From positions 28,213-92,212 of IMG/VR virus record IMGVR_UViG_3300042330_000433: a DNA stretch of 64,000 bases. One strand, given 5' to 3'. Made by a program: the position numbers and the translations under genes. The notes beneath the pieces were generated by a model. It was not told the origin of the DNA. It searched no databases and saw only the letters and a program-made list of their open reading frames with translations. This DNA comes from a virus. Of this stretch, positions 1 to 64,000 are shown one piece after another; position 1 is the stretch's first letter; every line of letters starts with the position of its first letter.

Positions 1-2
1 TA

Positions 3-413
3 CATATTAAATCAGCTTTAACAACTGTTAAACCAACTGTTAGAACAGCTATACCTTTTAATTTTGTAAGTAAGCAACGTGCTATATATAGTAAAAATTC
101 ACCTTTTAATAAAGCTGTATTTGCTTTTTTAGATAATGATAGATATATTTACATATTGAGTACAAATAATGCTCATAAATTAATAGAGTGTTTAACAATT
201 ACTGGTATATTTGAAGATCCATTAGAATTATTAAATTATACAAATTGTTGTGATTGTAATGATGCTATACCTTGTTTTAATAAAATGACAAGTAATTATC
301 CATTACAACCTCATTATATTGATTTAATTAAAAATGAAATTGTAAGTGAAGAACTTAAAAAATTAAGAATTTCAGAAGATGAAATAAATAATAGTGTAGA
401 TGACAAGCAATAA
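3..413 (+). CDS. C-terminal part of a structural protein (5' end outside window)
   Basis: The reading frame is open from the left edge to the stop at 413, so this is the end of a gene that starts before the window; a TTG at 156 is only an internal codon. The visible 136 residues contain a cysteine cluster (NCCDCNDAIPC) and an acidic tail. I do not recognise the family. It overlaps the next gene by 14 bases and lies just before the IHF-like and gp4-like genes, where crAss-like phages keep head-tail ring proteins, so a virion role is inferred from position only. Confidence 0.6.
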   Translation, partial: HIKSALTTVKPTVRTAIPFNFVSKQRAIYSKNSPFNKAVFAFLDNDRYIYILSTNNAHKLIECLTITGIFEDPLELLNYTNCCDCNDAIPCFNKMTSNYPLQPHYIDLIKNEIVSEELKKLRISEDEINNSVDDKQ

Positions 414-924
414 AAATCCTAGAACTGAAGGCAAAATTAAAACACATTTTGGAATGAAAGATTATTTTAAATATTTTAAAAAAGAATATCCTACTATAGA
501 TATTACCAATAAAAAATATTATGACATAATTGCAGATTTTAATGAAAAAATATGTGAATTAATTATTAATGATAATGTTGAATATAACTTACCAAATTTA
601 GGTTCTTCATTATGTGTTAAAAAAACTAAAAAAGTACCTAAGATTGTAGATGGTAAATTACTAAATACAACTCCTGTAGATTGGGTAGCTACAAATAAAT
701 TATGGAATGAAGATGAAGAAGCTAAAGAAAAGAAACTTTTAGTTAGATATAGTAATTATCATACTTCAAAATATGTTTTTAGAATTTATTTTAAAAAATA
801 TGTTTATCCATTTAAAAACAAAAAATATTTCAAATTTAAATCTAATAGAACATTCGCAAGATTATTAGCTAAAAGAATTAAAGATGAAGAACAAGACAAA
901 TATGATGCATTTTTATTATACTAA
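400..924 (+). CDS. IHF-like / head-tail ring protein of crAss-like phages
   Basis: A 174-residue basic protein. Its first half (about residues 15-70) has the pattern FNEKICELII followed by YNLPNLGSSLCV. This resembles the HU/IHF-like domain that comparative studies of crAss-like phages place in the structural block next to the gp4-like tail protein. The second half is rich in Lys, Tyr and Phe. The ATG overlaps the end of the preceding gene, and the next gene starts 3 bases after the stop, so the genes are probably co-translated. A structural role is more likely than regulatory DNA bending. The family call rests on motif resemblance and gene order. Confidence 0.5.
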   Translation: MTSNKNPRTEGKIKTHFGMKDYFKYFKKEYPTIDITNKKYYDIIADFNEKICELIINDNVEYNLPNLGSSLCVKKTKKVPKIVDGKLLNTTPVDWVATNKLWNEDEEAKEKKLLVRYSNYHTSKYVFRIYFKKYVYPFKNKKYFKFKSNRTFARLLAKRIKDEEQDKYDAFLLY

Positions 925-927
925 AAT

Positions 928-1641
928 ATGACAAATTCAAATTACAAATCGTTAGGTTCAATTATATGGTCTTTATTAAAGAATCCATTAGCTGAACAAT
1001 TAACATACGAAGAAGCTGCTGAGTATGCTTTAGAAGGAATTAAATTACTTGGTGCGCCAGTTATATATTTATCTAAAGTAGAACGGAAAGTTTTACAATT
1101 ACATAAAACAGATATACCTTGTGATTTATTATACATAGAAGGTGTTAAATATTTTGGAAATAACAGTGAAGGTGTAGCTATGAGAGAAGCTACAAATTCT
1201 TTTCATATTGATTCAAATCAATTAGAATCAAATGATTATGGAAATAATGAGTTTACTTATAAAATACAAAAAGGTATTTTGTTTAGTTCAATGGCTGAAG
1301 GGTGTGTAGATATTGCTTATAAAGGTATTGCTACAGATGATGAAGGTTATCCTTTAATACCAGATAATCAAAAAGTTCAATTAGCTTTAGAATACTATAT
1401 TTTAAGTAGATATTTAGAACCACTATGGTTAATGGGTAAAGTAACAGATAAAGCTTTTGAATATATTCAACAAAAAAGATTTTTCTATATGGCTAGTGCA
1501 CAAACAGGTGTAATGATGCCTAGTATAGATAAAATGGAAAGTTTAATGAATGGTATTAATAGATTGATTGTAAATACAACTTCTCACAAAGATAGCTTTA
1601 AAAAATTAGGAGAAAAAGAATATATAAAAAAATATAATTAA
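928..1641 (+). CDS. Tail stabilisation / ring protein, P22 gp4-like
   Basis: A 237-residue protein directly before the large gp10-like gene. Its length, mostly helical composition and position match the P22 gp4-like adaptor (head completion/ring) protein of crAss-like podoviruses, which sits under the portal and carries the tail. The middle (SFHIDSNQLESNDY) fits the adaptor family, where helices flank a short loop region. It starts 3 bases after the preceding gene and ends 2 bases before the next. No catalytic motif is visible or expected. The assignment relies mainly on synteny and size. Confidence 0.55.
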   Translation: MTNSNYKSLGSIIWSLLKNPLAEQLTYEEAAEYALEGIKLLGAPVIYLSKVERKVLQLHKTDIPCDLLYIEGVKYFGNNSEGVAMREATNSFHIDSNQLESNDYGNNEFTYKIQKGILFSSMAEGCVDIAYKGIATDDEGYPLIPDNQKVQLALEYYILSRYLEPLWLMGKVTDKAFEYIQQKRFFYMASAQTGVMMPSIDKMESLMNGINRLIVNTTSHKDSFKKLGEKEYIKKYN

Positions 1642-1643
1642 CA

Positions 1644-4600
1644 ATGAATAAATCCGTAACTCAGACTTATAATGGAATGCAACAAGACCTTACTAAGTCT
1701 AAATTCTCAAATAATTTTTATTTTGAAGGTAAAAATATTAGAATTGTTACAACTGATTCACAAAGTACAAATTCTGTAACTAATGAAAAAGGTAATTCTT
1801 TAATACTTTCTATACCTACTCCTATAATAAATTATACTACAAAAATTATAACTTATGGTTTAAACACTTTAAGTTATACAACTGATGAAATTAATAATAC
1901 TTATTTTATATCTGGATTTTCATATGGACAATCTGGAAATCAAGTAATTGTTGGTCATTGTACAATAAGAAATAATATTATTTTATTTACAACTGATAAT
2001 AATGGTTTTGATTGTATTTGGAAAGTAAATGATACTACTTATAATATAGAATTATTATATTTAAGAAATTTAGGTTTTAGTACAAATAATCCTATACAAT
2101 GTATTAATAATTATGAAAATGAAATAATTGATAAAATATATTGGGTAGATGGTAAACATCAAACAAGATTTTTAAATATATATAATTCAATTGCAAATTT
2201 AGATGCTGAAAATTTAATAGATTTAAGTATTAATAATATTCAATTTGTTGGAACTTTTAATTTAGATCAACCTGAAATAATTGATGTATTACAAGGTAGT
2301 ATTCATACTGCAGGTGTTATACAATATGCTTATAATTTATATAGAATAAATGGAACTCAAACTAAAATTAGTCCGCTAAGTGAACAAGTTGCTTTAGATA
2401 AAGGAACTGATAGTGGAGGCGGTGGTGTTAATGAAATTGTAGGTTCATTACCTGTTATAAAAATTGATAATATTGATCCAACTTATACTAATATAAGATT
2501 ATATGCTGTAAAATACACTTCATTCAATGAAACACCTGAAATATCTCTAATATTAGATAGAAGTATAAATGATGTAAGTGAGATTATATATTATGATGAT
2601 GGTAATATTATAAATACAATTAGTTTAGAAGAATTTTTATTTTTAGGTTCTGATATAATTATACCTAAACATATTAATACTAAAGAAAACAGATTATTTT
2701 TTGCAAATTATAAAGAAAATAATTTTGATATAAATACATATGGTGAAGTAAATAGTATTGATACTAGAGCATATTCTTTTCCAACAAGTTCAACAACAGT
2801 TAATGTTTATAATTCATTATATGATAACTCTGGTATACTAGATTCATTAGAAGCACCAATAACAATTAATTCTTCCGTAATATCTGGAGCAACAATTGTA
2901 CCTTATGAAAATTCTACTATTAATATTAATTATGATGTTAATAATAAACAATTTAATAATAATATTATTGGTGGTGAAGGTGCTTATTTAAAATATAAAC
3001 TTGTAAGAAATCAAGTTGGCGGTATCAATTTTACAACTGAAGATACTAAAGGTAAGTTTTTAAAAGATAATGAGATATACAGATTAGGTATTCAATTTTA
3101 TAATAAATATGGTCAAAATAGTTTACCTAAATGGATTGCTGATTTTAAAACAATTGTTGTAGGAAACCAATCTAATTTAAATGGATATTATGCTTCTATT
3201 GAAATTACATTAAAACCTTTATTTTATACATGGTTAGCTAATAATAATAATTTTTTAGATGAAAATGGTAATTATGATGATGCTTTAAAACCAGTAGGTT
3301 ATAAATTATTAAGAGCTGAAAGAACATTATTAGATAAAACTATTATTTGTCAAGGTTTAATTAACGGTATGTTATCTCAAGTTATTGGTGATGATACTGG
3401 TGGTTCTGGTGGAATTGATGCAGCGGCTATTATACGAGCAAACAATGGTTTAAAAATACCGTCAATGATGCGTAGATTTGATGAATATTTATGTCCAATG
3501 TGGAGAAATGAATGTTATTCTAGACTTGATAAATTTACAGGTGATCATCCTGAATTTGTTAATAATTTTATACCTTTTGAAGTAAATGGAGATGCTGCTA
3601 ATGAAGTTTATAAAGCTACAGAAGCTGATCGATGGACTGCTGGTACATATCAATTTACTAAATTAATGCAATTATTTTCACCTGAAGTAATGTTTAATAG
3701 TTTACAATCACTTGGGGATTGCACTTTAGTTAATATAGGTGGATTTGAAAATGATTTTAATTCTTCTTGGGCTCAAGTAAGACAAGTAAAAACTAAAGAA
3801 GTTACAACAGATGGTAAAACTTTTAATGCAATATCTCCACATGATATTAAAGCTTATGATACTGGAAACTTTCAATTAAATTTTGGTGAAAGAGATCAAA
3901 TTCAATTTCATGGTTTTTTTGGACACGGTCAAGATGATGAAATAAATTTTGTTCAAACATTTAGAAAATATACTGGTAATTTTATAAATTCAAATACATT
4001 AAACACTCATAAAAATATTTATGGTATACCTTTACTTGTTGAAAAAGGTCAAGGTAGAACTAGTTATAATAATGACCCAGATATGGTTTTCTATAATTCT
4101 TTAGAAAATTTATCAGCAGATAGAGTTTTAAACTTTGTAAATACTTGGGGTGCTAAAAATATTACATTTGCTTTAGGTAATGATACTTTAGATACTGAAA
4201 ATAGAGAAGGTATGGAAGAATTATATACAAATTCTGGTATAATGGATAGTGGTACAGGTTTAATATGTGAATTTAGAATACCTCAAGCATTAGTATATCT
4301 TGGAAATATATACGGTGGTAATTCTTATGAGTCTAAAAAAAGAACTAATTATATTGAAATTGGAACATATAATGATATTATCAATAATATATATAATTGT
4401 AAACACGCAGGTGATACTTTTATATCTAATTTTAAATTTACAAAATTAGTAAAAACAGATACTGAAGTTTATTCAAAAAATTCTTTTCAATTTACAGAAA
4501 TTGTAGAATTTAGAGTTGAAACAACTGTTGATTTAAAAAATAGAAATGATCTTTCAATAGAAGAATGGGATGCTAGATTTCAACCAAGATATGAAGAATA

Positions 4601-5732
4601 TCAAAAATATAATAAAGTGTATTCACAAGAACCTACTTTAATATTAAGAAGAGATTTGGATTATAAATTTAAAAGAGTAGATTCTTTTGACACTAATGTA
4701 ATATGTAGTAAATTAAAATCTCCAGGTGAAGTAATTGATAATTGGACAGATATTGAAGTTAATAATATATTAACATTAAAAGGACAGTTTGGACCAATCA
4801 ATTGTTTACATTCTCATAAAGATGAATTATATACTTTACAAGATACAGGTTTTGCAAGATTATCAATTAATCCTAGAGTTCAAGTTCAAGGTGATGATGG
4901 TTTAGCTTTACAATTAGGAACTGGTCAAGTATTAGATGATTACAATTATATTTCTACAGAATCAGGAACTTTAAATAAATGGTCAGTAATTAGCTCACCA
5001 TCTACACTATATTACTACGATACTTTAAATAAGTCATTAAATAGTTTTACAGGTGGTTTAAAAGGATTGTCTGATGAAAAAGGTATGCATATATACTTTA
5101 CAAATAATACTGTCTTAAATAGTCTTAAAATAGATAATCCATTAATTGGTACAGGTGTAAGTGCAGGATATGATTATATTAATAATGAATTATTTATGAG
5201 TTTTCATCAACCTAATCCATTTACAATATGTTACAATGAAAGTAAACAATATTTTACAAGTTTTTATGATTATATTCCTAATAGATATATTTCAAAAGGT
5301 CATTATTTAATTACTACAAATCCTGCTAATAATAGTATTTACTTACAATATGCAGGAGAATATAATACTTTTTATGGTGTTAAATATCCTTCTAGTGTTA
5401 CATTTAATGTTAATCCAGAACCAACTAAAGATTGTGTATTTAACAATATTAATTTTAAATCTGATGTTACTTTAAATAATGTAGATCAAGTAAATAGAAC
5501 ATTAACTCATATACAAGCTTATAATGACTATCAAGATAGTGGTTTAATACCATTAATTGTTGGTAGAAATAATAATCTTAGACGTAAGTTTAGAGATTGG
5601 AATGCTTTAATACCTAGACAAAGTAGAAATAGAATTAGATCTCCTTATATGAAACTTAAAGTTCAGTTTACAAATCCTGATAATTTAAAAATGATATTAC
5701 ACGATTTAAACATTTATTATACAACATATTAA
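1644..5732 (+). CDS. Tail muzzle / stabilisation protein, P22 gp10-like
   Basis: A 1362-residue protein starting MNKSVTQTYNGMQQDLTKSK and continuing through NNFYFEGKNIRI. This N-terminus is typical of the large 'stabilisation protein' of crAss-like phages, which forms the tail barrel or muzzle. The rest is rich in Asn, Ile, Thr and Tyr with alternating hydrophobic residues, suggesting beta-propeller or beta-rich structure, and no enzymatic motif is visible. The terminal part (GRNNNLRRKFRDWNALIPR...) is also typical of the family. It is the last gene of the tail group and is followed by a promoter-terminator interval rather than another tightly coupled gene. Confidence 0.75.
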   Translation: MNKSVTQTYNGMQQDLTKSKFSNNFYFEGKNIRIVTTDSQSTNSVTNEKGNSLILSIPTPIINYTTKIITYGLNTLSYTTDEINNTYFISGFSYGQSGNQVIVGHCTIRNNIILFTTDNNGFDCIWKVNDTTYNIELLYLRNLGFSTNNPIQCINNYENEIIDKIYWVDGKHQTRFLNIYNSIANLDAENLIDLSINNIQFVGTFNLDQPEIIDVLQGSIHTAGVIQYAYNLYRINGTQTKISPLSEQVALDKGTDSGGGGVNEIVGSLPVIKIDNIDPTYTNIRLYAVKYTSFNETPEISLILDRSINDVSEIIYYDDGNIINTISLEEFLFLGSDIIIPKHINTKENRLFFANYKENNFDINTYGEVNSIDTRAYSFPTSSTTVNVYNSLYDNSGILDSLEAPITINSSVISGATIVPYENSTININYDVNNKQFNNNIIGGEGAYLKYKLVRNQVGGINFTTEDTKGKFLKDNEIYRLGIQFYNKYGQNSLPKWIADFKTIVVGNQSNLNGYYASIEITLKPLFYTWLANNNNFLDENGNYDDALKPVGYKLLRAERTLLDKTIICQGLINGMLSQVIGDDTGGSGGIDAAAIIRANNGLKIPSMMRRFDEYLCPMWRNECYSRLDKFTGDHPEFVNNFIPFEVNGDAANEVYKATEADRWTAGTYQFTKLMQLFSPEVMFNSLQSLGDCTLVNIGGFENDFNSSWAQVRQVKTKEVTTDGKTFNAISPHDIKAYDTGNFQLNFGERDQIQFHGFFGHGQDDEINFVQTFRKYTGNFINSNTLNTHKNIYGIPLLVEKGQGRTSYNNDPDMVFYNSLENLSADRVLNFVNTWGAKNITFALGNDTLDTENREGMEELYTNSGIMDSGTGLICEFRIPQALVYLGNIYGGNSYESKKRTNYIEIGTYNDIINNIYNCKHAGDTFISNFKFTKLVKTDTEVYSKNSFQFTEIVEFRVETTVDLKNRNDLSIEEWDARFQPRYEEYQKYNKVYSQEPTLILRRDLDYKFKRVDSFDTNVICSKLKSPGEVIDNWTDIEVNNILTLKGQFGPINCLHSHKDELYTLQDTGFARLSINPRVQVQGDDGLALQLGTGQVLDDYNYISTESGTLNKWSVISSPSTLYYYDTLNKSLNSFTGGLKGLSDEKGMHIYFTNNTVLNSLKIDNPLIGTGVSAGYDYINNELFMSFHQPNPFTICYNESKQYFTSFYDYIPNRYISKGHYLITTNPANNSIYLQYAGEYNTFYGVKYPSSVTFNVNPEPTKDCVFNNINFKSDVTLNNVDQVNRTLTHIQAYNDYQDSGLIPLIVGRNNNLRRKFRDWNALIPRQSRNRIRSPYMKLKVQFTNPDNLKMILHDLNIYYTTY

Positions 5733-5760
5733 AATATAATATAAAATAAATAATAAAAAA

Positions 5761-5792
5761 CTTGTTTTATATATAAATATTTTGTATATTTG
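5761..5792 (+). promoter_or_regulatory. Bacteroidota-type promoter before a terminator
   Basis: CTTG at 5761-5764, a 20-base spacer, then TATATTTG at 5785-5792. This fits the Bacteroidota housekeeping promoter (TTTG, about 19 bp, TAnnTTTG) except for the first base. The interval lies after the muzzle gene and before the GIY-YIG gene. Transcription would start near 5799, only about 22 bases before the hairpin at 5821, so it may make a very short RNA or read through at a fixed rate. Confidence 0.55.
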
Positions 5793-5820
5793 TATATAAC
5801 TCATTTAATAATAAATAACT

Positions 5821-5853
5821 AAGGAGAAGAATTAATTTTCTTCTCCTTTTTTT
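5821..5853 (+). terminator. Rho-independent terminator
   Basis: A perfect 11-bp stem (5821-5831 with 5838-5848), 6-base loop TTAATT, followed by a run of T to 5853. It would end transcripts of the structural block, and also any RNA started at the promoter just upstream. Confidence 0.8.
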
Positions 5854-5869
5854 ATAACTAATAAATAAT

Positions 5870-6454
5870 ATGATAGGTATTTATAAAATAACTTCTCCAA
5901 CTAATAGAATTTATATAGGTCAAAGTAATAATATAGAACTTAGATTTAAATTTTATAAAAATTTAAGATGTAAATCTCAAATACGATTATATCGTTCATT
6001 TTTAAAACATAATGTTGATCAACACAAATTTGAAATAATTGAAGAATGTGATATTAAAGAATTAAATAATAAAGAACGATATTGGCAAGATTATTATGAT
6101 GTAATATCTAACAAAGGTATGAATTGTATATTAACTAATGCAGATAATAAATCTGGAAAATTATCAAAATTTACAAAAAATAAATTAAGTAAATCTACAA
6201 AAGGTGTTAAAAAATCTCCAGAACATTGTAAAAAATTAGGTTTAGCTAAAAAAGGTATTAAATTATCAGAAAACCATAAATTAAAAGTAAGTTTAAATAG
6301 TAAACAATCTAAAAAAGTAATAAATTTAGAAACAAATACGATATATAATTCAATAAAAGAAGCTTCTATTAAATTAAATATAAATTATAGAACGTTATCT
6401 TGGAGAATAAATAATAATCATAAAACATTAAAATTTTTAAATAATGAACAATAA
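5870..6454 (+). CDS. GIY-YIG homing endonuclease (copy 1)
   Basis: A 194-residue protein with the GIY-YIG nuclease core at the N-terminus: MIGIYKIT ... RIYIGQS at residues 1-20, conserved Arg around residue 26, and RYWQDYYD near residue 65. A basic, Ser/Lys-rich middle follows, then a C-terminal NUMOD-like/HTH segment (VINLETNTIYNSIKEASIKL) that reads DNA. It is free-standing, placed between the muzzle and cargo genes, and its stop overlaps the next ATG by 11 bases. Two related copies occur on the other strand at 55803-56351 and 61042-61678. It is probably a selfish element that spreads by cutting sites in related phages. Confidence 0.9.
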   Translation: MIGIYKITSPTNRIYIGQSNNIELRFKFYKNLRCKSQIRLYRSFLKHNVDQHKFEIIEECDIKELNNKERYWQDYYDVISNKGMNCILTNADNKSGKLSKFTKNKLSKSTKGVKKSPEHCKKLGLAKKGIKLSENHKLKVSLNSKQSKKVINLETNTIYNSIKEASIKLNINYRTLSWRINNNHKTLKFLNNEQ

Positions 6455-8102
6455 ATTAACAGAATTTAATACTGGAGGAACACATTCAGAAAACAAATAT
6501 GGTGGAATACCAATTGGATCAAATACTACTGTTGAAGAAAATGAAAGTAAAAAAGATAATTTTATTTATAGTGACAGAATTCCTATAAATGAAGATACAA
6601 TTAAACAATTTAATCTTCCAAATTATATAAAAAATAAAAGTATTTCTGGAGCTGCAAAAAGTATCAATGATAAATTTAAAGATAGGCAAGATAAATATGC
6701 AACAGAAACTAAAAATACTTTATTAGATAGATTAGCTCAAGCACAAGAATCTATTAAAGCACAAGAAGCTCAAATGAATCAGTCTATGATGGCTAATTCA
6801 CAACAAGTTCCAGATATGATGAATGGTGAAATACCAGCAGGTATGGAAGAATTTACACAAACAGAACAAATGTTTATGGGTGGTGAAGTTCCTACAGAAG
6901 GTGTTGCTGGAGCAGAAGGAATGGATCCTATGTTATCTGCAGGTACTAAAATGTTACCTAGTTTACTTAGTGGAGATAAAAATCAAATGATCACATCAGG
7001 TGTTGAAACAGGTTTTGGTTTAGCAGGTACAGCTATTGGTGGTCCTGTAGGTGGTATGATTGGTAGCACTGTAGGTAAAGCTGTATCTCCAATGATTTCT
7101 AAATTACTAAATGATAAGAAACAACAAAAAATGTTAAACCAACAAGCTATTAAAGCAAGTTCTACTTTTTCTAGTGATTTTGCATTAGGTGGACCAATTT
7201 ATCCTAATTTTACTAAAGTTAATCCATATGAAGGAGAACTTGGTAGTTCTAAATTTGATTATCCATTTACAAAATTTCCTAAACCAGATTTACCAGCAAT
7301 TGAAGCACCTAATTTAGAAGGTTTAGATCCTGGTATTGAAATAAATGATTTGTCTGAAAGAAATGGATATTCTAATCCTAATTTAGCACCAGATCCTAAA
7401 ACTACTAATATGGGTAAAATGTATCCTAAAGCAGATTTATCAAAAGTAGGTGATTATTTAGATAAAAATGGTGGTAAATTTTTAAAATATGCACCAGTTG
7501 CTATGAATGCTTATCAACTATCTAAATTAAAACCTGCTGAAAATAAAAGATTAGATAGAATGTCTGGTAGATATAATCCAGAATATGTTGATGAAAAAAC
7601 ATTACAAAATATTGCAGGTAATGATATGGATAATACTGTTAATGCAATTACTCAAAGTGGTGGTTCACAAGGTGCTGTTAGAAATGCAATTCTTGGAGCA
7701 GGATTAAATAGAACTAAAGGTTTATCAAATGCTTACATTTCAGCTAATGCTCAAAATAGAGCTACTAATGATAAAGCTCAAAGTTTTAATAGTAATATTG
7801 ATCAGTTTAATGCACAAACACAACATCAAGAACAACAAAACTGGGAACAAAATGAAGCTGCTGTTAGAAATGAAAAATCTAAATATTTAGCTGCTATTGG
7901 AAATGATCTTGGTGAAGTTGGTAAAGAAGAAGTTAATAAAAATCAAATTGCTGAATCTTTAGGTTACTCTTGGGATGGTAAATATATGGTTGATAAAAAA
8001 ACTGGAGAAAAAATAGCATATGAAGATGCAATTGCACAATCAAAAATGCAAACAAAAGCATATGGTGGATTTATAAAAATGAATAAAATAGGAAGAAAAT
8101 AA
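6444..8102 (+). CDS. Virion cargo / structural protein of crAss-like phages
   Basis: A 552-residue protein whose N-terminus carries GGTHSENKYGGIPIG at about residues 11-25, a motif found in crAss-like and other Bacteroidota phage virion proteins (GGTHExNPxGGIP). A Met/Gln-rich region (residues 85-150), a glycine-rich hydrophobic stretch (GLAGTAIGGPVGGMIGSTVG, about 190-210) and an Asn/Gln-rich C-terminal half follow. The composition suggests a largely unfolded or helical packaged protein, consistent with the tail-muzzle cargo seen in crAss-like virions. The ATG overlaps the preceding GIY-YIG stop; its own stop overlaps the next start. Exact role unknown. Confidence 0.65.
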   Translation: MNNKLTEFNTGGTHSENKYGGIPIGSNTTVEENESKKDNFIYSDRIPINEDTIKQFNLPNYIKNKSISGAAKSINDKFKDRQDKYATETKNTLLDRLAQAQESIKAQEAQMNQSMMANSQQVPDMMNGEIPAGMEEFTQTEQMFMGGEVPTEGVAGAEGMDPMLSAGTKMLPSLLSGDKNQMITSGVETGFGLAGTAIGGPVGGMIGSTVGKAVSPMISKLLNDKKQQKMLNQQAIKASSTFSSDFALGGPIYPNFTKVNPYEGELGSSKFDYPFTKFPKPDLPAIEAPNLEGLDPGIEINDLSERNGYSNPNLAPDPKTTNMGKMYPKADLSKVGDYLDKNGGKFLKYAPVAMNAYQLSKLKPAENKRLDRMSGRYNPEYVDEKTLQNIAGNDMDNTVNAITQSGGSQGAVRNAILGAGLNRTKGLSNAYISANAQNRATNDKAQSFNSNIDQFNAQTQHQEQQNWEQNEAAVRNEKSKYLAAIGNDLGEVGKEEVNKNQIAESLGYSWDGKYMVDKKTGEKIAYEDAIAQSKMQTKAYGGFIKMNKIGRK

Positions 8103-10087
8103 TGGCAAATAGATTTGATAATGGTTCAGTTTCAGCATATAAACCTCAAAGTTTTCAAGAACTGGCGTTTGTTCCTATGATGAAACGTAAACAACATGAT
8201 GAATTAGAAGCAGCTTATATAAATGCTAAAGTTAATACGGATCCTTTAGATGTACATAAAGATGAAGCACTTCGTCTTAAAAATGAAATTGAAGGTAAAG
8301 TAAGTTCTTTATCAGAACAACTTTCTACAAAAGGTATTACACCAGAAGCTAGAAGTTCATTTTTAAAATTTAATAAAGAATATCAAGACTTAATTTCACC
8401 AACTGGTAGAATAGGTCAAATAAATAATGCTAAAAAAGTATATGCTGAAGAATTTAAAGAATATTTAGAAGATGCTACTAAAAATAAAGGATTTTCAAGA
8501 GAAGATGCTTTATATAATTGGCAAACACAACATCATCCTAAATATACAGGATATAATGATGCTAGAGAAATTAAAAATATTGATTCATATGGTGCACCAA
8601 AAAGACATATTTTACAAGAAGATTTAAAATTAGTTAAATCTTTATTAGGAGAAAACACACAAACTATTATGAAAAATAATGGTTTCAGTTTTGGAGAAGG
8701 ACCAAATGGTAGTATAATTATACAAGATGGTAAAGGAAGACTTGTTGAAACTAGCAATTATCCTCAATTAAAAGAAGCTCAAGAATATTTAACTAGTAGA
8801 TGGATTCAACCTACAGGTGAAGGAACAATATCTGCTAGATTTGAAAGACAAGATCCTAAAAGAATTATTGATGAAATTAATAATGGTTTAGGTATGATGA
8901 AATCTTACAAATTAGATGACACTAGAGAAACTGATTATTCAATTCAAGGATATACTGCTCCAGAGAAAAATGTAGATCCAACAGGAGTTATTATTAGTAA
9001 TGATAGTACTTTAACTTCAGATGCTGTAGCACAACCTACTTATACTAATGCTTTAGATGAAATTAAAAGATTAAGTTCTTCAAAAAGTAGAAATTCAGCA
9101 GATCAAGCTAAATTAGAAGATTTAATTGAATTAAGACAAAATGCTGATAAAAAATTAAATGCTAATCCTAAATATAATGAATTAACAAAATCTTATAATA
9201 ATGCTCAAAAAGCTTATGAAGATTATGCTAATAAAATGGGAACATTTAAAGATGGTAAATGGCAAAGAGATCCTAATAAAAAAGATCCAACTACATCAAA
9301 TGTTGCTTTTAAATTATCACAATTAAAAGTAAAAGCTGATGAAATTAATACTCAAAGAAGTAAAATAAAAGATAAAGCTTGGGCAAAATCTTCTTCATTA
9401 AGACATAATTATTCATATATGCCATCTACTCCAAAAGAAGAATCTAATTGGAATTTACATAATGAAAATATATTCAATGTAATGAAAGGTGTTGATTTAG
9501 GTAATGTATTAGATTTAACAAGTATTCATACAGCAAGTGGTAGTAAGAAAAATATTGAAGATGTTGATGTTCAAAATATTCAAGAATTATTAAAACATGG
9601 TGATCCAAAATCATTTAAAATTAATAATATTAAAACATATGGTAATAGTAAAACACCTGAAATAACAATGACTTTTAATACTACAGAAAAAGCTTCAGGA
9701 TATGATTTAAAAGGTACAACTGGTTTATTTTCATCAGGTGATGATAATTATGGTGGAGCTAACAAACCAGTTACTGTTACTTTTAAATTGAAAAAATTAA
9801 CTAACTCACCAGATACTGGTTCTGCAGTAGGTTATAAAAATTTAAGTGGTGCTATTGCAGATGCTTGGAAAGATAAAGGTAGAATAAATCAAGTTACTGG
9901 AAATTTCCAAGGAGCGGAAATTTCAACAGCTTTAATTAGTAATAGTTATGCTGATTTAACTAATGATCAATTAGCTCAACGTGCTAGTAGAGATTCTGAT
10001 GCATTAACAGCTTTATATTTAAGAGCTTCAAAAAAAGGAGTTACACCAAAAGTATTACTTCAAAAATACAAAAATAATAAAAGATAA
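8102..10087 (+). CDS. Putative injected virion protein, unknown fold
   Basis: A 661-residue, mostly charged and helical protein with no recognisable enzyme motif. It begins MANRFDNGSVSAYKPQSFQEL and has an extended Lys/Asp/Asn-rich middle (about residues 310-430, SSKSRNSADQAKLEDLIELRQ...) that could form a coiled coil. It overlaps the preceding cargo gene by one base, and the next large gene starts 3 bases after it. In crAss-like phages the genes between the muzzle protein and the RNA polymerase encode proteins packaged in the virion, so I infer the same here. Confidence 0.5.
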   Translation: MANRFDNGSVSAYKPQSFQELAFVPMMKRKQHDELEAAYINAKVNTDPLDVHKDEALRLKNEIEGKVSSLSEQLSTKGITPEARSSFLKFNKEYQDLISPTGRIGQINNAKKVYAEEFKEYLEDATKNKGFSREDALYNWQTQHHPKYTGYNDAREIKNIDSYGAPKRHILQEDLKLVKSLLGENTQTIMKNNGFSFGEGPNGSIIIQDGKGRLVETSNYPQLKEAQEYLTSRWIQPTGEGTISARFERQDPKRIIDEINNGLGMMKSYKLDDTRETDYSIQGYTAPEKNVDPTGVIISNDSTLTSDAVAQPTYTNALDEIKRLSSSKSRNSADQAKLEDLIELRQNADKKLNANPKYNELTKSYNNAQKAYEDYANKMGTFKDGKWQRDPNKKDPTTSNVAFKLSQLKVKADEINTQRSKIKDKAWAKSSSLRHNYSYMPSTPKEESNWNLHNENIFNVMKGVDLGNVLDLTSIHTASGSKKNIEDVDVQNIQELLKHGDPKSFKINNIKTYGNSKTPEITMTFNTTEKASGYDLKGTTGLFSSGDDNYGGANKPVTVTFKLKKLTNSPDTGSAVGYKNLSGAIADAWKDKGRINQVTGNFQGAEISTALISNSYADLTNDQLAQRASRDSDALTALYLRASKKGVTPKVLLQKYKNNKR

Positions 10088-10090
10088 AAA

Positions 10091-13000
10091 ATGGAAGATG
10101 AAGAATTAAATAGTTATGATAAGAATTTTTTAGATTCTTTAGATGCTGGATATAAAAAATTTAATACTCCTAAAAATAAAAAATTAGCAACTAGAAATGC
10201 TTTTGATTCAGAAATACATCGTGTTAATTTTGATAGTTCTAATCAAGATGAATTAAGAGAAGGAATTAATCCTTTTCTTAATCAATTTGTAGATTTAAAT
10301 GCTGAAGATCCATACAATGAAATAAGAGCTTCTAATCAATCAGGTGGTGAGCAATTAATGAAAGGTTTTGGTAGAGCTACTTCTAAAGCATTAACTGAAG
10401 TAGCTAAATTACCAGGGGTTGTAGCAGGTTCACTTGCAGCTCCATTTGTGGAAGATGGTAAAGGAATGGATATGGCATTTAATAATGCTTGGATAAGATC
10501 TTTGGATGAAATACATGAAAAAATAAATACTGATTTATTACCTGTGTATACTGCAAAAGCAGTTTCAGAAGGTAATTTATGGGATAATATATCTTCTACT
10601 TCATTTTGGGCAACTGATGGAGCTGATGGTATTGGTTTCGTTGCTGCAATGTTTGTTCCTGGAGCAATATTTCAATATGCAGGTTTAGGTGGTAAATTAA
10701 TTAACACCTTAGCTAATTCTTCTAAATTAGCTAAATATACATCAATGGTTGGTAAAGCTGAAGATGCTGTAAACACTTTAAAGTTTATGGGTGTTAGTGG
10801 TAGAAATATTGATAGTGGTATGGCTATCTTTGGAAATACTATATTTGAAGCAGGTGCTGAAGCAAAAGGTGTGGGTGATGATTTAGATTCTAAAAAAGAA
10901 GATTTTTTAAATACTTATATTAATAAAGGTTATAGTCCTGAAGAAGCTGAAGAATTATTTAATGAACAAAGAGCTCTTGCAATGAAAGATACTTTTATAG
11001 CAAATGTTGGAATATTACTTGGACCAAATGCTATAATGCATAAAGCTATTTGGGGCAAAGCTGCTCAAAAATATGAAAAAACTACAGAACAAGGTATAAA
11101 AAGTATTGCAGAAAGAACAGGAACTAGTCTTGGTAGAGTAGGTGGTGCGTTTGCTTCTGAAGGTTTTTGGGAAGAAGGTTCTCAAACTACTGTTGAAAAT
11201 ATGTATGTTGATAAAGCAATGCGTGGTGAACTTGGTAAAAATTTTACAAGTGATGCTTCTATTGGTGATTTTACTAAAGAATATATAAATACTATAAGTA
11301 GTACAGATGGTCAAAAAGCAATATTCTTAGGTGGAGCAATTGGTGGACCAATGATGTCATATCAAGGTAGGAAACAAGATGTAGCTAATAGAAAAAGTAC
11401 AAATTTAATTTTAGATAATATTGATAAACAAATTACTAATTTTAATACAACTTTTGATAATGATATTTATTTAAAAAATGAAGATGGTACATTTCAATTT
11501 GAAGTTGATGAAAATAATGAACCAACTACTAAAAGAAAATTAAATTATAAAAAAGTAAGAGAAGTAGCAAAAGCTTTAAACTATACAGAACAACAATCTG
11601 AATTATTAGATTTAGCAATTGAATCAGGTAATATAGATGTAGTTGAACAAATAAAACAAGATGCTATTTTTAATTTAATTATACCTGCAATATTTAATGG
11701 TGAAGCAGGATTAACTGCTTTAGAACAAAAACTTACTGCAGATAGTAAATTTAATGAACTAGTTGAAAGAGATAATATTTCAGATGAAAAGAATAAAACA
11801 AAAACTTTTGTTAAAGAAACTTTAGAAACTGCAAAATATCTTCAAAAACAAAATGAAAAATTTACAGATTTTAGTAAAGATGTAATTCAATTAGAAAATG
11901 AAAAAGCAACTTTTGAACAAAAAACTGATTTTTTAAATAAATTAAATACAAGTTATTTAAATACAAAACATGTTTTAAGACAACTTGAAAAAAACTTAAA
12001 AACTGAAGAAACTAAAAGAAGTAATATTTTAGAAGAACTTGGTTTAGAAACTAATTTACAAACTGAAGATGAATTATTAGTTAATGCTGAAACAAATAAT
12101 GAATTACTAAAACAAACTAATGATAAAATTAGAGAAATAGAATCTAACATAAAAGATAATAAAAAATCTATTTCTGAAATTTGGCAAAGTAAATTAATTA
12201 ATAAAAGTTTTAATGATTATATAAAAGCAGATGAAGCTGAAACTAAAGAAGCATCTGAAGAAAAAGTTTTAGAAGCTCAAGAAGTTTTAGATACAATTAA
12301 ATCATTTGAAGATGAAGAAGATTTAAAAAATTACTTTTCTAAATTACCTCAAATTCAAAAAGATAATCATATTATTAGTGAAGAAGTTCAAGAACAATTT
12401 AGAAAAATTAAAGAAGCTCAAGCTTTACAAAAACAAATTAATGAAGTTGAAGCTTTAGATAAAGATAAAGAAAAGTTTGAAAAAGATTCATTTATACCAA
12501 CTGATACAACACCTGAAACTAAAGAATCTATAGTAGAAACAACAGTACAAGGTTTAGAAACATTACAAACTTCTGATAATCCAGAAGTTGATAAGTCTGA
12601 TAATATTATAGATAAAAGTGCAAATGGTATTCAGTCAGTAAATGAAGCTACTAATCCAACAAATGTTGCTAAAAATCAAGGTGCTGCTAGAATTATAAGT
12701 ACAAATCTTACTACTGGTAAAGCATTATTTCCTAATTTAGAAAGTTTTGTAACTTATGAAAAAGAACCTAGAGATAAAACTAAAGATAGAGTAACTTTTG
12801 ATGTAGGTGATATTAATCCTAAAAATGAATCTTTTACTGCAAATGAAATTTTTAAAAGAATTAAAAATGGTGAAATTTTAACTAAAGATGAAATTGAATA
12901 TGCTGCTAAGTATTTACCAATTAGTGTTACTTTATCTAATAAAGGTAATTCAGCAACATCATTTATTGATTCTATGTCAAGTCAATCACCAAAAATTGTA

Positions 13001-14317
13001 GAAATAGAAACGTTACCACTTCGTAGAAGTATTATAAATGCTTTAATTGAAAACAAAGGTTCTTTTGATGGTATTATAGGTAAAGTTAATAAACAATTCA
13101 CAGGAGCTCTTAAATTAGGTGAACAAAATTCTAATATATTAGAGTTAGATGTATTTAAAAATATGTCTGAAGAAGATAAAATTAAATATTTTAAAAAAAA
13201 TACCGTATATGTTACTAATAAAGGAGAAGTTAAATATACTTCTAATAATGTAACTGATAATACTAAAGTTTTATCAAGTAGTAATAAAGGTGAAGTGTTT
13301 CTTAAAATACCAATGGTTAATGGTGAAATATTTTATTTAAAATTAAATACTAGTAGATTAAGTGATGAAAAAGCTGAATCTGTATTAGATTTAATTATAC
13401 TACGTTCTAATATATTAAATAAACAACAAGAATTTAATATAGATGAATTAGAAAAATATATTACAGATAACTTACCAAGTTTATTAACTGAATTTAATTT
13501 TGTTAAAAATAATAATGATAGCATTGATGTTACTTTAGAAAAAGTAATTAATTTTGTAGTGTTTTCTCAAAATACAAATGCTAAAACTAAATTAATTTTA
13601 GGTAATGACGGTAAATTAGTATTAGGAGAATTATTACATAAAGTTAATTCACAAATTCCAGAATGGAGTGGTCAATTAGAAAGTTATACTTATACTACCG
13701 ATAGTTTAAATAATTTAGACAGTAATCAAAAACAAGCAATTGTAGAGTATCTTAAATATAAAAGACATAATGTTTTAATTACTAAAGATAGCTCTGCTAC
13801 ATTTAATAATGATGATTATATTAAATATTTATTAGGTATTAATTCAGATTATGCTGTATTAACAACTAATGCTGTAGTGAATGAACCAACATTTCAAGGT
13901 TATTCTAATATATATTTAGATCAAACTGTTGTAAATAAAAAAGCTAAAAAACAAGTTGTAGCTGAAGAAACTAAAGAAGTTAAACTGGATACTACTGAAG
14001 ATTTATTAGGTTCATTAGAAGGTATGTTTGGTGATGATGTTGTTCAAACAGTTAAACCAATAGCACCACCAGAAGTTGTTGCTCAACAAGAATTAGATTT
14101 TGAAACTAAAAAAATTAAATCTAATAAACTAAATGATATATTTAAAAATGCAGATGCTAAAACTAAAGCTAAAATAGTTGCTGTAATAGCTAAACAATTA
14201 GGAATGATGGATAAAGTTAATCCTAAAGATATGAATAGTAGTTTTAATGAATTATTTAAAGAACTTAAAGATAACGAAACTTTACAACAAGAAATTAAAA
14301 AAATATGTGGATTATAA
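10091..14317 (+). CDS. Large putative injected virion protein
   Basis: A 1408-residue protein. Residues about 95-260 hold glycine/alanine-rich hydrophobic stretches (KLPGVVAGSLAAPF; GFVAAMFVPGAIFQYAG; FLGGAIGGPMMS further on) that could insert in membranes. Residues about 440-800 are strongly charged and predicted to be a long coiled coil. The C-terminal third is mixed alpha/beta. No catalytic motif is seen. Size and position match the giant cargo proteins of crAss-like phages that lie before the RNA polymerase. The gene ends right at the promoter for the polymerase gene. Confidence 0.5.
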   Translation: MEDEELNSYDKNFLDSLDAGYKKFNTPKNKKLATRNAFDSEIHRVNFDSSNQDELREGINPFLNQFVDLNAEDPYNEIRASNQSGGEQLMKGFGRATSKALTEVAKLPGVVAGSLAAPFVEDGKGMDMAFNNAWIRSLDEIHEKINTDLLPVYTAKAVSEGNLWDNISSTSFWATDGADGIGFVAAMFVPGAIFQYAGLGGKLINTLANSSKLAKYTSMVGKAEDAVNTLKFMGVSGRNIDSGMAIFGNTIFEAGAEAKGVGDDLDSKKEDFLNTYINKGYSPEEAEELFNEQRALAMKDTFIANVGILLGPNAIMHKAIWGKAAQKYEKTTEQGIKSIAERTGTSLGRVGGAFASEGFWEEGSQTTVENMYVDKAMRGELGKNFTSDASIGDFTKEYINTISSTDGQKAIFLGGAIGGPMMSYQGRKQDVANRKSTNLILDNIDKQITNFNTTFDNDIYLKNEDGTFQFEVDENNEPTTKRKLNYKKVREVAKALNYTEQQSELLDLAIESGNIDVVEQIKQDAIFNLIIPAIFNGEAGLTALEQKLTADSKFNELVERDNISDEKNKTKTFVKETLETAKYLQKQNEKFTDFSKDVIQLENEKATFEQKTDFLNKLNTSYLNTKHVLRQLEKNLKTEETKRSNILEELGLETNLQTEDELLVNAETNNELLKQTNDKIREIESNIKDNKKSISEIWQSKLINKSFNDYIKADEAETKEASEEKVLEAQEVLDTIKSFEDEEDLKNYFSKLPQIQKDNHIISEEVQEQFRKIKEAQALQKQINEVEALDKDKEKFEKDSFIPTDTTPETKESIVETTVQGLETLQTSDNPEVDKSDNIIDKSANGIQSVNEATNPTNVAKNQGAARIISTNLTTGKALFPNLESFVTYEKEPRDKTKDRVTFDVGDINPKNESFTANEIFKRIKNGEILTKDEIEYAAKYLPISVTLSNKGNSATSFIDSMSSQSPKIVEIETLPLRRSIINALIENKGSFDGIIGKVNKQFTGALKLGEQNSNILELDVFKNMSEEDKIKYFKKNTVYVTNKGEVKYTSNNVTDNTKVLSSSNKGEVFLKIPMVNGEIFYLKLNTSRLSDEKAESVLDLIILRSNILNKQQEFNIDELEKYITDNLPSLLTEFNFVKNNNDSIDVTLEKVINFVVFSQNTNAKTKLILGNDGKLVLGELLHKVNSQIPEWSGQLESYTYTTDSLNNLDSNQKQAIVEYLKYKRHNVLITKDSSATFNNDDYIKYLLGINSDYAVLTTNAVVNEPTFQGYSNIYLDQTVVNKKAKKQVVAEETKEVKLDTTEDLLGSLEGMFGDDVVQTVKPIAPPEVVAQQELDFETKKIKSNKLNDIFKNADAKTKAKIVAVIAKQLGMMDKVNPKDMNSSFNELFKELKDNETLQQEIKKICGL

Positions 14318-14349
14318 TTTGGTTATATCAAATTAATTTCGTATATTTG
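14318..14349 (+). promoter_or_regulatory. Bacteroidota-type promoter for the RNA polymerase gene
   Basis: TTTG at 14318-14321, a 20-base spacer and TATATTTG at 14342-14349. The start codon is at 14365, giving a leader of only about 9 bases. The -33 element is part of a 6-bp palindrome (AATTTG...CAAATT), which could bind a regulator or form a weak hairpin. This suggests the polymerase gene can be transcribed by the host enzyme. Confidence 0.65.
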
Positions 14350-14364
14350 TATAAATTATAAAAT

Positions 14365-17300
14365 ATGGCATGTACAAGAGTATCAATTACAGGTAAATCC
14401 GAATCAATATTATTTGATACAATCTATAATAATTTAGCAAATCAAAATGAACAGCTTGCTGATGAAATGTTTAGTCATTTTAAAAGTGAGCTTTTTAAAA
14501 AAGATTTTGGTAATTTTATTGAAGATTATAATAATAATATTATATCTGATAGAACAGACGAAAATGGTGAACCAAAACTGTTTTATAATGAAACAGCTAA
14601 AAAATATTATTATCTAAATAAAGATAATGAAACAATATATTTTCCTTTAGTTAATAGAGGACTTCGTTCTATTTGGAATTATGACCAAATTAATAAAATT
14701 AAATCTAGATTAGCATTAGCTTATTTTAGTAAATCTAAATTAGATTTTAATAATATTAATTTTGATAAAGCTTCACCATTACCTAAATTAAAAGATTTTA
14801 TTCTTAAAGAAATTCAAGATAAAATTAATTCTTTAGAAGAAGAAGGTGAATACTTTTCAGCAATGTCATTAGAAGAGTCTTTAAATAATTTAGATGAATT
14901 AGTTTCAAATGTAGAAAGTTTCTTTAAAGAAATGAATCTTGAAATTAAAGAAGATGAAGAAAATGGTGAATGGATAGTTGAAGAAGAAGGTAAAGATCCA
15001 GTATTTAATCAACATTCTGCTGAAAGAAATACTAAAAAAAGTGTAAGTACAAATGTGAAACTAAGATTAAGTTTACTTAAAGATAATGAAAACTTAGATC
15101 CTATTTGGAATGAACCTACTTTTCTTAACAGAGATATGGTTTATGCTGCATTACAGGGTGTTTTATGTGAAGAAATTCCACTTCCTGGTGAAGATATATT
15201 TGAATTGCATAAAAGTGCTTTAAATCGCATATTAGCAAAGAAACCATTTCTTAAAGAATTACATAGTTATTTAAATAGTCCTGACATTACTGAAAATCAA
15301 AAAAGTGAATTTAGTCAAGCTTTTAATTTAATTAAAAATAATCATATTGTTAGTCAGTATATTACTGATAAAAATAATGTAGTTACACATAAAAATTTAC
15401 AAATTTCAGATACAGGTTCTAAAACTACAAAAGTTAAAGAACAATGGGATGAAAATTTTCAAAATATATTTTTATCTAAAACTAATAAATTAAAAGATGA
15501 TTCTGTAAAAAGAATAATTAATGCAGGTAAAGTTATTAAATCTAATATTGATAATATTCAAGAATTTAATAAATCTATTAAAACTGGTGTTGAATCTGAA
15601 TTACAACCTAAATTTACTAAATTAGTTGAAGATATAAATTTATTTTTAAAAGCATTAGGTATTGAAACTACTCAAGAAGGTTTACAAATATATTTAGATA
15701 ATTATGGTAAAGATATTTCTTTACAAGATATGACTAATAATTTACTTACATTAGCTATTCAAACAGAATATGTAGTTAAAGGACTTAGTTCTAAATATGA
15801 AAAAGAAACTAAAGATTATAGTAGCTTTTTAACATTATCTCAAACATTTAATAAATTAGCAGCTGCTGAAGCATTTATGTTAACTGAAGGTTCTGATGCA
15901 ACTATATTAACAGGTGGTAAACAAAAATGGATTTATTCTTATCCATCTTATTTATCTAGTACTATTAATCAATGGAAGAGAAATCCTCAAATATTATTAG
16001 ATTTATATAAATCAGGTCAATATCAATTAGGTTCTTATTATATGGGAGTTTTAACAGCTTCTACTGATGTTAATGGTAATAAACTAGGATATAATTCAAA
16101 TGCTGAACAAATTGAAGCATCTCGTAAATTACTTGATAAAATTGATTTAGGTATCATGAATCAAATGAGTACTGAAACTGATTTTAAAAAGACTACTGAT
16201 TTATCATATAAAGATTATCTTACAGATTATATTAATAAAGTAATTATTGGAGAATTTTCAAGAACGACTACACCTGCTGATAAAACTACAGATTTACAGA
16301 TTAAATTTAATTTACCTGTATCTTCTTATAATGGAATAGTAGATGGTCAGTTACAATTAAAAAAACAAACTAAAGATATATTCTTTAATTATTTTGCATC
16401 TGAATATCATAGAATGTTAGAAGCAAGTAATGAAGTTGATAATGCTAATAATGGAGTAAGTAATGATAAATTAACACCTCATTATCATTATCAGTATCAA
16501 GTTAAAAATTCTAAAGGTGAATCAATAGTTAATCCAAATCCTTATGATAAATCAGGTAATGCTTTTAAATCTCAATACTTTGAAAATTTATCACCTAATT
16601 CTAAAAATCAAACTGAATTAGAAAAACAATTAACTGATCGTTTATATACAGGTAGTAAATTTAATTATAGTTTGTTAGAAAGAGGATTAGATCCTGAATT
16701 AGATCAATTATTTGATTCATATCTTCAAGAAAACTTTCATAAAAGATTTACTGAAACTTTAAATTATTTACAAAGTTCTGATATTTTTATTAGAAATGCT
16801 AAAGGATTTATTGTTCCTAATAAAATAGATAAAAATACATTAGATACTCAATATAAAAACATATCTGAATTACAAAAAGCTTATGCTATTACTTCAGATT
16901 TTATGGTTAATGGATTAATTAACAATATTGAATTTTCTAAAATGTTTAGTGGTGATGTTGCTTACTATAAAAATATGGTAGATTATAAAAAACGTGTACC
17001 TGCAACATATACTGATGGATTACAATTAAGAATAAATAAAGATAATGAAACATTTAAAATTGCTACAATTGAAAGTGTTAATCGTAAATCACCATTTTAT
17101 GATTTATTAGTTGAATCTTTAGGTAAAAATGAAGCTAAACCATATGAATCTATAAATAGTGCTGATGCACAAGCTTGGATTACTCCTGCAAGATGGAAAT
17201 TTTTAATTAAAGCTTTAGGTAAATGGACTACAGGTGCAGACAGTCATGAATCTGTATATCATAAAATGATGGATACTAGTGGTAAAAATTTAATTTATAC

Positions 17301-20300
17301 TCAAAAAGAACTTAAATTAGCTGCTCAACCATTAAAAGGTGTATATTTTTATAGAGATGCTTCTGGTAAACCTGTTTATTTAAAATATTCGCAAGCTGTT
17401 TTATCACAAGCATTAGTTAAAAATTCTGATTTAGAAAAGTTATTCAATAAAATGAATGCTGATAAAATTGATGAAGTTATTACATTTGATGGTGTAAAAG
17501 TAGGATCTATTGAACCAACTAAAATACATGATGATAATGGAAATATTAAAGATGAATTTGAGTTAAATAGTCAAACTTTATTTAATAGAGGGTGGAAACT
17601 TCAACAAGATTTACCAACTAAAACATTTAAAGATTTAGATGTTGGTTCACAAATTCAGAAAAATATATTTGCAGGTTTATTACATAATAAAACTCTTGAA
17701 GGATTTGAATTAGATGGTAATCTATATAATGGTCAACAAATTATTACTGAAATAGTAAAAGCTGTCACAGGTTTAACTAATGAAGGTTTGAATTCACTTA
17801 AAAAAGAATTTAAAATTGATGATAATTTTAAAATTGGTAATATATCAGGTTTTTATAAATCATTAATTGCTGAATTAGTTAAAAGAGGTGGTTCTGAGAA
17901 TGTAGTAACTGCTTTAAATGCAGAAACAACTATTGTAGGTATTCCACAATCAGCAGGTAAATTATTTAATATATTTGCTTCAGTGATGAATAGCAGACTT
18001 ATTAAAATTAAAACTAATGGTGGTTCATTTATTCAAATGAGTAACTTTGGTTTAAATAAAATTGAAGCTGAATCACAAGGAGTTAGATGGTCGCCATTAG
18101 CAGATAATACTACTAATGAACCTTATATTTATGTAAATCCAGATACAAATAGACCAACTGTTAAACCAGGTGGAATATTATTGTCAGGATCATTTTTATC
18201 AAAACATGTTCCTAATTGGAGAAAATATTCTAATGAAGAATTATTTGTTAGTTATGATGGTGGTGAACCTATTATTAATAAAAAAATACAAGAAACTATA
18301 ATTGGTTATAGAATTCCTAATCAAGGTCTTGCATCCAATGATGCATTAAGAATTGTAGGAATACTTCCAGAAGCATCTGGAGATACTGTTGTAGCTTATA
18401 CAGGTATTACTACTAAAACAGGTTCAGATTTTGACGTTGATAAAATGTATGTAATGTTTCCATCTTATAGTAAAAACTCTGAAACTGATAGATTAGAATA
18501 TAATAATTATGATGAAAACAATATTACTAAAAAAGGATTACAAAATAGATTAATTGAATTATATAAATCTGTATTAACACATCTTGAAGTATATAAATCT
18601 GTAATGAAACCAATTGATATTGATTTTATACAGAATGAACTTAATGCTTTATTTCCAGGTACATCTACTATATTTATGAATCATTTTGATCCAGAAGTAG
18701 ATCTTAAATTAAGATATTCTTTTTTAGGTGGTAAAGCTGGAGTTGGTCAAGAGGCTAATGCAATGGTTGATATTAGTAGAGAAGGTAATCTATCTTTATT
18801 AGGAGTTAAAAATATATTATGGGGTCATCACAATGAATTAAATGAATCTAAATTTGATGAAGAATTTTCAGAAGAATTATCTGAAGAAGAATTAGATTAT
18901 TATGCAGCTCAAATGCTTAAACCTAATAGTTCTACAGAACGTATTAATGAATTTAAAGATGAACTACGTAAAGTAAAAATTGGTGATTCATTAACAGCTA
19001 TTTTGAATGCATTTGTAGATATTGCAAAAGATCCTTATATTTCAAAAGGTAACTGGATTATGTCAACAACTAATGTTGGTAATATGTTACTTAGATTAGG
19101 AGCACATCCATTATATGTAGTTAACTTTTTAGCAAATCCAATTATTAAACAATATGTAGATTTTCAAAAATCTAAAGAGGGTTTAACAGATGTTCAAGAT
19201 AGTGGTGATACAATTGAAAAATTTAAAAAAGAAATTGTAATTAATGCACTTGATAAAGTAGAAGGTTATACAATTAGTCTTGGTAATATATATAAAGATT
19301 ACTTTAGTCAATTAAATATAGATTATAAAAAAGAAAGATTAGCTTATCAATTAGATAATAAAATTATTACATTGCAAGAATATAATAGTTCTATTGAAAG
19401 TATAGATAAAAGTTTTAAAAATGTATCTGAAGTTTTATTAAAAAAATTAAAAATTCCTGTTGAAGAATTAACAAGGGTTATTGATAATATGAAACAACAA
19501 CATGATATAGCTTTTAATCCTAATAAATTAAATATATTTGATAGAAAAACTAATCAATGGGATAAATATAAATTAAATTTAGAATATTTTAGAAATCAAA
19601 ATACTACTAAAACACCAGATATTAACTTTCAAATTAATTTACTTAATGCTTTTAAAGAATTACAAGAGTATAGTAAAAATGTAAGAGAAAATGTTGTTGT
19701 ATCTAAACTAGATACTGATGGTATGGGTAAAAGTCATAATGATTTATTTGCATTATTTAATCAAAAAGAACAAATAATGACTAAAGTTAATAATGAAGTA
19801 ATAGGAGCTATAAAAGGCTTTAATACTAAGTTTGAAGGTACAACATTAGAAGCTTATTATAATAGCTTAAAATGGGTTAAAAACGTAGTAGAAAACAATG
19901 CTTTGTTATTTCCTACAGGTACATCTCAAATACAATCTATATTTAATGAAGTTTCTAATGATTTATACGGTACTAATTTAGTTAACTCTGAATTAGTAAC
20001 AAAGTTATCTAAAGATTATAATACATATTTGTTAAACAAAGTATTTGATATATCTATTGAAGAAAATGATGATATACTTACTAATTTACCTAAAAGATTA
20101 CATGATTTTAATGAAGAAAATAAAGGTAAGTACTTTTTATTAGATGAATTAAATATTAAAATTTCTAAATCTAAAAAATATCAATCTAGTATTGAATTAA
20201 ATAATAGAAAGAAATCTACAACATATGAAACATTATTTACTAATTCATGGAAAGATTTAATGATAGATAATCCATCATTAGCTGAAGATTTAATTAAATA

Positions 20301-21846
20301 TTCTTTTATTACTTCTGGGTTTCAAATGAATACTACTCAATTTTTTACTTATATTCCAGCTGAATATTTTATTCAAAAAGATATAAATAATAGAGTTAAT
20401 GAAATTAATAATCAAAATCAATATGATTTTTTAGATAAATTTTATTTAAATAATTTAACTGATAAAAAATTAGTAAGAAAGGTATTTAAAGATAATATTG
20501 TAGCTGATGGTGTAAATATAAATAATGGTTTTGTTAATTTATATGACAAAAAAGGAAATTATTATGTAGAATTACATACTGCACCTTCAGTAGATGCTGA
20601 TCCAACTGTTAAAATTAAACCTAGATATTATAAATTAATAGGTTATGATACAGAACAAAAAGGTGTTTATGCTAGAATTCAAGAATTAGATAAAAAGTTA
20701 AATAACAAAATTTTATATAACTTTAATGACTATACAGAATTAATTAATGATGATATTATAAAACTTCAAAAATTAGTATCATTTGATAGAAATATGCAAA
20801 GTATTGATAATGAAATTGAAACTAATAATATTAAAGTTGAACAAGTATCTGAAGTTAAAGAAGTTGTTAAATCTGAAGTTATTGAATCTGATCTTTATAA
20901 AAAATATGGTATAAAAGGAATTGAAATTGTAAACAGATATTCTATTGAAGATACTAAAAATAATCTAGATAAAATTTATGTTTTTGGTGATAATACTAAA
21001 AGAGTAGGTACTGCAGGACAAGCTTCTATAAGAAATAGTGTAAATGCTGTAGGAATTGCTACAAAATTAATACCATCAAATAATGAAAGTTCATTTATGT
21101 CTGATAATGATTTTGAATCAAATAAACAATTTATAGATAGTGATATAAATAAATTAATAGAAAAATCAGATGAAAAAATAATTGTATTTCCAAAAGATGG
21201 TTTAGGTACAGGTTTAGCTAAATTGAAAGAAAAAGCTCCTCAAACTTATCAATATTTAAAAGATCAATTATTAGAAAATTTTGGTTTTGATAATGATACT
21301 GGAGAAATAACTAATTTAATAAAAACAGAATCTATTAAAAAAGAAATAGTAAATAAATCTGAAATATTAAAACCATTATTTATTAAAGATACCACTGCTA
21401 ATGTAGTTAAAGGTTCTGTTGTAAATTATAATGGTAAAAAATGGATTGTTTGGAATATAACAGACAAAGATAAAGCTCAGCTAATAGATACTGAAGGTAA
21501 TAAATTTAGTGGTACACCTAATTTAGATAAATTAAGTCCAATTGGTAATTATATTACTACTGAATTTAATGGTACTGATTATATTGTAACACAAAATGAA
21601 AATATTTATTCATTAGATACTGGTAAGCAAGTATTTACTAATTTAGATGGTTCAACTAAATCTAAAAAAGAAAAAATTATTAATCAGATAATTGAAGAAA
21701 ATAATTTAATGCCAGAAGATAATACATCAGAAGAAGAATTTGATTTAGATTCTTTAGATTATGGTGAGATTACTGAAAGTGAATTAAATACTTTAACAGA
21801 AGAAGAAAAAGCTACAATAGCTTGGCAAAAATTAAATTGTAAATAA
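14365..21846 (+). CDS. Virion-packaged RNA polymerase (crAss-like, DFDxD)
   Basis: A 2493-residue protein with TGSDFDVDKMYVMF, whose Asp residues at 1355, 1357 and 1359 match the catalytic Mg-binding loop of beta-prime-type RNA polymerases. Giant single-chain polymerases of this kind are packaged in crAss-like virions; the enzyme of Cellulophaga phage phi14:2 is the characterised example. It would enter the cell with the DNA and transcribe early genes. The C-terminus carries extra domains: about residues 2200-2310 an 'FGDNTKRVGTAGQA...FPKDGLGTG' domain known from stand-alone phage proteins, then a small beta-rich domain (VVNYNGKKWIVWNI) near 2350. It has its own promoter, and the next gene follows directly after the stop. 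Confidence 0.8.
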   Translation: MACTRVSITGKSESILFDTIYNNLANQNEQLADEMFSHFKSELFKKDFGNFIEDYNNNIISDRTDENGEPKLFYNETAKKYYYLNKDNETIYFPLVNRGLRSIWNYDQINKIKSRLALAYFSKSKLDFNNINFDKASPLPKLKDFILKEIQDKINSLEEEGEYFSAMSLEESLNNLDELVSNVESFFKEMNLEIKEDEENGEWIVEEEGKDPVFNQHSAERNTKKSVSTNVKLRLSLLKDNENLDPIWNEPTFLNRDMVYAALQGVLCEEIPLPGEDIFELHKSALNRILAKKPFLKELHSYLNSPDITENQKSEFSQAFNLIKNNHIVSQYITDKNNVVTHKNLQISDTGSKTTKVKEQWDENFQNIFLSKTNKLKDDSVKRIINAGKVIKSNIDNIQEFNKSIKTGVESELQPKFTKLVEDINLFLKALGIETTQEGLQIYLDNYGKDISLQDMTNNLLTLAIQTEYVVKGLSSKYEKETKDYSSFLTLSQTFNKLAAAEAFMLTEGSDATILTGGKQKWIYSYPSYLSSTINQWKRNPQILLDLYKSGQYQLGSYYMGVLTASTDVNGNKLGYNSNAEQIEASRKLLDKIDLGIMNQMSTETDFKKTTDLSYKDYLTDYINKVIIGEFSRTTTPADKTTDLQIKFNLPVSSYNGIVDGQLQLKKQTKDIFFNYFASEYHRMLEASNEVDNANNGVSNDKLTPHYHYQYQVKNSKGESIVNPNPYDKSGNAFKSQYFENLSPNSKNQTELEKQLTDRLYTGSKFNYSLLERGLDPELDQLFDSYLQENFHKRFTETLNYLQSSDIFIRNAKGFIVPNKIDKNTLDTQYKNISELQKAYAITSDFMVNGLINNIEFSKMFSGDVAYYKNMVDYKKRVPATYTDGLQLRINKDNETFKIATIESVNRKSPFYDLLVESLGKNEAKPYESINSADAQAWITPARWKFLIKALGKWTTGADSHESVYHKMMDTSGKNLIYTQKELKLAAQPLKGVYFYRDASGKPVYLKYSQAVLSQALVKNSDLEKLFNKMNADKIDEVITFDGVKVGSIEPTKIHDDNGNIKDEFELNSQTLFNRGWKLQQDLPTKTFKDLDVGSQIQKNIFAGLLHNKTLEGFELDGNLYNGQQIITEIVKAVTGLTNEGLNSLKKEFKIDDNFKIGNISGFYKSLIAELVKRGGSENVVTALNAETTIVGIPQSAGKLFNIFASVMNSRLIKIKTNGGSFIQMSNFGLNKIEAESQGVRWSPLADNTTNEPYIYVNPDTNRPTVKPGGILLSGSFLSKHVPNWRKYSNEELFVSYDGGEPIINKKIQETIIGYRIPNQGLASNDALRIVGILPEASGDTVVAYTGITTKTGSDFDVDKMYVMFPSYSKNSETDRLEYNNYDENNITKKGLQNRLIELYKSVLTHLEVYKSVMKPIDIDFIQNELNALFPGTSTIFMNHFDPEVDLKLRYSFLGGKAGVGQEANAMVDISREGNLSLLGVKNILWGHHNELNESKFDEEFSEELSEEELDYYAAQMLKPNSSTERINEFKDELRKVKIGDSLTAILNAFVDIAKDPYISKGNWIMSTTNVGNMLLRLGAHPLYVVNFLANPIIKQYVDFQKSKEGLTDVQDSGDTIEKFKKEIVINALDKVEGYTISLGNIYKDYFSQLNIDYKKERLAYQLDNKIITLQEYNSSIESIDKSFKNVSEVLLKKLKIPVEELTRVIDNMKQQHDIAFNPNKLNIFDRKTNQWDKYKLNLEYFRNQNTTKTPDINFQINLLNAFKELQEYSKNVRENVVVSKLDTDGMGKSHNDLFALFNQKEQIMTKVNNEVIGAIKGFNTKFEGTTLEAYYNSLKWVKNVVENNALLFPTGTSQIQSIFNEVSNDLYGTNLVNSELVTKLSKDYNTYLLNKVFDISIEENDDILTNLPKRLHDFNEENKGKYFLLDELNIKISKSKKYQSSIELNNRKKSTTYETLFTNSWKDLMIDNPSLAEDLIKYSFITSGFQMNTTQFFTYIPAEYFIQKDINNRVNEINNQNQYDFLDKFYLNNLTDKKLVRKVFKDNIVADGVNINNGFVNLYDKKGNYYVELHTAPSVDADPTVKIKPRYYKLIGYDTEQKGVYARIQELDKKLNNKILYNFNDYTELINDDIIKLQKLVSFDRNMQSIDNEIETNNIKVEQVSEVKEVVKSEVIESDLYKKYGIKGIEIVNRYSIEDTKNNLDKIYVFGDNTKRVGTAGQASIRNSVNAVGIATKLIPSNNESSFMSDNDFESNKQFIDSDINKLIEKSDEKIIVFPKDGLGTGLAKLKEKAPQTYQYLKDQLLENFGFDNDTGEITNLIKTESIKKEIVNKSEILKPLFIKDTTANVVKGSVVNYNGKKWIVWNITDKDKAQLIDTEGNKFSGTPNLDKLSPIGNYITTEFNGTDYIVTQNENIYSLDTGKQVFTNLDGSTKSKKEKIINQIIEENNLMPEDNTSEEEFDLDSLDYGEITESELNTLTEEEKATIAWQKLNCK

Positions 21847-24800
21847 ATGGCAAATTGCATAAATACAAGCTCAAAAGAATATATTGAGTTATTAGAACAA
21901 TCAAAATTAAATCCATTAATCCTGAAGGCTAGAATTTCTATCTTTCAGGATAAAAATGGTTTAGATTCATATCCTAAATTAGAAGATATTTTAAAATCCA
22001 ATCAAGTTAATACAACTTTAAAAGCTGTAGATATTTTACAATCTGATAAAGCTAAACAAATATTTGAAAAAGGTAAAAAAGCTGGTTGGGATTTAAATAA
22101 AATTCTTACAGAACTTCAAATACCTAAAGAACAGAAGCAATTACTTTTAGATTTAAATATTACTGATAGAGAACAATTAGCTGTAGAATTAGCTTTTAAA
22201 TATAGCTACAGTGTTGAAGTTAATACTACTAAAAGTAAAGGTAATGAAGATGGTTTTAGTTTAGATGATCATTATGATTTAGATTTTAAAGATCAATACA
22301 GAGAAAGTAATGGTAAGTATTATGAAATAAATATTTACGGTGATAATGAAGCTCAAGAAATAAGTAAAGAAGTTTATGATATAGCTAAACAAAATTATAA
22401 AAATAATGAATTAGAAAAAGAAAATAATAAACCTAATAGTTCATATTATTCTAACCTAACAGTTCCAGGTGGTACTAATTATACAGAAAATGAAATAGCT
22501 ACACCATTAATTACACCTAGTATTAAAGGTCATGCTCAATTTAGCACAGATAATGGAATAGGATGGTTTAGAAGTGATGATGCTTTAGTTAATAATGGTT
22601 TAACACAAGAAGAATTAGATAATATTCCACAAGAATATTTAGAAGAAGCTTTACATACAACTAAAACTAGAAGAATACTTGAAGTACAATCTGATTTATT
22701 TCAGAAAGGTAGAGATAAAGAATGGTTATCTAGAGAAATGAATAGTTTAACTCCAGAAGAAGTAGCTAATGAACCTGAATGGCTTAGACCTATTGGAACA
22801 ATTGTTAAAAGTGATAGTAAAAAAAATGCATTTTTAAATCTATTAATAAAAGATTCTAACTGGGTTACATTCTTTGTTAAATCTATTATACAAGATAGTG
22901 CTAAAAAAGGATATGAGAAAGTGTTATTTCCAAGTGGAGATACAGCTAGTAAAGTTGAAGGTCATACAACATTAGAAGAGTTTAAAAAACAGAAAGAAGA
23001 TAGAATTAAAGAACTTGAAAAAACAAAAAATAAAGTTAAAAATTCTAATAAAGATGAATATGCTGATGCTGCTTACGGTGAAGTTTTAGGAAAAAATGAT
23101 TATTTAAATAGTGTAAATAATGAAATAAATCAACTTAAACAAGAACTTGAAAGAGTTGAAGGACCAGAAGGATTTGGTGCTTTAAAACCTATTTATAGCT
23201 TCTATGAAAATACTGTAACTAATATTCTTAATAAAACTTACGGTAAAGATAATGTAAATGTTATTACTGATGAATATGGTAATACTTGGAATGAAATTAC
23301 TTTAGATAATAAAAGAGATACTTCTACTATTTTTATGAAACAAGATTTATCTGAATTTGTAAATGAAACAGGTGAAAATTTATTTCAAGATAATCAAAGT
23401 CAAGGTATCCAATCTAATAAAATTTATAAATCTAATGAATTATTATTTGGTAATAAATCTAAAATTACAGTTGATGAAGTATTAGATAATATTATTACTA
23501 ATTTTCCTAATTTAGATAGTACAACTAAAGAATTAATTAAAAGATCAAAAAAATTACTTAACAAATCTAAAGCGACTGTTAAGTTTATTAATGAATCTGA
23601 ATTATCTGATGATTTAACTATTATGCAATATGAATCAGATAATAATGAAATTCAAATTAGTAAAGCTAGATTATCTAAATATAATGAAAAAGAATCTGTA
23701 ATTGCATTTTTACATGAAGTAGTACATGGTCAAACTGTACAAGCTATGTTAAAACCTGCAAATGAAAGAACTTTTGCGGAACAAGACTTAGTTGATGTAA
23801 TTGAAGCATTTTTATCTAAATATAAAAATAGTGATATAAAATCAGAATATGGTTTTACTGATAAATTTGAATTTGTAGCTGAATTTTATGCTAATCCTGA
23901 TTTTAGAAATAAAGTTAAAGAAACTTCAGAAGTTTGGTGGCAAAAAATAATGAATGCTATTAGAAGATTATTTGATATTCCAGCTAATCCTGAATATAAA
24001 AAGTTATTTGATACAATTATTAATTATGTTGAATTAGAATCTCAAGATTATGTTGGTATTAAAAGATATGATAATATTTTTCAAAAACAAGTTCAACCTG
24101 AAAATATTGAATTAGATACTATTGAAAAACAATTACAACATACAGTTAATCAAGCTAAAGATAGGATTACTCAATTAATTAAAAGAACTAAAGCTGCAGC
24201 TAATGTTAAAAATAAAGAAGAACATAAAAACTTTATTAAATTATTTGAAGCTTTATTAGATGAAATTGTTTTAGCTGAAAGAAATAATAAATGGAAATCT
24301 ATTACTTCATATGCTAAATCATTTTCTAGTGCTGTAAGTAAGCTTAATAATAGTTTAAATAAAGCATTACGTATTGGAGTAGTAACTCATAATAATATAA
24401 TTTATCATAAAGAACAATTTGATTTATTTAGACCTGTAAGTGTTGCTGGTAAATATATAATTGCTGAAGATATATATGAATTATATAAAAATGATCCTTT
24501 TATTGAAAATTTAGTTAAAGCTGATAATTTAGATATTAATGATGATTTATATAATACTTTAGATAATTTATCTACAAAAGATTTAGATACTTTTGAAATG
24601 TTAAAACTTGTTGATAGTTATGAAGAATATTTATCAGCATATGATTTATTAGATGAAATTAATTCTTTAATTACTAGAAGTCAAAATGATAAAACATTAG
24701 AAAGAAAAGATAAAGTTCAAATTGAAGAAATTAAAAAAGTATTACATAATTTAAAAGATGGTCATCAAAATTTAACAGATTCATTTATAAATATTAAAAA

Positions 24801-27462
24801 AGCATATGCTGTTACAGAATTTTCTAAGCCTGAAAATAACACTAAAGTTGTTACAGAATGGAAAAATAAATTGTTTGCAGAACATACTAAATTAAATATT
24901 AAATCTGAAACTAAAGAAGAATATTTTGGTAGAATGATTCAAACAAAACATAAATCTGATTATCAAAATGCTTTAAGAGAAAGTGCTCGTAAAATTGTAT
25001 ATGATCCTTACTTTGATATTTCAACATTTGATAGAAATACTACAGATATTTTAAATATAAATTCTCCATTAATCAATCTTATATCAAATACTATTGGTAA
25101 AATGAGAGATAATATTATAAATGCTTATCATGATAAACAATTTCAACTAAATAAAATATTTAAAAAATATTCTAAAGAAAAAGGACAAAATAAGCAATCT
25201 GAAATGTATGGAAATATTATTGAATTAAGTCAAAATGATCAATATTATTTAAAAGGAGAATACTCTACTAAATTTTTAGATTCTGTTCAAAATGAATTAT
25301 ATCCTATATTAGATAAAATAACTGAATTAAAAGAAAAATATAGTTCACAATTTGATACTAAAAAAGAAGCTTTAAAAGCATTAAATAAAGATGTAGAATA
25401 TAAAGCTTTAAAATCTAAAAGAAAAGCTTGGTTTAGTGCTAATACTATTTCTATTAATGAAGAAACTGTTCCACATCCTAAATACAAGAATGCTGAAGTT
25501 ACAGGTGTTGAAAAAGAATTATTAGATTATTTTAAATCTGAAACAGATAATAATAATGTAACTGTTTATAATAATCATGTTAGTTTAGTTAAATCTGTAT
25601 ATGGTGCTAAATTTTACAAAATTCCTTCTGTTACTAAATCTAATTTAGAAAGAACACTTGAGGGTGATGTTAAAGGTCAACTAAAAGATAAATGGACTGA
25701 TTTAACAGAAGTTAAAGTTGATGATGTAAATTATGGTGAAGCGGTAGATAGTAAAAACAAAGAAAAAAGAACTGTTAAAATTGGATTTAGAGGTAAGCTT
25801 GATTCAAAAGATCAATCTTTAGATTTATTTACTGTATATAGAAAAGAAGCTTTAAATGCAATTAATTATAAAGAAAAAAAATCTAATGAAATAAAACTTA
25901 AATTATTTGTAAATATAGCTTCATCTAAAGAATATAAAAAACGTTCTATTCAAACTGGTAAATGGTTACAAAATAAATATGCAACACATGCTCCAGGAAC
26001 TACATTTAGTGGTGAATTTTCTCAAGAACTTAAAAAAATTGAAGGTCTTTTAGAAACTCATTTATATGATGTGTTATCTTATAGTGGTGGTAAAATATTT
26101 GGTTCAAAATTAGAAGCAACTAAATTAGCATCTATGGTAAATGGATTTGCTGCAAATATTGCAATGACTGCTAACTTAGGTTCAGGAGTTGTCAATGTGT
26201 TAAATGGTGTTACTCAAATGTTTTTAACTTCTGCTGGTGGATATACATTTAATAAAACAGACTTATTAAAAGCTGAAGCTCATTATAGTAAAAATATAAT
26301 GAATATATTAGCTGATTTAAATCAACCTGTTAAACAATCATTTCATAACCAAATGTTAGATATGTTTGATATATTTGGTGGATTTGATACTGCTACTCAA
26401 GAATTTATACGCAATAGTTATGCTAAAAAAATCATTTCAACTCATTCAATGAATGGATTAAATGAAATGGGTGAGCATATGATGAATGCTATATTAACTG
26501 AATCTATCTTAAGAGGTATTAAAGTTATGAATTCTGAAAGAAAATATATTAATAAAGAAGGAACTATAGTTGAAGAATCAAATGCAGCTTCATTATTTGA
26601 TATGTTATCATTAAATTCTGATGGTAAACTTGTTATGAGTGATAAAGTTGTTTATACTAAAAAGAATATTGATTCTAAATATCATGAAGGTGGTAAACAA
26701 CATATTAATTATGTAATTAAAAAGAAAGCTCATGATATATTTGGTGTATACGACCCATTAATGAAAGCTGAAATTGCTAAAACATGGTGGGGTAAAACAC
26801 TAATGATGTTTAAAAACTTCTTTTTATCTTCTTTAAAACATAGATATAAAGGAATTCAAACTTCATTAACAGCTAAAGAAGATTTAACTGAAGATGATAT
26901 GTCATTTAATAATGCAGAACAAGAGTTTACAGAAGGTATTTATACTACATTCATACGTTTTATAAGACAAGGTGTTATACCTAACTTAAATGGTTTTAAA
27001 TTAGCTTATATGAGAGATAATTATAATGCTTTATCTGATTATGAAAAAGCTAATTTAAAAAATACTACATTAGAGGTTTGTTTAACTATGGTTATACTTC
27101 CTTTATTAGGTATGCTTTTAGGTGCAGCTGCAGGAGATGATGATGATGAATTATTTTTTGCAATGTATGCTTTTAGAAGACTTGAATCAGAACTTTCACA
27201 ATTTAGAAATCCAATGGAGTTACAAAGAATGATTGCTAATCCAGTTGCAGCTAACAGATTTATTCAAAACTGTGCAAACGTAGTAAATGATGTTGTAACA
27301 CCTATTAATTTTAATCCTCAAAGAAATGAAACTTTCTTTGATTATTTTAGTGAAGATTCAAAACATAACAATGTATTAGTAAAACATGTTAAAAAAATAA
27401 CTCCTTTCTACGCTCAATTAGACAAAGAATATAAAAATCTCTACAATCTATTGAATAAATAA
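21847..27462 (+). CDS. Giant polyvalent virion protein with HEXXH metallopeptidase motif
   Basis: A 1871-residue protein translated directly after the polymerase. Around residues 200-460 is a segment with GWFRSDD (239-245), ILEVQSDLFQKGR, NWVTFFVKS and VLFPSGDTASKVEG, resembling domains that accompany 'polyvalent' injected phage proteins. Residues 619-630 read IAFLHEVVHGQ, with HEVVH at 623-627, the zinc-binding motif of metallopeptidases; a downstream Glu ligand cannot be fixed by eye. Long charged helical regions follow, and a hydrophobic segment (TMVILPLLGMLLGAAAG) lies about 1745-1762. I infer an injected protein with protease activity against host or virion proteins. The end abuts the convergent terminator. 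Confidence 0.6.
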   Translation: MANCINTSSKEYIELLEQSKLNPLILKARISIFQDKNGLDSYPKLEDILKSNQVNTTLKAVDILQSDKAKQIFEKGKKAGWDLNKILTELQIPKEQKQLLLDLNITDREQLAVELAFKYSYSVEVNTTKSKGNEDGFSLDDHYDLDFKDQYRESNGKYYEINIYGDNEAQEISKEVYDIAKQNYKNNELEKENNKPNSSYYSNLTVPGGTNYTENEIATPLITPSIKGHAQFSTDNGIGWFRSDDALVNNGLTQEELDNIPQEYLEEALHTTKTRRILEVQSDLFQKGRDKEWLSREMNSLTPEEVANEPEWLRPIGTIVKSDSKKNAFLNLLIKDSNWVTFFVKSIIQDSAKKGYEKVLFPSGDTASKVEGHTTLEEFKKQKEDRIKELEKTKNKVKNSNKDEYADAAYGEVLGKNDYLNSVNNEINQLKQELERVEGPEGFGALKPIYSFYENTVTNILNKTYGKDNVNVITDEYGNTWNEITLDNKRDTSTIFMKQDLSEFVNETGENLFQDNQSQGIQSNKIYKSNELLFGNKSKITVDEVLDNIITNFPNLDSTTKELIKRSKKLLNKSKATVKFINESELSDDLTIMQYESDNNEIQISKARLSKYNEKESVIAFLHEVVHGQTVQAMLKPANERTFAEQDLVDVIEAFLSKYKNSDIKSEYGFTDKFEFVAEFYANPDFRNKVKETSEVWWQKIMNAIRRLFDIPANPEYKKLFDTIINYVELESQDYVGIKRYDNIFQKQVQPENIELDTIEKQLQHTVNQAKDRITQLIKRTKAAANVKNKEEHKNFIKLFEALLDEIVLAERNNKWKSITSYAKSFSSAVSKLNNSLNKALRIGVVTHNNIIYHKEQFDLFRPVSVAGKYIIAEDIYELYKNDPFIENLVKADNLDINDDLYNTLDNLSTKDLDTFEMLKLVDSYEEYLSAYDLLDEINSLITRSQNDKTLERKDKVQIEEIKKVLHNLKDGHQNLTDSFINIKKAYAVTEFSKPENNTKVVTEWKNKLFAEHTKLNIKSETKEEYFGRMIQTKHKSDYQNALRESARKIVYDPYFDISTFDRNTTDILNINSPLINLISNTIGKMRDNIINAYHDKQFQLNKIFKKYSKEKGQNKQSEMYGNIIELSQNDQYYLKGEYSTKFLDSVQNELYPILDKITELKEKYSSQFDTKKEALKALNKDVEYKALKSKRKAWFSANTISINEETVPHPKYKNAEVTGVEKELLDYFKSETDNNNVTVYNNHVSLVKSVYGAKFYKIPSVTKSNLERTLEGDVKGQLKDKWTDLTEVKVDDVNYGEAVDSKNKEKRTVKIGFRGKLDSKDQSLDLFTVYRKEALNAINYKEKKSNEIKLKLFVNIASSKEYKKRSIQTGKWLQNKYATHAPGTTFSGEFSQELKKIEGLLETHLYDVLSYSGGKIFGSKLEATKLASMVNGFAANIAMTANLGSGVVNVLNGVTQMFLTSAGGYTFNKTDLLKAEAHYSKNIMNILADLNQPVKQSFHNQMLDMFDIFGGFDTATQEFIRNSYAKKIISTHSMNGLNEMGEHMMNAILTESILRGIKVMNSERKYINKEGTIVEESNAASLFDMLSLNSDGKLVMSDKVVYTKKNIDSKYHEGGKQHINYVIKKKAHDIFGVYDPLMKAEIAKTWWGKTLMMFKNFFLSSLKHRYKGIQTSLTAKEDLTEDDMSFNNAEQEFTEGIYTTFIRFIRQGVIPNLNGFKLAYMRDNYNALSDYEKANLKNTTLEVCLTMVILPLLGMLLGAAAGDDDDELFFAMYAFRRLESELSQFRNPMELQRMIANPVAANRFIQNCANVVNDVVTPINFNPQRNETFFDYFSEDSKHNNVLVKHVKKITPFYAQLDKEYKNLYNLLNK

Positions 27463-27471
27463 AAGGTAAAA

Positions 27472-27505
27472 AAAAAGGCACATACTTAATTGTATGTGCC
27501 TTTTT
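27472..27505. terminator. Bidirectional terminator between convergent blocks
   Basis: A perfect 14-bp stem, 27472-27485 with 27492-27505, and 6-base loop TTAATT. The outer base pairs are A/T runs, so on either strand the hairpin ends in a T run. It lies between the last + gene (ends 27462) and the last - gene (ends 27520) and would stop both transcripts. Confidence 0.9.
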
Positions 27506-27519
27506 GCATTTATAATAAT

Positions 27520-27735
27520 TTATTCTACATGAAATTGAAGAGGTTTTACTAACTTACCATTTTCAATTTCAATTTCAATTTCTTCCATGTAACCATGTTC
27601 ATAAAAATTACCACTTTCAACTTCTTCTTTAGTACTACCTAATTGTTTTAATGCATCTTCTTCAGTGTTTTGCATTGTTACAAAATAAGAACCATCTTGT
27701 CCATCACTATATGTTAAAAATACTTTTAATTTCAT
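27520..27735 (-). CDS. Small acidic protein, unknown
   Basis: A 71-residue protein (MKLKVFLTYSDGQDGSYFV...) with an acidic C-terminal half. It looks distantly related to the 61-residue protein beside it: both begin with a short beta strand, a glycine-containing turn, another strand, then an acidic helix (NTEEDALKQLG / NEEQVLQHIA). Small proteins of this layout are common in phages, but no function is known to me. It is the last gene of the - block, one base after its neighbour. Confidence 0.6.
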   Translation of the reverse strand: MKLKVFLTYSDGQDGSYFVTMQNTEEDALKQLGSTKEEVESGNFYEHGYMEEIEIEIENGKLVKPLQFHVE

Positions 27736-27736
27736 A

Positions 27737-27922
27737 TTAATTTAATTTTGTAATGTCATATGTTTCATGAACAATAGTATCATTATTATCTTCTAATTCT
27801 TCAAGAGTTATACCTCTTTCATCAGCAATATGTTGTAAAACTTGTTCTTCATTATCTGCTTCATAAATAGTTCCACTGACACAATCCCATCCGTTTTGTG
27901 GATTTGTTACAACAAACAACAT
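27737..27922 (-). CDS. Small acidic protein, unknown (paralogue-like)
   Basis: A 61-residue protein starting MLFVVTNPQNGWDCVSGTIY. The 'VTNPxxGWDC' opening is seen in small phage proteins of unknown role. Its layout matches the adjacent 71-residue protein, suggesting a tandem duplication. It overlaps the upstream gene by one base, so translation is probably coupled. No catalytic residues can be named. Confidence 0.6.
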   Translation of the reverse strand: MLFVVTNPQNGWDCVSGTIYEADNEEQVLQHIADERGITLEELEDNNDTIVHETYDITKLN

Positions 27923-28155
27923 TATTTAATTAATTTTAAACAAGTTAATGCTTCATTTTTTTTAATATGTAAATTAAAGAAACTACCTTTACTTTCAGCT
28001 TTATTTAACTTATTAAAAAATTGTTGTGATACGGGTGTGTAAACATATTGTTTACCTGATTTAAAATCTACAGTTAAATCTTTTCTACCTTTATCATATG
28101 TCAAACTCTTAATTACAGAGCTTTTTGGTGTATTTATTTTATTATTCATAATCAA
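27922..28155 (-). CDS. KTSC-domain protein
   Basis: A 77-residue protein. Residues 12-65 follow the KTSC-domain pattern: SVIKSLTYD, then LTVDFKSGKQYVYTPVS, then KAESKGSFFNLHIK. This small domain is found in bacteria and phages, sometimes fused to RNA-processing proteins such as lysyl-tRNA synthetase (hence the name); its function is not established. An alternative start at the third codon (28149) is possible. It overlaps the genes on both sides by a few bases. Confidence 0.7.
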   Translation of the reverse strand: MIMNNKINTPKSSVIKSLTYDKGRKDLTVDFKSGKQYVYTPVSQQFFNKLNKAESKGSFFNLHIKKNEALTCLKLIK

Positions 28156-28447
28156 TTATTTCTATTTTTTTAGGTTTAACTTCTTTCCAAGTTTGTTTAG
28201 CATTAAATTCTTCTTGCATATACCAAGGACTTTTACCAAGATGTGCAGAATAGCATTTACCAGTTTCAACATCTTTAATTACATATTTAAGAGTAACTGA
28301 GGATTTCTCTTGGTCAAATTCAACTTGTTTTTCACTTACAGTTTCATATAACATTTCTTCAGTATCATAATCTTTATAAACACCACCTTCATACATTATA
28401 TCACTTATTTCTTCTTCTGTAAATTTTCTTTCTAAAGTATTACTCAT
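28142..28447 (-). CDS. Unknown 101-residue protein
   Basis: An acidic 101-residue protein (MSNTLERKFTEEEISDIMYEGG...) with a beta-rich middle (VEFDQEKSSVTLKYVIKD) and aromatic residues near WYMQEEF. I do not recognise a family. It overlaps the KTSC gene by 14 bases at its 3' end and lies downstream of the frame-disrupted small gene and thyX, so it is probably part of the same transcript. Confidence 0.55.
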   Translation of the reverse strand: MSNTLERKFTEEEISDIMYEGGVYKDYDTEEMLYETVSEKQVEFDQEKSSVTLKYVIKDVETGKCYSAHLGKSPWYMQEEFNAKQTWKEVKPKKIEIIDYE

Positions 28448-28484
28448 ATTATTTTATTTGTATATTTAATTCATTAACAACCAT

Positions 28485-28626
28485 TCATTGACAATTACTT
28501 ATATCTAAGTCTATTTCTTCAGATGTTAAAAAATGTTCAACATCTTCCCACATATTCATATCATATTCATAAACTAAAACTTCTTGAGTACTTGAACATA
28601 ATATTATTATTTTTTTTTATAAACAT
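28485..28626 (-). pseudogene. Small gene with a frameshift in an A9 run
   Basis: An ATG at 28626 overlaps the thyX stop (TAATG), the usual coupling in this genome. The frame as written runs MFIKKNNNIMFKYSRSFSL then stops. If one A of the A9 run just after the start is removed, the frame continues for 46 residues (…STQEVLVYEYDMNMWEDVE… ending DISNCQ, TGA at 28485-28487), an acidic, protein-like sequence that fills the gap to the next gene. Either the read has one A too many, the gene is broken, or polymerase slippage restores it. Nothing else explains these 178 bases between genes. Confidence 0.5.
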
Positions 28627-29363
28627 TATTCTAATGACATTATTAATTCTTTGTATTTTTCACATTTTTCTTCAAACTTAATTCTATCATCAATAACTTT
28701 AAGTACATTATCAAATTTACCTTTAGTTTCAGTTTGAACTAAATTCCACATTTGTTGTGCAATTTCTCTAATTTCTAATTGAGCATGTTCACTATTTCTT
28801 AATTTAATAAAATTAGCAAAACTTCTCATATTAAAAGTTACATCAGCTTGAATTTGTGAATTATATGTTTTAAAAAATCTAGCACTTTCTTTAGCTCTTT
28901 TACGACCTAATACTGGTGTAATTTGTTCTAAAGAGGCATGATATAATTTATTACCTAATTCATTATATCTTTCTAAAAGTTGTTTCCAAGTTTCATAACC
29001 TGAAGTAAATTTTTTAGTAAACTTATTAAATTTAGAATCATCAAATTCAATTCCAATCCAATCTTCAGGTAAATAAAATTTATCTTCTTTTAATTCTTTA
29101 TATCTAGCTGATTCACCATTGATATTAGCCATTCTATGTTTTAATAAATGAATATGACTAGCTATTTCAGTATCAACTAAAAAGTGTACTGAAACTTTCT
29201 CGAATGGTGTTTCGTGATGATTAGACCAAAGCATTTCTAATAAATTAGGAATTCTTTCTCTTTTAGCATCTGTAATATCTCTTGATGTACTAGTCCAAGC
29301 AGATTGTGCTACAACTTCATCACTTCCATAGAATCCTAATAATTCTACTTTATTGTTATTCAT
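28626..29363 (-). CDS. thyX: Flavin-dependent thymidylate synthase ThyX
   Basis: A 245-residue protein with the ThyX signature: KHRMANINGES at residues 75-85, i.e. RHRX7S with the first Arg replaced by Lys, followed by ARY. It makes dTMP from dUMP using methylene-tetrahydrofolate, NADPH and FAD, in the cytoplasm. Length is usual for the family. Other expected pieces are the HHxTPFE-like segment (NHHETPFEKVS, residues 48-58) and the C-terminal KTYNSQIQADVTFNMRSFANFIKLR region with dUMP-binding arginines. It overlaps the upstream diphosphohydrolase gene by 8 bases and belongs with the phage's dNTP-supply genes (nrdAB, MazG-like). Confidence 0.92.
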   Translation of the reverse strand: MNNNKVELLGFYGSDEVVAQSAWTSTSRDITDAKRERIPNLLEMLWSNHHETPFEKVSVHFLVDTEIASHIHLLKHRMANINGESARYKELKEDKFYLPEDWIGIEFDDSKFNKFTKKFTSGYETWKQLLERYNELGNKLYHASLEQITPVLGRKRAKESARFFKTYNSQIQADVTFNMRSFANFIKLRNSEHAQLEIREIAQQMWNLVQTETKGKFDNVLKVIDDRIKFEEKCEKYKELIMSLE

Positions 29364-29679
29364 TCTTTATATTTTTATCAACATATCTATCATCCATATC
29401 TTTTTTAAAAAGATACATATAAGATAAAAACATTGCATTACACAATATATGACCTACATGTGAAAGTTTACTTTCAGGGTCATCATTTTCTCCTTCCATA
29501 AAAGCATTTAAATGTCTTTGTAAACTTTCTGTTACTTCAGAGTATTTAAGTCCTTTTTTCCAATTATTAGCTGAATATTTATTAGCACCAAACATTAATA
29601 CTTTAACCATTGGTTCTAATGATTTCCAACTAACTAAACTCCATTTTATTTTTCCTTCATTATATCTCTCTGCATTCAT
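29356..29679 (-). CDS. dATP/dGTP diphosphohydrolase-like protein
   Basis: A 107-residue protein with RYNEGKIKWSL (residues 5-15), MVKVLMFGANKYSANNWKKGL and ESLQRHLNAFMEGE, then DPESKLSHVGHILCNAMFL. This pattern is that of the phage dATP/dGTP diphosphohydrolase family (all-alpha NTP pyrophosphatase-like), with the acidic and His residues expected to bind metal. Such enzymes remove particular purine dNTPs, changing the dNTP pool. It is followed by thyX with an 8-base overlap and preceded by a terminator hairpin, so it may start a transcript. Confidence 0.75.
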   Translation of the reverse strand: MNAERYNEGKIKWSLVSWKSLEPMVKVLMFGANKYSANNWKKGLKYSEVTESLQRHLNAFMEGENDDPESKLSHVGHILCNAMFLSYMYLFKKDMDDRYVDKNIKNE

Positions 29680-29688
29680 ATTTTAAAT

Positions 29689-29717
29689 AAAGCCACTACC
29701 TAATTGATAGTGGCTTT
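29689..29717 (-). terminator. Terminator hairpin downstream of the 248-aa gene
   Basis: A 10-bp stem (29689-29698 with 29708-29717) with a 9-base loop. On the - strand it is followed by TTATTT, which is a weak tract; on the + strand it is followed by a stronger T run. It lies between the end of the 29734-30480 gene and the start of the diphosphohydrolase gene. Confidence 0.65.
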
Positions 29718-29733
29718 TTTTTGTTTCTATTTA

Positions 29734-30480
29734 TTAACCTTGTACTTCAACATGGTTATTATTAATAACAGTTGCATCATCTTCATTTACAACAAATGTC
29801 CAAGTGCTAATTCTGTTTCCACTATTAGGATTATTTGCAGTAATAACTGAACTAGACAATTCATTTAATACATCACGAAATACAGGTAATTCATTAAAAA
29901 CATTTGTAGTAGTTGACATAATAAATACAGCACATCTACTACCTTGGTTACCTTGAAAACTTGCAATAATATCTTGAATAATAGATACATAAATATCTCT
30001 AAAAGTTTCATCAATATTAATTTCAGGATTTAAAGTAAATGCAGTAGTGTGTTGTCTTAAATAGTTAGTAAAATTTTCCTTCATTGCTAGTAAATGATCA
30101 ACTATATTATTTAATCCTAAAAAAGAAAATACTCCACAACTTGCTGCAATTCTACTAAAATTTACAATTTGTCTTGAATCGTAATTAAATACATTCCTTC
30201 CAATAAATGGACAACTAACTGTAAAACCAAAAGTATCATTTTCTTTTACCACAGCTGTAGTAATGTTTAATTCATTAATTACTGGAATTACTGGTGTTGG
30301 TGGTGGAACTGGTCGAGCAGGTCTTTCAGCAATTACTCTAAATAAATTTTTAGCATAATTTTTTTGAACACCATTATCATTTATTAAAGTGTATCTAGTT
30401 TCTGATTCTTCAATTAAATCGTAATCTTCATTTACACTAATTGATTTATTATTTCCAGTTTTTAAACATTTTAATCTCAT
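29734..30480 (-). CDS. Unknown 248-residue protein with N-terminal SH3-like segment
   Basis: Residues 1-50 (KCLKTGNNKSISVNEDYDLIEESETRYTLINDNGV...) look like a small SH3-like beta barrel seen in Bacteroidota phage proteins. A proline-rich linker (ARPVPPPTPVIPVI, about 52-66) joins it to a second domain of about 180 residues rich in Phe, Asn and Ile, without a recognisable motif. No signal peptide or membrane segment is visible. It ends just before a terminator and starts 2 bases after the MazG-like gene. I can give no function. Confidence 0.55.
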   Translation of the reverse strand: MRLKCLKTGNNKSISVNEDYDLIEESETRYTLINDNGVQKNYAKNLFRVIAERPARPVPPPTPVIPVINELNITTAVVKENDTFGFTVSCPFIGRNVFNYDSRQIVNFSRIAASCGVFSFLGLNNIVDHLLAMKENFTNYLRQHTTAFTLNPEINIDETFRDIYVSIIQDIIASFQGNQGSRCAVFIMSTTTNVFNELPVFRDVLNELSSSVITANNPNSGNRISTWTFVVNEDDATVINNNHVEVQG

Positions 30481-30481
30481 A

Positions 30482-30778
30482 TTATATATTTTTGTATTTT
30501 TTTGTTGTTATGTATTTGTAAAATTTCTTTAGTTTGAAATTAATACGTTCTTTAATTAATTCATTAGAAAATATTTCAGTAATAACTTTTAGTCTTATTT
30601 TAACATCTCCTATTTCTTCTATAATTTTTAAATCTGATACTAAATCAGGTTTATTTTGTTTTTGTTTTAAAATTAAAGCTAATTCTAATAACTCTTCTAT
30701 TGTTTTAGAAATTGTATAATCTCTATCATTAACATTAAGTAAATGATCATATACAATGTCTTTTTCATTTTGTTCCAT
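30482..30778 (-). CDS. MazG-like nucleotide pyrophosphohydrolase
   Basis: A 98-residue protein with the MazG-type motif pair: TIEELLELALILKQKQ (about residues 24-39) and IIEEIGDVKIRLKVI (about 52-66), whose Glu and Asp residues bind Mg. The family hydrolyses NTPs or dNTPs to the monophosphate and pyrophosphate. I take the ATG at 30778, which overlaps the upstream stop (TAATG), rather than the TTG two codons earlier. It may lower non-canonical nucleotides or (p)ppGpp during infection; substrate is not readable from sequence. It is one of several nucleotide-pool genes in this block. Confidence 0.65.
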   Translation of the reverse strand: MEQNEKDIVYDHLLNVNDRDYTISKTIEELLELALILKQKQNKPDLVSDLKIIEEIGDVKIRLKVITEIFSNELIKERINFKLKKFYKYITTKKYKNI

Positions 30779-31047
30779 TAGCAATAATTATTTTTTAGTA
30801 ACCATTCATATTCTTCAACATTCCAAATATAATTTTCGATATCAATATCTGGAATTAATCTTAAATTGCACAATAATTGACCAAATCTTAAGTCTGGATT
30901 ATTATTCCACATTTTTTCAATATCATCCCAAGTATCATAAATATTATGAATTATTTCAGGATTGTTTGTATTTAAAAAATGAGATAATATTTTATCATTA
31001 TTTTCAAATAAATACAAACAAATTGGTATTCTTGTTTTACTTCGCAT
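30778..31047 (-). CDS. Unknown 89-residue phage protein (RFGQLLxNL)
   Basis: A helical protein with alternating aromatic residues and the segment NNPDLRFGQLLCNLRLI (about residues 48-64). 'PDxRFGQLL' recurs in small phage and bacterial proteins of unknown function. The start overlaps the helicase stop by 11 bases and its stop overlaps the MazG-like start, so the three genes are tightly coupled. No enzymatic residues can be assigned. Confidence 0.55.
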   Translation of the reverse strand: MRSKTRIPICLYLFENNDKILSHFLNTNNPEIIHNIYDTWDDIEKMWNNNPDLRFGQLLCNLRLIPDIDIENYIWNVEEYEWLLKNNYC

Positions 31048-32308
31048 TATCTCTATATTTTGTTAAACAATCTTGAACTCCATCACAATAAATTATATTG
31101 TAATCAGTTACATCTTGAATCATTTTATTAAACCACACAACTTCTTGTGTACCTTGTGTTACAATAATAAATACATTGCCAACTTTATCTTTATTTTGTC
31201 TTAATCTACCCATCATTTGAATAAGTTTCACTTGTGAGCTATAATAAGACATTATAAAGCAATTATCTAAATCTGGTAAGTTAGCACCTTGAACTAATTT
31301 TTTAAAAGATCCAATTACAGTAATTATATCTTTTTCAAAATTATTTAAAATTACATTATTTACACTATCTGAATTTAAAGATGATACTATATTTGGTGTA
31401 ATTTTTTTTAAAGATTCTAAACTTGTTCCAAAAACAATACTTTTAGTTTTAATATTAGCTAATAAAACTTTAATAATACAAACTTTACTTAATAAATTAT
31501 AAAGTATATTACTTCTTTTATTAGAAGCTTGAATTATTTTTAATTGTCTTTTTTCTTCAAATCTAACCCAATCTTCATTTTCTTTAGGTTCTAAATTTAC
31601 AGCTTCATTAAATAGTTTAGTTGCATATGAATAAGCACTAGCTTCAGTTTGATAAAAAGGTGAATGTTTTGCACCACCTAATACATTCTTATTAACACTA
31701 TCCAATTTATTTTGTATAACATAAATATTTAATTTACGAGAAGTGTTATCTAGTTGTCCTTGATTAACTGTGTATTTAAAGCAAATAGGAGCGATTTTAG
31801 CAATCATTTCATATTTGTTAATCATATCTTTACCAAAGAAATTTCGAAGCGGCAAATCCTTTTTAATTGTATAATATTGTTCACTTTTTAATAATGCTGT
31901 TAATCCAATAACTGCATCATATTTATTATAAATGTGAAATTTAATATATTCAGGTGTTAATTGTTCGTGAATTTCATCACAACCAACTAAACCAAATTTA
32001 TAATTTTTCCATTTATAAACTTCTTGATAGCAATGAAACTGTAAATTATACATTGCTAGAACGTCAACATTATAAATTTTATTAAAAACTTTAATTTGTT
32101 CTTGTAAATCTCTATCTCTGGCAGTTGTTTCAGCTAAAAATAAATGTACAGTATCTTGTTGATGTTTTGGCATAGTCATTAATGCTTTTAAAAATATAAA
32201 CATTTTTCCAATACCTGTAATAGCTTCAACTGTACCTCTTTTACCTAAATAAATCCATTTTTCTATCGCATCATCTTGTATTCTATTTTTCTTTTCGTTT
32301 AATTCCAT
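31037..32308 (-). CDS. Superfamily 2 DNA helicase (UvsW/DEAD-like)
   Basis: A 423-residue helicase with motif I AITGIGKM (residues 29-36; the usual GKT/S is GKM here), motif II DEIH (111-114), a TGLTA-like motif III (IGLTALL) and motif VI MMGRLRQ near residue 370. Length and motifs fit the phage SF2 group that includes T4 UvsW, which remodels branched DNA and helps start recombination-dependent replication. It would act on phage replication forks with the DnaB-like helicase, RusA-like resolvase and Sak4-like ATPase encoded nearby. The GKM variant of the P-loop is unusual but may still hold phosphate. Confidence 0.8.
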   Translation of the reverse strand: MELNEKKNRIQDDAIEKWIYLGKRGTVEAITGIGKMFIFLKALMTMPKHQQDTVHLFLAETTARDRDLQEQIKVFNKIYNVDVLAMYNLQFHCYQEVYKWKNYKFGLVGCDEIHEQLTPEYIKFHIYNKYDAVIGLTALLKSEQYYTIKKDLPLRNFFGKDMINKYEMIAKIAPICFKYTVNQGQLDNTSRKLNIYVIQNKLDSVNKNVLGGAKHSPFYQTEASAYSYATKLFNEAVNLEPKENEDWVRFEEKRQLKIIQASNKRSNILYNLLSKVCIIKVLLANIKTKSIVFGTSLESLKKITPNIVSSLNSDSVNNVILNNFEKDIITVIGSFKKLVQGANLPDLDNCFIMSYYSSQVKLIQMMGRLRQNKDKVGNVFIIVTQGTQEVVWFNKMIQDVTDYNIIYCDGVQDCLTKYRDNAK

Positions 32309-32322
32309 TTATGTTAAAATAA

Positions 32323-32394
32323 AGAGAGAAGTTGGGATTTGAACCCTTTTTTCCTGGAAATTTACCATGTGGTGAACGTTACACCCTTCTCTCT
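32323..32394 (-). tRNA. tRNA-like element A (degenerate)
   Basis: A 72-base cloverleaf by hand folding: an 8-bp acceptor stem (AGAGAGAA/TTCTCTCT), a D-like arm (GGTG, 7-base loop, CACC), an anticodon-position arm (CATGG, loop TAAATTT, CCAGG, one mismatch), and a T loop TTCAAAT on a 3-bp GGG/CCC stem. U33 is replaced by A and the D loop lacks GG. By position the anticodon would be AAT, but I would not trust it. It lies in the 135-base gap between the helicase and HNH genes. Confidence 0.4.
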
Positions 32395-32443
32395 ATTATT
32401 AATTAATTATTTATAACAATTTTTTATTAGATATTAATATCAT

Positions 32444-33010
32444 TTATTCACATGATTTACATTCGTTAATCTTATTGTAAACATTTTTAATCCAAGTTTT
32501 AAATTGATCTAAAGTCATATCTGATTTACATCTATTACATATTCTACAACATGGTACAACATTATTTTCAATATAACCTTTTGTATTATCAATTCTATCT
32601 ACTCCATTATAAATGTAAGTTCCAGTTTTATTTTGATTTTTTGCTTTATTTGAAGGTACTTGATCACAATAATGACAATTTTTATTTACAATTTCTAAAA
32701 ACTTTTCTTTTGATATTTTAAATTCGTAATTTCTATTTCTAGCATGTCTAAGATATTGTGTGAAAACACCATTGATAGCAGATTCACCATTAGGTAATGT
32801 TTTTAATAATTTTTTACAATTATTACACATTTTACCTTTTAAAGATCTTAATGTCCATAATCCAATAATTGATTCTTTATCACATTTACAAAGACATTTA
32901 TAAAAAGGTTGTCTAGATTTATTATAGTTTTTAAGATATTCAAAAGATATTATTTGATAATTATTATAAATTTTACCAATATAACTTTCAATATTAATTA
33001 CCCCTGACAT
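32444..33010 (-). CDS. HNH homing endonuclease next to nrdA
   Basis: A 188-residue protein. The N-terminal part holds a Cys-rich zinc-binding segment (YKCLCKCDKES ... CNNCKKLL, about residues 35-70). The C-terminal part is an HNH nuclease: CHYCDQ, then NGVDRIDNTKGYIENNVVPC with the catalytic His replaced by the Asp-Arg-Ile-Asp variant common in phage HNH endonucleases, then CRICNRCKSDM. It starts inside the last codons of nrdA (13-base overlap), a usual place for free-standing homing endonucleases that target conserved RNR genes. It is probably selfish rather than needed by the phage. Confidence 0.85.
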   Translation of the reverse strand: MSGVINIESYIGKIYNNYQIISFEYLKNYNKSRQPFYKCLCKCDKESIIGLWTLRSLKGKMCNNCKKLLKTLPNGESAINGVFTQYLRHARNRNYEFKISKEKFLEIVNKNCHYCDQVPSNKAKNQNKTGTYIYNGVDRIDNTKGYIENNVVPCCRICNRCKSDMTLDQFKTWIKNVYNKINECKSCE

Positions 33011-34623
33011 GAATCACAATTATTAATATCTCTTGCAAATGATTGAGCTGCATTTTGACTAAATTGATAATACAAAGTTTTAACACCTTCTTCCCAAGCA
33101 TAAATATAAAGTTTATTTATATCTTTAGCTGATACAGAAGGGTGAATTGTTAAATTAACACTTTGTGATTGATCAATAAATTGTTGTCTTTGAGCAGCTT
33201 GTAAAATTACTTCTTTAGGTGTTATTTCAATAAATGATTTAAATACTTCTTTAGTTGGAAAATCTAAATGTTGAACAGATCCATCATTTTTTAAAATAGA
33301 TTCCCAAACTTCTGTTGTATTTAAATTATATTTATCTAATTCCTCAATTAATTTAGGATTTTTATAAACACTCTTAATTTTAGCTAAATCTTTTACAAAA
33401 TAATTAGATTTGATTGGTTCAATACCCATAGAAACTTGTCCTAAAATATATGAACTTGACTTAGTTGGAGCAATTGCTAATAATGTTGTATTAGCAAAAC
33501 CTTTTCTAAGTGATTTCATACCTAAATATTCACAACAAAATTGCGATGCTAAATCACTTTTTTCTTTTAAAGTTTTAAAGATTTTATAATTTTTTTGTTT
33601 AGCTTCTAAAGATTCAAAAGGTATTAAATTTTCTTGTAAATAACTATGATAACCTAATACACCTAAACCAATGGCTCTATGTTCTTTAGCAAATCTCCAT
33701 GCTCTTTTCATTCCAGGTAATGTTTCAGATTTAGTAATAAAATCTGACATAACTGCATTTAAAAATAAAACATAAGTTTCAATAGCTTCAGTTTTTTCTA
33801 TTTCATCCCAATGAAGTAAATTAATAGAACCTAAACAACATACAAATGAATTGTAAGTATCATTAGGTAAAGCTATTTCTGAACATAAATTACTATGATT
33901 GATAGTTAATCCTAATTCTTTATAAGGAGTATTATTATTAACATTATCTTTAAAGAATAAATATGGAAAACCAAATTCACTTCTTCTTTGAATAACTTTT
34001 GCCCAAATAATTCTTTTATCAGAATCACCTGCAATCATAGATTTCATCCATTCATCTGTAATGGTAATACCATACTGTAAATTTTGGATTGGATTACCTT
34101 CTGTACCAATATCTAATAATTCATTAATATCAGCATGTTCAATTGGTAAATATACTGCACATGAACCACGTCTTGTATCAGATTGCTTAAATACATCAAC
34201 TACTGTATCATATATTCTTGCATAATGAACTGGTCCATCAGCTTGTCCACCAATTGATATTTTAGAACCTCTTTTTCTAATATTTCCCAAATATGCAGAT
34301 GTACCTCCGCCATATTTAGACATCATACCAATTTCTCTACCAGCATTTAAAATACTATCAGATGAATCATCAATATTAGTTCCAAAACAACTAATTGCAA
34401 GACCTTTTTCTTTTCCAAAATTAACCCATACTGGTGTAGATAAAGAATAAAATCCTTTTTTCATATATCCTAAAAATTTCATGGCATAATCTTTTATACC
34501 TAATATTTTTTCAGCATGGTTTGCAATTTCTATTAATCTTTCTTCTGGACTTTGTCCTTCACTTAAATAACCACGAGATAAAAATTTTCTCGAGTCATCA
34601 TTTAACCACTTATATTCACTCAT
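32998..34623 (-). CDS. nrdA: Ribonucleotide reductase large subunit NrdA (class I)
   Basis: A 541-residue catalytic subunit. Visible: active-site segment LAISCFG (first redox Cys), NLCSEI (the radical-transfer Cys between Asn and Glu), VCCLGSINL (second redox Cys), LYYQF (the tyrosine pair for radical transfer, about residue 516) and a C-terminal CDSCQG tail that passes electrons. It lacks the N-terminal ATP-cone of bacterial NrdA (E. coli about 760 residues), so allosteric activity control is probably absent, as in other phages. It makes dNDPs from NDPs with NrdB. The start is one base into the nrdB stop region; an HNH gene overlaps the 3' end. Confidence 0.92.
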   Translation of the reverse strand: MSEYKWLNDDSRKFLSRGYLSEGQSPEERLIEIANHAEKILGIKDYAMKFLGYMKKGFYSLSTPVWVNFGKEKGLAISCFGTNIDDSSDSILNAGREIGMMSKYGGGTSAYLGNIRKRGSKISIGGQADGPVHYARIYDTVVDVFKQSDTRRGSCAVYLPIEHADINELLDIGTEGNPIQNLQYGITITDEWMKSMIAGDSDKRIIWAKVIQRRSEFGFPYLFFKDNVNNNTPYKELGLTINHSNLCSEIALPNDTYNSFVCCLGSINLLHWDEIEKTEAIETYVLFLNAVMSDFITKSETLPGMKRAWRFAKEHRAIGLGVLGYHSYLQENLIPFESLEAKQKNYKIFKTLKEKSDLASQFCCEYLGMKSLRKGFANTTLLAIAPTKSSSYILGQVSMGIEPIKSNYFVKDLAKIKSVYKNPKLIEELDKYNLNTTEVWESILKNDGSVQHLDFPTKEVFKSFIEITPKEVILQAAQRQQFIDQSQSVNLTIHPSVSAKDINKLYIYAWEEGVKTLYYQFSQNAAQSFARDINNCDSCQG

Positions 34624-35597
34624 TAAAACAAATCATTTTCAGTTATACTCTTACTTTTTTTATTGTAATCAATGGATTTCTTATAAAAGAAGTCACCTTC
34701 TTTTGTTGAACTGATTTCCACATCAAACCATAATGTTGGTTCAAGTAATTCTATGTTTGTTTCAAATGCGTTTTTTAAGTTAATTTTATTTAGTGAATTA
34801 TTAAACCTATTTTTTATAAATTCTTTAATTTGAGCTTTAGATATAAAATCTAATTCTCCTTTTTCAAATATCCAATCTAATATTTCACATTCTGCAGTAT
34901 AAGCTTTCTTACAAGCAGAATATATTAAATCTTCAAATTCTTTGTCGAACCATTCAGGAAATTCAGACTGAATAATGTTAATTATTTCAGCACCAAAATT
35001 ACCATGAATATCTTCTTCTTTACTAGTAGATTCTACTACATTTGATATACCTTTAAATAAATTTTTATCTTTATTAAAAGACATCATTATTAAAAATTGA
35101 CTAAATAAAGATACGTGTTCAATAAATAATGAAAATAACAATACTGATTTAGTATACATTTTATTATCACCACTTCTAGCACCGCTTAAATATTTTTCAA
35201 GATATTTAATTCTATTCTTTATTGCAGGAATTTCAACAACTGTTTCAAATTCTTTTTGTAGACCTAATATAGTTAACAATTTTGCATAAGCATCTTTATG
35301 TCTAACTTCTGATTCTGCAAATGTCATACCAACATCACCAATTTCAGGAATTGGCATATGTTTGTACATATCTGCCCAAAAAGTTTTAACATTAACTTCT
35401 ATTTGTGCAATAGCTAACATTGTTTTTTTTATTACATCTTTTTCTACATCAGTAGTTTTAACATAATAATCTGAGATATCTGTAGTAAAATTATACTCAG
35501 TATCTATCCAATATGAATGTCTGATTGCATCTTTGTATTTGAGCAATTCAGGATACTCATAGGGCATTATATTTATTCTCTTATCGAATATACTCAT
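34623..35597 (-). CDS. nrdB: Ribonucleotide reductase small subunit NrdB
   Basis: A 324-residue class I small subunit. Di-iron and radical residues are readable: Glu in QIEVNVKTF, the ExxHxxxY set in ESEVRHKDAY (metal ligands plus the radical tyrosine), and EDIH (second ExxH) in the C-terminal half. The C-terminal tail (KSITENDLF) fits the peptide that docks on NrdA. It generates the tyrosyl radical used by NrdA. It shares a base with nrdA (stop/start overlap) and with the upstream 192-residue gene, so the three are translated together. Confidence 0.92.
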   Translation of the reverse strand: MSIFDKRINIMPYEYPELLKYKDAIRHSYWIDTEYNFTTDISDYYVKTTDVEKDVIKKTMLAIAQIEVNVKTFWADMYKHMPIPEIGDVGMTFAESEVRHKDAYAKLLTILGLQKEFETVVEIPAIKNRIKYLEKYLSGARSGDNKMYTKSVLLFSLFIEHVSLFSQFLIMMSFNKDKNLFKGISNVVESTSKEEDIHGNFGAEIINIIQSEFPEWFDKEFEDLIYSACKKAYTAECEILDWIFEKGELDFISKAQIKEFIKNRFNNSLNKINLKNAFETNIELLEPTLWFDVEISSTKEGDFFYKKSIDYNKKSKSITENDLF

Positions 35598-36175
35598 TAA
35601 TTATTTTTATCATTCAACATTTGTGCTGTTGCACTCTCTTTCAACTTTAAAGTTTCGTTACTAACTTCAACTTTTTCTCCGAGTTCTGAATGTAAATCTA
35701 ATTTTATTTTTAGTTTTTCTTCGAGTTGTTTTTTTAATTTTTCATCCTTATAAAGGATTTGTTTGATCTTTAAAATCAGATTTATTCCAGCAGGAATTTT
35801 TCCATACATTTGTGTCCAAAATTTCAGTATTAATTTCTTAGCATCTTCACCAAATTCTGAATATTTGCTATTTTGTAAAGCATAATATTCTGGTAAATAT
35901 TCTTCTGGAAATTTAAAAACATAAACTACTTCTGAACCAATATCTATTAATTTAACAAAATATTGATTGTCAATTAATCTATGTTCATACGCTGTAAATT
36001 CTGGATTTTTAAAACTAAATTCATGTTTAATAAATATACATTCTTGAAATTCATTATTTTCATCAAACATATATGTATTATCTAAATAATTTATGAATTT
36101 AGTTTCTATTCCAATAACTTCAGATATAAGTGGTAGTAAATAAGTCTTACTTGAGTTATATCTTAAATTACTCAT
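35597..36175 (-). CDS. Unknown 192-residue protein, operon with nrdB
   Basis: An acidic alpha/beta protein with a charged C-terminal helix rich in Lys/Glu/Leu (LKKQLEEKLKIKLDLHSELGEKVEV, about residues 140-165 in two parts). I see no known motif, signal peptide or membrane span. It overlaps the exonuclease gene by 8 bases upstream and nrdB by one base downstream. Its constant place between nuclease and RNR genes suggests a DNA-metabolism role, but this is only context. Confidence 0.55.
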   Translation of the reverse strand: MSNLRYNSSKTYLLPLISEVIGIETKFINYLDNTYMFDENNEFQECIFIKHEFSFKNPEFTAYEHRLIDNQYFVKLIDIGSEVVYVFKFPEEYLPEYYALQNSKYSEFGEDAKKLILKFWTQMYGKIPAGINLILKIKQILYKDEKLKKQLEEKLKIKLDLHSELGEKVEVSNETLKLKESATAQMLNDKNN

Positions 36176-37196
36176 TTATTTCTATAAAATTATCTTTTAA
36201 ATATACTTCACCATTGTTATCAACAATTTGTTTAGGTATATTATATTCATTATTATCAAAACACCATTTAATTTCTTCACATAGTTCAATTAAACCTTTA
36301 TATCTATATTTACCTATATTAAAACCCTTAATACTAGCATTTAGCCAATTTTTAGACATTTTAAATAACATAGGTATCTTTTCTTTTTTAGAAATATATA
36401 AAAATTCAAAATCTTGTAAAGTATAACCTTTTAAATTTAACATTTCACAGATAGCATTAAATGCTAATGTATAAATAGCTCCTTGGAAATAATATCTCCA
36501 TTTAACAAAGCTATTTTCAAATTCAGCAGCATTATCTGTACCTGTTTTTAAATCTATAAATCTTACTTTTTTATTTTTGTGATCAATTAAAATCTTATCA
36601 ATTACTCCTCTAAAATTAAAACCTAAATGTTTGAATTCAAAATAAAACTGATTTTTATGTTCAAATTCTTCATTGGTAATAACATCTTTAGAATAATTAT
36701 GTGTTTTTAGTATTTCTGCTAATTCTTTAGCATCTTCTAGCTCTTTAGTTGTTACAATTATTTTATCAAATGTTTCAAATATACATTTTAAATACTCCCA
36801 AAATTCAGGAATATTAAAATTAGCTAATAAAGTATCTTGTTTTTGTCTTTTCCATAAATTATTATGGGCAATAATTTGTAAAACTTGTTCTTTATTAGGA
36901 ATATTTGTGTAATTTTTTACAATAATATCACATAACAAACCTAAAGTTGCAGTTGGTTTTTCTCCATCAAATACATAATAATGTTTATTAAAATAATCTT
37001 TATCTTCAAATATTAAATTATCTACTAAAGATCCAATTTTTAAGGCTTGAGTATCATTTGTTTTAGCTCTCACTAAAGCAACTGCACCATTTCTATCAAA
37101 ATCAGAAACTTTACTATAAGATAAATCTTTTAATTTAATATCATTATTCAGTATTTGATTTAATTTGCTTACTTTCTTCTTCTCCATCAATTTCAT
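36168..37196 (-). CDS. PD-(D/E)XK nuclease (RecB/Cas4-like)
   Basis: A 342-residue protein with the RecB-type nuclease core in its second half: GVIDKILID (metal-binding Asp), IDLKTG (the (D/E)XK Lys) and the following YYFQGAIYTLAF helix (QxxxY-like motif). The N-terminal half has LGLLCDI/ALKIGSLVDNLIF segments found in the PDDEXK_1 family. Proteins of this family in crAss-like phages are thought to act as exonucleases in recombination or genome processing. It overlaps the upstream 91-residue gene by 53 bases; an ATG three codons in (37187) is an alternative start. Confidence 0.82.
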   Translation of the reverse strand: MKLMEKKKVSKLNQILNNDIKLKDLSYSKVSDFDRNGAVALVRAKTNDTQALKIGSLVDNLIFEDKDYFNKHYYVFDGEKPTATLGLLCDIIVKNYTNIPNKEQVLQIIAHNNLWKRQKQDTLLANFNIPEFWEYLKCIFETFDKIIVTTKELEDAKELAEILKTHNYSKDVITNEEFEHKNQFYFEFKHLGFNFRGVIDKILIDHKNKKVRFIDLKTGTDNAAEFENSFVKWRYYFQGAIYTLAFNAICEMLNLKGYTLQDFEFLYISKKEKIPMLFKMSKNWLNASIKGFNIGKYRYKGLIELCEEIKWCFDNNEYNIPKQIVDNNGEVYLKDNFIEINE

Positions 37197-37419
37197 ATAT
37201 AATCAAATCCATTAATAAATCTTGCAATTTATCAGCTATTGTATTTTCAAAATGAAAATCCTGTCCTTCATCAGAATAGTTATTTTCTATTTCAGTATCT
37301 ACAAGTAGTCTTGCTGCATTTATTTGATTTGTTTCTATGTAATTTATGAATTGAGTGTAATTTTTATCAGCAAAAAGCAAAGCTGCTAATTGTTCAATTA
37401 TAATAATGTTTTCTTTCAT
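37144..37419 (-). CDS. Unknown 91-residue acidic protein
   Basis: A helical, acidic protein (MKENIIIIEQLAALLFADKN...), ending ...EESKQIKSNTE. No family recognised. Its last 53 bases overlap the start of the PD-(D/E)XK nuclease gene in another frame, more than usual here, so either the nuclease starts later or the overlap is a translational control. A 10-base gap separates it from the RusA-like gene. Confidence 0.5.
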   Translation of the reverse strand: MKENIIIIEQLAALLFADKNYTQFINYIETNQINAARLLVDTEIENNYSDEGQDFHFENTIADKLQDLLMDLIIYEIDGEEESKQIKSNTE

Positions 37420-37429
37420 TTTTTATTTT

Positions 37430-37885
37430 TTATAAAACTCTTATAAAAACTCCTGGTTTTTCTTTAGAATAACTACTATATTCACCATCAATTTCCATTG
37501 GAAATGGTAAAAATATTGTAGTATCATCATCTTCAATAATGTCGTGAGCAGTAAGTAAATCCGCAATAAGCTGGTTAGCATTATTAAAATCGTATCTATG
37601 CTTACTGCCACGTACAAAATGAAAACCAATTTTATAAGGTTTTACTGTTAAATGTTTTTCAAAAAATTCTCTAGTTTTTTCAAATTCATTTTCTTTAGTT
37701 ACATAACATTTTACTATTTTTCTACTAGCAGAATAAGATTGTATTCCTAATGCTCGTATATATTTAGTAACTGCTTTTGAACTGAAAATACCTTTTGAAG
37801 TTTTAACCTTTGAATTTTTTAGACTTGGGACATTCCCATTTATGAATAAATATTCATTACCATTGAATTCTAAATTCTCTACCAT
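37430..37885 (-). CDS. RusA-like Holliday-junction resolvase
   Basis: A 151-residue protein with the RusA pattern: GNVPSLKNSK near the N-terminus (conserved 'P.sKn') and YDFNNANQLIADLLTAHDIIEDDDTTI (split: DFNNANQLIADLL at about 104-116, then DIIEDDD), matching the D-x-DN...D-DD acidic residues that bind metal. RusA enzymes cut four-way DNA junctions. The domain is longer than lambdoid RusA (about 120). It would resolve branched replication intermediates before packaging. The start overlaps the uracil-DNA glycosylase homologue by 29 bases. Confidence 0.72.
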   Translation of the reverse strand: MVENLEFNGNEYLFINGNVPSLKNSKVKTSKGIFSSKAVTKYIRALGIQSYSASRKIVKCYVTKENEFEKTREFFEKHLTVKPYKIGFHFVRGSKHRYDFNNANQLIADLLTAHDIIEDDDTTIFLPFPMEIDGEYSSYSKEKPGVFIRVL

Positions 37886-38531
37886 TTTGTTCTGTAATTT
37901 CTTGGTTAATATCTTCTAACGCGTCGACATTAAGAGTTTGAAATTGCAAAACATTATGTTTTCTTTGATTAATTTTACTAGTGTAGTGCGTACCATTATC
38001 ACCTATAAAAGCAAAAATTACACCTGAATGAATTAACATATCATTTAAATATGTAATAAAATAATTAATAAATTTTGACCATTCTTCTACATCTGGTTTT
38101 TTAGTAGTACCTGTTAAAGCAGTATTTAATAAAAATACACCTTGATCTGTCCAATGTGATAAAGTATAATCTTTATCTACCATAAGACCTCCGCAAATAT
38201 GATTTTCTATACCATTAAATAAATTAAATAATGTAGGATCAAAATCATTGATTAAACTATCTTTATTAGCAAAAGCTAATCCATTACTTCTATGATTAAA
38301 AGTAGGAGTACAATTAATTATTACTACAGTAATATTATTTAATCTAACATCTTTGAACGATTTGAAAATGTCTTTTTTTGAAGGATAATAGTCTTTTTTA
38401 TTTTTATAATTTTCATGTAATGATAACATTAAGTTATACATATCTTCAGTTTGTAAAAATTTATTTAATAAATCAGACCATTGACCCATCAATAAAGAAT
38501 AATCAATTTCTAGTTTATAGTCAATCATCAT
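37857..38531 (-). CDS. Uracil-DNA glycosylase homologue, catalytic residues lost
   Basis: A 224-residue family 1 UNG homologue. The scaffold is clear: LSHWTDQGVFLLNTALT (UNG: WA-QGVLLLN) and the FAFIGDNG / RKHNVLQ stretch before the second motif. But the water-activating motif GQDPYH reads NCTPTF (Asp to Thr, in VIINCTPTFNH) and HPSPLS reads FQTLNV (His to Phe). It should therefore not remove uracil. It may bind DNA or block host UNG; poxviral D4, a UNG used as a polymerase processivity factor, shows such reuse is possible. Two start codons (ATGATG) are adjacent; it overlaps a 34-residue gene upstream. Confidence 0.75.
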   Translation of the reverse strand: MMIDYKLEIDYSLLMGQWSDLLNKFLQTEDMYNLMLSLHENYKNKKDYYPSKKDIFKSFKDVRLNNITVVIINCTPTFNHRSNGLAFANKDSLINDFDPTLFNLFNGIENHICGGLMVDKDYTLSHWTDQGVFLLNTALTGTTKKPDVEEWSKFINYFITYLNDMLIHSGVIFAFIGDNGTHYTSKINQRKHNVLQFQTLNVDALEDINQEITEQNGREFRIQW

Positions 38532-38625
38532 CTGATTTTAAATTATTTTCATCTTTATAATATAATAAATCTGGATTATTAATTTCTTCTACTAAAGAAT
38601 TGGGATAATCAATTTTAAAACGCAT
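38521..38625 (-). CDS. Small 34-residue protein
   Basis: An ATG at 38625 opens a frame MRFKIDYPNSLVEEINNPDL... ending in SDDD at a TGA that overlaps the start of the uracil-DNA glycosylase homologue (ATGATTGA). It fills the 100-base gap between that gene and the amidoligase gene, with the tight overlap typical of real genes here. Acidic; no known family. It may act mainly as a leader that couples translation. Confidence 0.45.
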   Translation of the reverse strand: MRFKIDYPNSLVEEINNPDLLYYKDENNLKSDDD

Positions 38626-38631
38626 TGTAGA

Positions 38632-40473
38632 TTATTCAAGTTGTTGTTTTAATCTTGCCAAAGATGCATCTTGACTAGTTTTAAGTTCATTAACAAATAG
38701 TTTTTCTAATTCAGCATCTGAATCAAATTTTGATTCAGCTTTTTGTTTTAAAGCTGAATTTTTTGATGGTTGTTTAGAACTTGAAAGTCTTACGCCACTA
38801 AATTCATCATCCGTTACTAATTTTGAAGTAGCCATGTTAAATGAAGAATTAGTGGTGAAACTTTTAGGAACACTATAGCGCATTGGTTCTCTAGTGTTTC
38901 TATTTGGTCTATAACTATCATTAAAATCATTAAAATTAGAAAGACTTTTGGTATTATCTTTAGTATCAATATGATTCCATCTAATAACTTTATTACAATG
39001 TATTAAATCTTCATCACCTTCAATTTTACCTCTAGAATTTATTTCTTCTAATCTTCTTACTCGAGTATTGATATAAGAAATATGATAGTTTAATAAATTA
39101 TTTTTTTCACTTTTTTTTAATATTTTTTCATTTCTTAGATATTCATCAATAAAATTTCTAAGATTATCTAATTTAGTAACATTAGAAAAATCTTTTAAAA
39201 TTAATTCAGTATTGTTTACTGTATAATCTAAAATATAAATATTAATTAATAAAAAATTAATAATTTTATCAATATCATAAGTTGGTGTATGAATTCTAAA
39301 TTCAATAGTTTGCTTATTACCAAAAATAATAGGTACTAAATTATTAGCATAATATCTAGTGTTAATATTCCATTTTTGATTACCACTTGGATCTCTTGGA
39401 TGTTCTTTAACATTATCTAAATTATTATTATATGCTGCAAATGGTGTACCTTCTGATAAATAACTAAATATTACATCAAAATTTTTATTAACTTGCTCTT
39501 TGTTTTTAATATCAATTGAAGCATCTAATAAACTATTAACTTTATTAATAGGAAATGGTTTTGAATAATTTTTTCTTTTTACACCAAAATTATATTTCTT
39601 GTATAAAGGAAACATTGAAAACATTTCATCTTGAAAAAATGAAGCTACTTTCCAAAAAGCTAATAGAAATTCAGGTGTTCTAGGTATATTACCAACATGA
39701 TAGTGTAAAGCACAAGATGTATTATACTCTGTTTTACTTTCTAAATGATAAGCAGAATCAATTAATGCCTGTAATCCTATTTCTCCAGATAAAGGTATTG
39801 TAACATACTCTAAACCACTAATAGAACCATCTCTTAAAGGTATTAAAGGTAATACTTTTAAAATATTTTCATTTAGTATACCTTTTACAGTTTCAAATTC
39901 TAAACCAAAAGTATATTTTTTTAGTAAAGGAGCGTAAGTTTTTACACTTTTGGTAATATTAGGTTTATAGTTGGCATTAAATTTTTTAGTAAATTTATCA
40001 GTAATTCCTCTAGAATCATAAGGGAAAGATTCTTTATATTCTTTACTAACATCTTTAATTAAATTAAATAATTTTGCCTTTTTAATAGATATATGATAAA
40101 ATATACCAGTAGATTTTTCTTCTCTATAATCTAATGAGATTATAGATTTATTTAAACATACATGATAGTTATTATCTTTATCAATTAATATTATATTATA
40201 TAATGGGTTGCTTTCAAACAACCCAGTAATTAATTTGTTTTCTTCAAATCTAACTATTCCTTCAATTAAATTTGCATTAGGAAGTGTATATTTACCAACG
40301 GTGTGATTAAATACTAAATTTTCAGGTCTAATATATCTTTTGTTTATTAAATATATTTGTCCAGAATTTTCTTTACTTACATCACCAATTGAATAATATT
40401 GACCATCCACTAATCGACATGTACTTTCAGGAACTTCAAATCCTTCAATATTTTTTACAATTTTATCTTCCAT
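38632..40473 (-). CDS. Amidoligase (COOH-NH2 ligase) domain protein
   Basis: A 613-residue protein with an amidoligase domain of the glutamine-synthetase-like COOH-NH2 ligase group: FGLEFET at about 189-195 (Mg/ATP-binding Glu residues), RDGSISGLEYVT near 214-225, then CALHYHV at about 254-260. This family joins a carboxylate to an amine using ATP. About 180 N-terminal and 250 C-terminal residues have no recognisable motif; the last third is Ser/Asn/Lys-rich. The stop is the downstream end of an operon of ligases and amidotransferases, and the gene starts 1 base after the class II amidotransferase gene. I infer synthesis or modification of a peptide or amino-acid-decorated product. Confidence 0.75.
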   Translation of the reverse strand: MEDKIVKNIEGFEVPESTCRLVDGQYYSIGDVSKENSGQIYLINKRYIRPENLVFNHTVGKYTLPNANLIEGIVRFEENKLITGLFESNPLYNIILIDKDNNYHVCLNKSIISLDYREEKSTGIFYHISIKKAKLFNLIKDVSKEYKESFPYDSRGITDKFTKKFNANYKPNITKSVKTYAPLLKKYTFGLEFETVKGILNENILKVLPLIPLRDGSISGLEYVTIPLSGEIGLQALIDSAYHLESKTEYNTSCALHYHVGNIPRTPEFLLAFWKVASFFQDEMFSMFPLYKKYNFGVKRKNYSKPFPINKVNSLLDASIDIKNKEQVNKNFDVIFSYLSEGTPFAAYNNNLDNVKEHPRDPSGNQKWNINTRYYANNLVPIIFGNKQTIEFRIHTPTYDIDKIINFLLINIYILDYTVNNTELILKDFSNVTKLDNLRNFIDEYLRNEKILKKSEKNNLLNYHISYINTRVRRLEEINSRGKIEGDEDLIHCNKVIRWNHIDTKDNTKSLSNFNDFNDSYRPNRNTREPMRYSVPKSFTTNSSFNMATSKLVTDDEFSGVRLSSSKQPSKNSALKQKAESKFDSDAELEKLFVNELKTSQDASLARLKQQLE

Positions 40474-40474
40474 T

Positions 40475-42511
40475 TTATTTATTATTTCCTATTTTATCAA
40501 TAATTAAAGAATCTAAATTCATTAGATAATCATTGTTAACTTCCATAACATCTGTTACTACATCAGAATTAGCAGAATGTTTTGCTAAACTATTATTTGC
40601 ATTTTGAACTGTTATATAAACATTCATCATTTCAGATTCAAGAGTATCCTTTATTTCAGAATCATATTCAATTTCTTCTTCAATTTTAGGATCTTCATCA
40701 ATTTGAGAATTTCTAGCAATATGTTCTATATCAGAAAATATATCTTCATGATCAATAAAATGTTCTGTTTTAATTTGATTAACATCAAATATATCACCTA
40801 ACTTTTTTAATTCTGTATTATGATATATTTTAAAAGGCACATCTAATTTAATTTCTGAGCTTTCTCCTAAAATAATAGGTGTAGAATTTTCTAATAAATC
40901 AATAGAACTCTCACATATTTCAATATTAATTAAGTTTCCTTTTTCAATATTATATATTTTACCACTTTGAAGAAATGAATGTTTCTTTGTATATGGCAAT
41001 CTATTATATGTAATTTCTTGATTATGATCAGGTTTTCTTTTTTTATTAAGATCTATAATTGGATGTTTTGACATTTCAGATAAATCTAAGAATGTATATT
41101 TATCTTTAAATTTATTAGTAACTGCTTCATAATCCATTGAAGTTTCTAACATTACACCTTTATGGAAATAAATTAAAGGTGGTTCAACTTGTTTCTTAAA
41201 TGTAAAAGGTTTAACAATATTACCTGATTTAAAATCTGGTGTTTCAGTACCATTTAAGAATCTACCTTCATCCATATCAAAAAATCTATCTAATAATTCA
41301 TAACTTGCAGCCATAGCTTTGTTAGAATCATCTGCTAAATGAAAGAAACCATAACCAAATATAAAAGTATAAACACCATTAATTAAATGACCATTTCTTC
41401 TATAACGTAAGTTTCTAAAATTAATACCTGATTTAAAATATTTATCATCTGTTTCATCATAAATATTTGTAATAATAGAATTATCTAATAACTTGTAATT
41501 TAATTTCGATTGTTTAGGGCTCCTTTTTTTAGTCGTATCTATGTCCAAGGTACAATTGGCCGTGGCCGTATGTATCTTCCTTGTCATAGGAGCCATCGTA
41601 AAATTTTTGTTATGACTCGTAATAAATGATTTTTTCTGAGCAGCTTTACTTCTATCTACTTTATAAGTAACAGCAGAATCAATATCTCCATTTTTAATTT
41701 TATAAACAATATTATGTTTAAATTCAAAAATATTTTTATTTAATTTACCACCAATTGCAATTAAAGGTTCCTCTAAAGAAGATATATATAAAGAATTTTT
41801 ACTTTCTTTATAATAATATAAAGGTCTTTCTTCAAATTTATCAGGATTAGTATCACTAGTTTCTTTTCTTGATGCACCATGAAACGCATAAACTGTATCA
41901 GGTTCAGTTAAATCTTGAAAAACTAAAGCTGCTCCACCAATATAAGAATCTAAAACTTTAATATCTTTAGAATTATAAATACATTCTAATAAAATTTCTG
42001 AATCATTTTTAGAACGAATCCATTTACCTCTTGTACCATTTTCATTCATTTCCCATAAGTCAGCTATAACACCATATTCCTTAGCTAAATCACCATGGTT
42101 TGTTAATGTACCATTATGACAGCCTATAAATGAATAACCTTCTTTTAGTTCACCAAATCCAAATGGATGTGCATTATATTCATTAGCTGCTCCAACGCTA
42201 GTTCTTCTTGTATGACCAAATACAACAGGTACTTCTTTTGGTTTCAAATATTCTTTTTCTATTAAAAAATCATAATAATTTTTATTAGTGGTTAATCCAT
42301 AATAAATCTCACCATCAGTTGTAACACCACATGAATCTCCACCTCTAGAATTATTGTAAAGTCCTAAAATGTCAAATTTTGCTTTATTGAAAGATTTTGG
42401 ATTACTTCCAGCCCATGCAAAAATACCACAACCTAATGTATTATGTTTTGGTTTAAATATTATTAAACTAAGAATTTGGAATAATAAAAGTATTAATATT
42501 ATATTTATCAT
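40475..42511 (-). CDS. Class II glutamine amidotransferase with hydrophobic propeptide
   Basis: A 678-residue protein. After a 27-residue N-terminal segment, which is a strong membrane helix (IILILLLFQILSLIIF), Cys28 starts the Ntn-hydrolase domain: CGIFAWAG, GHTRRTSVGAA with NAHPF about 100-118, and CHNGTLTNHGDL about 130. These match the glutaminase domain of class II amidotransferases, which frees ammonia from glutamine. There is no start codon next to the Cys, so the leader must be cut off or the gene starts upstream as read. A ~400-residue C-terminal part has no synthetase I recognise; ammonia would pass to one of the neighbouring ligases. A GC-rich nested inverted repeat lies within the gene at 41518-41594. 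Confidence 0.78.
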   Translation of the reverse strand: MINIILILLLFQILSLIIFKPKHNTLGCGIFAWAGSNPKSFNKAKFDILGLYNNSRGGDSCGVTTDGEIYYGLTTNKNYYDFLIEKEYLKPKEVPVVFGHTRRTSVGAANEYNAHPFGFGELKEGYSFIGCHNGTLTNHGDLAKEYGVIADLWEMNENGTRGKWIRSKNDSEILLECIYNSKDIKVLDSYIGGAALVFQDLTEPDTVYAFHGASRKETSDTNPDKFEERPLYYYKESKNSLYISSLEEPLIAIGGKLNKNIFEFKHNIVYKIKNGDIDSAVTYKVDRSKAAQKKSFITSHNKNFTMAPMTRKIHTATANCTLDIDTTKKRSPKQSKLNYKLLDNSIITNIYDETDDKYFKSGINFRNLRYRRNGHLINGVYTFIFGYGFFHLADDSNKAMAASYELLDRFFDMDEGRFLNGTETPDFKSGNIVKPFTFKKQVEPPLIYFHKGVMLETSMDYEAVTNKFKDKYTFLDLSEMSKHPIIDLNKKRKPDHNQEITYNRLPYTKKHSFLQSGKIYNIEKGNLINIEICESSIDLLENSTPIILGESSEIKLDVPFKIYHNTELKKLGDIFDVNQIKTEHFIDHEDIFSDIEHIARNSQIDEDPKIEEEIEYDSEIKDTLESEMMNVYITVQNANNSLAKHSANSDVVTDVMEVNNDYLMNLDSLIIDKIGNNK
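41518..41594. repeat. GC-rich nested inverted repeat inside the amidotransferase gene
   Basis: Outer arms GGCTCCT (41518-41524) and AGGAGCC (41588-41594). Inside, on the - strand, are further pairings TATG/CATA, CAAGG/CCTTG, TACA/TGTA and a central GGCC-AC-GGCC. It encodes the in-frame linker MTRKIHTATANCTLDIDTT with codons (ACG, GCC, AGG, GAC) rarely used around it. It is much richer in G+C than the flanks and looks inserted. Confidence 0.6.
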
Positions 42512-42518
42512 TTGTTTT

Positions 42519-43340
42519 TTATATTGTTATTTTTTCTTTTTTTTCAGTAATATTAAGTACTGTTAATAATTCTTTTGCTGATTCTAAATCATTAGAATCA
42601 ATTGCAGCTCTAACTTGTTCTGAATATTTATTAATTAATTCATCACATTCATTATCTAAAACAAAGTTTACAGCTTTTAATGTTTGATTAAAAACCCAAC
42701 TCATTGTTTCTGGAGTGTGAATCCAAAAATTAGATAATGCTCTACATTCAACTCCAAATTCTTTAAATCTAAAACTTCCTGCTTTACCATATAACTCTCT
42801 TCGACGCGTATCATTGTCTTTAAAAAGAGCTGGTAATACTACAAACATATCAAATGCTTTTACTATTTTTTCAGTTTGTTCTTCATTAGGATTTGGATAA
42901 CCAATTGCAACATGTCCTCCAGCACATCTTAAATTTGTATTAGAATCTGGTGTTGGGTTGTTATCACCTAAATATACATTATAATCAGGTTCACAACCAA
43001 ATGTTGAAGCTTGTAAAGTTTGTAGATATTTTTCATTAACTTCATCACTAACTTTTGTACTAAAATTATAACCATTAGCTTGAGCTAATACTAATAAATA
43101 ATCTTGACAAACCTGATGATTTTCTATCCATTCTTCTTCTGTTGAACAAGGTGGAATATTATATTCAAACATAATACCATCTTCTTGAATGGCATGACCT
43201 TCTTCTGTAATAGGTCTAGGTGAATATTTACTTCCACCTTCAGTTAAACCTTCAGCTGATACAATTTCATTTTCATCGCAAATAAAAATTTCTGGATCTG
43301 CACCTAATGTTACGTTATATTTGTTTTCTACTTTTTTCAT
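42519..43340 (-). CDS. phiEco32-type COOH-NH2 ligase (amidoligase type 2)
   Basis: A 273-residue protein with LGADPEIFI (residues 12-20), EDGIMFEYN (about 52-60), CAGGHVAIGYP and FRFKEFGVECRALSNFW. This is the pattern of the second phage amidoligase family, first defined in phiEco32-like phages. The Glu, Asp and His residues should hold ATP-Mg in a glutamine-synthetase-like fold. It ligates a carboxylate with an amine; substrates unknown. It shares its start region with the stop of a class I amidotransferase (one-base overlap), and the class II amidotransferase follows 7 bases later. Confidence 0.8.
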   Translation of the reverse strand: MKKVENKYNVTLGADPEIFICDENEIVSAEGLTEGGSKYSPRPITEEGHAIQEDGIMFEYNIPPCSTEEEWIENHQVCQDYLLVLAQANGYNFSTKVSDEVNEKYLQTLQASTFGCEPDYNVYLGDNNPTPDSNTNLRCAGGHVAIGYPNPNEEQTEKIVKAFDMFVVLPALFKDNDTRRRELYGKAGSFRFKEFGVECRALSNFWIHTPETMSWVFNQTLKAVNFVLDNECDELINKYSEQVRAAIDSNDLESAKELLTVLNITEKKEKITI

Positions 43341-44029
43341 TATACTTTTAAATAATAATTAATTAATACATGTATCATTTGTTTAGTTTGTTGAGGACAA
43401 TTTGGACTTTCAGGGTGACCTTGAATACATAATGAATTTGTTTTAGAATAAAAAACAACTTCTGGCTCTACAAAATTTTTTGGTAAATCAATATTTACAT
43501 CATTACCATTTAAGTATTTATTACTTAAAAAATATTTAGAGTATCCAAGAATAATAAAATTTTCTTCATTCATTCCAAAAGGATACATCATTTGATGATG
43601 TGTAGAAGTTATTTTATAAATTGAATCAGTATAAGGTGTTGACATTTCAATTTCATGTAATCCACCCACTGCATGACCTTCTACATGTTGAATTAATTTA
43701 CCACCTGACCAAACTGTAAGTGCTTGAGCACCTCTACAAATTCCTAATTTAGGTGTATTTTTGAAACGATTAAATAAATATTCTTTTTCATATTTATCAC
43801 GTTCAATATTATATTTAGTTTTTGAACCAGTATTTTCATTATAATATTGAGGAGTAACATCTTCTCCTCCAATAAATAATACTAAATCAATTTTTTCTTT
43901 ACCTGTATAATTTGAGGATTTTACAACTGTTACATCATAAAATTCAGATAAAAAAGCAATATAATTATCATTATTTATTTTACCATTTACATATACTGTA
44001 ATTTTATTTTTAGTCATTCTGATCGTCAC
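43340..44029 (-). CDS. Class I glutamine amidotransferase / gamma-glutamyl hydrolase-like (1)
   Basis: A 229-residue class I GATase-type protein. Visible are FIGGEDVTPQYY, the nucleophile elbow GICRGAQAL (Cys about residue 98) and QGHPES (His/Glu of the triad) near 205. The GGxDVxPxxY plus GICRGxQ combination is typical of the PuuD/peptidase C26 branch, which cleaves gamma-glutamyl bonds. It could hydrolyse glutamine for a neighbouring ligase or trim a gamma-glutamyl intermediate. It overlaps a related gene by 20 bases at its start. Confidence 0.82.
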   Translation of the reverse strand: MTIRMTKNKITVYVNGKINNDNYIAFLSEFYDVTVVKSSNYTGKEKIDLVLFIGGEDVTPQYYNENTGSKTKYNIERDKYEKEYLFNRFKNTPKLGICRGAQALTVWSGGKLIQHVEGHAVGGLHEIEMSTPYTDSIYKITSTHHQMMYPFGMNEENFIILGYSKYFLSNKYLNGNDVNIDLPKNFVEPEVVFYSKTNSLCIQGHPESPNCPQQTKQMIHVLINYYLKV

Positions 44030-44735
44030 TTAAAAGTTCATTAATAATAATTTTTGCATATGCACAATTCATTTCTTCAGGATGATATTGTAAACCTGCT
44101 ATTTTTAATGTAGAATGTTTAAAACCTTCAATAATAATAGGTTCAGGTTCAGTATTAATAACTGCACCAGCTTTATTATAATAATTCCAACCTCTAACAT
44201 TATTTTCTTCAGAATAACAATTATCATATCTTTGAGAATAACAAATAACTTCCAATCCTTTTCCTAAAATATTAACAGATTGATGATGCATTGTATTAAT
44301 ATACCATCTATTGTTATTATTTTCAAATTGCATTTCTTGTTTAGTTTCTTCTCTTTTATCACCTTGATGATGACCAAGTATATGTTGATTTAATGTTCCA
44401 CCAAACCAAGTATTTAAACGTTGCATACCTCTACAAATACCAAAGATTGGTTTATTTGCTTTAATAAATTGAGGAATCAACATTTTATCTAAATATTCAT
44501 AATGTTGATTAGCACGAGTATCCATTACTCCTGGTACACTGTTATATGTTGAAACATCAACATCAGCACCACCTGGTAATACTAACATATCAATTTCATC
44601 AACAATTTTATCTAAATTGTCTGTAGTAGAAATTAATCTAACATAACCAAATTGACTAAAAAATTGCATATATGGAAATGTTTGACCAACTTTACCATTA
44701 TATGAATCAGCATATATACCTATTGTTTTTTTCAT
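44010..44735 (-). CDS. Class I glutamine amidotransferase / gamma-glutamyl hydrolase-like (2)
   Basis: A 241-residue paralogue of the next gene. Motifs: LVLPGGADVDVSTYNS, nucleophile FGICRGMQRLN (Cys about residue 108), HHQSVN, and LQYHPEEM (His-Glu of the triad) near 225. It belongs to the PuuD/C26-like group. Two copies side by side with different middle parts suggest two steps of one pathway, or two substrates, rather than redundancy. It follows the 140-residue unknown gene by 1 base. Confidence 0.82.
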   Translation of the reverse strand: MKKTIGIYADSYNGKVGQTFPYMQFFSQFGYVRLISTTDNLDKIVDEIDMLVLPGGADVDVSTYNSVPGVMDTRANQHYEYLDKMLIPQFIKANKPIFGICRGMQRLNTWFGGTLNQHILGHHQGDKREETKQEMQFENNNNRWYINTMHHQSVNILGKGLEVICYSQRYDNCYSEENNVRGWNYYNKAGAVINTEPEPIIIEGFKHSTLKIAGLQYHPEEMNCAYAKIIINELLSDDQND

Positions 44736-44736
44736 T

Positions 44737-45159
44737 TTATTTTTTTATTGTTTTTTCTTTTTTGTATATTTTTGTTAAATCTAATAACATTAATGTCATT
44801 GAAGAACCATTTGTAGAACTATACGGTTTACTAAATTTAATTACATCTTTATCATCTTTAAACATTTTTTTTACAGTATCTACATATTGTTTTTTAATAT
44901 CAACTAATATAACTTTATTAATTTTAGAAAGAATCATTTCTTTACTATTATGTTTAAAAGATGTTAATATTGATGCAAAATAATTAAATAAATAAATATC
45001 ACTATCTGTATTATTCAAATTAATAAAATTTTTTATATTTGTTGAAATTTTATGACCATTTGCGTAATTATCATACATACATTGATATTGAATACTACCA
45101 TTTGGATTTATTACTTCTTTAACACTTGTAATGTACATTCCATTTATTACATTTTCCAT
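44737..45159 (-). CDS. Unknown 140-residue protein in the ligase operon
   Basis: An alpha/beta protein (MENVINGMYITSVKEVINPN...). Its C-terminal part has a beta strand (KVILVDIK), an amphipathic helix (DTVKKMFKDD), then KPYSSTNGSSMTLMLLDL. The strand-helix-Asn-strand ending also appears in the 131-residue protein beside it and in the proteins at 50770-51456 and 51878-52480, suggesting a lineage-specific family. No catalytic residues are visible. Placement between ATP-grasp and amidotransferase genes suggests a carrier or accessory role, but this is inference. Confidence 0.55.
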   Translation of the reverse strand: MENVINGMYITSVKEVINPNGSIQYQCMYDNYANGHKISTNIKNFINLNNTDSDIYLFNYFASILTSFKHNSKEMILSKINKVILVDIKKQYVDTVKKMFKDDKDVIKFSKPYSSTNGSSMTLMLLDLTKIYKKEKTIKK

Positions 45160-45555
45160 CTACTTTCTTTTTAATAAAATTATATATTGATTAATACCTC
45201 TAACTTTTACAGTTTGTTCTACATACATAGTTTTATTTGAAACTTTTTTAAAACTTTCTTTAAATTTATTAAATCTTGATGTATTTCTAATTATAATTAA
45301 TTTAAGATAATTACCTGGTGTAATCAAATTAGTTGTATAGTTAGTTAATTCTTCAATTGTTAAAGTATCAATAAGTTTATTAATATTATTAATAGAACTT
45401 ATTTGACAATTACTTGTTGGTGAAGGATGAAGTACTACGTCAATTTTTAAGTTTTCTTTACCAATTTGTAATTTTTGAATATTACCATTATTTGAAAGAA
45501 TATTTAATTCACGAGCAGGTACTGATTTTTTATTTTCTAGCATTGTATTTTTCAA
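45160..45555 (-). CDS. Unknown 131-residue protein in the ligase operon
   Basis: It contains VVLHPSPTSNCQISSINNINKL in the middle (conserved-looking Asn-Cys) and ends with LKLIIIRNTSRFNKFKES...FKKVSN...YIILLKRK. A similar TNC ... strand-helix-strand pattern occurs in the 200-residue protein at 51878-52480. Stand-alone phage proteins with a '(N/S)C-G/x' motif and a final 'N-x-x-hydrophobic' strand are sometimes likened to acetyltransferases, but I cannot confirm this. The start overlaps the ATP-grasp gene by 26 bases. Confidence 0.5.
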   Translation of the reverse strand: MKNTMLENKKSVPARELNILSNNGNIQKLQIGKENLKIDVVLHPSPTSNCQISSINNINKLIDTLTIEELTNYTTNLITPGNYLKLIIIRNTSRFNKFKESFKKVSNKTMYVEQTVKVRGINQYIILLKRK

Positions 45556-46414
45556 TTAAAAGTTCTGGTAATTTTTCTTTGTATTTTTCTAATGTAACTG
45601 TACCCATACTTGGAGCAGAATTAATTTCTACAACAATAAATTCACAAGATTTTCTTTTTTTACCATCTCCATCAGTGTTGTTCTGCACTCTTAAATCACA
45701 TGCTCCAAAATCTAAACCACATGATTTTAATGCATTAACACAATGTTCTACAATTTCATTCCAATTTATAGGTTTATCAAAATTAGGATTTTCTTCAAGA
45801 ATCCAAACACAATTATCATCATGACGTTGCCATGAATTTGGATGGTCTTTAAATTCTTGTTTTAACATTTTTCTACAAGTGTAAAAACAACCATCTTTAG
45901 TAACATGTAATCTATATTCTTTATTGTAATTACAATACTTTTCTAAAATATAATGAGAAGGTGTTTTACCGTTCATGAAAGCATCATATTCAGCACGAGT
46001 TTTAAATAATGTATTACCTTTACCTCTACTACCATGATGTGATTTTGCAACAATAGGATATTCTACAGTTCTTAACCATTCTTCTACATTAGTATTATTA
46101 TTAGTAGTTTTAGCTACCCAACTTGCTGTTTTGACATTTAATTTTTCAAAACATTGTTTCATTAATAATTTAGATGAACTATTTTTAATTGCTTCAGGAG
46201 AATTTAATTCAATTCTTGTACCTGATGTTGACGCTGCATCATCTAATTCTGTTAATGAACCAAATCTAATTACACTTCTAAAAGGTAAAGATCTCAATTG
46301 TGTTCTAAAAGGGTTATGTGATGGATGTCTACTTCTAATCATTGGTTTAAATTTACCAACAAGTTTTTCTCCTATTTTTTTAATTGTATTTGCTTTTTTT
46401 ACTACAGTTCCCAT
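45530..46414 (-). CDS. ATP-grasp carboxylate-amine ligase
   Basis: A 294-residue protein with ATP-grasp features: YPIVAKSHHGSRGKGNTLF (ATP-binding lysine and glycine-rich loop, about residues 113-131), YILEKYC...KEYRLHV (about 150-165), and FGACDLRV followed by EFIVVEINSAPSMGT (Mg-binding Glu and Asn, about 265-279). It activates a carboxylate as an acylphosphate and joins it to an amine or other nucleophile, as in RimK-type peptide ligases. The basic N-terminal 50 residues are specific to this protein. It lies between the cyclotransferase-like gene and the small unknown genes in the operon. Confidence 0.82.
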   Translation of the reverse strand: MGTVVKKANTIKKIGEKLVGKFKPMIRSRHPSHNPFRTQLRSLPFRSVIRFGSLTELDDAASTSGTRIELNSPEAIKNSSSKLLMKQCFEKLNVKTASWVAKTTNNNTNVEEWLRTVEYPIVAKSHHGSRGKGNTLFKTRAEYDAFMNGKTPSHYILEKYCNYNKEYRLHVTKDGCFYTCRKMLKQEFKDHPNSWQRHDDNCVWILEENPNFDKPINWNEIVEHCVNALKSCGLDFGACDLRVQNNTDGDGKKRKSCEFIVVEINSAPSMGTVTLEKYKEKLPELLIEKYNARK

Positions 46415-46415
46415 A

Positions 46416-46835
46416 TTATCTATTGTTTTTTACTTCTTTGTATATTTGTTTGCGGTAATCTAACCAATCACCGCCTGAAACTTTTACTTTATTTGATACT
46501 TTTAATGAACTAAAAAATGTAGTTGCATTTCCATAAGGAGTATAAATTAAACTTTTTTCAAAAGCTTCTGTTTCTTGAGTTTCATCATTATGTTGACGAA
46601 TGTGTTCTAATTTTTTGTAGACTTCTTCTGATACATCATATACTTCCATTCTAATAGATGTATTACCATCTCTTATTAGTACAGGATATAATCCAAATAC
46701 ATACATATCATAAATTGGTTCTGTATCAAAACTACCTAAAAAAATTTGATTACCTACTATATGATGTGAAACACCACCTTTACGCAAGCTACCATATAAA
46801 GCTACTAAGTATCTTTTTTTTTCTTCTTCTTTCAT
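46416..46835 (-). CDS. Gamma-glutamylcyclotransferase-like protein 1, active-site Glu missing
   Basis: I start at the ATG at 46835, giving 139 residues and a 5-base gap to the primase stop. The fold signature YLVALYGSLRKGG is clear (YGSL-x-x-G substrate loop). However, where the family has D-x-L-E-G with the catalytic Glu, this protein reads LEHIRQ, so Glu appears to be Arg. It may bind a gamma-glutamyl group without cyclising it, or be inactive. Its paralogue at 53080-53475 keeps the catalytic Glu. Cyclotransferase-like proteins accompany phage amidoligase operons, in keeping with the neighbouring genes. Confidence 0.7.
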   Translation of the reverse strand: MKEEEKKRYLVALYGSLRKGGVSHHIVGNQIFLGSFDTEPIYDMYVFGLYPVLIRDGNTSIRMEVYDVSEEVYKKLEHIRQHNDETQETEAFEKSLIYTPYGNATTFFSSLKVSNKVKVSGGDWLDYRKQIYKEVKNNR

Positions 46836-46840
46836 TCTTT

Positions 46841-47881
46841 TTAAAAAGGTACGGCGTTGTTTATTAATTCTATTAAGCATTCTTTTGCTATTTTTTGACC
46901 ATGATTTTTTACTAAATCACTAAAGTCTTTAGATTTATATTCATCAGGTATTTCTAATTGCCATAAATTAAACTTACTTGTTAAATTATCACTAAATTGT
47001 CTACCCCAGTTAACTTCTTTATCAAAATCATTATCATAAAGTAAATATACTTTTTTAAATCTTGATTTTAATTCATTAATTATATTTTCTTTAGGTAAAG
47101 CAGATTCAGTTTGTAAACTTACTGCAGGAATACCTGTTACATTTACAATTGACATTACATCTTTTAAAGATTTTGTAACTATTAATTTATCACCAGTTGC
47201 AGGCATTTGCTCCCAACCTTGCCATACTGAATCATCATGGGTATTTAACCATTTATAATTACCATTGTTTGGTTGATATATTTTAAATGTTTCTTTACCA
47301 TCTTTTATTTCAGTATAAGAATAAGCTAATGTATCTGCTTTAATAATTTTTTTTTCAATTCCAGCATGTATATATGCAACAGGTCTAACTCTATATTTTT
47401 GCAATGTTTCATGAGTTATACCAAATTGACTCCAATATGCTAAATCTTGTAATGTCCAATCTCTAGATGTTTTAGCTAACGCTTTAGCATTTAATTGTTT
47501 TAAAATTTCTTCTCTTGTTGTTAAATAATTTGATGAATTAACATTTGTTTTAAATGTATTTTTTATAATGAATTCATTTTCTAACCCTGCATCTAAAGCA
47601 ATTTTACTTAATGCTTCAAACCAAGTTATTCCAAATTTAAGCATCACAAATTTAACACATTCTCCATGACCTAATACAAAATCATTAAAGCAAATTTCTC
47701 CAGATTCTCCTTTAAAAAATCCAAATGAATTTCTTTTATCTTCTCTTAATGGTGAAGATATATTACCTTTTGTACTAACATCTTCTGTCATATACATTCT
47801 GTATATTTCTAAATCAGTAATCTTTTCAAGTAATAATTCTTTTGTAATAGGTTTTAAATTTAAATTAATTAGTACATTCAT
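46841..47881 (-). CDS. DNA primase with Toprim domain (DnaG-like)
   Basis: A 346-residue protein. The N-terminal half contains ISSPLREDKRNSFGFFKG and CFNDFVLGHGECVKFVM, the DnaG-type primase core entrance, without an obvious Cys4 zinc ribbon. The Toprim part holds LIVTKSLKDVMSI (in the place of the conserved Glu loop) and LLYDNDFDKE (DxD) at about 270-280. It lays RNA primers for phage DNA replication. It is placed upstream of the ligase operon and downstream of a 44-residue gene, and belongs with helicase, SSB-like and polymerase genes to the right. Confidence 0.8.
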   Translation of the reverse strand: MNVLINLNLKPITKELLLEKITDLEIYRMYMTEDVSTKGNISSPLREDKRNSFGFFKGESGEICFNDFVLGHGECVKFVMLKFGITWFEALSKIALDAGLENEFIIKNTFKTNVNSSNYLTTREEILKQLNAKALAKTSRDWTLQDLAYWSQFGITHETLQKYRVRPVAYIHAGIEKKIIKADTLAYSYTEIKDGKETFKIYQPNNGNYKWLNTHDDSVWQGWEQMPATGDKLIVTKSLKDVMSIVNVTGIPAVSLQTESALPKENIINELKSRFKKVYLLYDNDFDKEVNWGRQFSDNLTSKFNLWQLEIPDEYKSKDFSDLVKNHGQKIAKECLIELINNAVPF

Positions 47882-47883
47882 AG

Positions 47884-48018
47884 TTAATATTGTATAAAAT
47901 GTATTTTTCCTGACATTTCAAATGAATCCACAGGTATTGTTTCTATAAAATCTATAACTGGATATGATTTTAGTTCTTCGTGTATTGCTTTGTTTATTTC
48001 TATTTCATCGTTTGACAT
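47884..48018 (-). CDS. Small 44-residue protein before primase
   Basis: An ATG at 48018 gives MSNDEIEINKAIHEELKSYP...ending GKIHFIQY, stop at 47884-47886, two bases before the primase ATG. The codon content and close spacing support a real gene, and it fills the gap between tRNA-like element B and primase. Acidic; no family recognised. Confidence 0.55.
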   Translation of the reverse strand: MSNDEIEINKAIHEELKSYPVIDFIETIPVDSFEMSGKIHFIQY

Positions 48019-48042
48019 ATTTTAGTTATTTAATTTATTTAG

Positions 48043-48102
48043 TGGACTGATTGGGACTCGAACCCATGAATTCAAACTTGTTACCCAACAAGCTACAGCC
48101 CA
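48043..48102 (-). tRNA. tRNA-like element B lacking an anticodon arm
   Basis: A 60-base element. 5' and 3' ends form a 7-bp acceptor stem (TGGGCTG/CAGTCCA, one G-U). U8-A9 follow, then a D arm (CTTG, loop TTGGGTAA with the GG pair, CAAG), about 10 linker bases (TTTGAATTCA), and a T arm (TGGG, loop TTCGAGT, CCCA). All elements that form the tRNA elbow are present, but no anticodon stem or loop fits in the linker. Confidence 0.55.
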
Positions 48103-48107
48103 AAATA

Positions 48108-48129
48108 AAGAGGGTTTTTACACCCTCTT
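48108..48129 (-). terminator. Terminator after the SSB-like gene
   Basis: AAGAGGGT (48108-48115) pairs with ACCCTCTT (48122-48129), 6-base loop; on the - strand it is followed by TATTTT. It lies 12 bases past the stop of the SSB-like gene and just before element B. Confidence 0.7.
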
Positions 48130-48141
48130 ATTATTATAATA

Positions 48142-48744
48142 TTAGATCCAAGATTGTTTAGTAACTGGAGTTTCAGACGCAGATGTTCCTGCAATAGGAG
48201 CATCTTCTGTAATTCTTTCCATTTGGTCATCATATTGATTACCTTTTCTAACAACTCTTAGTCTTGATGGTGTAGTTCCAAAAGCTTCGATGAAATCAAA
48301 GTTTCTGTATACACCTAGATAAGATTTTGGTTTACTAACTGAACCATAAGTTACGAAAATATTCACTTTTTTACCTTCACAATTTTGAGCTGTTAATTTC
48401 ATTAACACATCAACTGCTTCTTGAGGATTATTTACTGCTGGAAAGACATAGTCATTTCCTAATACTGATTTAGCAATTGATAGTACTCTACCAACATTTA
48501 GTTTAGCTAATGATGCATTTTTAGCATCATCGTACATCTCATTTGGTTTTGGGTAATAAATACCCATATTAACTTGACCACCAGCTGTATCAGTAAAAAT
48601 TACTTTATAATCTGGTGCCAAGTCTGGCATTTCTGGTGTTTTCTTTTCTACACTAATTGAAACATTTTCAACTTTACCAGCTTCACCGTTATTGAAAATT
48701 AAATTTGATTGAGTTTTAAAATCTTCTCCGTTTAAATCGAACAT
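48142..48744 (-). CDS. Single-stranded DNA-binding protein-like
   Basis: A 200-residue protein: a beta-rich core (about residues 25-165, with DYKVIFTDTAGGQVNMGIYYP and KVNIFVTYGSVSKPKSYLGVY) followed by a Ser/Thr/Pro-rich acidic tail ending QSWI. The OB-like layout, hydrophobic C-terminal tip and position directly after the Sak4-like ATPase and DnaB-like helicase suggest an SSB. The sequence is not close to standard SSB, so the function is inferred from fold-like pattern and context. It would coat single strands at the phage fork and bring partners by its tail. Confidence 0.5.
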   Translation of the reverse strand: MFDLNGEDFKTQSNLIFNNGEAGKVENVSISVEKKTPEMPDLAPDYKVIFTDTAGGQVNMGIYYPKPNEMYDDAKNASLAKLNVGRVLSIAKSVLGNDYVFPAVNNPQEAVDVLMKLTAQNCEGKKVNIFVTYGSVSKPKSYLGVYRNFDFIEAFGTTPSRLRVVRKGNQYDDQMERITEDAPIAGTSASETPVTKQSWI

Positions 48745-48783
48745 ACTTATATATTTTAAATTATTATTTTGGCTTATAAAAAT

Positions 48784-48802
48784 GAGTTTTTGAATAGAAC
48801 TC
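48784..48802 (-). terminator. Weak hairpin after the Sak4-like gene
   Basis: GAGTT (48784-48788) pairs with AACTC (48798-48802), followed on the - strand by ATTTTTAT. The stem is only 5 bp, so termination is probably partial, adjusting SSB expression. Confidence 0.4.
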
Positions 48803-48814
48803 TAACTATTTTTA

Positions 48815-49585
48815 TTAATCTACGAAAATTTTATCCCAATGAGATATAAATTCTCCTTTTTCATTCATTTCTAATAATACAATTTCTTGATTTTTTAGAT
48901 GTTCTGGTCTTGCACCTACAGACAATGTTTCAGCTGTTTTAAAATTAGCGATTGTTTGATTATCTTTACGGTATAAGTAACAGATAGCATCGCTTTTAGA
49001 ACATAATATAGCAGGCATTTTTCCTACTAAATCTAAACCACGTTGATTCACTTCTTTTCCGTTGAATTCAGCTAGTTTATCTTTAGTATGACCTGATATA
49101 ATCAAAGTTTCACAAAGTGCTTCTAATTCATCTAAAATCATATTCATTGCAAGTCTTAACCAGTAATATCCAGCACCCTGTGGTAATTCTAATACATTAT
49201 CACCTTGAAAATTACGACCAATTGGTGTATTTCTATATAGTTTTAATGCTAAATCAGGTGCATAGAAGTCTTCTAACGCAGAAACTGTATCAATTGATAT
49301 ATATTTATATACATATCCTTTTTTTTCCGTATTTGCATCTGTAATAGTGTCAATAATTTGTTTTAATGCTATAATAGGTTTTATTCCTTGTTTTGTAGCT
49401 TCTTCTAAAACATTTATTTTTAATCCTGACACAAATCCAGATCCGTTTTCAAGATCTAAAATTAAATTATTTTCTAATCTACTTAAAGCTTCTGTTTTAC
49501 CAGACTTAGGTGAACTAAAAATAATTAATTTACTTGGGTTTTTTTTAGAAGGCCCACTTACTTCTTTTGGTAGTGCTATACTCAT
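48815..49585 (-). CDS. Sak4-like RecA-fold ATPase (single-strand annealing/recombination)
   Basis: A 256-residue P-loop ATPase with SSPKSGKTEAL (Walker A, about residues 24-34), NLILDLENGSGFV after it, and YKYISIDTVSALEDF (Walker B, about 92-104). This is the phage AAA_24/Sak4 type, a short RecA-like protein that works with a phage SSB in homologous recombination; the SSB-like gene lies next to it here. It starts 33 bases after the helicase gene stop. Also possible is a general nucleotide-binding role, but the pairing supports recombination. Confidence 0.75.
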   Translation of the reverse strand: MSIALPKEVSGPSKKNPSKLIIFSSPKSGKTEALSRLENNLILDLENGSGFVSGLKINVLEEATKQGIKPIIALKQIIDTITDANTEKKGYVYKYISIDTVSALEDFYAPDLALKLYRNTPIGRNFQGDNVLELPQGAGYYWLRLAMNMILDELEALCETLIISGHTKDKLAEFNGKEVNQRGLDLVGKMPAILCSKSDAICYLYRKDNQTIANFKTAETLSVGARPEHLKNQEIVLLEMNEKGEFISHWDKIFVD

Positions 49586-49618
49586 TTTATCTTTTTCATC
49601 CGACCACCTACCACTTTT

Positions 49619-50737
49619 TTAATTTCTAATTGTTTTAATAAATTCATAAACTTGGTTAATACCTTGTTTATCATCTGGCTTTGGTAATTCTTTAAAATAA
49701 TTTACTGCTCCATCAAAATATAATGGACATATTGTACCTCCACCACCTTCACGTCCACCAAGAATTTCTAAAAATCTAATATTGTCTTTAAATATTTGAA
49801 TATCATATCCTAAATAATCAGGGATTTCATGTCTAAAAGGACTAAATAAACCTATAATATAATCAAAATCTCTTTGAGTTGTTTTATTATCTGCTAAACC
49901 ATCTAACGAAGGTTTAAGTTTATTATATTTTTTATTTTCTAAACTTTCTTGTGAACTCATTTGTTGTTGTATGGCAACAGGTATATACTTAAATCTATTT
50001 CTAAGTTTTACAAAATAATCAGAACTTAGTTTACCTATTGTTTCATGCAATGTCATTGGTAAACCATTATCTTGATTTTTTTCAGGAGTTAATAAACTAA
50101 TATGATCTACAATAATTATAACGTATTCTTCAGGATCATTTGGTTCATAATGATCTTCTACTTTTATAGTTTCATTGTTGTTTTTTATCTCTCTGTAAAT
50201 AATTTTACCATTTGATAAAGCATAATCTCTAACAACTTTATAAATTCCATAAGGATTTCTTATATCATCAATAAATTCAACTACTTCTTCAATCTTTTTA
50301 AAATAAGGTTCATATTTTTGTATCACATTTAAGACATCTTGTGATAATATTTTATCAGCTTTTGTAGATCTTAAATCTTTAGGTGCTATTCTTAAACCTT
50401 CTTTTACATAAAGTATATTTGAAAAAGCTGATAACATTTTTTGTTCAGATGTCATTTCAAGAGTAAAATAAAATATTTTTAATCTTACATCTAAATTATA
50501 ATCTATAACTTGTTGAATTGTATTATATAATACTAACCAATCAGCAATTTGAGTTTTACCAACTTTACTATTAGCAGTGAATAATAAACTTTTACCTTGT
50601 TCTAATCCTGGAAATTCATTTTCAAACCTAGGAAATCCTGTAGGTATACAATTTATTTTACCATCTAATAGACGTTGTCTTTTATTAACAATTGTTTTAA
50701 AAGTTCTGTTAAATAAACTTTGTTTTTCTTCACTCAA
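49619..50737 (-). CDS. DnaB-like replicative helicase (superfamily 4)
   Basis: A 372-residue RecA-fold helicase: IPTGFPRFENEFPGLEQGK at the entrance, NSKVGKTQ (Walker A, about residue 55), FTLEM (catalytic Glu after motif 1a), YVIIIVDHISLL (Walker B) and AIQQQMSS (sensor Gln). It lacks the N-terminal DnaB domain that binds primase, like other phage versions. It would unwind DNA in front of the phage polymerase and use the DnaG-like primase gene product. A run of glycines (GGREGGGGT) near the end probably forms a DNA-binding loop. Confidence 0.8.
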   Translation of the reverse strand: MSEEKQSLFNRTFKTIVNKRQRLLDGKINCIPTGFPRFENEFPGLEQGKSLLFTANSKVGKTQIADWLVLYNTIQQVIDYNLDVRLKIFYFTLEMTSEQKMLSAFSNILYVKEGLRIAPKDLRSTKADKILSQDVLNVIQKYEPYFKKIEEVVEFIDDIRNPYGIYKVVRDYALSNGKIIYREIKNNNETIKVEDHYEPNDPEEYVIIIVDHISLLTPEKNQDNGLPMTLHETIGKLSSDYFVKLRNRFKYIPVAIQQQMSSQESLENKKYNKLKPSLDGLADNKTTQRDFDYIIGLFSPFRHEIPDYLGYDIQIFKDNIRFLEILGGREGGGGTICPLYFDGAVNYFKELPKPDDKQGINQVYEFIKTIRN

Positions 50738-50769
50738 TATTAAATTTTATTTAATATTAATATAAAGTA

Positions 50770-51456
50770 TTAGTTATTTCTAGATAATATACTTAAATTG
50801 TTAGCTGTATTTTTGTTTTTAAAGTCATCTACTATTTTAAATTTAAGATTTTTTGTTAAAAAATCAATAGAATCCATTTCAGAACTTTCTAATAAATAGC
50901 ATATTTTATTTGTATTCAAATATTTAGCCATATAATCATCAAGTTCATCAATATCTTCTTTTGTAAATTCACTATAATTAGAATCTTCATCTCTATATTT
51001 TCTTGGAAAATCATATAATAGCACAGCTCCGCAACATTTTTCAATTTCTTTAGTTTTAAATAAAGTAATATTATGTTTTAAATTTACCAATCCACCATAT
51101 TTGTTAATATGTAAGTTTGGTAAAGGATATTTTTCATTTAAAATTTTAACATATTCATTATCTTTATCATTTTTGTAGTTATAAAGTAATAAATTTCTTG
51201 GCATATTACCGTTAAATAAGCTAAATGAATATGCATCACTAAATCCTAAATTATTATTAACAACATTACCTGTTTTAATTTGATTTTGATAAATTGTTAA
51301 ACCATGTTCTCTTATAATAATTCTTCCTTCAAAATAAGTATTAAAAATAAAACCAAAAACAATATCATTTGTAAAATAAGATTGTTCACCAATAGTTAAT
51401 TTATTATTACCTATAGTATAAGTTTCGTTTTTAATTTGTTTTTTTGTTATGTTCAT
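50770..51456 (-). CDS. Unknown 228-residue protein (CGAVLLYDF family)
   Basis: The N-terminal 110 residues are beta-rich (TYTIGNNKLTIGEQSYFTND...). The second half contains KCCGAVLLYDFPRKY, an acidic helix, then KICYLLESSEMD, LTKNLKFKIVDD and a final NTANNLSILS. The Cys-Gly-x-hydrophobic followed by strand-helix-strand with a closing Asn resembles two other proteins here (45160-45555, 51878-52480). Such phage proteins have been likened to GNAT-type folds, without proven activity. Function unknown. Confidence 0.5.
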   Translation of the reverse strand: MNITKKQIKNETYTIGNNKLTIGEQSYFTNDIVFGFIFNTYFEGRIIIREHGLTIYQNQIKTGNVVNNNLGFSDAYSFSLFNGNMPRNLLLYNYKNDKDNEYVKILNEKYPLPNLHINKYGGLVNLKHNITLFKTKEIEKCCGAVLLYDFPRKYRDEDSNYSEFTKEDIDELDDYMAKYLNTNKICYLLESSEMDSIDFLTKNLKFKIVDDFKNKNTANNLSILSRNN

Positions 51457-51464
51457 ACTTTATA

Positions 51465-51881
51465 TTAAATAGTATTCATAATTTTTTCATAGTCTTCTAG
51501 ACTATATCCATCAACACCTTTAACTTTGTAGTATCTATCTCTACTATATGTAGTGATATATTTACCTGGAACTCCTTCCATATATTTAACTACTACTTTG
51601 TTAATTTGTGTACACCAAACAATAGATATACATTTATCTTCATCTACAATTTCTTTTAATATTTTTAGAATAGCTTGTAGTGATGTAAATTTATATCTTG
51701 CTTTAACCATTAAATGTAATTCACTTATACTTCTATAAGCTGATTTTCTATCACATTGAATGGTTGTACATTCTTTATTACTGTATGTAATAACACCTTT
51801 TGCTTTTAAGATAGATCTCATAAAAGGTTTACGTGTTTTATATACAGGAATATCAGTTTCTTTTACATAAATCAAATTCAT
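51465..51881 (-). CDS. Unknown 138-residue protein
   Basis: A basic alpha/beta protein (MNLIYVKETDIPVYKTRKPF...) with TIQCDRKSAYRSISELHLMV (a possible DNA- or RNA-binding helix) and VWCTQINKVVVKYMEGVPG. No known domain is recognised. It overlaps the start of the downstream-reading neighbour (51878) by 4 bases and is 8 bases from the next gene, so it is part of one transcript in the replication region. Confidence 0.5.
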   Translation of the reverse strand: MNLIYVKETDIPVYKTRKPFMRSILKAKGVITYSNKECTTIQCDRKSAYRSISELHLMVKARYKFTSLQAILKILKEIVDEDKCISIVWCTQINKVVVKYMEGVPGKYITTYSRDRYYKVKGVDGYSLEDYEKIMNTI

Positions 51882-52480
51882 ACTTTGTTATTTATTTTTG
51901 TAATTAAATCTTTTTTTCTTTTAGGTTGTTTGTATGAACGTAATTTATTAATTTCTTCATTTGAAGCTTTTATAATAAATTGTTCAATTACATTAGTGTC
52001 ATCTACACTTACTTTTTTAATAGTTTGTTTTAGTAAACTAACATTCTGATTATATATAGAGTTAAATGATTTTGTAATATCATTATATTTATTTTTTTCA
52101 TTTACTCTTTTACCATAAACAGGATCATCTCCATTAATTAAAAATGCACAATGATATTGCATACCTGTACCATAACCTAATGGTACTTCTTGACAATATA
52201 TTAGTTTATAATGTTCACTAATTTTTTCAACAATAGTTATATCAGTAAGATGTGTAAAAAACATTTTTTTATTAGTTCTTAATAATATTTTATTAAAGTT
52301 TTTTATTAGATTTTCATCATCATTTCTAAAAATTTGACCTAAATATTCAAATGTACATAACTTACAATTAGTAGCATTACTATAATAATATATAGTTGAA
52401 TATGTACTCATTTTAATACGACAACTATCACCTAATGATTGTCCACCTTCTATTATATTTTTTACTTCAAATATATCCAT
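51878..52480 (-). CDS. Unknown 200-residue protein (TNCKLC family)
   Basis: Residues about 30-125 contain YYYSNATNCKLCTFEYLGQIF, KMFFTHLTDITIVEKIS and PLGYGTGMQYHCAFLING, a strand-helix-strand pattern shared with the proteins at 45160-45555 and 50770-51456. The last 70 residues are basic (KQPKRKKDLITKINNK). It could bind nucleic acid with this tail. No catalytic residues can be named. It overlaps its upstream neighbour's stop region closely (3-base gap). Confidence 0.5.
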   Translation of the reverse strand: MDIFEVKNIIEGGQSLGDSCRIKMSTYSTIYYYSNATNCKLCTFEYLGQIFRNDDENLIKNFNKILLRTNKKMFFTHLTDITIVEKISEHYKLIYCQEVPLGYGTGMQYHCAFLINGDDPVYGKRVNEKNKYNDITKSFNSIYNQNVSLLKQTIKKVSVDDTNVIEQFIIKASNEEINKLRSYKQPKRKKDLITKINNKV

Positions 52481-52483
52481 GTT

Positions 52484-53080
52484 TTAATTTAATTTTGTAG
52501 TCCAGTCATCTACTGGTTTGTTATCAATTTCATCTATAAATGCAGATAATCTACTAGATTCTCCGTGTGCATCTTTTTTATAAATAAAATAATCAGCTTG
52601 TTGTAAATAATTTAAATTATCTAAAGATTTAATATATAATTTAGCAGCTTTTAATATATCTTCTTTATTATAAGAAGGATTATCTTGCATCCATTTATAC
52701 ATTTTATCACTACAAGCTTTTTCTGAACCCATACTTCCAGGTTTTAAACCTTTCCATAATAGTCTAAATTCTTTAATAAAGTCATCGAGTTCTAGTTGTA
52801 TAGCTCTCGATGACTTCTTAATTTTAGTTTTATTTTTTATTGAACCTATACTATCAATAGTAACTAATTCAATTAATTGAATAGCTTTACCTCTTAAATG
52901 TAATTGTTTTTCATCATCTATTTTTATAAATTGTCTTTCTTGTAAAGATTTATAACATTTCTCATAAATAGAAGTATATTTTCCAATTCCATGTAAATAT
53001 AATAATGTTAAAAATTCTTCAATTGATAATTCATGCCCTTCTAAAAAATTAAAATCTAATATAAAAGCTTGATTTTGCAT
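52484..53080 (-). CDS. Putative replisome organiser / winged-helix protein
   Basis: A 198-residue protein. The first 85 residues (SIEEFLTLLYLHGIG...YKSLQERQFIKIDDEKQLHLRGKAIQL) look like a winged helix. The C-terminal 100 residues (FRLLWKGLKPGSMGSEKACSDKMYKWM...YLQQADYFIYKKD) resemble the second domain of phage replication-initiation proteins that load helicase. A perfect 11-bp inverted repeat lies in the middle of the gene, between the two domains, where lambda-type initiators keep their origin. It overlaps the upstream cyclotransferase gene by one base. Initiator function is an inference. Confidence 0.45.
   Translation of the reverse strand: MQNQAFILDFNFLEGHELSIEEFLTLLYLHGIGKYTSIYEKCYKSLQERQFIKIDDEKQLHLRGKAIQLIELVTIDSIGSIKNKTKIKKSSRAIQLELDDFIKEFRLLWKGLKPGSMGSEKACSDKMYKWMQDNPSYNKEDILKAAKLYIKSLDNLNYLQQADYFIYKKDAHGESSRLSAFIDEIDNKPVDDWTTKLN
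52779..52816. repeat. Perfect 11-bp inverted repeat, possible origin site
   Basis: AAGTCATCGAG (52779-52789) and CTCGATGACTT (52806-52816), 16 bases apart, with a further CTA/TAG pairing inside. It is richer in G+C than its surroundings and lies within the possible replication initiator gene. Confidence 0.55.
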
Positions 53081-53475
53081 TACACTTCTTCTACAATTTT
53101 TTTAGTACGATTCATCCAATCACCAGATTCAATCAAACTTGATTCATGAGGTTGACGAACATAAGTATAAACACCTGCTTTACCCCAAGGAGTTTCAATT
53201 TGAATTTTATCATAGAAATAAGGTGTTTCTCCAGGAGTGTATCCTTCTAAACCATCTACTCTACGAGCTTCTTCTGCATTTACTGCATAAACTTCCATAA
53301 CTACAGCTGTTTTACCACCTTCTTTCAGTCCAGGAAAGCCACCTAATGAATACAAATTATAAATTGGATCTGTTGTATAAGTTCCTTTATAATCTGCATT
53401 TTCAAGCAATCTATGGTTACCATTACCTTTACGTAATGTGCCATACACGGCTATTAAAATATTTCTTTTTTCCAT
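53080..53475 (-). CDS. Gamma-glutamylcyclotransferase-like protein 2
   Basis: A 131-residue protein with the family signature AVYGTLRKGNGNH (substrate loop YGTL-x-x-G), FPGL, and RVDGLEGYTPG carrying the catalytic Glu. It is 6.6 kb from its degenerate paralogue at 46416-46835 (46836), which has lost that Glu. The enzymes turn gamma-glutamyl amines or peptides into free amine plus 5-oxoproline. It may remove a gamma-glutamyl protecting group made by the ligase operon. It starts 3 bases after the phosphoesterase gene. Confidence 0.82.
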   Translation of the reverse strand: MEKRNILIAVYGTLRKGNGNHRLLENADYKGTYTTDPIYNLYSLGGFPGLKEGGKTAVVMEVYAVNAEEARRVDGLEGYTPGETPYFYDKIQIETPWGKAGVYTYVRQPHESSLIESGDWMNRTKKIVEEV

Positions 53476-53478
53476 TTT

Positions 53479-53964
53479 TTATTTAATTAATTCACTTAAT
53501 AATTTTGGTTTATAATCTATTACTTCTGCAGATACATTAATATAACGTTTGTCTGGTAAAGTATTTTCATGCACATGACCATGAATATTAATATTAAATC
53601 TATACTCAAGTTCTTGTGGATGTATTGGAATATGTGTAAATATTAAATTACCAAATTCTTTGTTTTTAACATATTGTACAGCACAAACTTTATTAACATA
53701 TTGTAATAAATATGGTACATGTTGAGGTTCATCATGATTTCCTAATATAACTTTTTTAATTCCATTAAGTCTATTAAGTATTTCATAATTATTTTTTTCC
53801 ATAGTTATATCACCTAGCAACCAAGTTACATCTTTTTTAGATACAATTTTATTCCATTCTGATATAATATGTTCATTCATTTCATCAGCATTATTAAAAC
53901 CACGTTTAATAGCCATATTATGATGATGAAAATGTGGATCTGAATAATATCTAACTAAACTCAT
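53479..53964 (-). CDS. Calcineurin-like metallophosphoesterase
   Basis: A 161-residue enzyme from the ATG at 53964 (which overlaps the previous stop, TAATG). Metal-binding motifs: SDPHFHH (DxH), GDIT, GNHDEPQ and HGHVHEN (GHxH). The family splits phosphomonoesters or phosphodiesters with two metal ions. Possible substrates include DNA or RNA ends, or cyclic-nucleotide alarm signals used in host defence; the sequence does not tell which. It is part of the - transcript with the Zn-ribbon protein upstream. Confidence 0.88.
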   Translation of the reverse strand: MSLVRYYSDPHFHHHNMAIKRGFNNADEMNEHIISEWNKIVSKKDVTWLLGDITMEKNNYEILNRLNGIKKVILGNHDEPQHVPYLLQYVNKVCAVQYVKNKEFGNLIFTHIPIHPQELEYRFNINIHGHVHENTLPDKRYINVSAEVIDYKPKLLSELIK

Positions 53965-54155
53965 TACCAATCATCATTAGTTTCAAAATTATCTTCATTT
54001 AATGAAAATACATAATCATCAGCTAATTCTTTTGGAACTGTACCTTTACCTTTACATAATGTACAAGTTTTATATTTAAAACCTTTTTTTTTTAATGGTT
54101 CCATTACTTCAACTATTCCAAAACATTTTGGACATTCTTCTTCTTGTGTAGTCAT
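53964..54155 (-). CDS. Small DnaJ-type zinc-ribbon protein
   Basis: A 63-residue protein with CPKCFG (residues 8-13) and CTLCKGKGTV (36-45), i.e. one pair of CxxCxG motifs as in the zinc-binding region of DnaJ. It would bind one Zn ion. The acidic C-terminus ends DDW. It could help fold or hold protein or RNA; a stand-alone zinc ribbon cannot be assigned further. It overlaps its neighbours at both ends. Confidence 0.75.
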   Translation of the reverse strand: MTTQEEECPKCFGIVEVMEPLKKKGFKYKTCTLCKGKGTVPKELADDYVFSLNEDNFETNDDW

Positions 54156-54889
54156 TATTTTAAATTTTTTAATAATTCATTAAATGTAATTTTACAATTA
54201 AAATATTCAACATAAGAATTTGAAGAATTTTCAGCATAAGTATATGGATTATGATAAAATACATATTTATTAATAGTAGAGCATTTAGAATAATTAATTT
54301 TATTACTTTTAGATAATTTTATCAATTCTTTAAATACTTGATAAGTAGTACAATCAGGAAAATAATATTTACATATTAAATATATATCATCTAAACTACG
54401 TCTTCTACCTGTATCACATATAACTTTATTATTTTTATTAACTGTATTATAAATATCATTATATTCTTTAAAAAACTTTAATAAAAATCCATATAATGTA
54501 ATATCATGATTATACATTGATAAATTATATAATCCTTCTTTTTTAACTAAAGAATCACCATATTTATTTAATGCTAATTCAACATTGTTTAATACATCAG
54601 TTTTTTTTCTTAATTCTTTTAATTCTTTTTTAAGCTTAAGTTTTTCATAATTTGCACGAATATACCAATCATAAAAATCTTTTACAATATAAAAAGGTAA
54701 AGATAAAATAAGTAATGAAGGTATAAATATTATCGCACCTAAAAATATAATAGGTATAATTATAATATTTATAATACTTAATAATGTACCAGAATTTTCA
54801 CCAATTTTAGTAAATTCATCAATTGATAGAATTGGACCATCTTGAAATTTTTGTAGTTCTTTATATAACCACGTTTGTTTTATTTTCAT
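54155..54889 (-). CDS. Membrane protein with N-terminal hydrophobic segments
   Basis: A 244-residue protein. Residues about 35-75 make one or two membrane helices (IINIIIIPIIFLGAIIFIPSLLILSLPFYIV). A charged coiled coil follows (EKLKLKKELKELRKK), then a soluble domain with repeated Tyr and Asn (YCKYYFPDCTTYQVFKELIKL). No catalytic motif. The C-terminal domain probably faces the cytoplasm. Its role is unknown; it lies beside the remnants of a broken NAMPT gene, and a remnant frame runs into its start. Confidence 0.55.
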   Translation of the reverse strand: MKIKQTWLYKELQKFQDGPILSIDEFTKIGENSGTLLSIINIIIIPIIFLGAIIFIPSLLILSLPFYIVKDFYDWYIRANYEKLKLKKELKELRKKTDVLNNVELALNKYGDSLVKKEGLYNLSMYNHDITLYGFLLKFFKEYNDIYNTVNKNNKVICDTGRRRSLDDIYLICKYYFPDCTTYQVFKELIKLSKSNKINYSKCSTINKYVFYHNPYTYAENSSNSYVEYFNCKITFNELLKNLK

Positions 54890-54955
54890 TTTTTATTATT
54901 TTTACTAAATAATTTAAATCTTTATACACTTGTAATAAACCAGCTCTATCATCTA

Positions 54956-55440
54956 GTTATGTGCAAGGCTACGATTGCTTTTCAAAACAACCCATATTTT
55001 CAAGATACAACTCTACTGTTTCCCAACATACAAAATGGCGTTCTGAAATTTCTAAATTATATTTTAACGGACAACCTAAAGCACTATCATCAATCATTAA
55101 TTCAGCATAACTTTTTGGTGAAGTAGTCCAATTAAATTGTGTCGGATTTTTTTGAATACCATAAAGCGGAATGTCATTTTCTTTAAACCAATTTACCGCA
55201 TCGGTTAAAAATTTACCTGTTACATTTTGAATTGTTGGGTCAATAACTGGTTTTGCTTCTGTTCTATCAGAACGCATTGTAAATAATATTAATTGATGTC
55301 CGTTATCGGTCAATCTTTTTAATACTTTTTCAGCTCCGATACTTTTACCTACTTTTGGAAAATCGTGAGTTACACAAGTTCCGTCGAAATCAATGTTTAT
55401 AGTCATAAAATTTGTTTTAAAAACCCGCCCAGCACATAAC
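54956..55440. mobile_element. HAD gene cassette bounded by 9-bp inverted repeats
   Basis: GTTATGTGC at 54956-54964 and its exact complement GCACATAAC at 55432-55440 flank a gene of higher G+C than its neighbours. The DNA just outside the right end (AAGTGTTTTACGCCATTGTG) is also less AT-rich than the phage. The arms resemble the core of integron-type gene cassettes, though I cannot confirm an attC fold. The cassette has replaced the middle of a NAMPT gene. Confidence 0.5.
54969..55406 (-). CDS. HAD-superfamily phosphatase (BT0820-like), probably acquired
   Basis: A 145-residue protein starting at MTINIDFDGTC (ATG at 55406). The HAD nucleophile motif is IDFDGT; next comes LILFTMRSDR (motif II Ser/Thr area) and AELMIDDSALGCP (motif III/IV-like Asp residues). 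It resembles small Bacteroidota phosphatases acting on sugar or nucleoside phosphates. Its codons and base content differ from its neighbours, it ends with TAG, and it is framed by inverted repeats, all pointing to recent transfer from a bacterial chromosome. An upstream extension (MLCAGRVFK...) comes from the cassette end and is not likely translated. Confidence 0.75.
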   Translation of the reverse strand: MTINIDFDGTCVTHDFPKVGKSIGAEKVLKRLTDNGHQLILFTMRSDRTEAKPVIDPTIQNVTGKFLTDAVNWFKENDIPLYGIQKNPTQFNWTTSPKSYAELMIDDSALGCPLKYNLEISERHFVCWETVELYLENMGCFEKQS

Positions 55441-55626
55441 AAGTGTTTTACGCCATTGTGGGTTTAGGTTTAATATAAAATGTTGTAATCCAAAAACTAC
55501 TACACTTTCTACGCCTTCAATTCTACTTTTACGTGGTGTAAAATTAGAATATAATTTAGTCATTCCATCAGGATACATGACTTGATGATTAACTTTATAG
55601 CTATCAACTAATAATAATGGGTTCAT
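55417..55626 (-). pseudogene. Truncated nicotinamide phosphoribosyltransferase (NAMPT) 5' end
   Basis: MNPLLLVDSYKVNHQVMYPDG followed by TKLYSNFTPRKSR and VVFGLQHFI is the N-terminus of NAMPT/NadV, an NAD-salvage enzyme of about 480 residues carried by many large phages. After some 50 matching residues the frame enters the cassette end (LNPQWRKTLVMCWAGF) and stops. A short frame at about 54868-54955 (LDDRAGLLQVYKDLNYLVKI) on the other side of the cassette may be the gene's 3' end. The function is certainly lost. Confidence 0.75.
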
Positions 55627-55801
55627 ATTTTTTTTTATTTGTTTGTTCTTTAATTTCTAAATAATCACTAATTGCATGAATACTTGTACATATTCCTAAA
55701 TCATTATATATCAATTCTGATATGATAATAGGATTATCTACTTTATATTCATTTTTAATTAGGTCTATAGCCATTGCTAATTCAGAATATGGTTTTGACA
55801 T
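55604..55801 (-). CDS. Unknown 65-residue protein
   Basis: A small protein, mostly helical (YSELAMAIDLIKNEYKVDNP...ISELIYNDLG...HAISDYLEI). The pattern of two short helices and a conserved-looking turn may form a helix-turn-helix. Its stop overlaps the start of the broken NAMPT gene by 23 bases and it begins 1 base after the GIY-YIG gene. No family or function recognised. Confidence 0.5.
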   Translation of the reverse strand: MSKPYSELAMAIDLIKNEYKVDNPIIISELIYNDLGICTSIHAISDYLEIKEQTNKKKYEPIIIS

Positions 55802-55802
55802 T

Positions 55803-56351
55803 TTATTTTATTAAGTTAATAATTTTATTACATTCATTAATATATTCTTTATAATATTTGAAAGATGTTTTATTTTTTCTAGTCCCTTTTAATTTTCTAG
55901 ATAAATTGGAAGATGAAATATTGAAATTTTCTGCTACTTTTTTTACAGAAGGATAAATAATCATTGTGTTTAAATCAATAACTTCTTTAGACATACTTGA
56001 TAATTTTTTAATATTTCTTTTTTGTGAAATTTTCATTTTTTCAATAGTTTCTTCAGATAGTTTACCAGATTTATCATTTGTTTCTGTTAATCTACAATTT
56101 AATCCGTTTTTTCCTGTAGAATTATATAAATCTTGATAATATCTTTCTCTATTATTTAATTCAGATTCTTCACATTCTTCTAATATTTGAAACATATGAT
56201 TATTAAAACCATATTTTAAAAAAGAATGATACAATTTTATTTGTGTTTTACAACTTTTTAAAGAATAAATATAATATCTTTTTTCAATATTAATACTTTG
56301 TCCAATATAAATTTTATTTGAAGGAGAAGTTATTTTATAAATACCTATCAT
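55803..56351 (-). CDS. GIY-YIG homing endonuclease (copy 2), next to DNA polymerase
   Basis: A 182-residue endonuclease: MIGIYKITSPSNKIYIGQS (GIY...YIG, residues 3-17), RYYIYSLKSCK, and ERYYQDLYN, then a basic linker and a C-terminal NUMOD/HTH-like part (VIDLNTMIIYPSVKKVAENFN). Its ATG overlaps the polymerase stop (TAATG). Homing endonucleases often sit beside DNA polymerase genes, whose conserved sequence is a safe target. It is closely similar to the broken copy 3 at 61042-61678. Confidence 0.9.
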   Translation of the reverse strand: MIGIYKITSPSNKIYIGQSINIEKRYYIYSLKSCKTQIKLYHSFLKYGFNNHMFQILEECEESELNNRERYYQDLYNSTGKNGLNCRLTETNDKSGKLSEETIEKMKISQKRNIKKLSSMSKEVIDLNTMIIYPSVKKVAENFNISSSNLSRKLKGTRKNKTSFKYYKEYINECNKIINLIK

Positions 56352-58231
56352 TAAAATAAAGTTAATTGATTATTATTATTTAATTGATCTATTATTTTTT
56401 GAACAGAAGATATATAATATTTATAATTAATATTATAATCAATCCATTCTTTTTTTTCATAATTATTAAAAATTATTACACCTTCGCCAACATTAACATG
56501 TTGCATTGTACCAACACCATTTTTTTGTTTAAATAAATAAGGTGCATTTTTACTAAAATAATATCTATTAAGTTGTTGTTGTATTATTCCATTATGATAC
56601 ACTATAAAATCTTTAGATATTTTATTAGATTTACAATAATCATATATATGTAAATTATATTTATCAGGATTTGTAATAAAATCTTTAGGTTCAATATTAT
56701 TTACATAATAAGCATTTAAAGCTTTAGCAATTACTTGTTCGTTACAAGAATCTCCTAATGGAACTTCACGTCGATCATATTCATTAAATGGTAATTTAAA
56801 CATTCCTTTTCTTTTAATAGAATTTGATTCTGTTACAGCTAAATAATTATTAACATTAGAATATATTATTTTAGAATAATATTCATGTTCTAAATCTAAA
56901 TTAAAAAGTTTACAAGTTTCATCTAATAAAGATTGATATTTTCCAAGTTCTATTTTAGGAACAATCACTTCAATTCCATCTGTATTAGCACTTACAACCT
57001 GCCAATTATTAATAAGACATACTTCAATACACTTTGTTAAAATTAATTGTCCTATAAGTCTTAATTTCATTGCACCTTCTGGATAATATAACCAAGAATG
57101 TTCATTATCAAGTAAACCTGATGTTGAATTTAAAATAAGTTTAAGAAATAAATCTTTAGACTTGTTTTTTTCTTTTTTAGCAATTAATCTTTCATTTTTA
57201 ACATGTCTATATTTATTTAATACTTCAGGTTGTCTGATACAACCATAGTTTAACATTAAATTAGGATATAGTGAAGCAACATCTGAAGTAACAACTTGAT
57301 TAATATCATTAGTATAATATTGTTCATTATTGTTTACACTGTGTAGACCACCTATACCATAAGACAATTTAATAGAAGTATTATTAAAATTAACAATTAA
57401 ATCTTGACTAAAACTATTTGTTGAGTTACAAACATCTTTCCAAAGTTTTTGAAATATAGGTAATTGAAAATTAGGATTAAATTCTTTTAATAATTCACCT
57501 AATTGTAAAGTTGGTTTAGTGTATCTTTGTTTTCTTGCTTGATTTTTATCTAAATTTAAAGACTTACAATAATCATCTAACAAAGCTTCTGAAGCAATTT
57601 TAGGGGCATCCCAACTCCAACAATCTAATCCGTATTCTTTGACAATAGAACTTCTTAAATTAACTTCAGATTCCATTTCAGTTAATAATAATTCAGTAAT
57701 ACCTAAATCATGTACTTTATTGTAATGCCTTAATTTTGGTAAATCTTTAACAATTAATATAGTATCTGGTTTATAAGGTAGTTCTTGAATTGTGTCATAA
57801 CCTAATTGTACAGCTAATGATTTCAATGACATTTTTTTAGATATTCTAAGCATTTTAGACCAATAACAAAATAAATCTATTGATGTATATTGTTTTTTAT
57901 ACCATTTTGCTTTTTTAATATTATTATCATTAAAATCATCATTAATTAATTTGTCAGAAAATTGTTTTAATTTAATACAAACTTTGTTTAATGGTAGATT
58001 TTTAAAAATATTATAATTTAGAATTAAATGATTTAACACAACTTCATCATAATGCAAACCATTAAAAGATACTAAAAATCCTTTAAAAGTTGTCATATAT
58101 TGATAAATTTGTGCTAAATCATTATATTCTTCTGAAAGTTCATAAAATTTAATTTCTTTAGTATTAAAATTTTTAATACCTAAGCAAAAATAATTTTTAT
58201 AACATTCAATGTCTATTATGTGTTTATCCAT
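56351..58231 (-). CDS. Family B DNA polymerase
   Basis: A 626-residue polymerase with 3'-5' exonuclease. Exo I DIEC (7-10), Exo II FNGLHYDEVVL (56-66), Exo III YNKVHDLGITELL (about 170-181). Polymerase motif A SDVASLYP (316-323), motif B LKLILNSTSG (363-372) and motif C SANTDG (414-419), where the first Asp of the usual YxDTD is Asn. It is shorter than most family B enzymes; no terminal-protein or thumb extension can be named. It replicates the phage genome with the helicase and primase. A hairpin (about 58230-58260) lies just before the start codon. Confidence 0.85.
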   Translation of the reverse strand: MDKHIIDIECYKNYFCLGIKNFNTKEIKFYELSEEYNDLAQIYQYMTTFKGFLVSFNGLHYDEVVLNHLILNYNIFKNLPLNKVCIKLKQFSDKLINDDFNDNNIKKAKWYKKQYTSIDLFCYWSKMLRISKKMSLKSLAVQLGYDTIQELPYKPDTILIVKDLPKLRHYNKVHDLGITELLLTEMESEVNLRSSIVKEYGLDCWSWDAPKIASEALLDDYCKSLNLDKNQARKQRYTKPTLQLGELLKEFNPNFQLPIFQKLWKDVCNSTNSFSQDLIVNFNNTSIKLSYGIGGLHSVNNNEQYYTNDINQVVTSDVASLYPNLMLNYGCIRQPEVLNKYRHVKNERLIAKKEKNKSKDLFLKLILNSTSGLLDNEHSWLYYPEGAMKLRLIGQLILTKCIEVCLINNWQVVSANTDGIEVIVPKIELGKYQSLLDETCKLFNLDLEHEYYSKIIYSNVNNYLAVTESNSIKRKGMFKLPFNEYDRREVPLGDSCNEQVIAKALNAYYVNNIEPKDFITNPDKYNLHIYDYCKSNKISKDFIVYHNGIIQQQLNRYYFSKNAPYLFKQKNGVGTMQHVNVGEGVIIFNNYEKKEWIDYNINYKYYISSVQKIIDQLNNNNQLTLF

Positions 58232-58290
58232 ATGTTTAGTTTAAAGTGAGTCATACTTTAACTAATGGATTTTAAAAAATAATTACTAAC

Positions 58291-58533
58291 TTATTTTATA
58301 ATTATTGTACCTTCAATTAAACCAAAAGAAGATTTTTCATTAAAATAATATTTGTTGTCAATAGTATCTTTAGAAAGAATCCACAAACTAGTTTCTTTCC
58401 AAGTAGCATTTACAAAAATTCTATTTTCAGGTAAACTAATATTTTCAGTTCCGCCCCAATGTCTAGCTCTACTATTTTCTGTACAGCTGATTAATGTTAA
58501 AACTAACATTAAAATAAATAATATTTTTTTCAT
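58291..58533 (-). CDS. Small lipoprotein
   Basis: An 80-residue protein with a lipoprotein signal peptide: MKKILFILMLVLTLISC, with Cys17 after the lipobox LTLIS. The mature part (TENSRARHWGGTENISL...) is a short beta-rich domain. It would be anchored in the inner or outer membrane of the Bacteroidota host. Phage lipoproteins of this size are known to block superinfection by masking receptors (T5 Llp type), a possibility here. It lies 57 bases downstream of the polymerase start region and next to membrane genes. Confidence 0.7.
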   Translation of the reverse strand: MKKILFILMLVLTLISCTENSRARHWGGTENISLPENRIFVNATWKETSLWILSKDTIDNKYYFNEKSSFGLIEGTIIIK

Positions 58534-58534
58534 T

Positions 58535-58924
58535 TTATTTCCAAGTTATCATGGTACAATGCTTATTTTTAAAGTCTTTATACCAAATTTTAAATAAAGA
58601 ATCTTTTTTTTCTTTATATTTATAAGGTCTGTTAGTAATATAACTTGATATTTTATATACTATAACACTTACTATTATACAAAACCAAGCTAAAATACCC
58701 ATCATTTGAAAATCACTGATAAAACTTTCTTTATTAAATTCATACCAAAATAATAAAATTGGAGATATTAATGTAGTTAATAATAAACCACAAACTGTTA
58801 ATATGATTAAACATATTAATATTGCTTTAACACTTCCCCAAAAATAATCACATGTATTTGTAGGTTTGTAATCGTTAAATGTTAAATAAAACTTTAACCA
58901 TTTTGAATTTCTACTTAATTCCAT
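58535..58924 (-). CDS. Membrane protein, two transmembrane helices
   Basis: I choose the ATG at 58924 (129 residues, starting MELSRNSKWLKFYLTF) because it follows the upstream gene closely. Membrane helices lie at about residues 28-55 (AILICLIILTVCGLLLTTLISPILLFW) and 70-90 (MMGILAWFCIIVSVIVYKI). The C-terminus is basic. No enzyme motif is present. With its neighbours (61-residue membrane protein, lipoprotein) it forms a small envelope-gene group; a role in lysis or exclusion is possible but unproven. Confidence 0.55.
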   Translation of the reverse strand: MELSRNSKWLKFYLTFNDYKPTNTCDYFWGSVKAILICLIILTVCGLLLTTLISPILLFWYEFNKESFISDFQMMGILAWFCIIVSVIVYKISSYITNRPYKYKEKKDSLFKIWYKDFKNKHCTMITWK

Positions 58925-59096
58925 TTTTTCTTTTTTTAAACAATTTCTCCCAATAATTTTTTCGTTTACAATCTTCTGTTGATAAGTTAGAAGCATCTGT
59001 AAATATTATATATACAATTTGTAATATTTGACCAAGTAATAAAACTATTGCAAATACTAATAAACTATATAATAATATATCAAAGAAAGTTTTCAC
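58911..59096 (-). CDS. Small membrane protein
   Basis: A 61-residue protein with one hydrophobic helix (residues 5-33, ILLYSLLVFAIVLLLGQILQIVYIIF) and a basic tail. The tail overlaps the start of the next membrane gene by 14 bases. It resembles holin-like or other small membrane proteins, but no specific family can be named. Confidence 0.55.
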   Translation of the reverse strand: MKTFFDILLYSLLVFAIVLLLGQILQIVYIIFTDASNLSTEDCKRKNYWEKLFKKRKNGIK

Positions 59097-59551
59097 TATT
59101 CTTCAGTTTCTTCTTCTGGAGTTTCAACAATAACTTTACCAGCTTCTTGAAACGCACCAAAATATTCTTTAGTTAAAGAATCAACACCTTCAATTTTAGC
59201 AAACAATTTTGCAGCAGATTGGTTGAATTCTTTTTTCTTAGCAACTTCTAAAGCATCAAGTTTTTTTCTTTCTTCAGTTAAAGAATTGTTAAGAGCAACA
59301 TAACCTTTTAAAAGAGTTTTTAAACCTTCTTTAACTTCTTGTTTAGTTGCAGCACTTTCTTCAGCAAAAAGTTCTTTTACTAAATCATAAGTGTCATCAC
59401 CATCGTTATTTGACAATTTTACCTTTCTAACAGGTTTTAAATTTTCATCTCCTTTAACAATTGCTGTTAATTTTTTTACAGTTTGGTTAAATCCTTCTAA
59501 TACTTTTTTAGCTTCTTTACCTTGTTCTGCGTTTTGATCTTGTGTATTCAT
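59096..59551 (-). CDS. Unknown 151-residue, helical, acidic protein
   Basis: A highly charged helical protein: a Lys-rich first half (KKVLEGFNQTVKKLTAIVKGD) and Glu-rich ends (VETPEEETEE). The codon usage is somewhat richer in G+C than neighbours, as for a highly expressed protein. It may form a coiled coil. No domain recognised. It overlaps the downstream membrane gene by one base. Confidence 0.55.
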   Translation of the reverse strand: MNTQDQNAEQGKEAKKVLEGFNQTVKKLTAIVKGDENLKPVRKVKLSNNDGDDTYDLVKELFAEESAATKQEVKEGLKTLLKGYVALNNSLTEERKKLDALEVAKKKEFNQSAAKLFAKIEGVDSLTKEYFGAFQEAGKVIVETPEEETEE

Positions 59552-59560
59552 TTTGTTTTT

Positions 59561-60013
59561 TTAAAATGTTATTTGTTCTATTTTTTTGTAATCTACTACA
59601 TTATTAAGATTTTTAATTTCTGTAAAATCTTTAACTTTTAATGTTTCATCTATAATTGGATGCAAATCATTAAATTTTATGAAATCATAACTTTTAATAT
59701 AATCATTTAAATCTTTAGATAACTTACTTCTAAGAAGTTGATAATTATCTAAATTTAAATCAATATTAATTAATTTATGATTATAAACAGTACATACGGG
59801 ATAGTTTTTTCTAATGTATTCATTATACATTATCCATCCATATTTTTGTTTAAAAAATTTTGAAAAATATGTTCTAAATAAAGATAATCTATCATTATAG
59901 TCATCTTTTTTATCATTTATTTTCCAATTGTGTAATACTTTATTAACTTCTAATATAGTATTCTCGACAATAAACTGATAGTTACTATTGTCAAATGAAA
60001 CATTTTGTTCCAT
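59561..60013 (-). CDS. Unknown 150-residue protein
   Basis: An alpha-helical protein rich in Asn, Asp, Tyr and Lys (MEQNVSFDNSNYQFIVENT...). Segments FKQKYGWIMYNEYIRKNYP and LSKDLNDYIKSYDFIKF are amphipathic. No family recognised. It is 9 bases from the following gene and 5 bases from the small gene before it. Confidence 0.5.
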   Translation of the reverse strand: MEQNVSFDNSNYQFIVENTILEVNKVLHNWKINDKKDDYNDRLSLFRTYFSKFFKQKYGWIMYNEYIRKNYPVCTVYNHKLINIDLNLDNYQLLRSKLSKDLNDYIKSYDFIKFNDLHPIIDETLKVKDFTEIKNLNNVVDYKKIEQITF

Positions 60014-60018
60014 AATTT

Positions 60019-60192
60019 TTACAATTCAAAAGATATTGCACCTAAATCGTGCATGGTATCTTTAAATACTTCGTTAATCTGCTCTTGAGATCTTGCGCGA
60101 CCTTTTTCATTAACAAGTACTTGATTATTAATACCACTTACTTGTTTTGTACCATCAGCAAAGTGATAGGTTACAGTACTTAATTCGTTCAT
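60019..60192 (-). CDS. Small 57-residue protein
   Basis: An ATG at 60192 gives MNELSTVTYHFADGTKQVSG..., ending LGAISFEL at a stop at 60019-60021, just before the ATG of the next gene. It has protein-like composition and codon use, and the KGRARSQEQINEVFKD segment is a plausible helix. No family recognised. Confidence 0.6.
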   Translation of the reverse strand: MNELSTVTYHFADGTKQVSGINNQVLVNEKGRARSQEQINEVFKDTMHDLGAISFEL

Positions 60193-60221
60193 AAATTAAA
60201 TTTGTTATTAATTAGTTAAAA

Positions 60222-60298
60222 AACCTCTCTTACAGCGCTCCTATGGAATTACCCAATGGTCTGTCAGCAGGTATGCTTCAGGGTTTCTGAGAGAGGTT
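60222..60298 (-). ncRNA. Structured RNA with a four-way junction, terminator-like end
   Basis: A perfect 9-bp closing stem (AACCTCTCT/AGAGAGGTT on the - strand) encloses three arms: CAG-AAACC-CTG, AGCA-TACC-TGCT, and a long arm closed by CAG/CTG holding TGG-GTAATT-CCA. The closing stem is followed by TTTTTT, so it ends like a terminator. The topology resembles a cloverleaf, but there is no tRNA T loop. It fills most of the gap between the 108- and 57-residue genes. Confidence 0.45.
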
Positions 60299-60341
60299 AA
60301 ATTTATATAGATACTTTAAACCCTTGTTCTCTATATATATT

Positions 60342-60668
60342 TTATGCAGTTACAGCTACTCTAACTGCATTGACCGCATTAACTGCATTCACACGTAATG
60401 GAGATTTGATTTGTTGTTTAAAATCATTCCACATTTCCGTTCTTTGTTGTCTTGGTACAAGACTAATGTCTTCACCATTTTCATTTTTAGCAATCAAGTG
60501 ATTCATACTTTTTCTAAAAGCTAAAAATCTACCAATTTGTTTTTCTTTTACATCTCCGTGACGAACTTTTGTAGTTCTTGAGATAATTTCTTGGTCACCA
60601 TTAATAATGTGACATGTTGTAGCATTGTTTTTGTAGCTCCAACGAACTGATAATCCACCTAAATTCAT
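60342..60668 (-). CDS. Unknown 108-residue protein with NAV repeats
   Basis: A basic protein (MNLGGLSVRWSYKNNATTC...). Its end carries VNAVNAVNAV encoded by three near-identical 9-base units. The KVRHGDVKEKQIGRFLAFRKSMNHL part is strongly basic and could bind nucleic acid. The gene is richer in G+C than its neighbours. No family recognised. Confidence 0.6.
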   Translation of the reverse strand: MNLGGLSVRWSYKNNATTCHIINGDQEIISRTTKVRHGDVKEKQIGRFLAFRKSMNHLIAKNENGEDISLVPRQQRTEMWNDFKQQIKSPLRVNAVNAVNAVRVAVTA

Positions 60669-60702
60669 AATAATTAATTTTAATTGTTGTTTTTATTTTA
60701 TT

Positions 60703-60894
60703 TTATTTTTTGTTAGATGTATAATGTATCCATATAAATAATATGAATAATAACCAAAATACTAATATTCCTATTGGTAATAATATTGGACATAATACCC
60801 AGAACCAATTCCATTCAATGATATTTGTTAATTTTAAAAAAACAAATAATACTGTTAGAGCTAATAAAAACTCTGTGTCTAATTTAAATATCAT
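60703..60894 (-). CDS. Small membrane protein, two hydrophobic segments
   Basis: A 63-residue protein with hydrophobic stretches at about residues 8-26 (LLALTVLFVFLKLTNIIEW) and 32-55 (VLCPILLPIGILVFWLLFILFIW). The C-terminus (HYTSNKK) is basic and likely cytoplasmic. No family recognised. A small holin-like or exclusion protein is possible. Confidence 0.5.
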   Translation of the reverse strand: MIFKLDTEFLLALTVLFVFLKLTNIIEWNWFWVLCPILLPIGILVFWLLFILFIWIHYTSNKK

Positions 60895-60920
60895 AATTTT
60901 TATTTTTAATTGTTAGTTTG

Positions 60921-61025
60921 TGACCAATGCAGACTCGAACTGCACTTCCGTTCCATTCTAATAGAGCATATAAATTTGGACAATATATACTTCTAAACCA
61001 GAGAGGTTACTCATACCTTTGGTCG
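60921..61025 (-). tRNA. tRNA-like element D, enlarged middle
   Basis: A 105-base element. Acceptor CGACCAA/TTGGTCA (6 bp plus a C-A mismatch at 1-72), a perfect T arm (TGCAG, loop TTCGAGT, CTGCA), a D-like arm (AGGT, 7-base loop, ACCT), and a 7-bp hairpin GTATATA/TATATGC with an 11-base loop containing GTC. The region is about 30 bases longer than a normal tRNA and no canonical anticodon loop can be drawn. Confidence 0.45.
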
Positions 61026-61041
61026 GTATTGTTAAGAAATT

Positions 61042-61678
61042 TTATAAATATTTAAAAGTTGTATTATTTTTATGATATGTTTTATTAGGATTTAATTTAC
61101 CTAATAAAGTATAATAATTTATATTAAATATTTCTGAAACTTCTTTTACTGAATTGTAAACTATATTAGTATCAGTATTAATTACTTTTTTACAAACATA
61201 TTTATTAGTTTCATTTTTTTTTAAATTTTGTATTTAAACCATTTTTTATTTTTCTTTTATATATTTTATTTAAAGAATTTTTATTTCTAGTATTGATCAT
61301 TTTTTGGATAGATTCTTCAGATAATGATTTATAAATTCTTTTAGATAATTTTAAACCTTTACTAATTTTTAATTTAGTTTCTTCAGATAATTTACCCGAT
61401 TTATCATCAGTATTTGTTAATTTACAATTTAAACCAATATTTAAAACATCATAATAATCTTGATAATATCTTTCTTTTTCATTTAATTCTTTAATATCAC
61501 ATTCTTCAATTATTTCAAATTGATGATTTTCAACACCGTATTTTAAAAATGAACGATATAATACAGTTTGTTTTTTACATTCTAAAGATTTATATTTTTT
61601 AATTCTTTTTTCATAATTAATTGTTTGTCCTATATAAATTTTATTACTAGGACTTGTTATTTTATATATTCCTATCAT
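61042..61678 (-). pseudogene. GIY-YIG homing endonuclease (copy 3), frameshifted
   Basis: The endonuclease domain starts at ATG 61678 (MIGIYKITSPSNKIYIGQT, then the RYYQDYYD region) and ends early at NTKFKKK. Removing one A from the A9 run near 61213-61221 extends the frame through KKNETNKYVCKKVINTDTNIV and YNSVKEVSEIFN, the NUMOD/HTH domain, to a stop at 61042-61044. The gene is therefore broken by one base or read with slippage. It is closely similar to copy 2. Confidence 0.8.
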
Positions 61679-61794
61679 AATTATTGTATTTGATTCATAA
61701 TACGAATTGATAAAAATAAAAAAAAACTGAAGGATATAACTAAATATACCCTCCAGCAACTAACTAAAATAAACTATTATGAAAATCTATTTGA

Positions 61795-61862
61795 GCTGGT
61801 AGAGGGAGTCGAACCCCACTCAATACTAATGAAAGCATTCAGAACATTCTCATTGTACCAGT
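61795..61862 (-). tRNA. tRNA-like element E
   Basis: A 68-base element. Acceptor ACTGGTA/TACCAGC (6 bp plus an A-C mismatch), T loop TTCGACT on a GGGG/CCCT stem (one G-U). The middle can form one long imperfect hairpin (AATGAGAATG/TGCTTTCATT) with a seven-base loop TTCTGAA. That loop has the canonical U33 and would give anticodon CTG, but no D arm can be drawn. Confidence 0.45.
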
Positions 61863-61886
61863 CACTCGAAAGAGTATTTTAATAGT

Positions 61887-61960
61887 TGTGAGTGTAGGAG
61901 TCGAACCTACATTCCCCAATATAGAACATATTGTGGTCTTACCTATTAGAAGAACTCACG
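61887..61960 (-). tRNA. tRNA-like element F (near-complete cloverleaf)
   Basis: A 74-base cloverleaf. Acceptor CGTGAGT/ACTCACA (6 bp plus C1-A72 mismatch); D arm with loop AATAGGTA; anticodon stem CAATA/TATTG with loop TGTTCTA; T arm GTAGG, loop TTCGACT, CCTAC. U33 is G, so the anticodon (TTC by position, possibly GTT after a shift) is uncertain. It is the best candidate for a real tRNA in the array. Confidence 0.55.
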
Positions 61961-61966
61961 TGGGTT

Positions 61967-62023
61967 ATTTAAATATAGGATTTCAACCTTGTACGAACAA
62001 ATGCACCTTGCTAATATTTAAAT
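61967..62023 (-). tRNA. tRNA-like element G lacking an arm
   Basis: A 57-base element. ATTTAAATAT at one end pairs with ATATTTAAAT at the other (10 bp). A GCAA-7-base loop-TTGT hairpin and a short T arm (AGG, loop TTGAAAT, CCT) lie between, with only five bases linking them. There is room for one arm, not two, as in element B. Confidence 0.35.
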
Positions 62024-62030
62024 GTGTAAT

Positions 62031-62088
62031 AATAAGTGTGAGGAATCAAACTTCACATGCGTGGACTTTACATTTAAGTGAACTTATT
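62031..62088 (-). tRNA. tRNA-like element H lacking an arm
   Basis: A 58-base element. A perfect 7-bp acceptor stem (AATAAGT/ACTTATT), one hairpin (ACTT, loop AAATGTA, AAGT), a seven-base linker, and a T arm with four of five pairs (TGAAG / CCTCA, loop TTTGATT). No anticodon arm fits. It ends 7 bases before element G. Confidence 0.4.
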
Positions 62089-62131
62089 ATTAAGAGTTTG
62101 CACTATTGATGGCTGTGCTTCCAATATGTTT
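62089..62131. other. Residual gap after the tRNA-like array
   Basis: The 372-base interval 61760-62131 is filled by four tRNA-like elements with 24, 6 and 7 bases between them. The remaining stretch contains a GCAC...GTGC pairing on the - strand (about 62097-62118) but no further T arm. I see no coding sequence here; short + strand frames crossing the elements are chance. Confidence 0.5.
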
Positions 62132-62419
62132 TTATTCACATTCAGGACACATTGTTTCGTAATATTTTGTATATAAACGAATTGTATCTCTTTTAGAATA
62201 AATAAAAGGTATATTACTTTTAACTGCAGTAATTTGATATGTTGATTTTTTTACATACCATTTGTTTAAATCAGCATTAATTAACAAACTACTTTTTTGT
62301 TCATTAGTTAATAAATTATGTCTTTTATAATATGTATAAACATATTCAGATTTAAAATACCAACCAAATAATATTATTCCTAAAAATAAACTAATTACTA
62401 AATATTTTATATTTTCCAT
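62132..62419 (-). CDS. Membrane-anchored protein, unknown
   Basis: A 95-residue protein from the ATG at 62419 (MENIKYLVISLFLGIIL...), which overlaps the upstream stop by 13 bases. One membrane helix at residues 5-22 is followed by a mostly extracytoplasmic domain ending in CPEC, a possible metal or disulfide site. No family recognised. It forms a group with the next two membrane genes. Confidence 0.55.
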   Translation of the reverse strand: MENIKYLVISLFLGIILFGWYFKSEYVYTYYKRHNLLTNEQKSSLLINADLNKWYVKKSTYQITAVKSNIPFIYSKRDTIRLYTKYYETMCPECE

Positions 62420-63342
62420 AATTCTTTGTAACACTCTGCAGGTTTTCTAATTATAAAATATAATACAAAAAATAATAATGACTGAATTATTACAGGTGCT
62501 ATATAACCAAAACTATATAACCAAGTAGTTAATAAAATTAAAATCATTATAAAATAAAAACTAATATTTTTATTTATAACTTTTTCAGAATTATAACTTT
62601 TATCTCTGATAGTATATTCTTTTTGATAATCTATATTTGTTAGAAAATAATTATATTTTCTAATATCAGAATATGATTTACCCCAAGAGTGTATTTCTAA
62701 AAATACATCATTTTCTGAAATATATCTAGAATCATCATTTTCTCTATAAAATAGAGTACAACAATTATTTTTTTTACTACCATCAAATGATTCTCTAGGA
62801 GCCATAATGAACCAATTTGAAACACCTGTTTTAATTTTAGATTTAATTACAGTTTTTGAAGGTTTAACTTCATATTCTTCTTCAATTTGTATTGGATCAC
62901 CAAATCTGTCTTTTTCAAAATTCCCATCACTGCTTTTTTTGTAAACTTTTCTTGTTTCCATTTTAGCAGGAATAATTGATTTATAATTATGTTCTGCAAT
63001 AAAATTTTGAATTATTTCAGGTAAACCTTCAAAAGGTGAACCTTTATAATTAGAAGCTCTTGAAATTACTAAATCATATTCATTACAAAGCTTTTTAATA
63101 TCTGAACCTAAAAAAGCTGGTTTGTTAAAAAGAATAGCAGATTGTTTTTTAGAATTTTTAACATTAACTTCTTGCGAAACTTTATCAATATGTTCATTTA
63201 AACCAATTGTTCTTAGAATTTCTAAATTTTCTTTTGGTTTATCTAATAATAACAATGTATCCTTATCATTTTTTGATTTAAAGATAAGGTCTTCTTTACC
63301 AGCATATCTGTCAAGTAAAGAACTGTTTCTATTTTTTAACAT
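62407..63342 (-). CDS. Unknown 311-residue protein with C-terminal membrane helices
   Basis: Residues 1-245 are soluble, with NWFIMAPRESFDGSKKNNCC about 185-205 and FLEIHSWGKSYSDIRKYNYF. Two membrane helices lie at about 262-280 (FYFIMILILLTTWLYSFGY) and 282-300 (VIIQSLLFFVLYFIIR). No known domain is recognised. The gene overlaps its downstream neighbour by 13 bases and follows the signal-peptide gene by 2 bases, so the three envelope proteins are probably made together. Confidence 0.55.
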   Translation of the reverse strand: MLKNRNSSLLDRYAGKEDLIFKSKNDKDTLLLLDKPKENLEILRTIGLNEHIDKVSQEVNVKNSKKQSAILFNKPAFLGSDIKKLCNEYDLVISRASNYKGSPFEGLPEIIQNFIAEHNYKSIIPAKMETRKVYKKSSDGNFEKDRFGDPIQIEEEYEVKPSKTVIKSKIKTGVSNWFIMAPRESFDGSKKNNCCTLFYRENDDSRYISENDVFLEIHSWGKSYSDIRKYNYFLTNIDYQKEYTIRDKSYNSEKVINKNISFYFIMILILLTTWLYSFGYIAPVIIQSLLFFVLYFIIRKPAECYKELWKI

Positions 63343-63344
63343 AA

Positions 63345-63962
63345 CTATTTAATTGTTTTACCTAATTCTACTAATTGTCTTAACGCACCAAATTCTGGAT
63401 TAAAGAATCCTGTAATCATAGCTTCAAAATGAATAAAACTAAAATAACCTAATATTAAAGAGCTAACTCCTAAAATAATACATGGTATAATATTCTTACT
63501 TTTTGTAATACCTGATTCATCTAAATCTGTATCAGAATATTTATCATAAGCTTGCCAAAATCTATATACTGAATAAAAAAATAATAATTCACAAAATAAA
63601 TAACATATTGACCATACTCTTTGTTGATATACTAATAAATTCCAGCTATATAAAGAAACATCTTTAATTGTATTATAAATTTCTTTCATAGCGGCTTTTG
63701 CATCAGGTGCAACTGATTTTACATCATTGTACATAGTAGAAATACCATTTTTAGTGTCACCATAAACAGTACTTACACCATTTGATGTTTGACCCAAGAA
63801 AGATTTGTTTGTTTCTTTAACAGAAGATGTAGCAGCATTTAAACTGTTTTGTGTTTTAGTTAAAGCACTTTCAATTGGTTGAATAATAGTATTAGTTTTT
63901 TCTGTTGCAGTAACTAATAATGTTTGGATTAATAATAATCCGAGTAAAATGAATTTTTTCAT
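63345..63962 (-). CDS. Membrane protein with signal peptide and coiled-coil segment
   Basis: A 205-residue protein. A signal-like N-terminus (MKKFILLGLLLIQTLLVTATE) precedes a Thr/Ser/Asn-rich helical stretch with repeated V-x-T motifs (residues 25-95), then membrane helices at about 110-130 (VWSICYLFCELLFFYSVYRFW) and 160-180 (NIIPCIILGVSSLILGYFSF). It is the first - strand gene complete in the window. The role is unknown; an export or inner-membrane assembly function is possible. Confidence 0.55.
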   Translation of the reverse strand: MKKFILLGLLLIQTLLVTATEKTNTIIQPIESALTKTQNSLNAATSSVKETNKSFLGQTSNGVSTVYGDTKNGISTMYNDVKSVAPDAKAAMKEIYNTIKDVSLYSWNLLVYQQRVWSICYLFCELLFFYSVYRFWQAYDKYSDTDLDESGITKSKNIIPCIILGVSSLILGYFSFIHFEAMITGFFNPEFGALRQLVELGKTIK

Positions 63963-64000
63963 AATGTTTAATTTAATTGTTTATTAATTTTGTTTATAAT

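What the first reader, a model, noticed from the sequence alone, without database searches (positions are those of the whole stretch)
38632..46835. Amidoligase operon with three amidotransferases and an ATP-grasp ligase inside a crAss-like phage replication region
Over 8 kb the - strand encodes a cyclotransferase-like protein, an ATP-grasp ligase, two small unknown proteins, two class I amidotransferases, a phiEco32-type amidoligase, a class II amidotransferase and a second amidoligase, all with overlaps or gaps of a few bases. Seen: motifs FGLEFET/RDGSI/CALHYHV, LGADPEIF, GICRGAQ, GICRGMQ, CGIFAWAG/HNG and the ATP-grasp loops. Known: such sets (amidoligase plus class II amidotransferase plus ATP-grasp plus cyclotransferase) were described by comparative genomics in phiEco32-like phages and predicted to make or modify peptides. 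Inference: this phage makes an unusual peptide or gamma-glutamyl conjugate, perhaps to change cell wall, DNA bases or a host target. Two amidotransferases of class I plus the extra small genes are beyond the described set.
Basis: partly seen in the sequence, partly recalled or inferred. Interest (0 to 1): 0.85.

Follow-up and report, generated by a model that had tools for sequence, protein, structure and literature searches.

The report
Crass-like phage amide-bond ligase gene cassette
A crAss-like phage carries a nine-gene assembly line that should make and trim unusual amide (peptide-like) bonds; the core of this line is already known from many unrelated phages, but this version adds a second, unrelated glutamine-handling enzyme and a glutaminase that is born with a membrane-spanning tail in front of its catalytic residue.

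Summary
Nine tightly packed minus-strand genes (38632-46880) encode a GGACT cyclotransferase, a RimK-like ATP-grasp ligase, two small unknowns, two class I GATase-fold proteins, a phiEco32-type COOH-NH2 ligase, a class II glutaminase (GAT-II) and an Amidoligase_2; the enzymes keep their active-site residues. The phage is crAss-like, nearest to Cellulophaga phage phi14:2. The core is a known phage cassette: in 38 loci with enough flank, both amidoligases and GAT-II were in all 38 and the ATP-grasp in 37, always co-directional. It has already been proposed to modify peptidoglycan. One class I gene beside the COOH-NH2 ligase is usual in many cassettes; the second is an old, separate lineage, not a tandem copy. 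Both are Peptidase_C26 (PuuD/SpuA/Lin1909-like), so 'three amidotransferases' may be an overcall. New here: GAT-II has an in-frame hydrophobic N-terminal segment directly before its catalytic Cys, gained or lost at least six times in the crAss/cyanophage clade, suggesting a membrane-born proenzyme. Best explanation: multi-step amide-bond synthesis and trimming, most likely on cell-wall precursors; the target is unproven. New variant of a known kind.

The parts
46416..46880 (-). GGACT/AIG2-like gamma-glutamyl(amine) cyclotransferase (alternative start 46835)
   Evidence: PF06094 1.3e-9; YGSLR motif and the Glu of IRMEVYDV (E79, invariant in the alignment) present
45530..46414 (-). ATP-grasp ligase, RimK / alpha-L-glutamate ligase-like
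   Evidence: PF02222 4.1e-7, phrog_2599 3e-36; nearest solved: 7qys/7qyr alpha-L-glutamate ligase, cyanophycin synthase, RimK, Ddl; invariant K82, E166, R168, K182, D240, E263, N265
45160..45555 (-). small unknown protein 1 (paralogue of unknown 2; keeps the SPTxNCQ motif)
   Evidence: no significant Pfam family; same family as unknown 2 and the Lbo-JY46 pair
44737..45159 (-). small unknown protein 2 (keeps the STNGSxM motif)
   Evidence: no significant Pfam/PHROG family; model of the L009 homologue has only weak GNAT-like similarity
44010..44735 (-). class I GATase-fold / Peptidase_C26, lineage A (second, accessory copy)
   Evidence: PF07722 9.5e-27; Cys-His-Glu triad GICRGMQ...QYHPE; tree: separate deep clade with Lbo-JY46, L013 and L020 copies
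43340..44029 (-). class I GATase-fold / Peptidase_C26, lineage B (usual neighbour of the COOH-NH2 ligase)
   Evidence: PF07722 9.9e-17, phrog_7218 1e-38; triad GICRGAQ...GHPE
42519..43340 (-). phiEco32-type COOH-NH2 ligase
   Evidence: PF14395 1.2e-6, phrog_3815 1.3e-70; invariant DxE, FGCEPDYN, GGH, YGKxG, E198/R200
40475..42511 (-). class II glutamine amidotransferase (Ntn glutaminase 29-284, C-terminal domain about 360-545, C-terminal helices)
   Evidence: PF13522 3.9e-8; invariant C28, R56, H132-N133-G134, D170; model pLDDT 76.6, PDB matches to GlmS/PurF glutaminase domain
42431..42511 (-). in-frame 27-codon hydrophobic N-terminal segment ending directly before the catalytic Cys (Cys codon 42428-42430)
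   Evidence: sequence; Kyte-Doolittle mean 2.84 over 19 residues; helix 2-18 in the model; at least 6 gains/losses on the tree
38632..40473 (-). Amidoligase_2 with a 188-aa N-terminal domain
   Evidence: phrog_2443 1.5e-29, PF12224 8e-4; invariant G190/E192/E194, D215/S217, H257/H259, Y374, N378, E391-F392-R393; N-terminal length
53080..53475 (-). second GGACT gene, 6 kb from the cassette
   Evidence: PF06094 6.6e-18

Best explanation
The operon encodes a phage amide-bond assembly line. Three ATP-dependent ligases (COOH-NH2 ligase, Amidoligase_2, RimK-like ATP-grasp) each activate a carboxylate and join it to an amine; the class II glutaminase hydrolyses glutamine and supplies ammonia to one of them; the PuuD/SpuA-like class I proteins and the GGACT protein trim or recycle gamma-glutamyl products. 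It is probably made with the replication genes, before lysis. Most likely target: peptide stems or precursors of the cell wall, changed to disturb wall synthesis, prepare lysis or block superinfection. In this lineage the glutaminase is made with a membrane-spanning leader that must be removed to free its catalytic N-terminal Cys. Shown by sequence: families, active-site residues, operon, co-occurrence, hydrophobic segment. Inferred: ammonia transfer, trimming role, leader cleavage, timing in this phage, and the wall target.
For: Families; active-site conservation; core co-directional in 38/38, 38/38, 38/38 and 37/38 loci despite different gene orders; GAT-II has no recognisable acceptor domain, since PDB matches fall on the glutaminase only, so its ammonia should go elsewhere; class I proteins nearest Lin1909/SpuA-like/PuuD; ATP-grasp nearest amino-acid ligases and Ddl; cassette lies between primase and UDG-like genes in the window, phi14:2 and cr108_1; PaP3 ORF32-48, which hold its cassette, peak at 10-30 min (PMC4707531); SU10 ATP-grasp, GAT and YtfP proteins detected by mass spectrometry (PMC4281155); every named host seen is a diderm bacterium; published proposal of a peptidoglycan modification module (PMC11945000) and of wall modification against superinfection (PMC10580990); membrane leader on GAT-II fits work at the inner membrane.
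Against: No assay of any cassette enzyme was found. No wall-specific gene (Mur, transpeptidase) is part of the cassette. The membrane leader exists only in some crAss-like members, so membrane attachment is not needed in general; and if the leader is cleaved, the mature enzyme is free. Class I proteins are absent from phi14:2, L025 and L031 records, so they are accessory. A diderm-only host range may reflect database bias.
Confidence: 0.45

Rival explanations
1. Nitrogen or polyamine metabolism: the ligases and C26/GGACT enzymes make and break gamma-glutamyl amines (Puu-pathway-like), redirecting glutamine nitrogen or polyamines to phage production.
For: Class I proteins match PuuD/SpuA-like structures; GGACT acts on gamma-glutamyl amines (family knowledge); a related cassette in phage ZRK32 (L056) was proposed to aid nitrogen metabolism (PMC10945688).
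Against: Needs neither two different amidoligases plus a RimK-like ligase nor a GAT-II; class I genes are not universal; the ZRK32 claim rests on growth effects, not enzymology.
Confidence: 0.2
2. Protein tagging: the RimK-like ligase and amidoligases add amino acids to a host or phage protein, with the small paralogous proteins as substrates or transferases.
For: ATP-grasp resembles RimK; pairs of unknown proteins accompany several cassettes; the small-protein fold is weakly GNAT-like.
Against: Unknown pairs of different lineages are not related by profile and are missing in many cassettes; their C termini show no common motif.
Confidence: 0.15
3. DNA base modification: amino-acid or peptide groups are attached to phage DNA bases.
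For: Position in the replication block beside primase.
Against: PF00303 (the family that includes base hydroxymethylases) and PF00709 (adenylosuccinate synthetase/PurZ family) not found in the 92-kb record; the thymidylate synthase is Thy1/ThyX; no transferase acting on DNA in the cassette. The record may be incomplete.
Confidence: 0.06
4. Secreted or intracellular small peptide (signal, siderophore or inhibitor) made for competition between phages or against the host.
For: Linked ligases of these classes make such products elsewhere (statement in PMC4431377).
Against: No exporter or other tailoring enzyme in the cassette.
Confidence: 0.12

Closest known systems
phi14:2 cassette (Cellulophaga phage, Crassvirales, g037-g041)
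   Same: GGACT, ATP-grasp, COOH-NH2 ligase, GAT-II, amidoligase in the same order between primase and UDG; GAT-II with a hydrophobic N-terminal segment
   Different: no Peptidase_C26 gene anywhere in the 100-kb record; no small unknown pair
cr108_1 cassette (uncultured crAss-like phage)
   Same: ATP-grasp, one class I GATase, COOH-NH2 ligase, GAT-II, Amidoligase_2-like, same order
   Different: one class I gene, GAT-II starts MCG, two larger unknown genes unrelated by profile, no GGACT found
LUZ24-like cassette (PaP3 ORF42-48, UFV-P2, U17), called a putative peptidoglycan modification module
   Same: both amidoligases, GAT-II, ATP-grasp, GGACT
   Different: different gene order, extra phrog_4877 protein, no class I GATase detected, GAT-II starts MCG
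phiEco32-like cassette (SE131, 7-11, SU10)
   Same: core four genes; SU10 products detected by mass spectrometry
   Different: order, phrog_4877, two unknowns, GGACT outside the core block
Leptolyngbya phage Lbo-JY46 cassette
   Same: core four genes, GGACT, class I GATases, pair of the same small unknown family
   Different: order; GAT-II starts MCG; PRPP synthetase inside the region

Membership tests
phiEco32-type amidoligase cassette | COOH-NH2 ligase type 2 (PF14395) | tested here: met
   28.4 bits against a cut-off of 25; phrog_3815 1.3e-70
phiEco32-type amidoligase cassette | Amidoligase_2 (PF12224) | tested here: met
   PF12224 sub-threshold (19.8 vs 22) but phrog_2443 amidoligase 1.5e-29; profile-profile match between crAss and other phage forms 99%
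phiEco32-type amidoligase cassette | class II glutamine amidotransferase | tested here: met
   PF13522 3.9e-8; active-site residues invariant
phiEco32-type amidoligase cassette | ATP-grasp ligase, co-directional | tested here: met
phiEco32-type amidoligase cassette | GGCT/AIG2-like cyclotransferase | tested here: met
   PF06094 1.3e-9
peptidoglycan modification system | changes muropeptides or lipid II | not testable with these tools
   only proposed in the literature
active Ntn class II glutaminase | catalytic Cys at the mature N terminus | tested here: inconclusive
   Cys28 lies behind an in-frame 27-aa segment; no start codon directly precedes it; cleavage not testable
PuuD/SpuA-type gamma-glutamyl-amine hydrolase | Peptidase_C26 fold with Cys-His-Glu triad | tested here: met
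PuuD/SpuA-type gamma-glutamyl-amine hydrolase | hydrolysis of a gamma-glutamyl amine | not testable with these tools
   needs an enzyme assay
DNA hypermodification system | ThyA-family base hydroxymethylase or PurZ | tested here: not met
   PF00303 and PF00709 absent in the record
Crassvirales | structural and replication proteins closest to crAss-like phages | tested here: met

The most novel reading that the evidence does not exclude
The phage builds a not yet described amidated or gamma-glutamyl product at the inner membrane, with its class II glutaminase made as a membrane-anchored proenzyme whose leader is cut off to expose the catalytic Cys. The on/off presence of this leader in crAss-like phages would make it a switchable localisation or activation device for an Ntn glutaminase.
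Probability: 0.25. Interest if true: 0.65.

Novelty: new variant of a known kind. Interest (0 to 1): 0.42.

Why it matters
The cassette recurs in hundreds of sequenced phages of diderm hosts, yet no assay of its product was found here. Its conserved four-gene core says it does one job. The crAss version offers handles the others lack: a version without class I GATases in a phage with a cultured host (phi14:2 on Cellulophaga), a version with two class I lineages, and a leader on the glutaminase that points to the membrane. Finding the product would explain a common unknown phage pathway and possibly a new way of altering the host envelope.

Tried and rejected
Recent tandem duplication of the two class I genes: rejected, they fall in separate deep clades (97/93 support). 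Small unknowns equal to the paired unknowns of PaP3, SE131 or cr108_1: no profile support (best probability about 1%), so the resemblance is only positional. The crAss Amidoligase_2 N-terminal domain (188 aa in the window, 156-206 in relatives) as a fused phrog_4877 (about 190 aa, directly upstream of the shorter amidoligase elsewhere): sizes and positions fit but hhalign gives 0.2%; left open. Catalytic acceptor domain in GAT-II: none found. Gene fusions between cassette members: none. The GAT-II leader as a lipoprotein signal: rejected from the sequence, since the residues before Cys (TLG, TLN, VLF) do not fit a lipobox and basic residues follow the hydrophobic stretch. Z-genome or ThyA-type base modification: families absent. 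Alignment-based search for more small-protein relatives failed for lack of conservation; a single-protein search found only known loci. Iyer et al. 2009 is not held; its content is cited through later papers. Group I introns in interrupted relatives: no Rfam match at gathering threshold.

Full report
What is there. The window is bases 28213-92212 of a 92,212-base virus record. Between the primase gene (46841-47881) and a UDG-family gene (37857-38531) lie nine minus-strand ORFs with gaps of -40 to +7 nt. In transcription order they are GGACT cyclotransferase, RimK-like ATP-grasp ligase, two small unknown proteins, two Peptidase_C26/class I GATase-fold proteins, COOH-NH2 ligase, class II glutamine amidotransferase (GAT-II) and Amidoligase_2. 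The Amidoligase_2 match is weak in Pfam (8e-4, below cut-off) but clear in PHROGs (1.5e-29). The phage is crAss-like: a 1362-aa structural protein is 44% identical over its full length to Cellulophaga phage phi14:2, with crAss001-type phages next.

It is a working set by sequence. In alignments with relatives the key residues are invariant: COOH-NH2 ligase DxE, FGCEPDYN, GGH, YGKxG; Amidoligase_2 GxExE, DxS, HxH, EFR; ATP-grasp K82, E166, R168, K182, D240, E263, N265; GAT-II Cys, Arg, HNG, DS; class I Cys-His-Glu in both copies. No cassette gene in the window is broken.

It is a known kind. tblastn found the COOH-NH2 ligase in 311 phage records, led by Pseudomonas, Escherichia, Vibrio and Aeromonas phages. 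The window's Amidoligase_2 is close only to phi14:2, cr108_1 and Leptolyngbya phage Lbo-JY46. Profiles built here and run over the fetched loci show that, in 38 loci with at least 6 kb on each side, the COOH-NH2 ligase, GAT-II and Amidoligase_2 occur together in all 38, the ATP-grasp in 37, and every cassette gene is on one strand (the set includes some near-identical records, so 38 is not 38 independent cases, and the loci were chosen by the presence of one of the amidoligases). Gene order differs between crAss-like phages (GGACT, ATP-grasp, class I, COOH-NH2 ligase, GAT-II, Amidoligase_2) and LUZ24/OM43-type phages (class I where present, COOH-NH2 ligase, phrog_4877, Amidoligase_2, GAT-II, ATP-grasp, then GGACT where present), so the set has been kept through rearrangement. 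Published papers call the LUZ24-like form a putative peptidoglycan modification module (PMC11945000) and report a suggested role in wall modification against superinfection for phiEco32 (PMC10580990, citing Iyer et al. 2009, which is not held).

What is different here. First, the class I genes. The copy next to the COOH-NH2 ligase (43340-44029) belongs to the lineage found alone in cr108_1 and many other cassettes. The other (44010-44735) belongs to a separate deep clade with copies in Lbo-JY46, L013 and L020. It was acquired from, or kept since, an old split; it is not a fresh duplicate. Class I genes are missing altogether from the records of phi14:2, L025 and L031, so they are accessory. 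Their closest solved relatives are Lin1909, SpuA-like entries and PuuD (that 7d4r/7d50/7d53 are SpuA is from memory), which suggests gamma-glutamyl hydrolysis at least as much as ammonia supply.

Second, the GAT-II start. The catalytic Cys must be the first residue of a mature Ntn glutaminase (general knowledge). In most relatives the gene starts Met-Cys-Gly. In the window, L007, L010, L011, L016, L025 and phi14:2 an in-frame stretch of 27-31 residues lies between the start of the ORF and that Cys, and no start codon directly precedes the Cys. In the window it reads MINIILILLLFQILSLIIFKPKHNTLG. It is strongly hydrophobic (mean 2.84 over 19 residues), then basic, and modelled as a helix. On the GAT-II tree the stretch changes state at least six times, all inside the crAss/cyanophage clade. 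The stretches keep frame, have no stops and are all hydrophobic, so they are almost surely translated. By the positive-inside rule the enzyme should face the cytoplasm (inference). Activity would need removal of the leader (inference).

Third, the small proteins. Unknown 1 and unknown 2 are distant paralogues in one family, also found as single genes or pairs in L007-L010 and L018 and as an adjacent pair beside the Lbo-JY46 cassette. The L009 homologue gives a moderate model (pLDDT 73.8) with weak GNAT-like matches (best SpeG 4jjx, E 1.7e-3, TM 0.47), which is not enough to assign a function.

How it most likely works. Three carboxylate-amine ligases imply up to three different amide bonds. 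The GAT-II has no recognisable acceptor domain (PDB matches only in the glutaminase part), so its ammonia should pass to a partner ligase. The ATP-grasp protein resembles alpha-L-glutamate ligases, cyanophycin synthase, RimK and D-Ala-D-Ala ligase. C26 and GGACT enzymes cut gamma-glutamyl bonds in other systems (family knowledge), so trimming or recycling is likely. Related phages give timing and expression: PaP3 ORF32-48, which include its cassette, peak at 10-30 min after infection (PMC4707531), and SU10 ATP-grasp, GAT and YtfP proteins were detected by mass spectrometry (PMC4281155). The wall is the likeliest target because of the ligase types, the published proposal, diderm hosts throughout the listed records and the membrane leader. 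None of these is proof. I give about 0.45 to the full statement with the wall as target, and would put about 0.8 on the weaker claim that the operon makes and trims amide bonds on something other than DNA.

Rivals. A nitrogen or polyamine role has support from the PuuD-like proteins and from the ZRK32 report (PMC10945688). Protein tagging is possible because of RimK similarity. DNA modification is weak: the searched families are absent and nothing in the cassette acts on DNA. A small diffusible peptide is possible but no exporter is present.

Limits. Most relatives are metagenome records. Amidoligase substrates cannot be read from sequence. The host of this phage is unknown. Two structure predictions were allowed; the amidoligase N-terminal domain and phrog_4877 were not modelled.

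Noticed in passing
L010:7645-9336, L018:4871-6130, L067:4175-7333, L008:12760-15479: In relatives, cassette genes are split by insertions at or near active-site motifs (class I GICRG|MQ in L010; COOH-NH2 ligase GG|HVAIGY in L018; Amidoligase_2 in L008 with an HNH-like ORF at 13928-14641; COOH-NH2 ligase in L067), as expected of introns with homing endonucleases; no Rfam intron match for L008, L010, L018.
   Followed up: partly
window 53080-53475: A second GGACT gene with a better Pfam score (6.6e-18) than the cassette copy and a fuller LEGY..YDK motif; several related records also hold two.
   Followed up: partly
window 29356-29679: dATP/dGTP diphosphohydrolase N-terminal domain (PF18909 9.6e-32), a type I recall from purine base replacement systems, but no PurZ-family gene in the record.
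   Followed up: partly
window 38632-40473; L004:6782-8535: crAss-type Amidoligase_2 has an N-terminal domain of 188 aa (156-206 in relatives) where other phages have a separate phrog_4877 gene of about 190 aa directly upstream; possible fission/fusion without detectable sequence similarity.
   Followed up: partly
L003, L005, L006: Nicotinate/nicotinamide phosphoribosyltransferase and/or PRPP synthetase genes lie within a few kb of the cassette in Lbo-JY46, SE131 and Slicky01.
   Followed up: no
window 55803-56351: GIY-YIG-type homing endonuclease directly after the DNA polymerase gene (phrog_314 2.9e-22).
   Followed up: no
window 6444-27462 (+ strand): Very large proteins (552, 661, 1408, 1871 aa) without any PHROGs match at 1e-3; the 2493-aa ORF at 14365-21846 was not searched.
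   Followed up: no
L057:3403-9416: The cassette including a class I GATase also occurs in a 349-kb record labelled Vibrio phage V07 (Schizotequatrovirus, UNVERIFIED), possibly a chimeric assembly.
   Followed up: no
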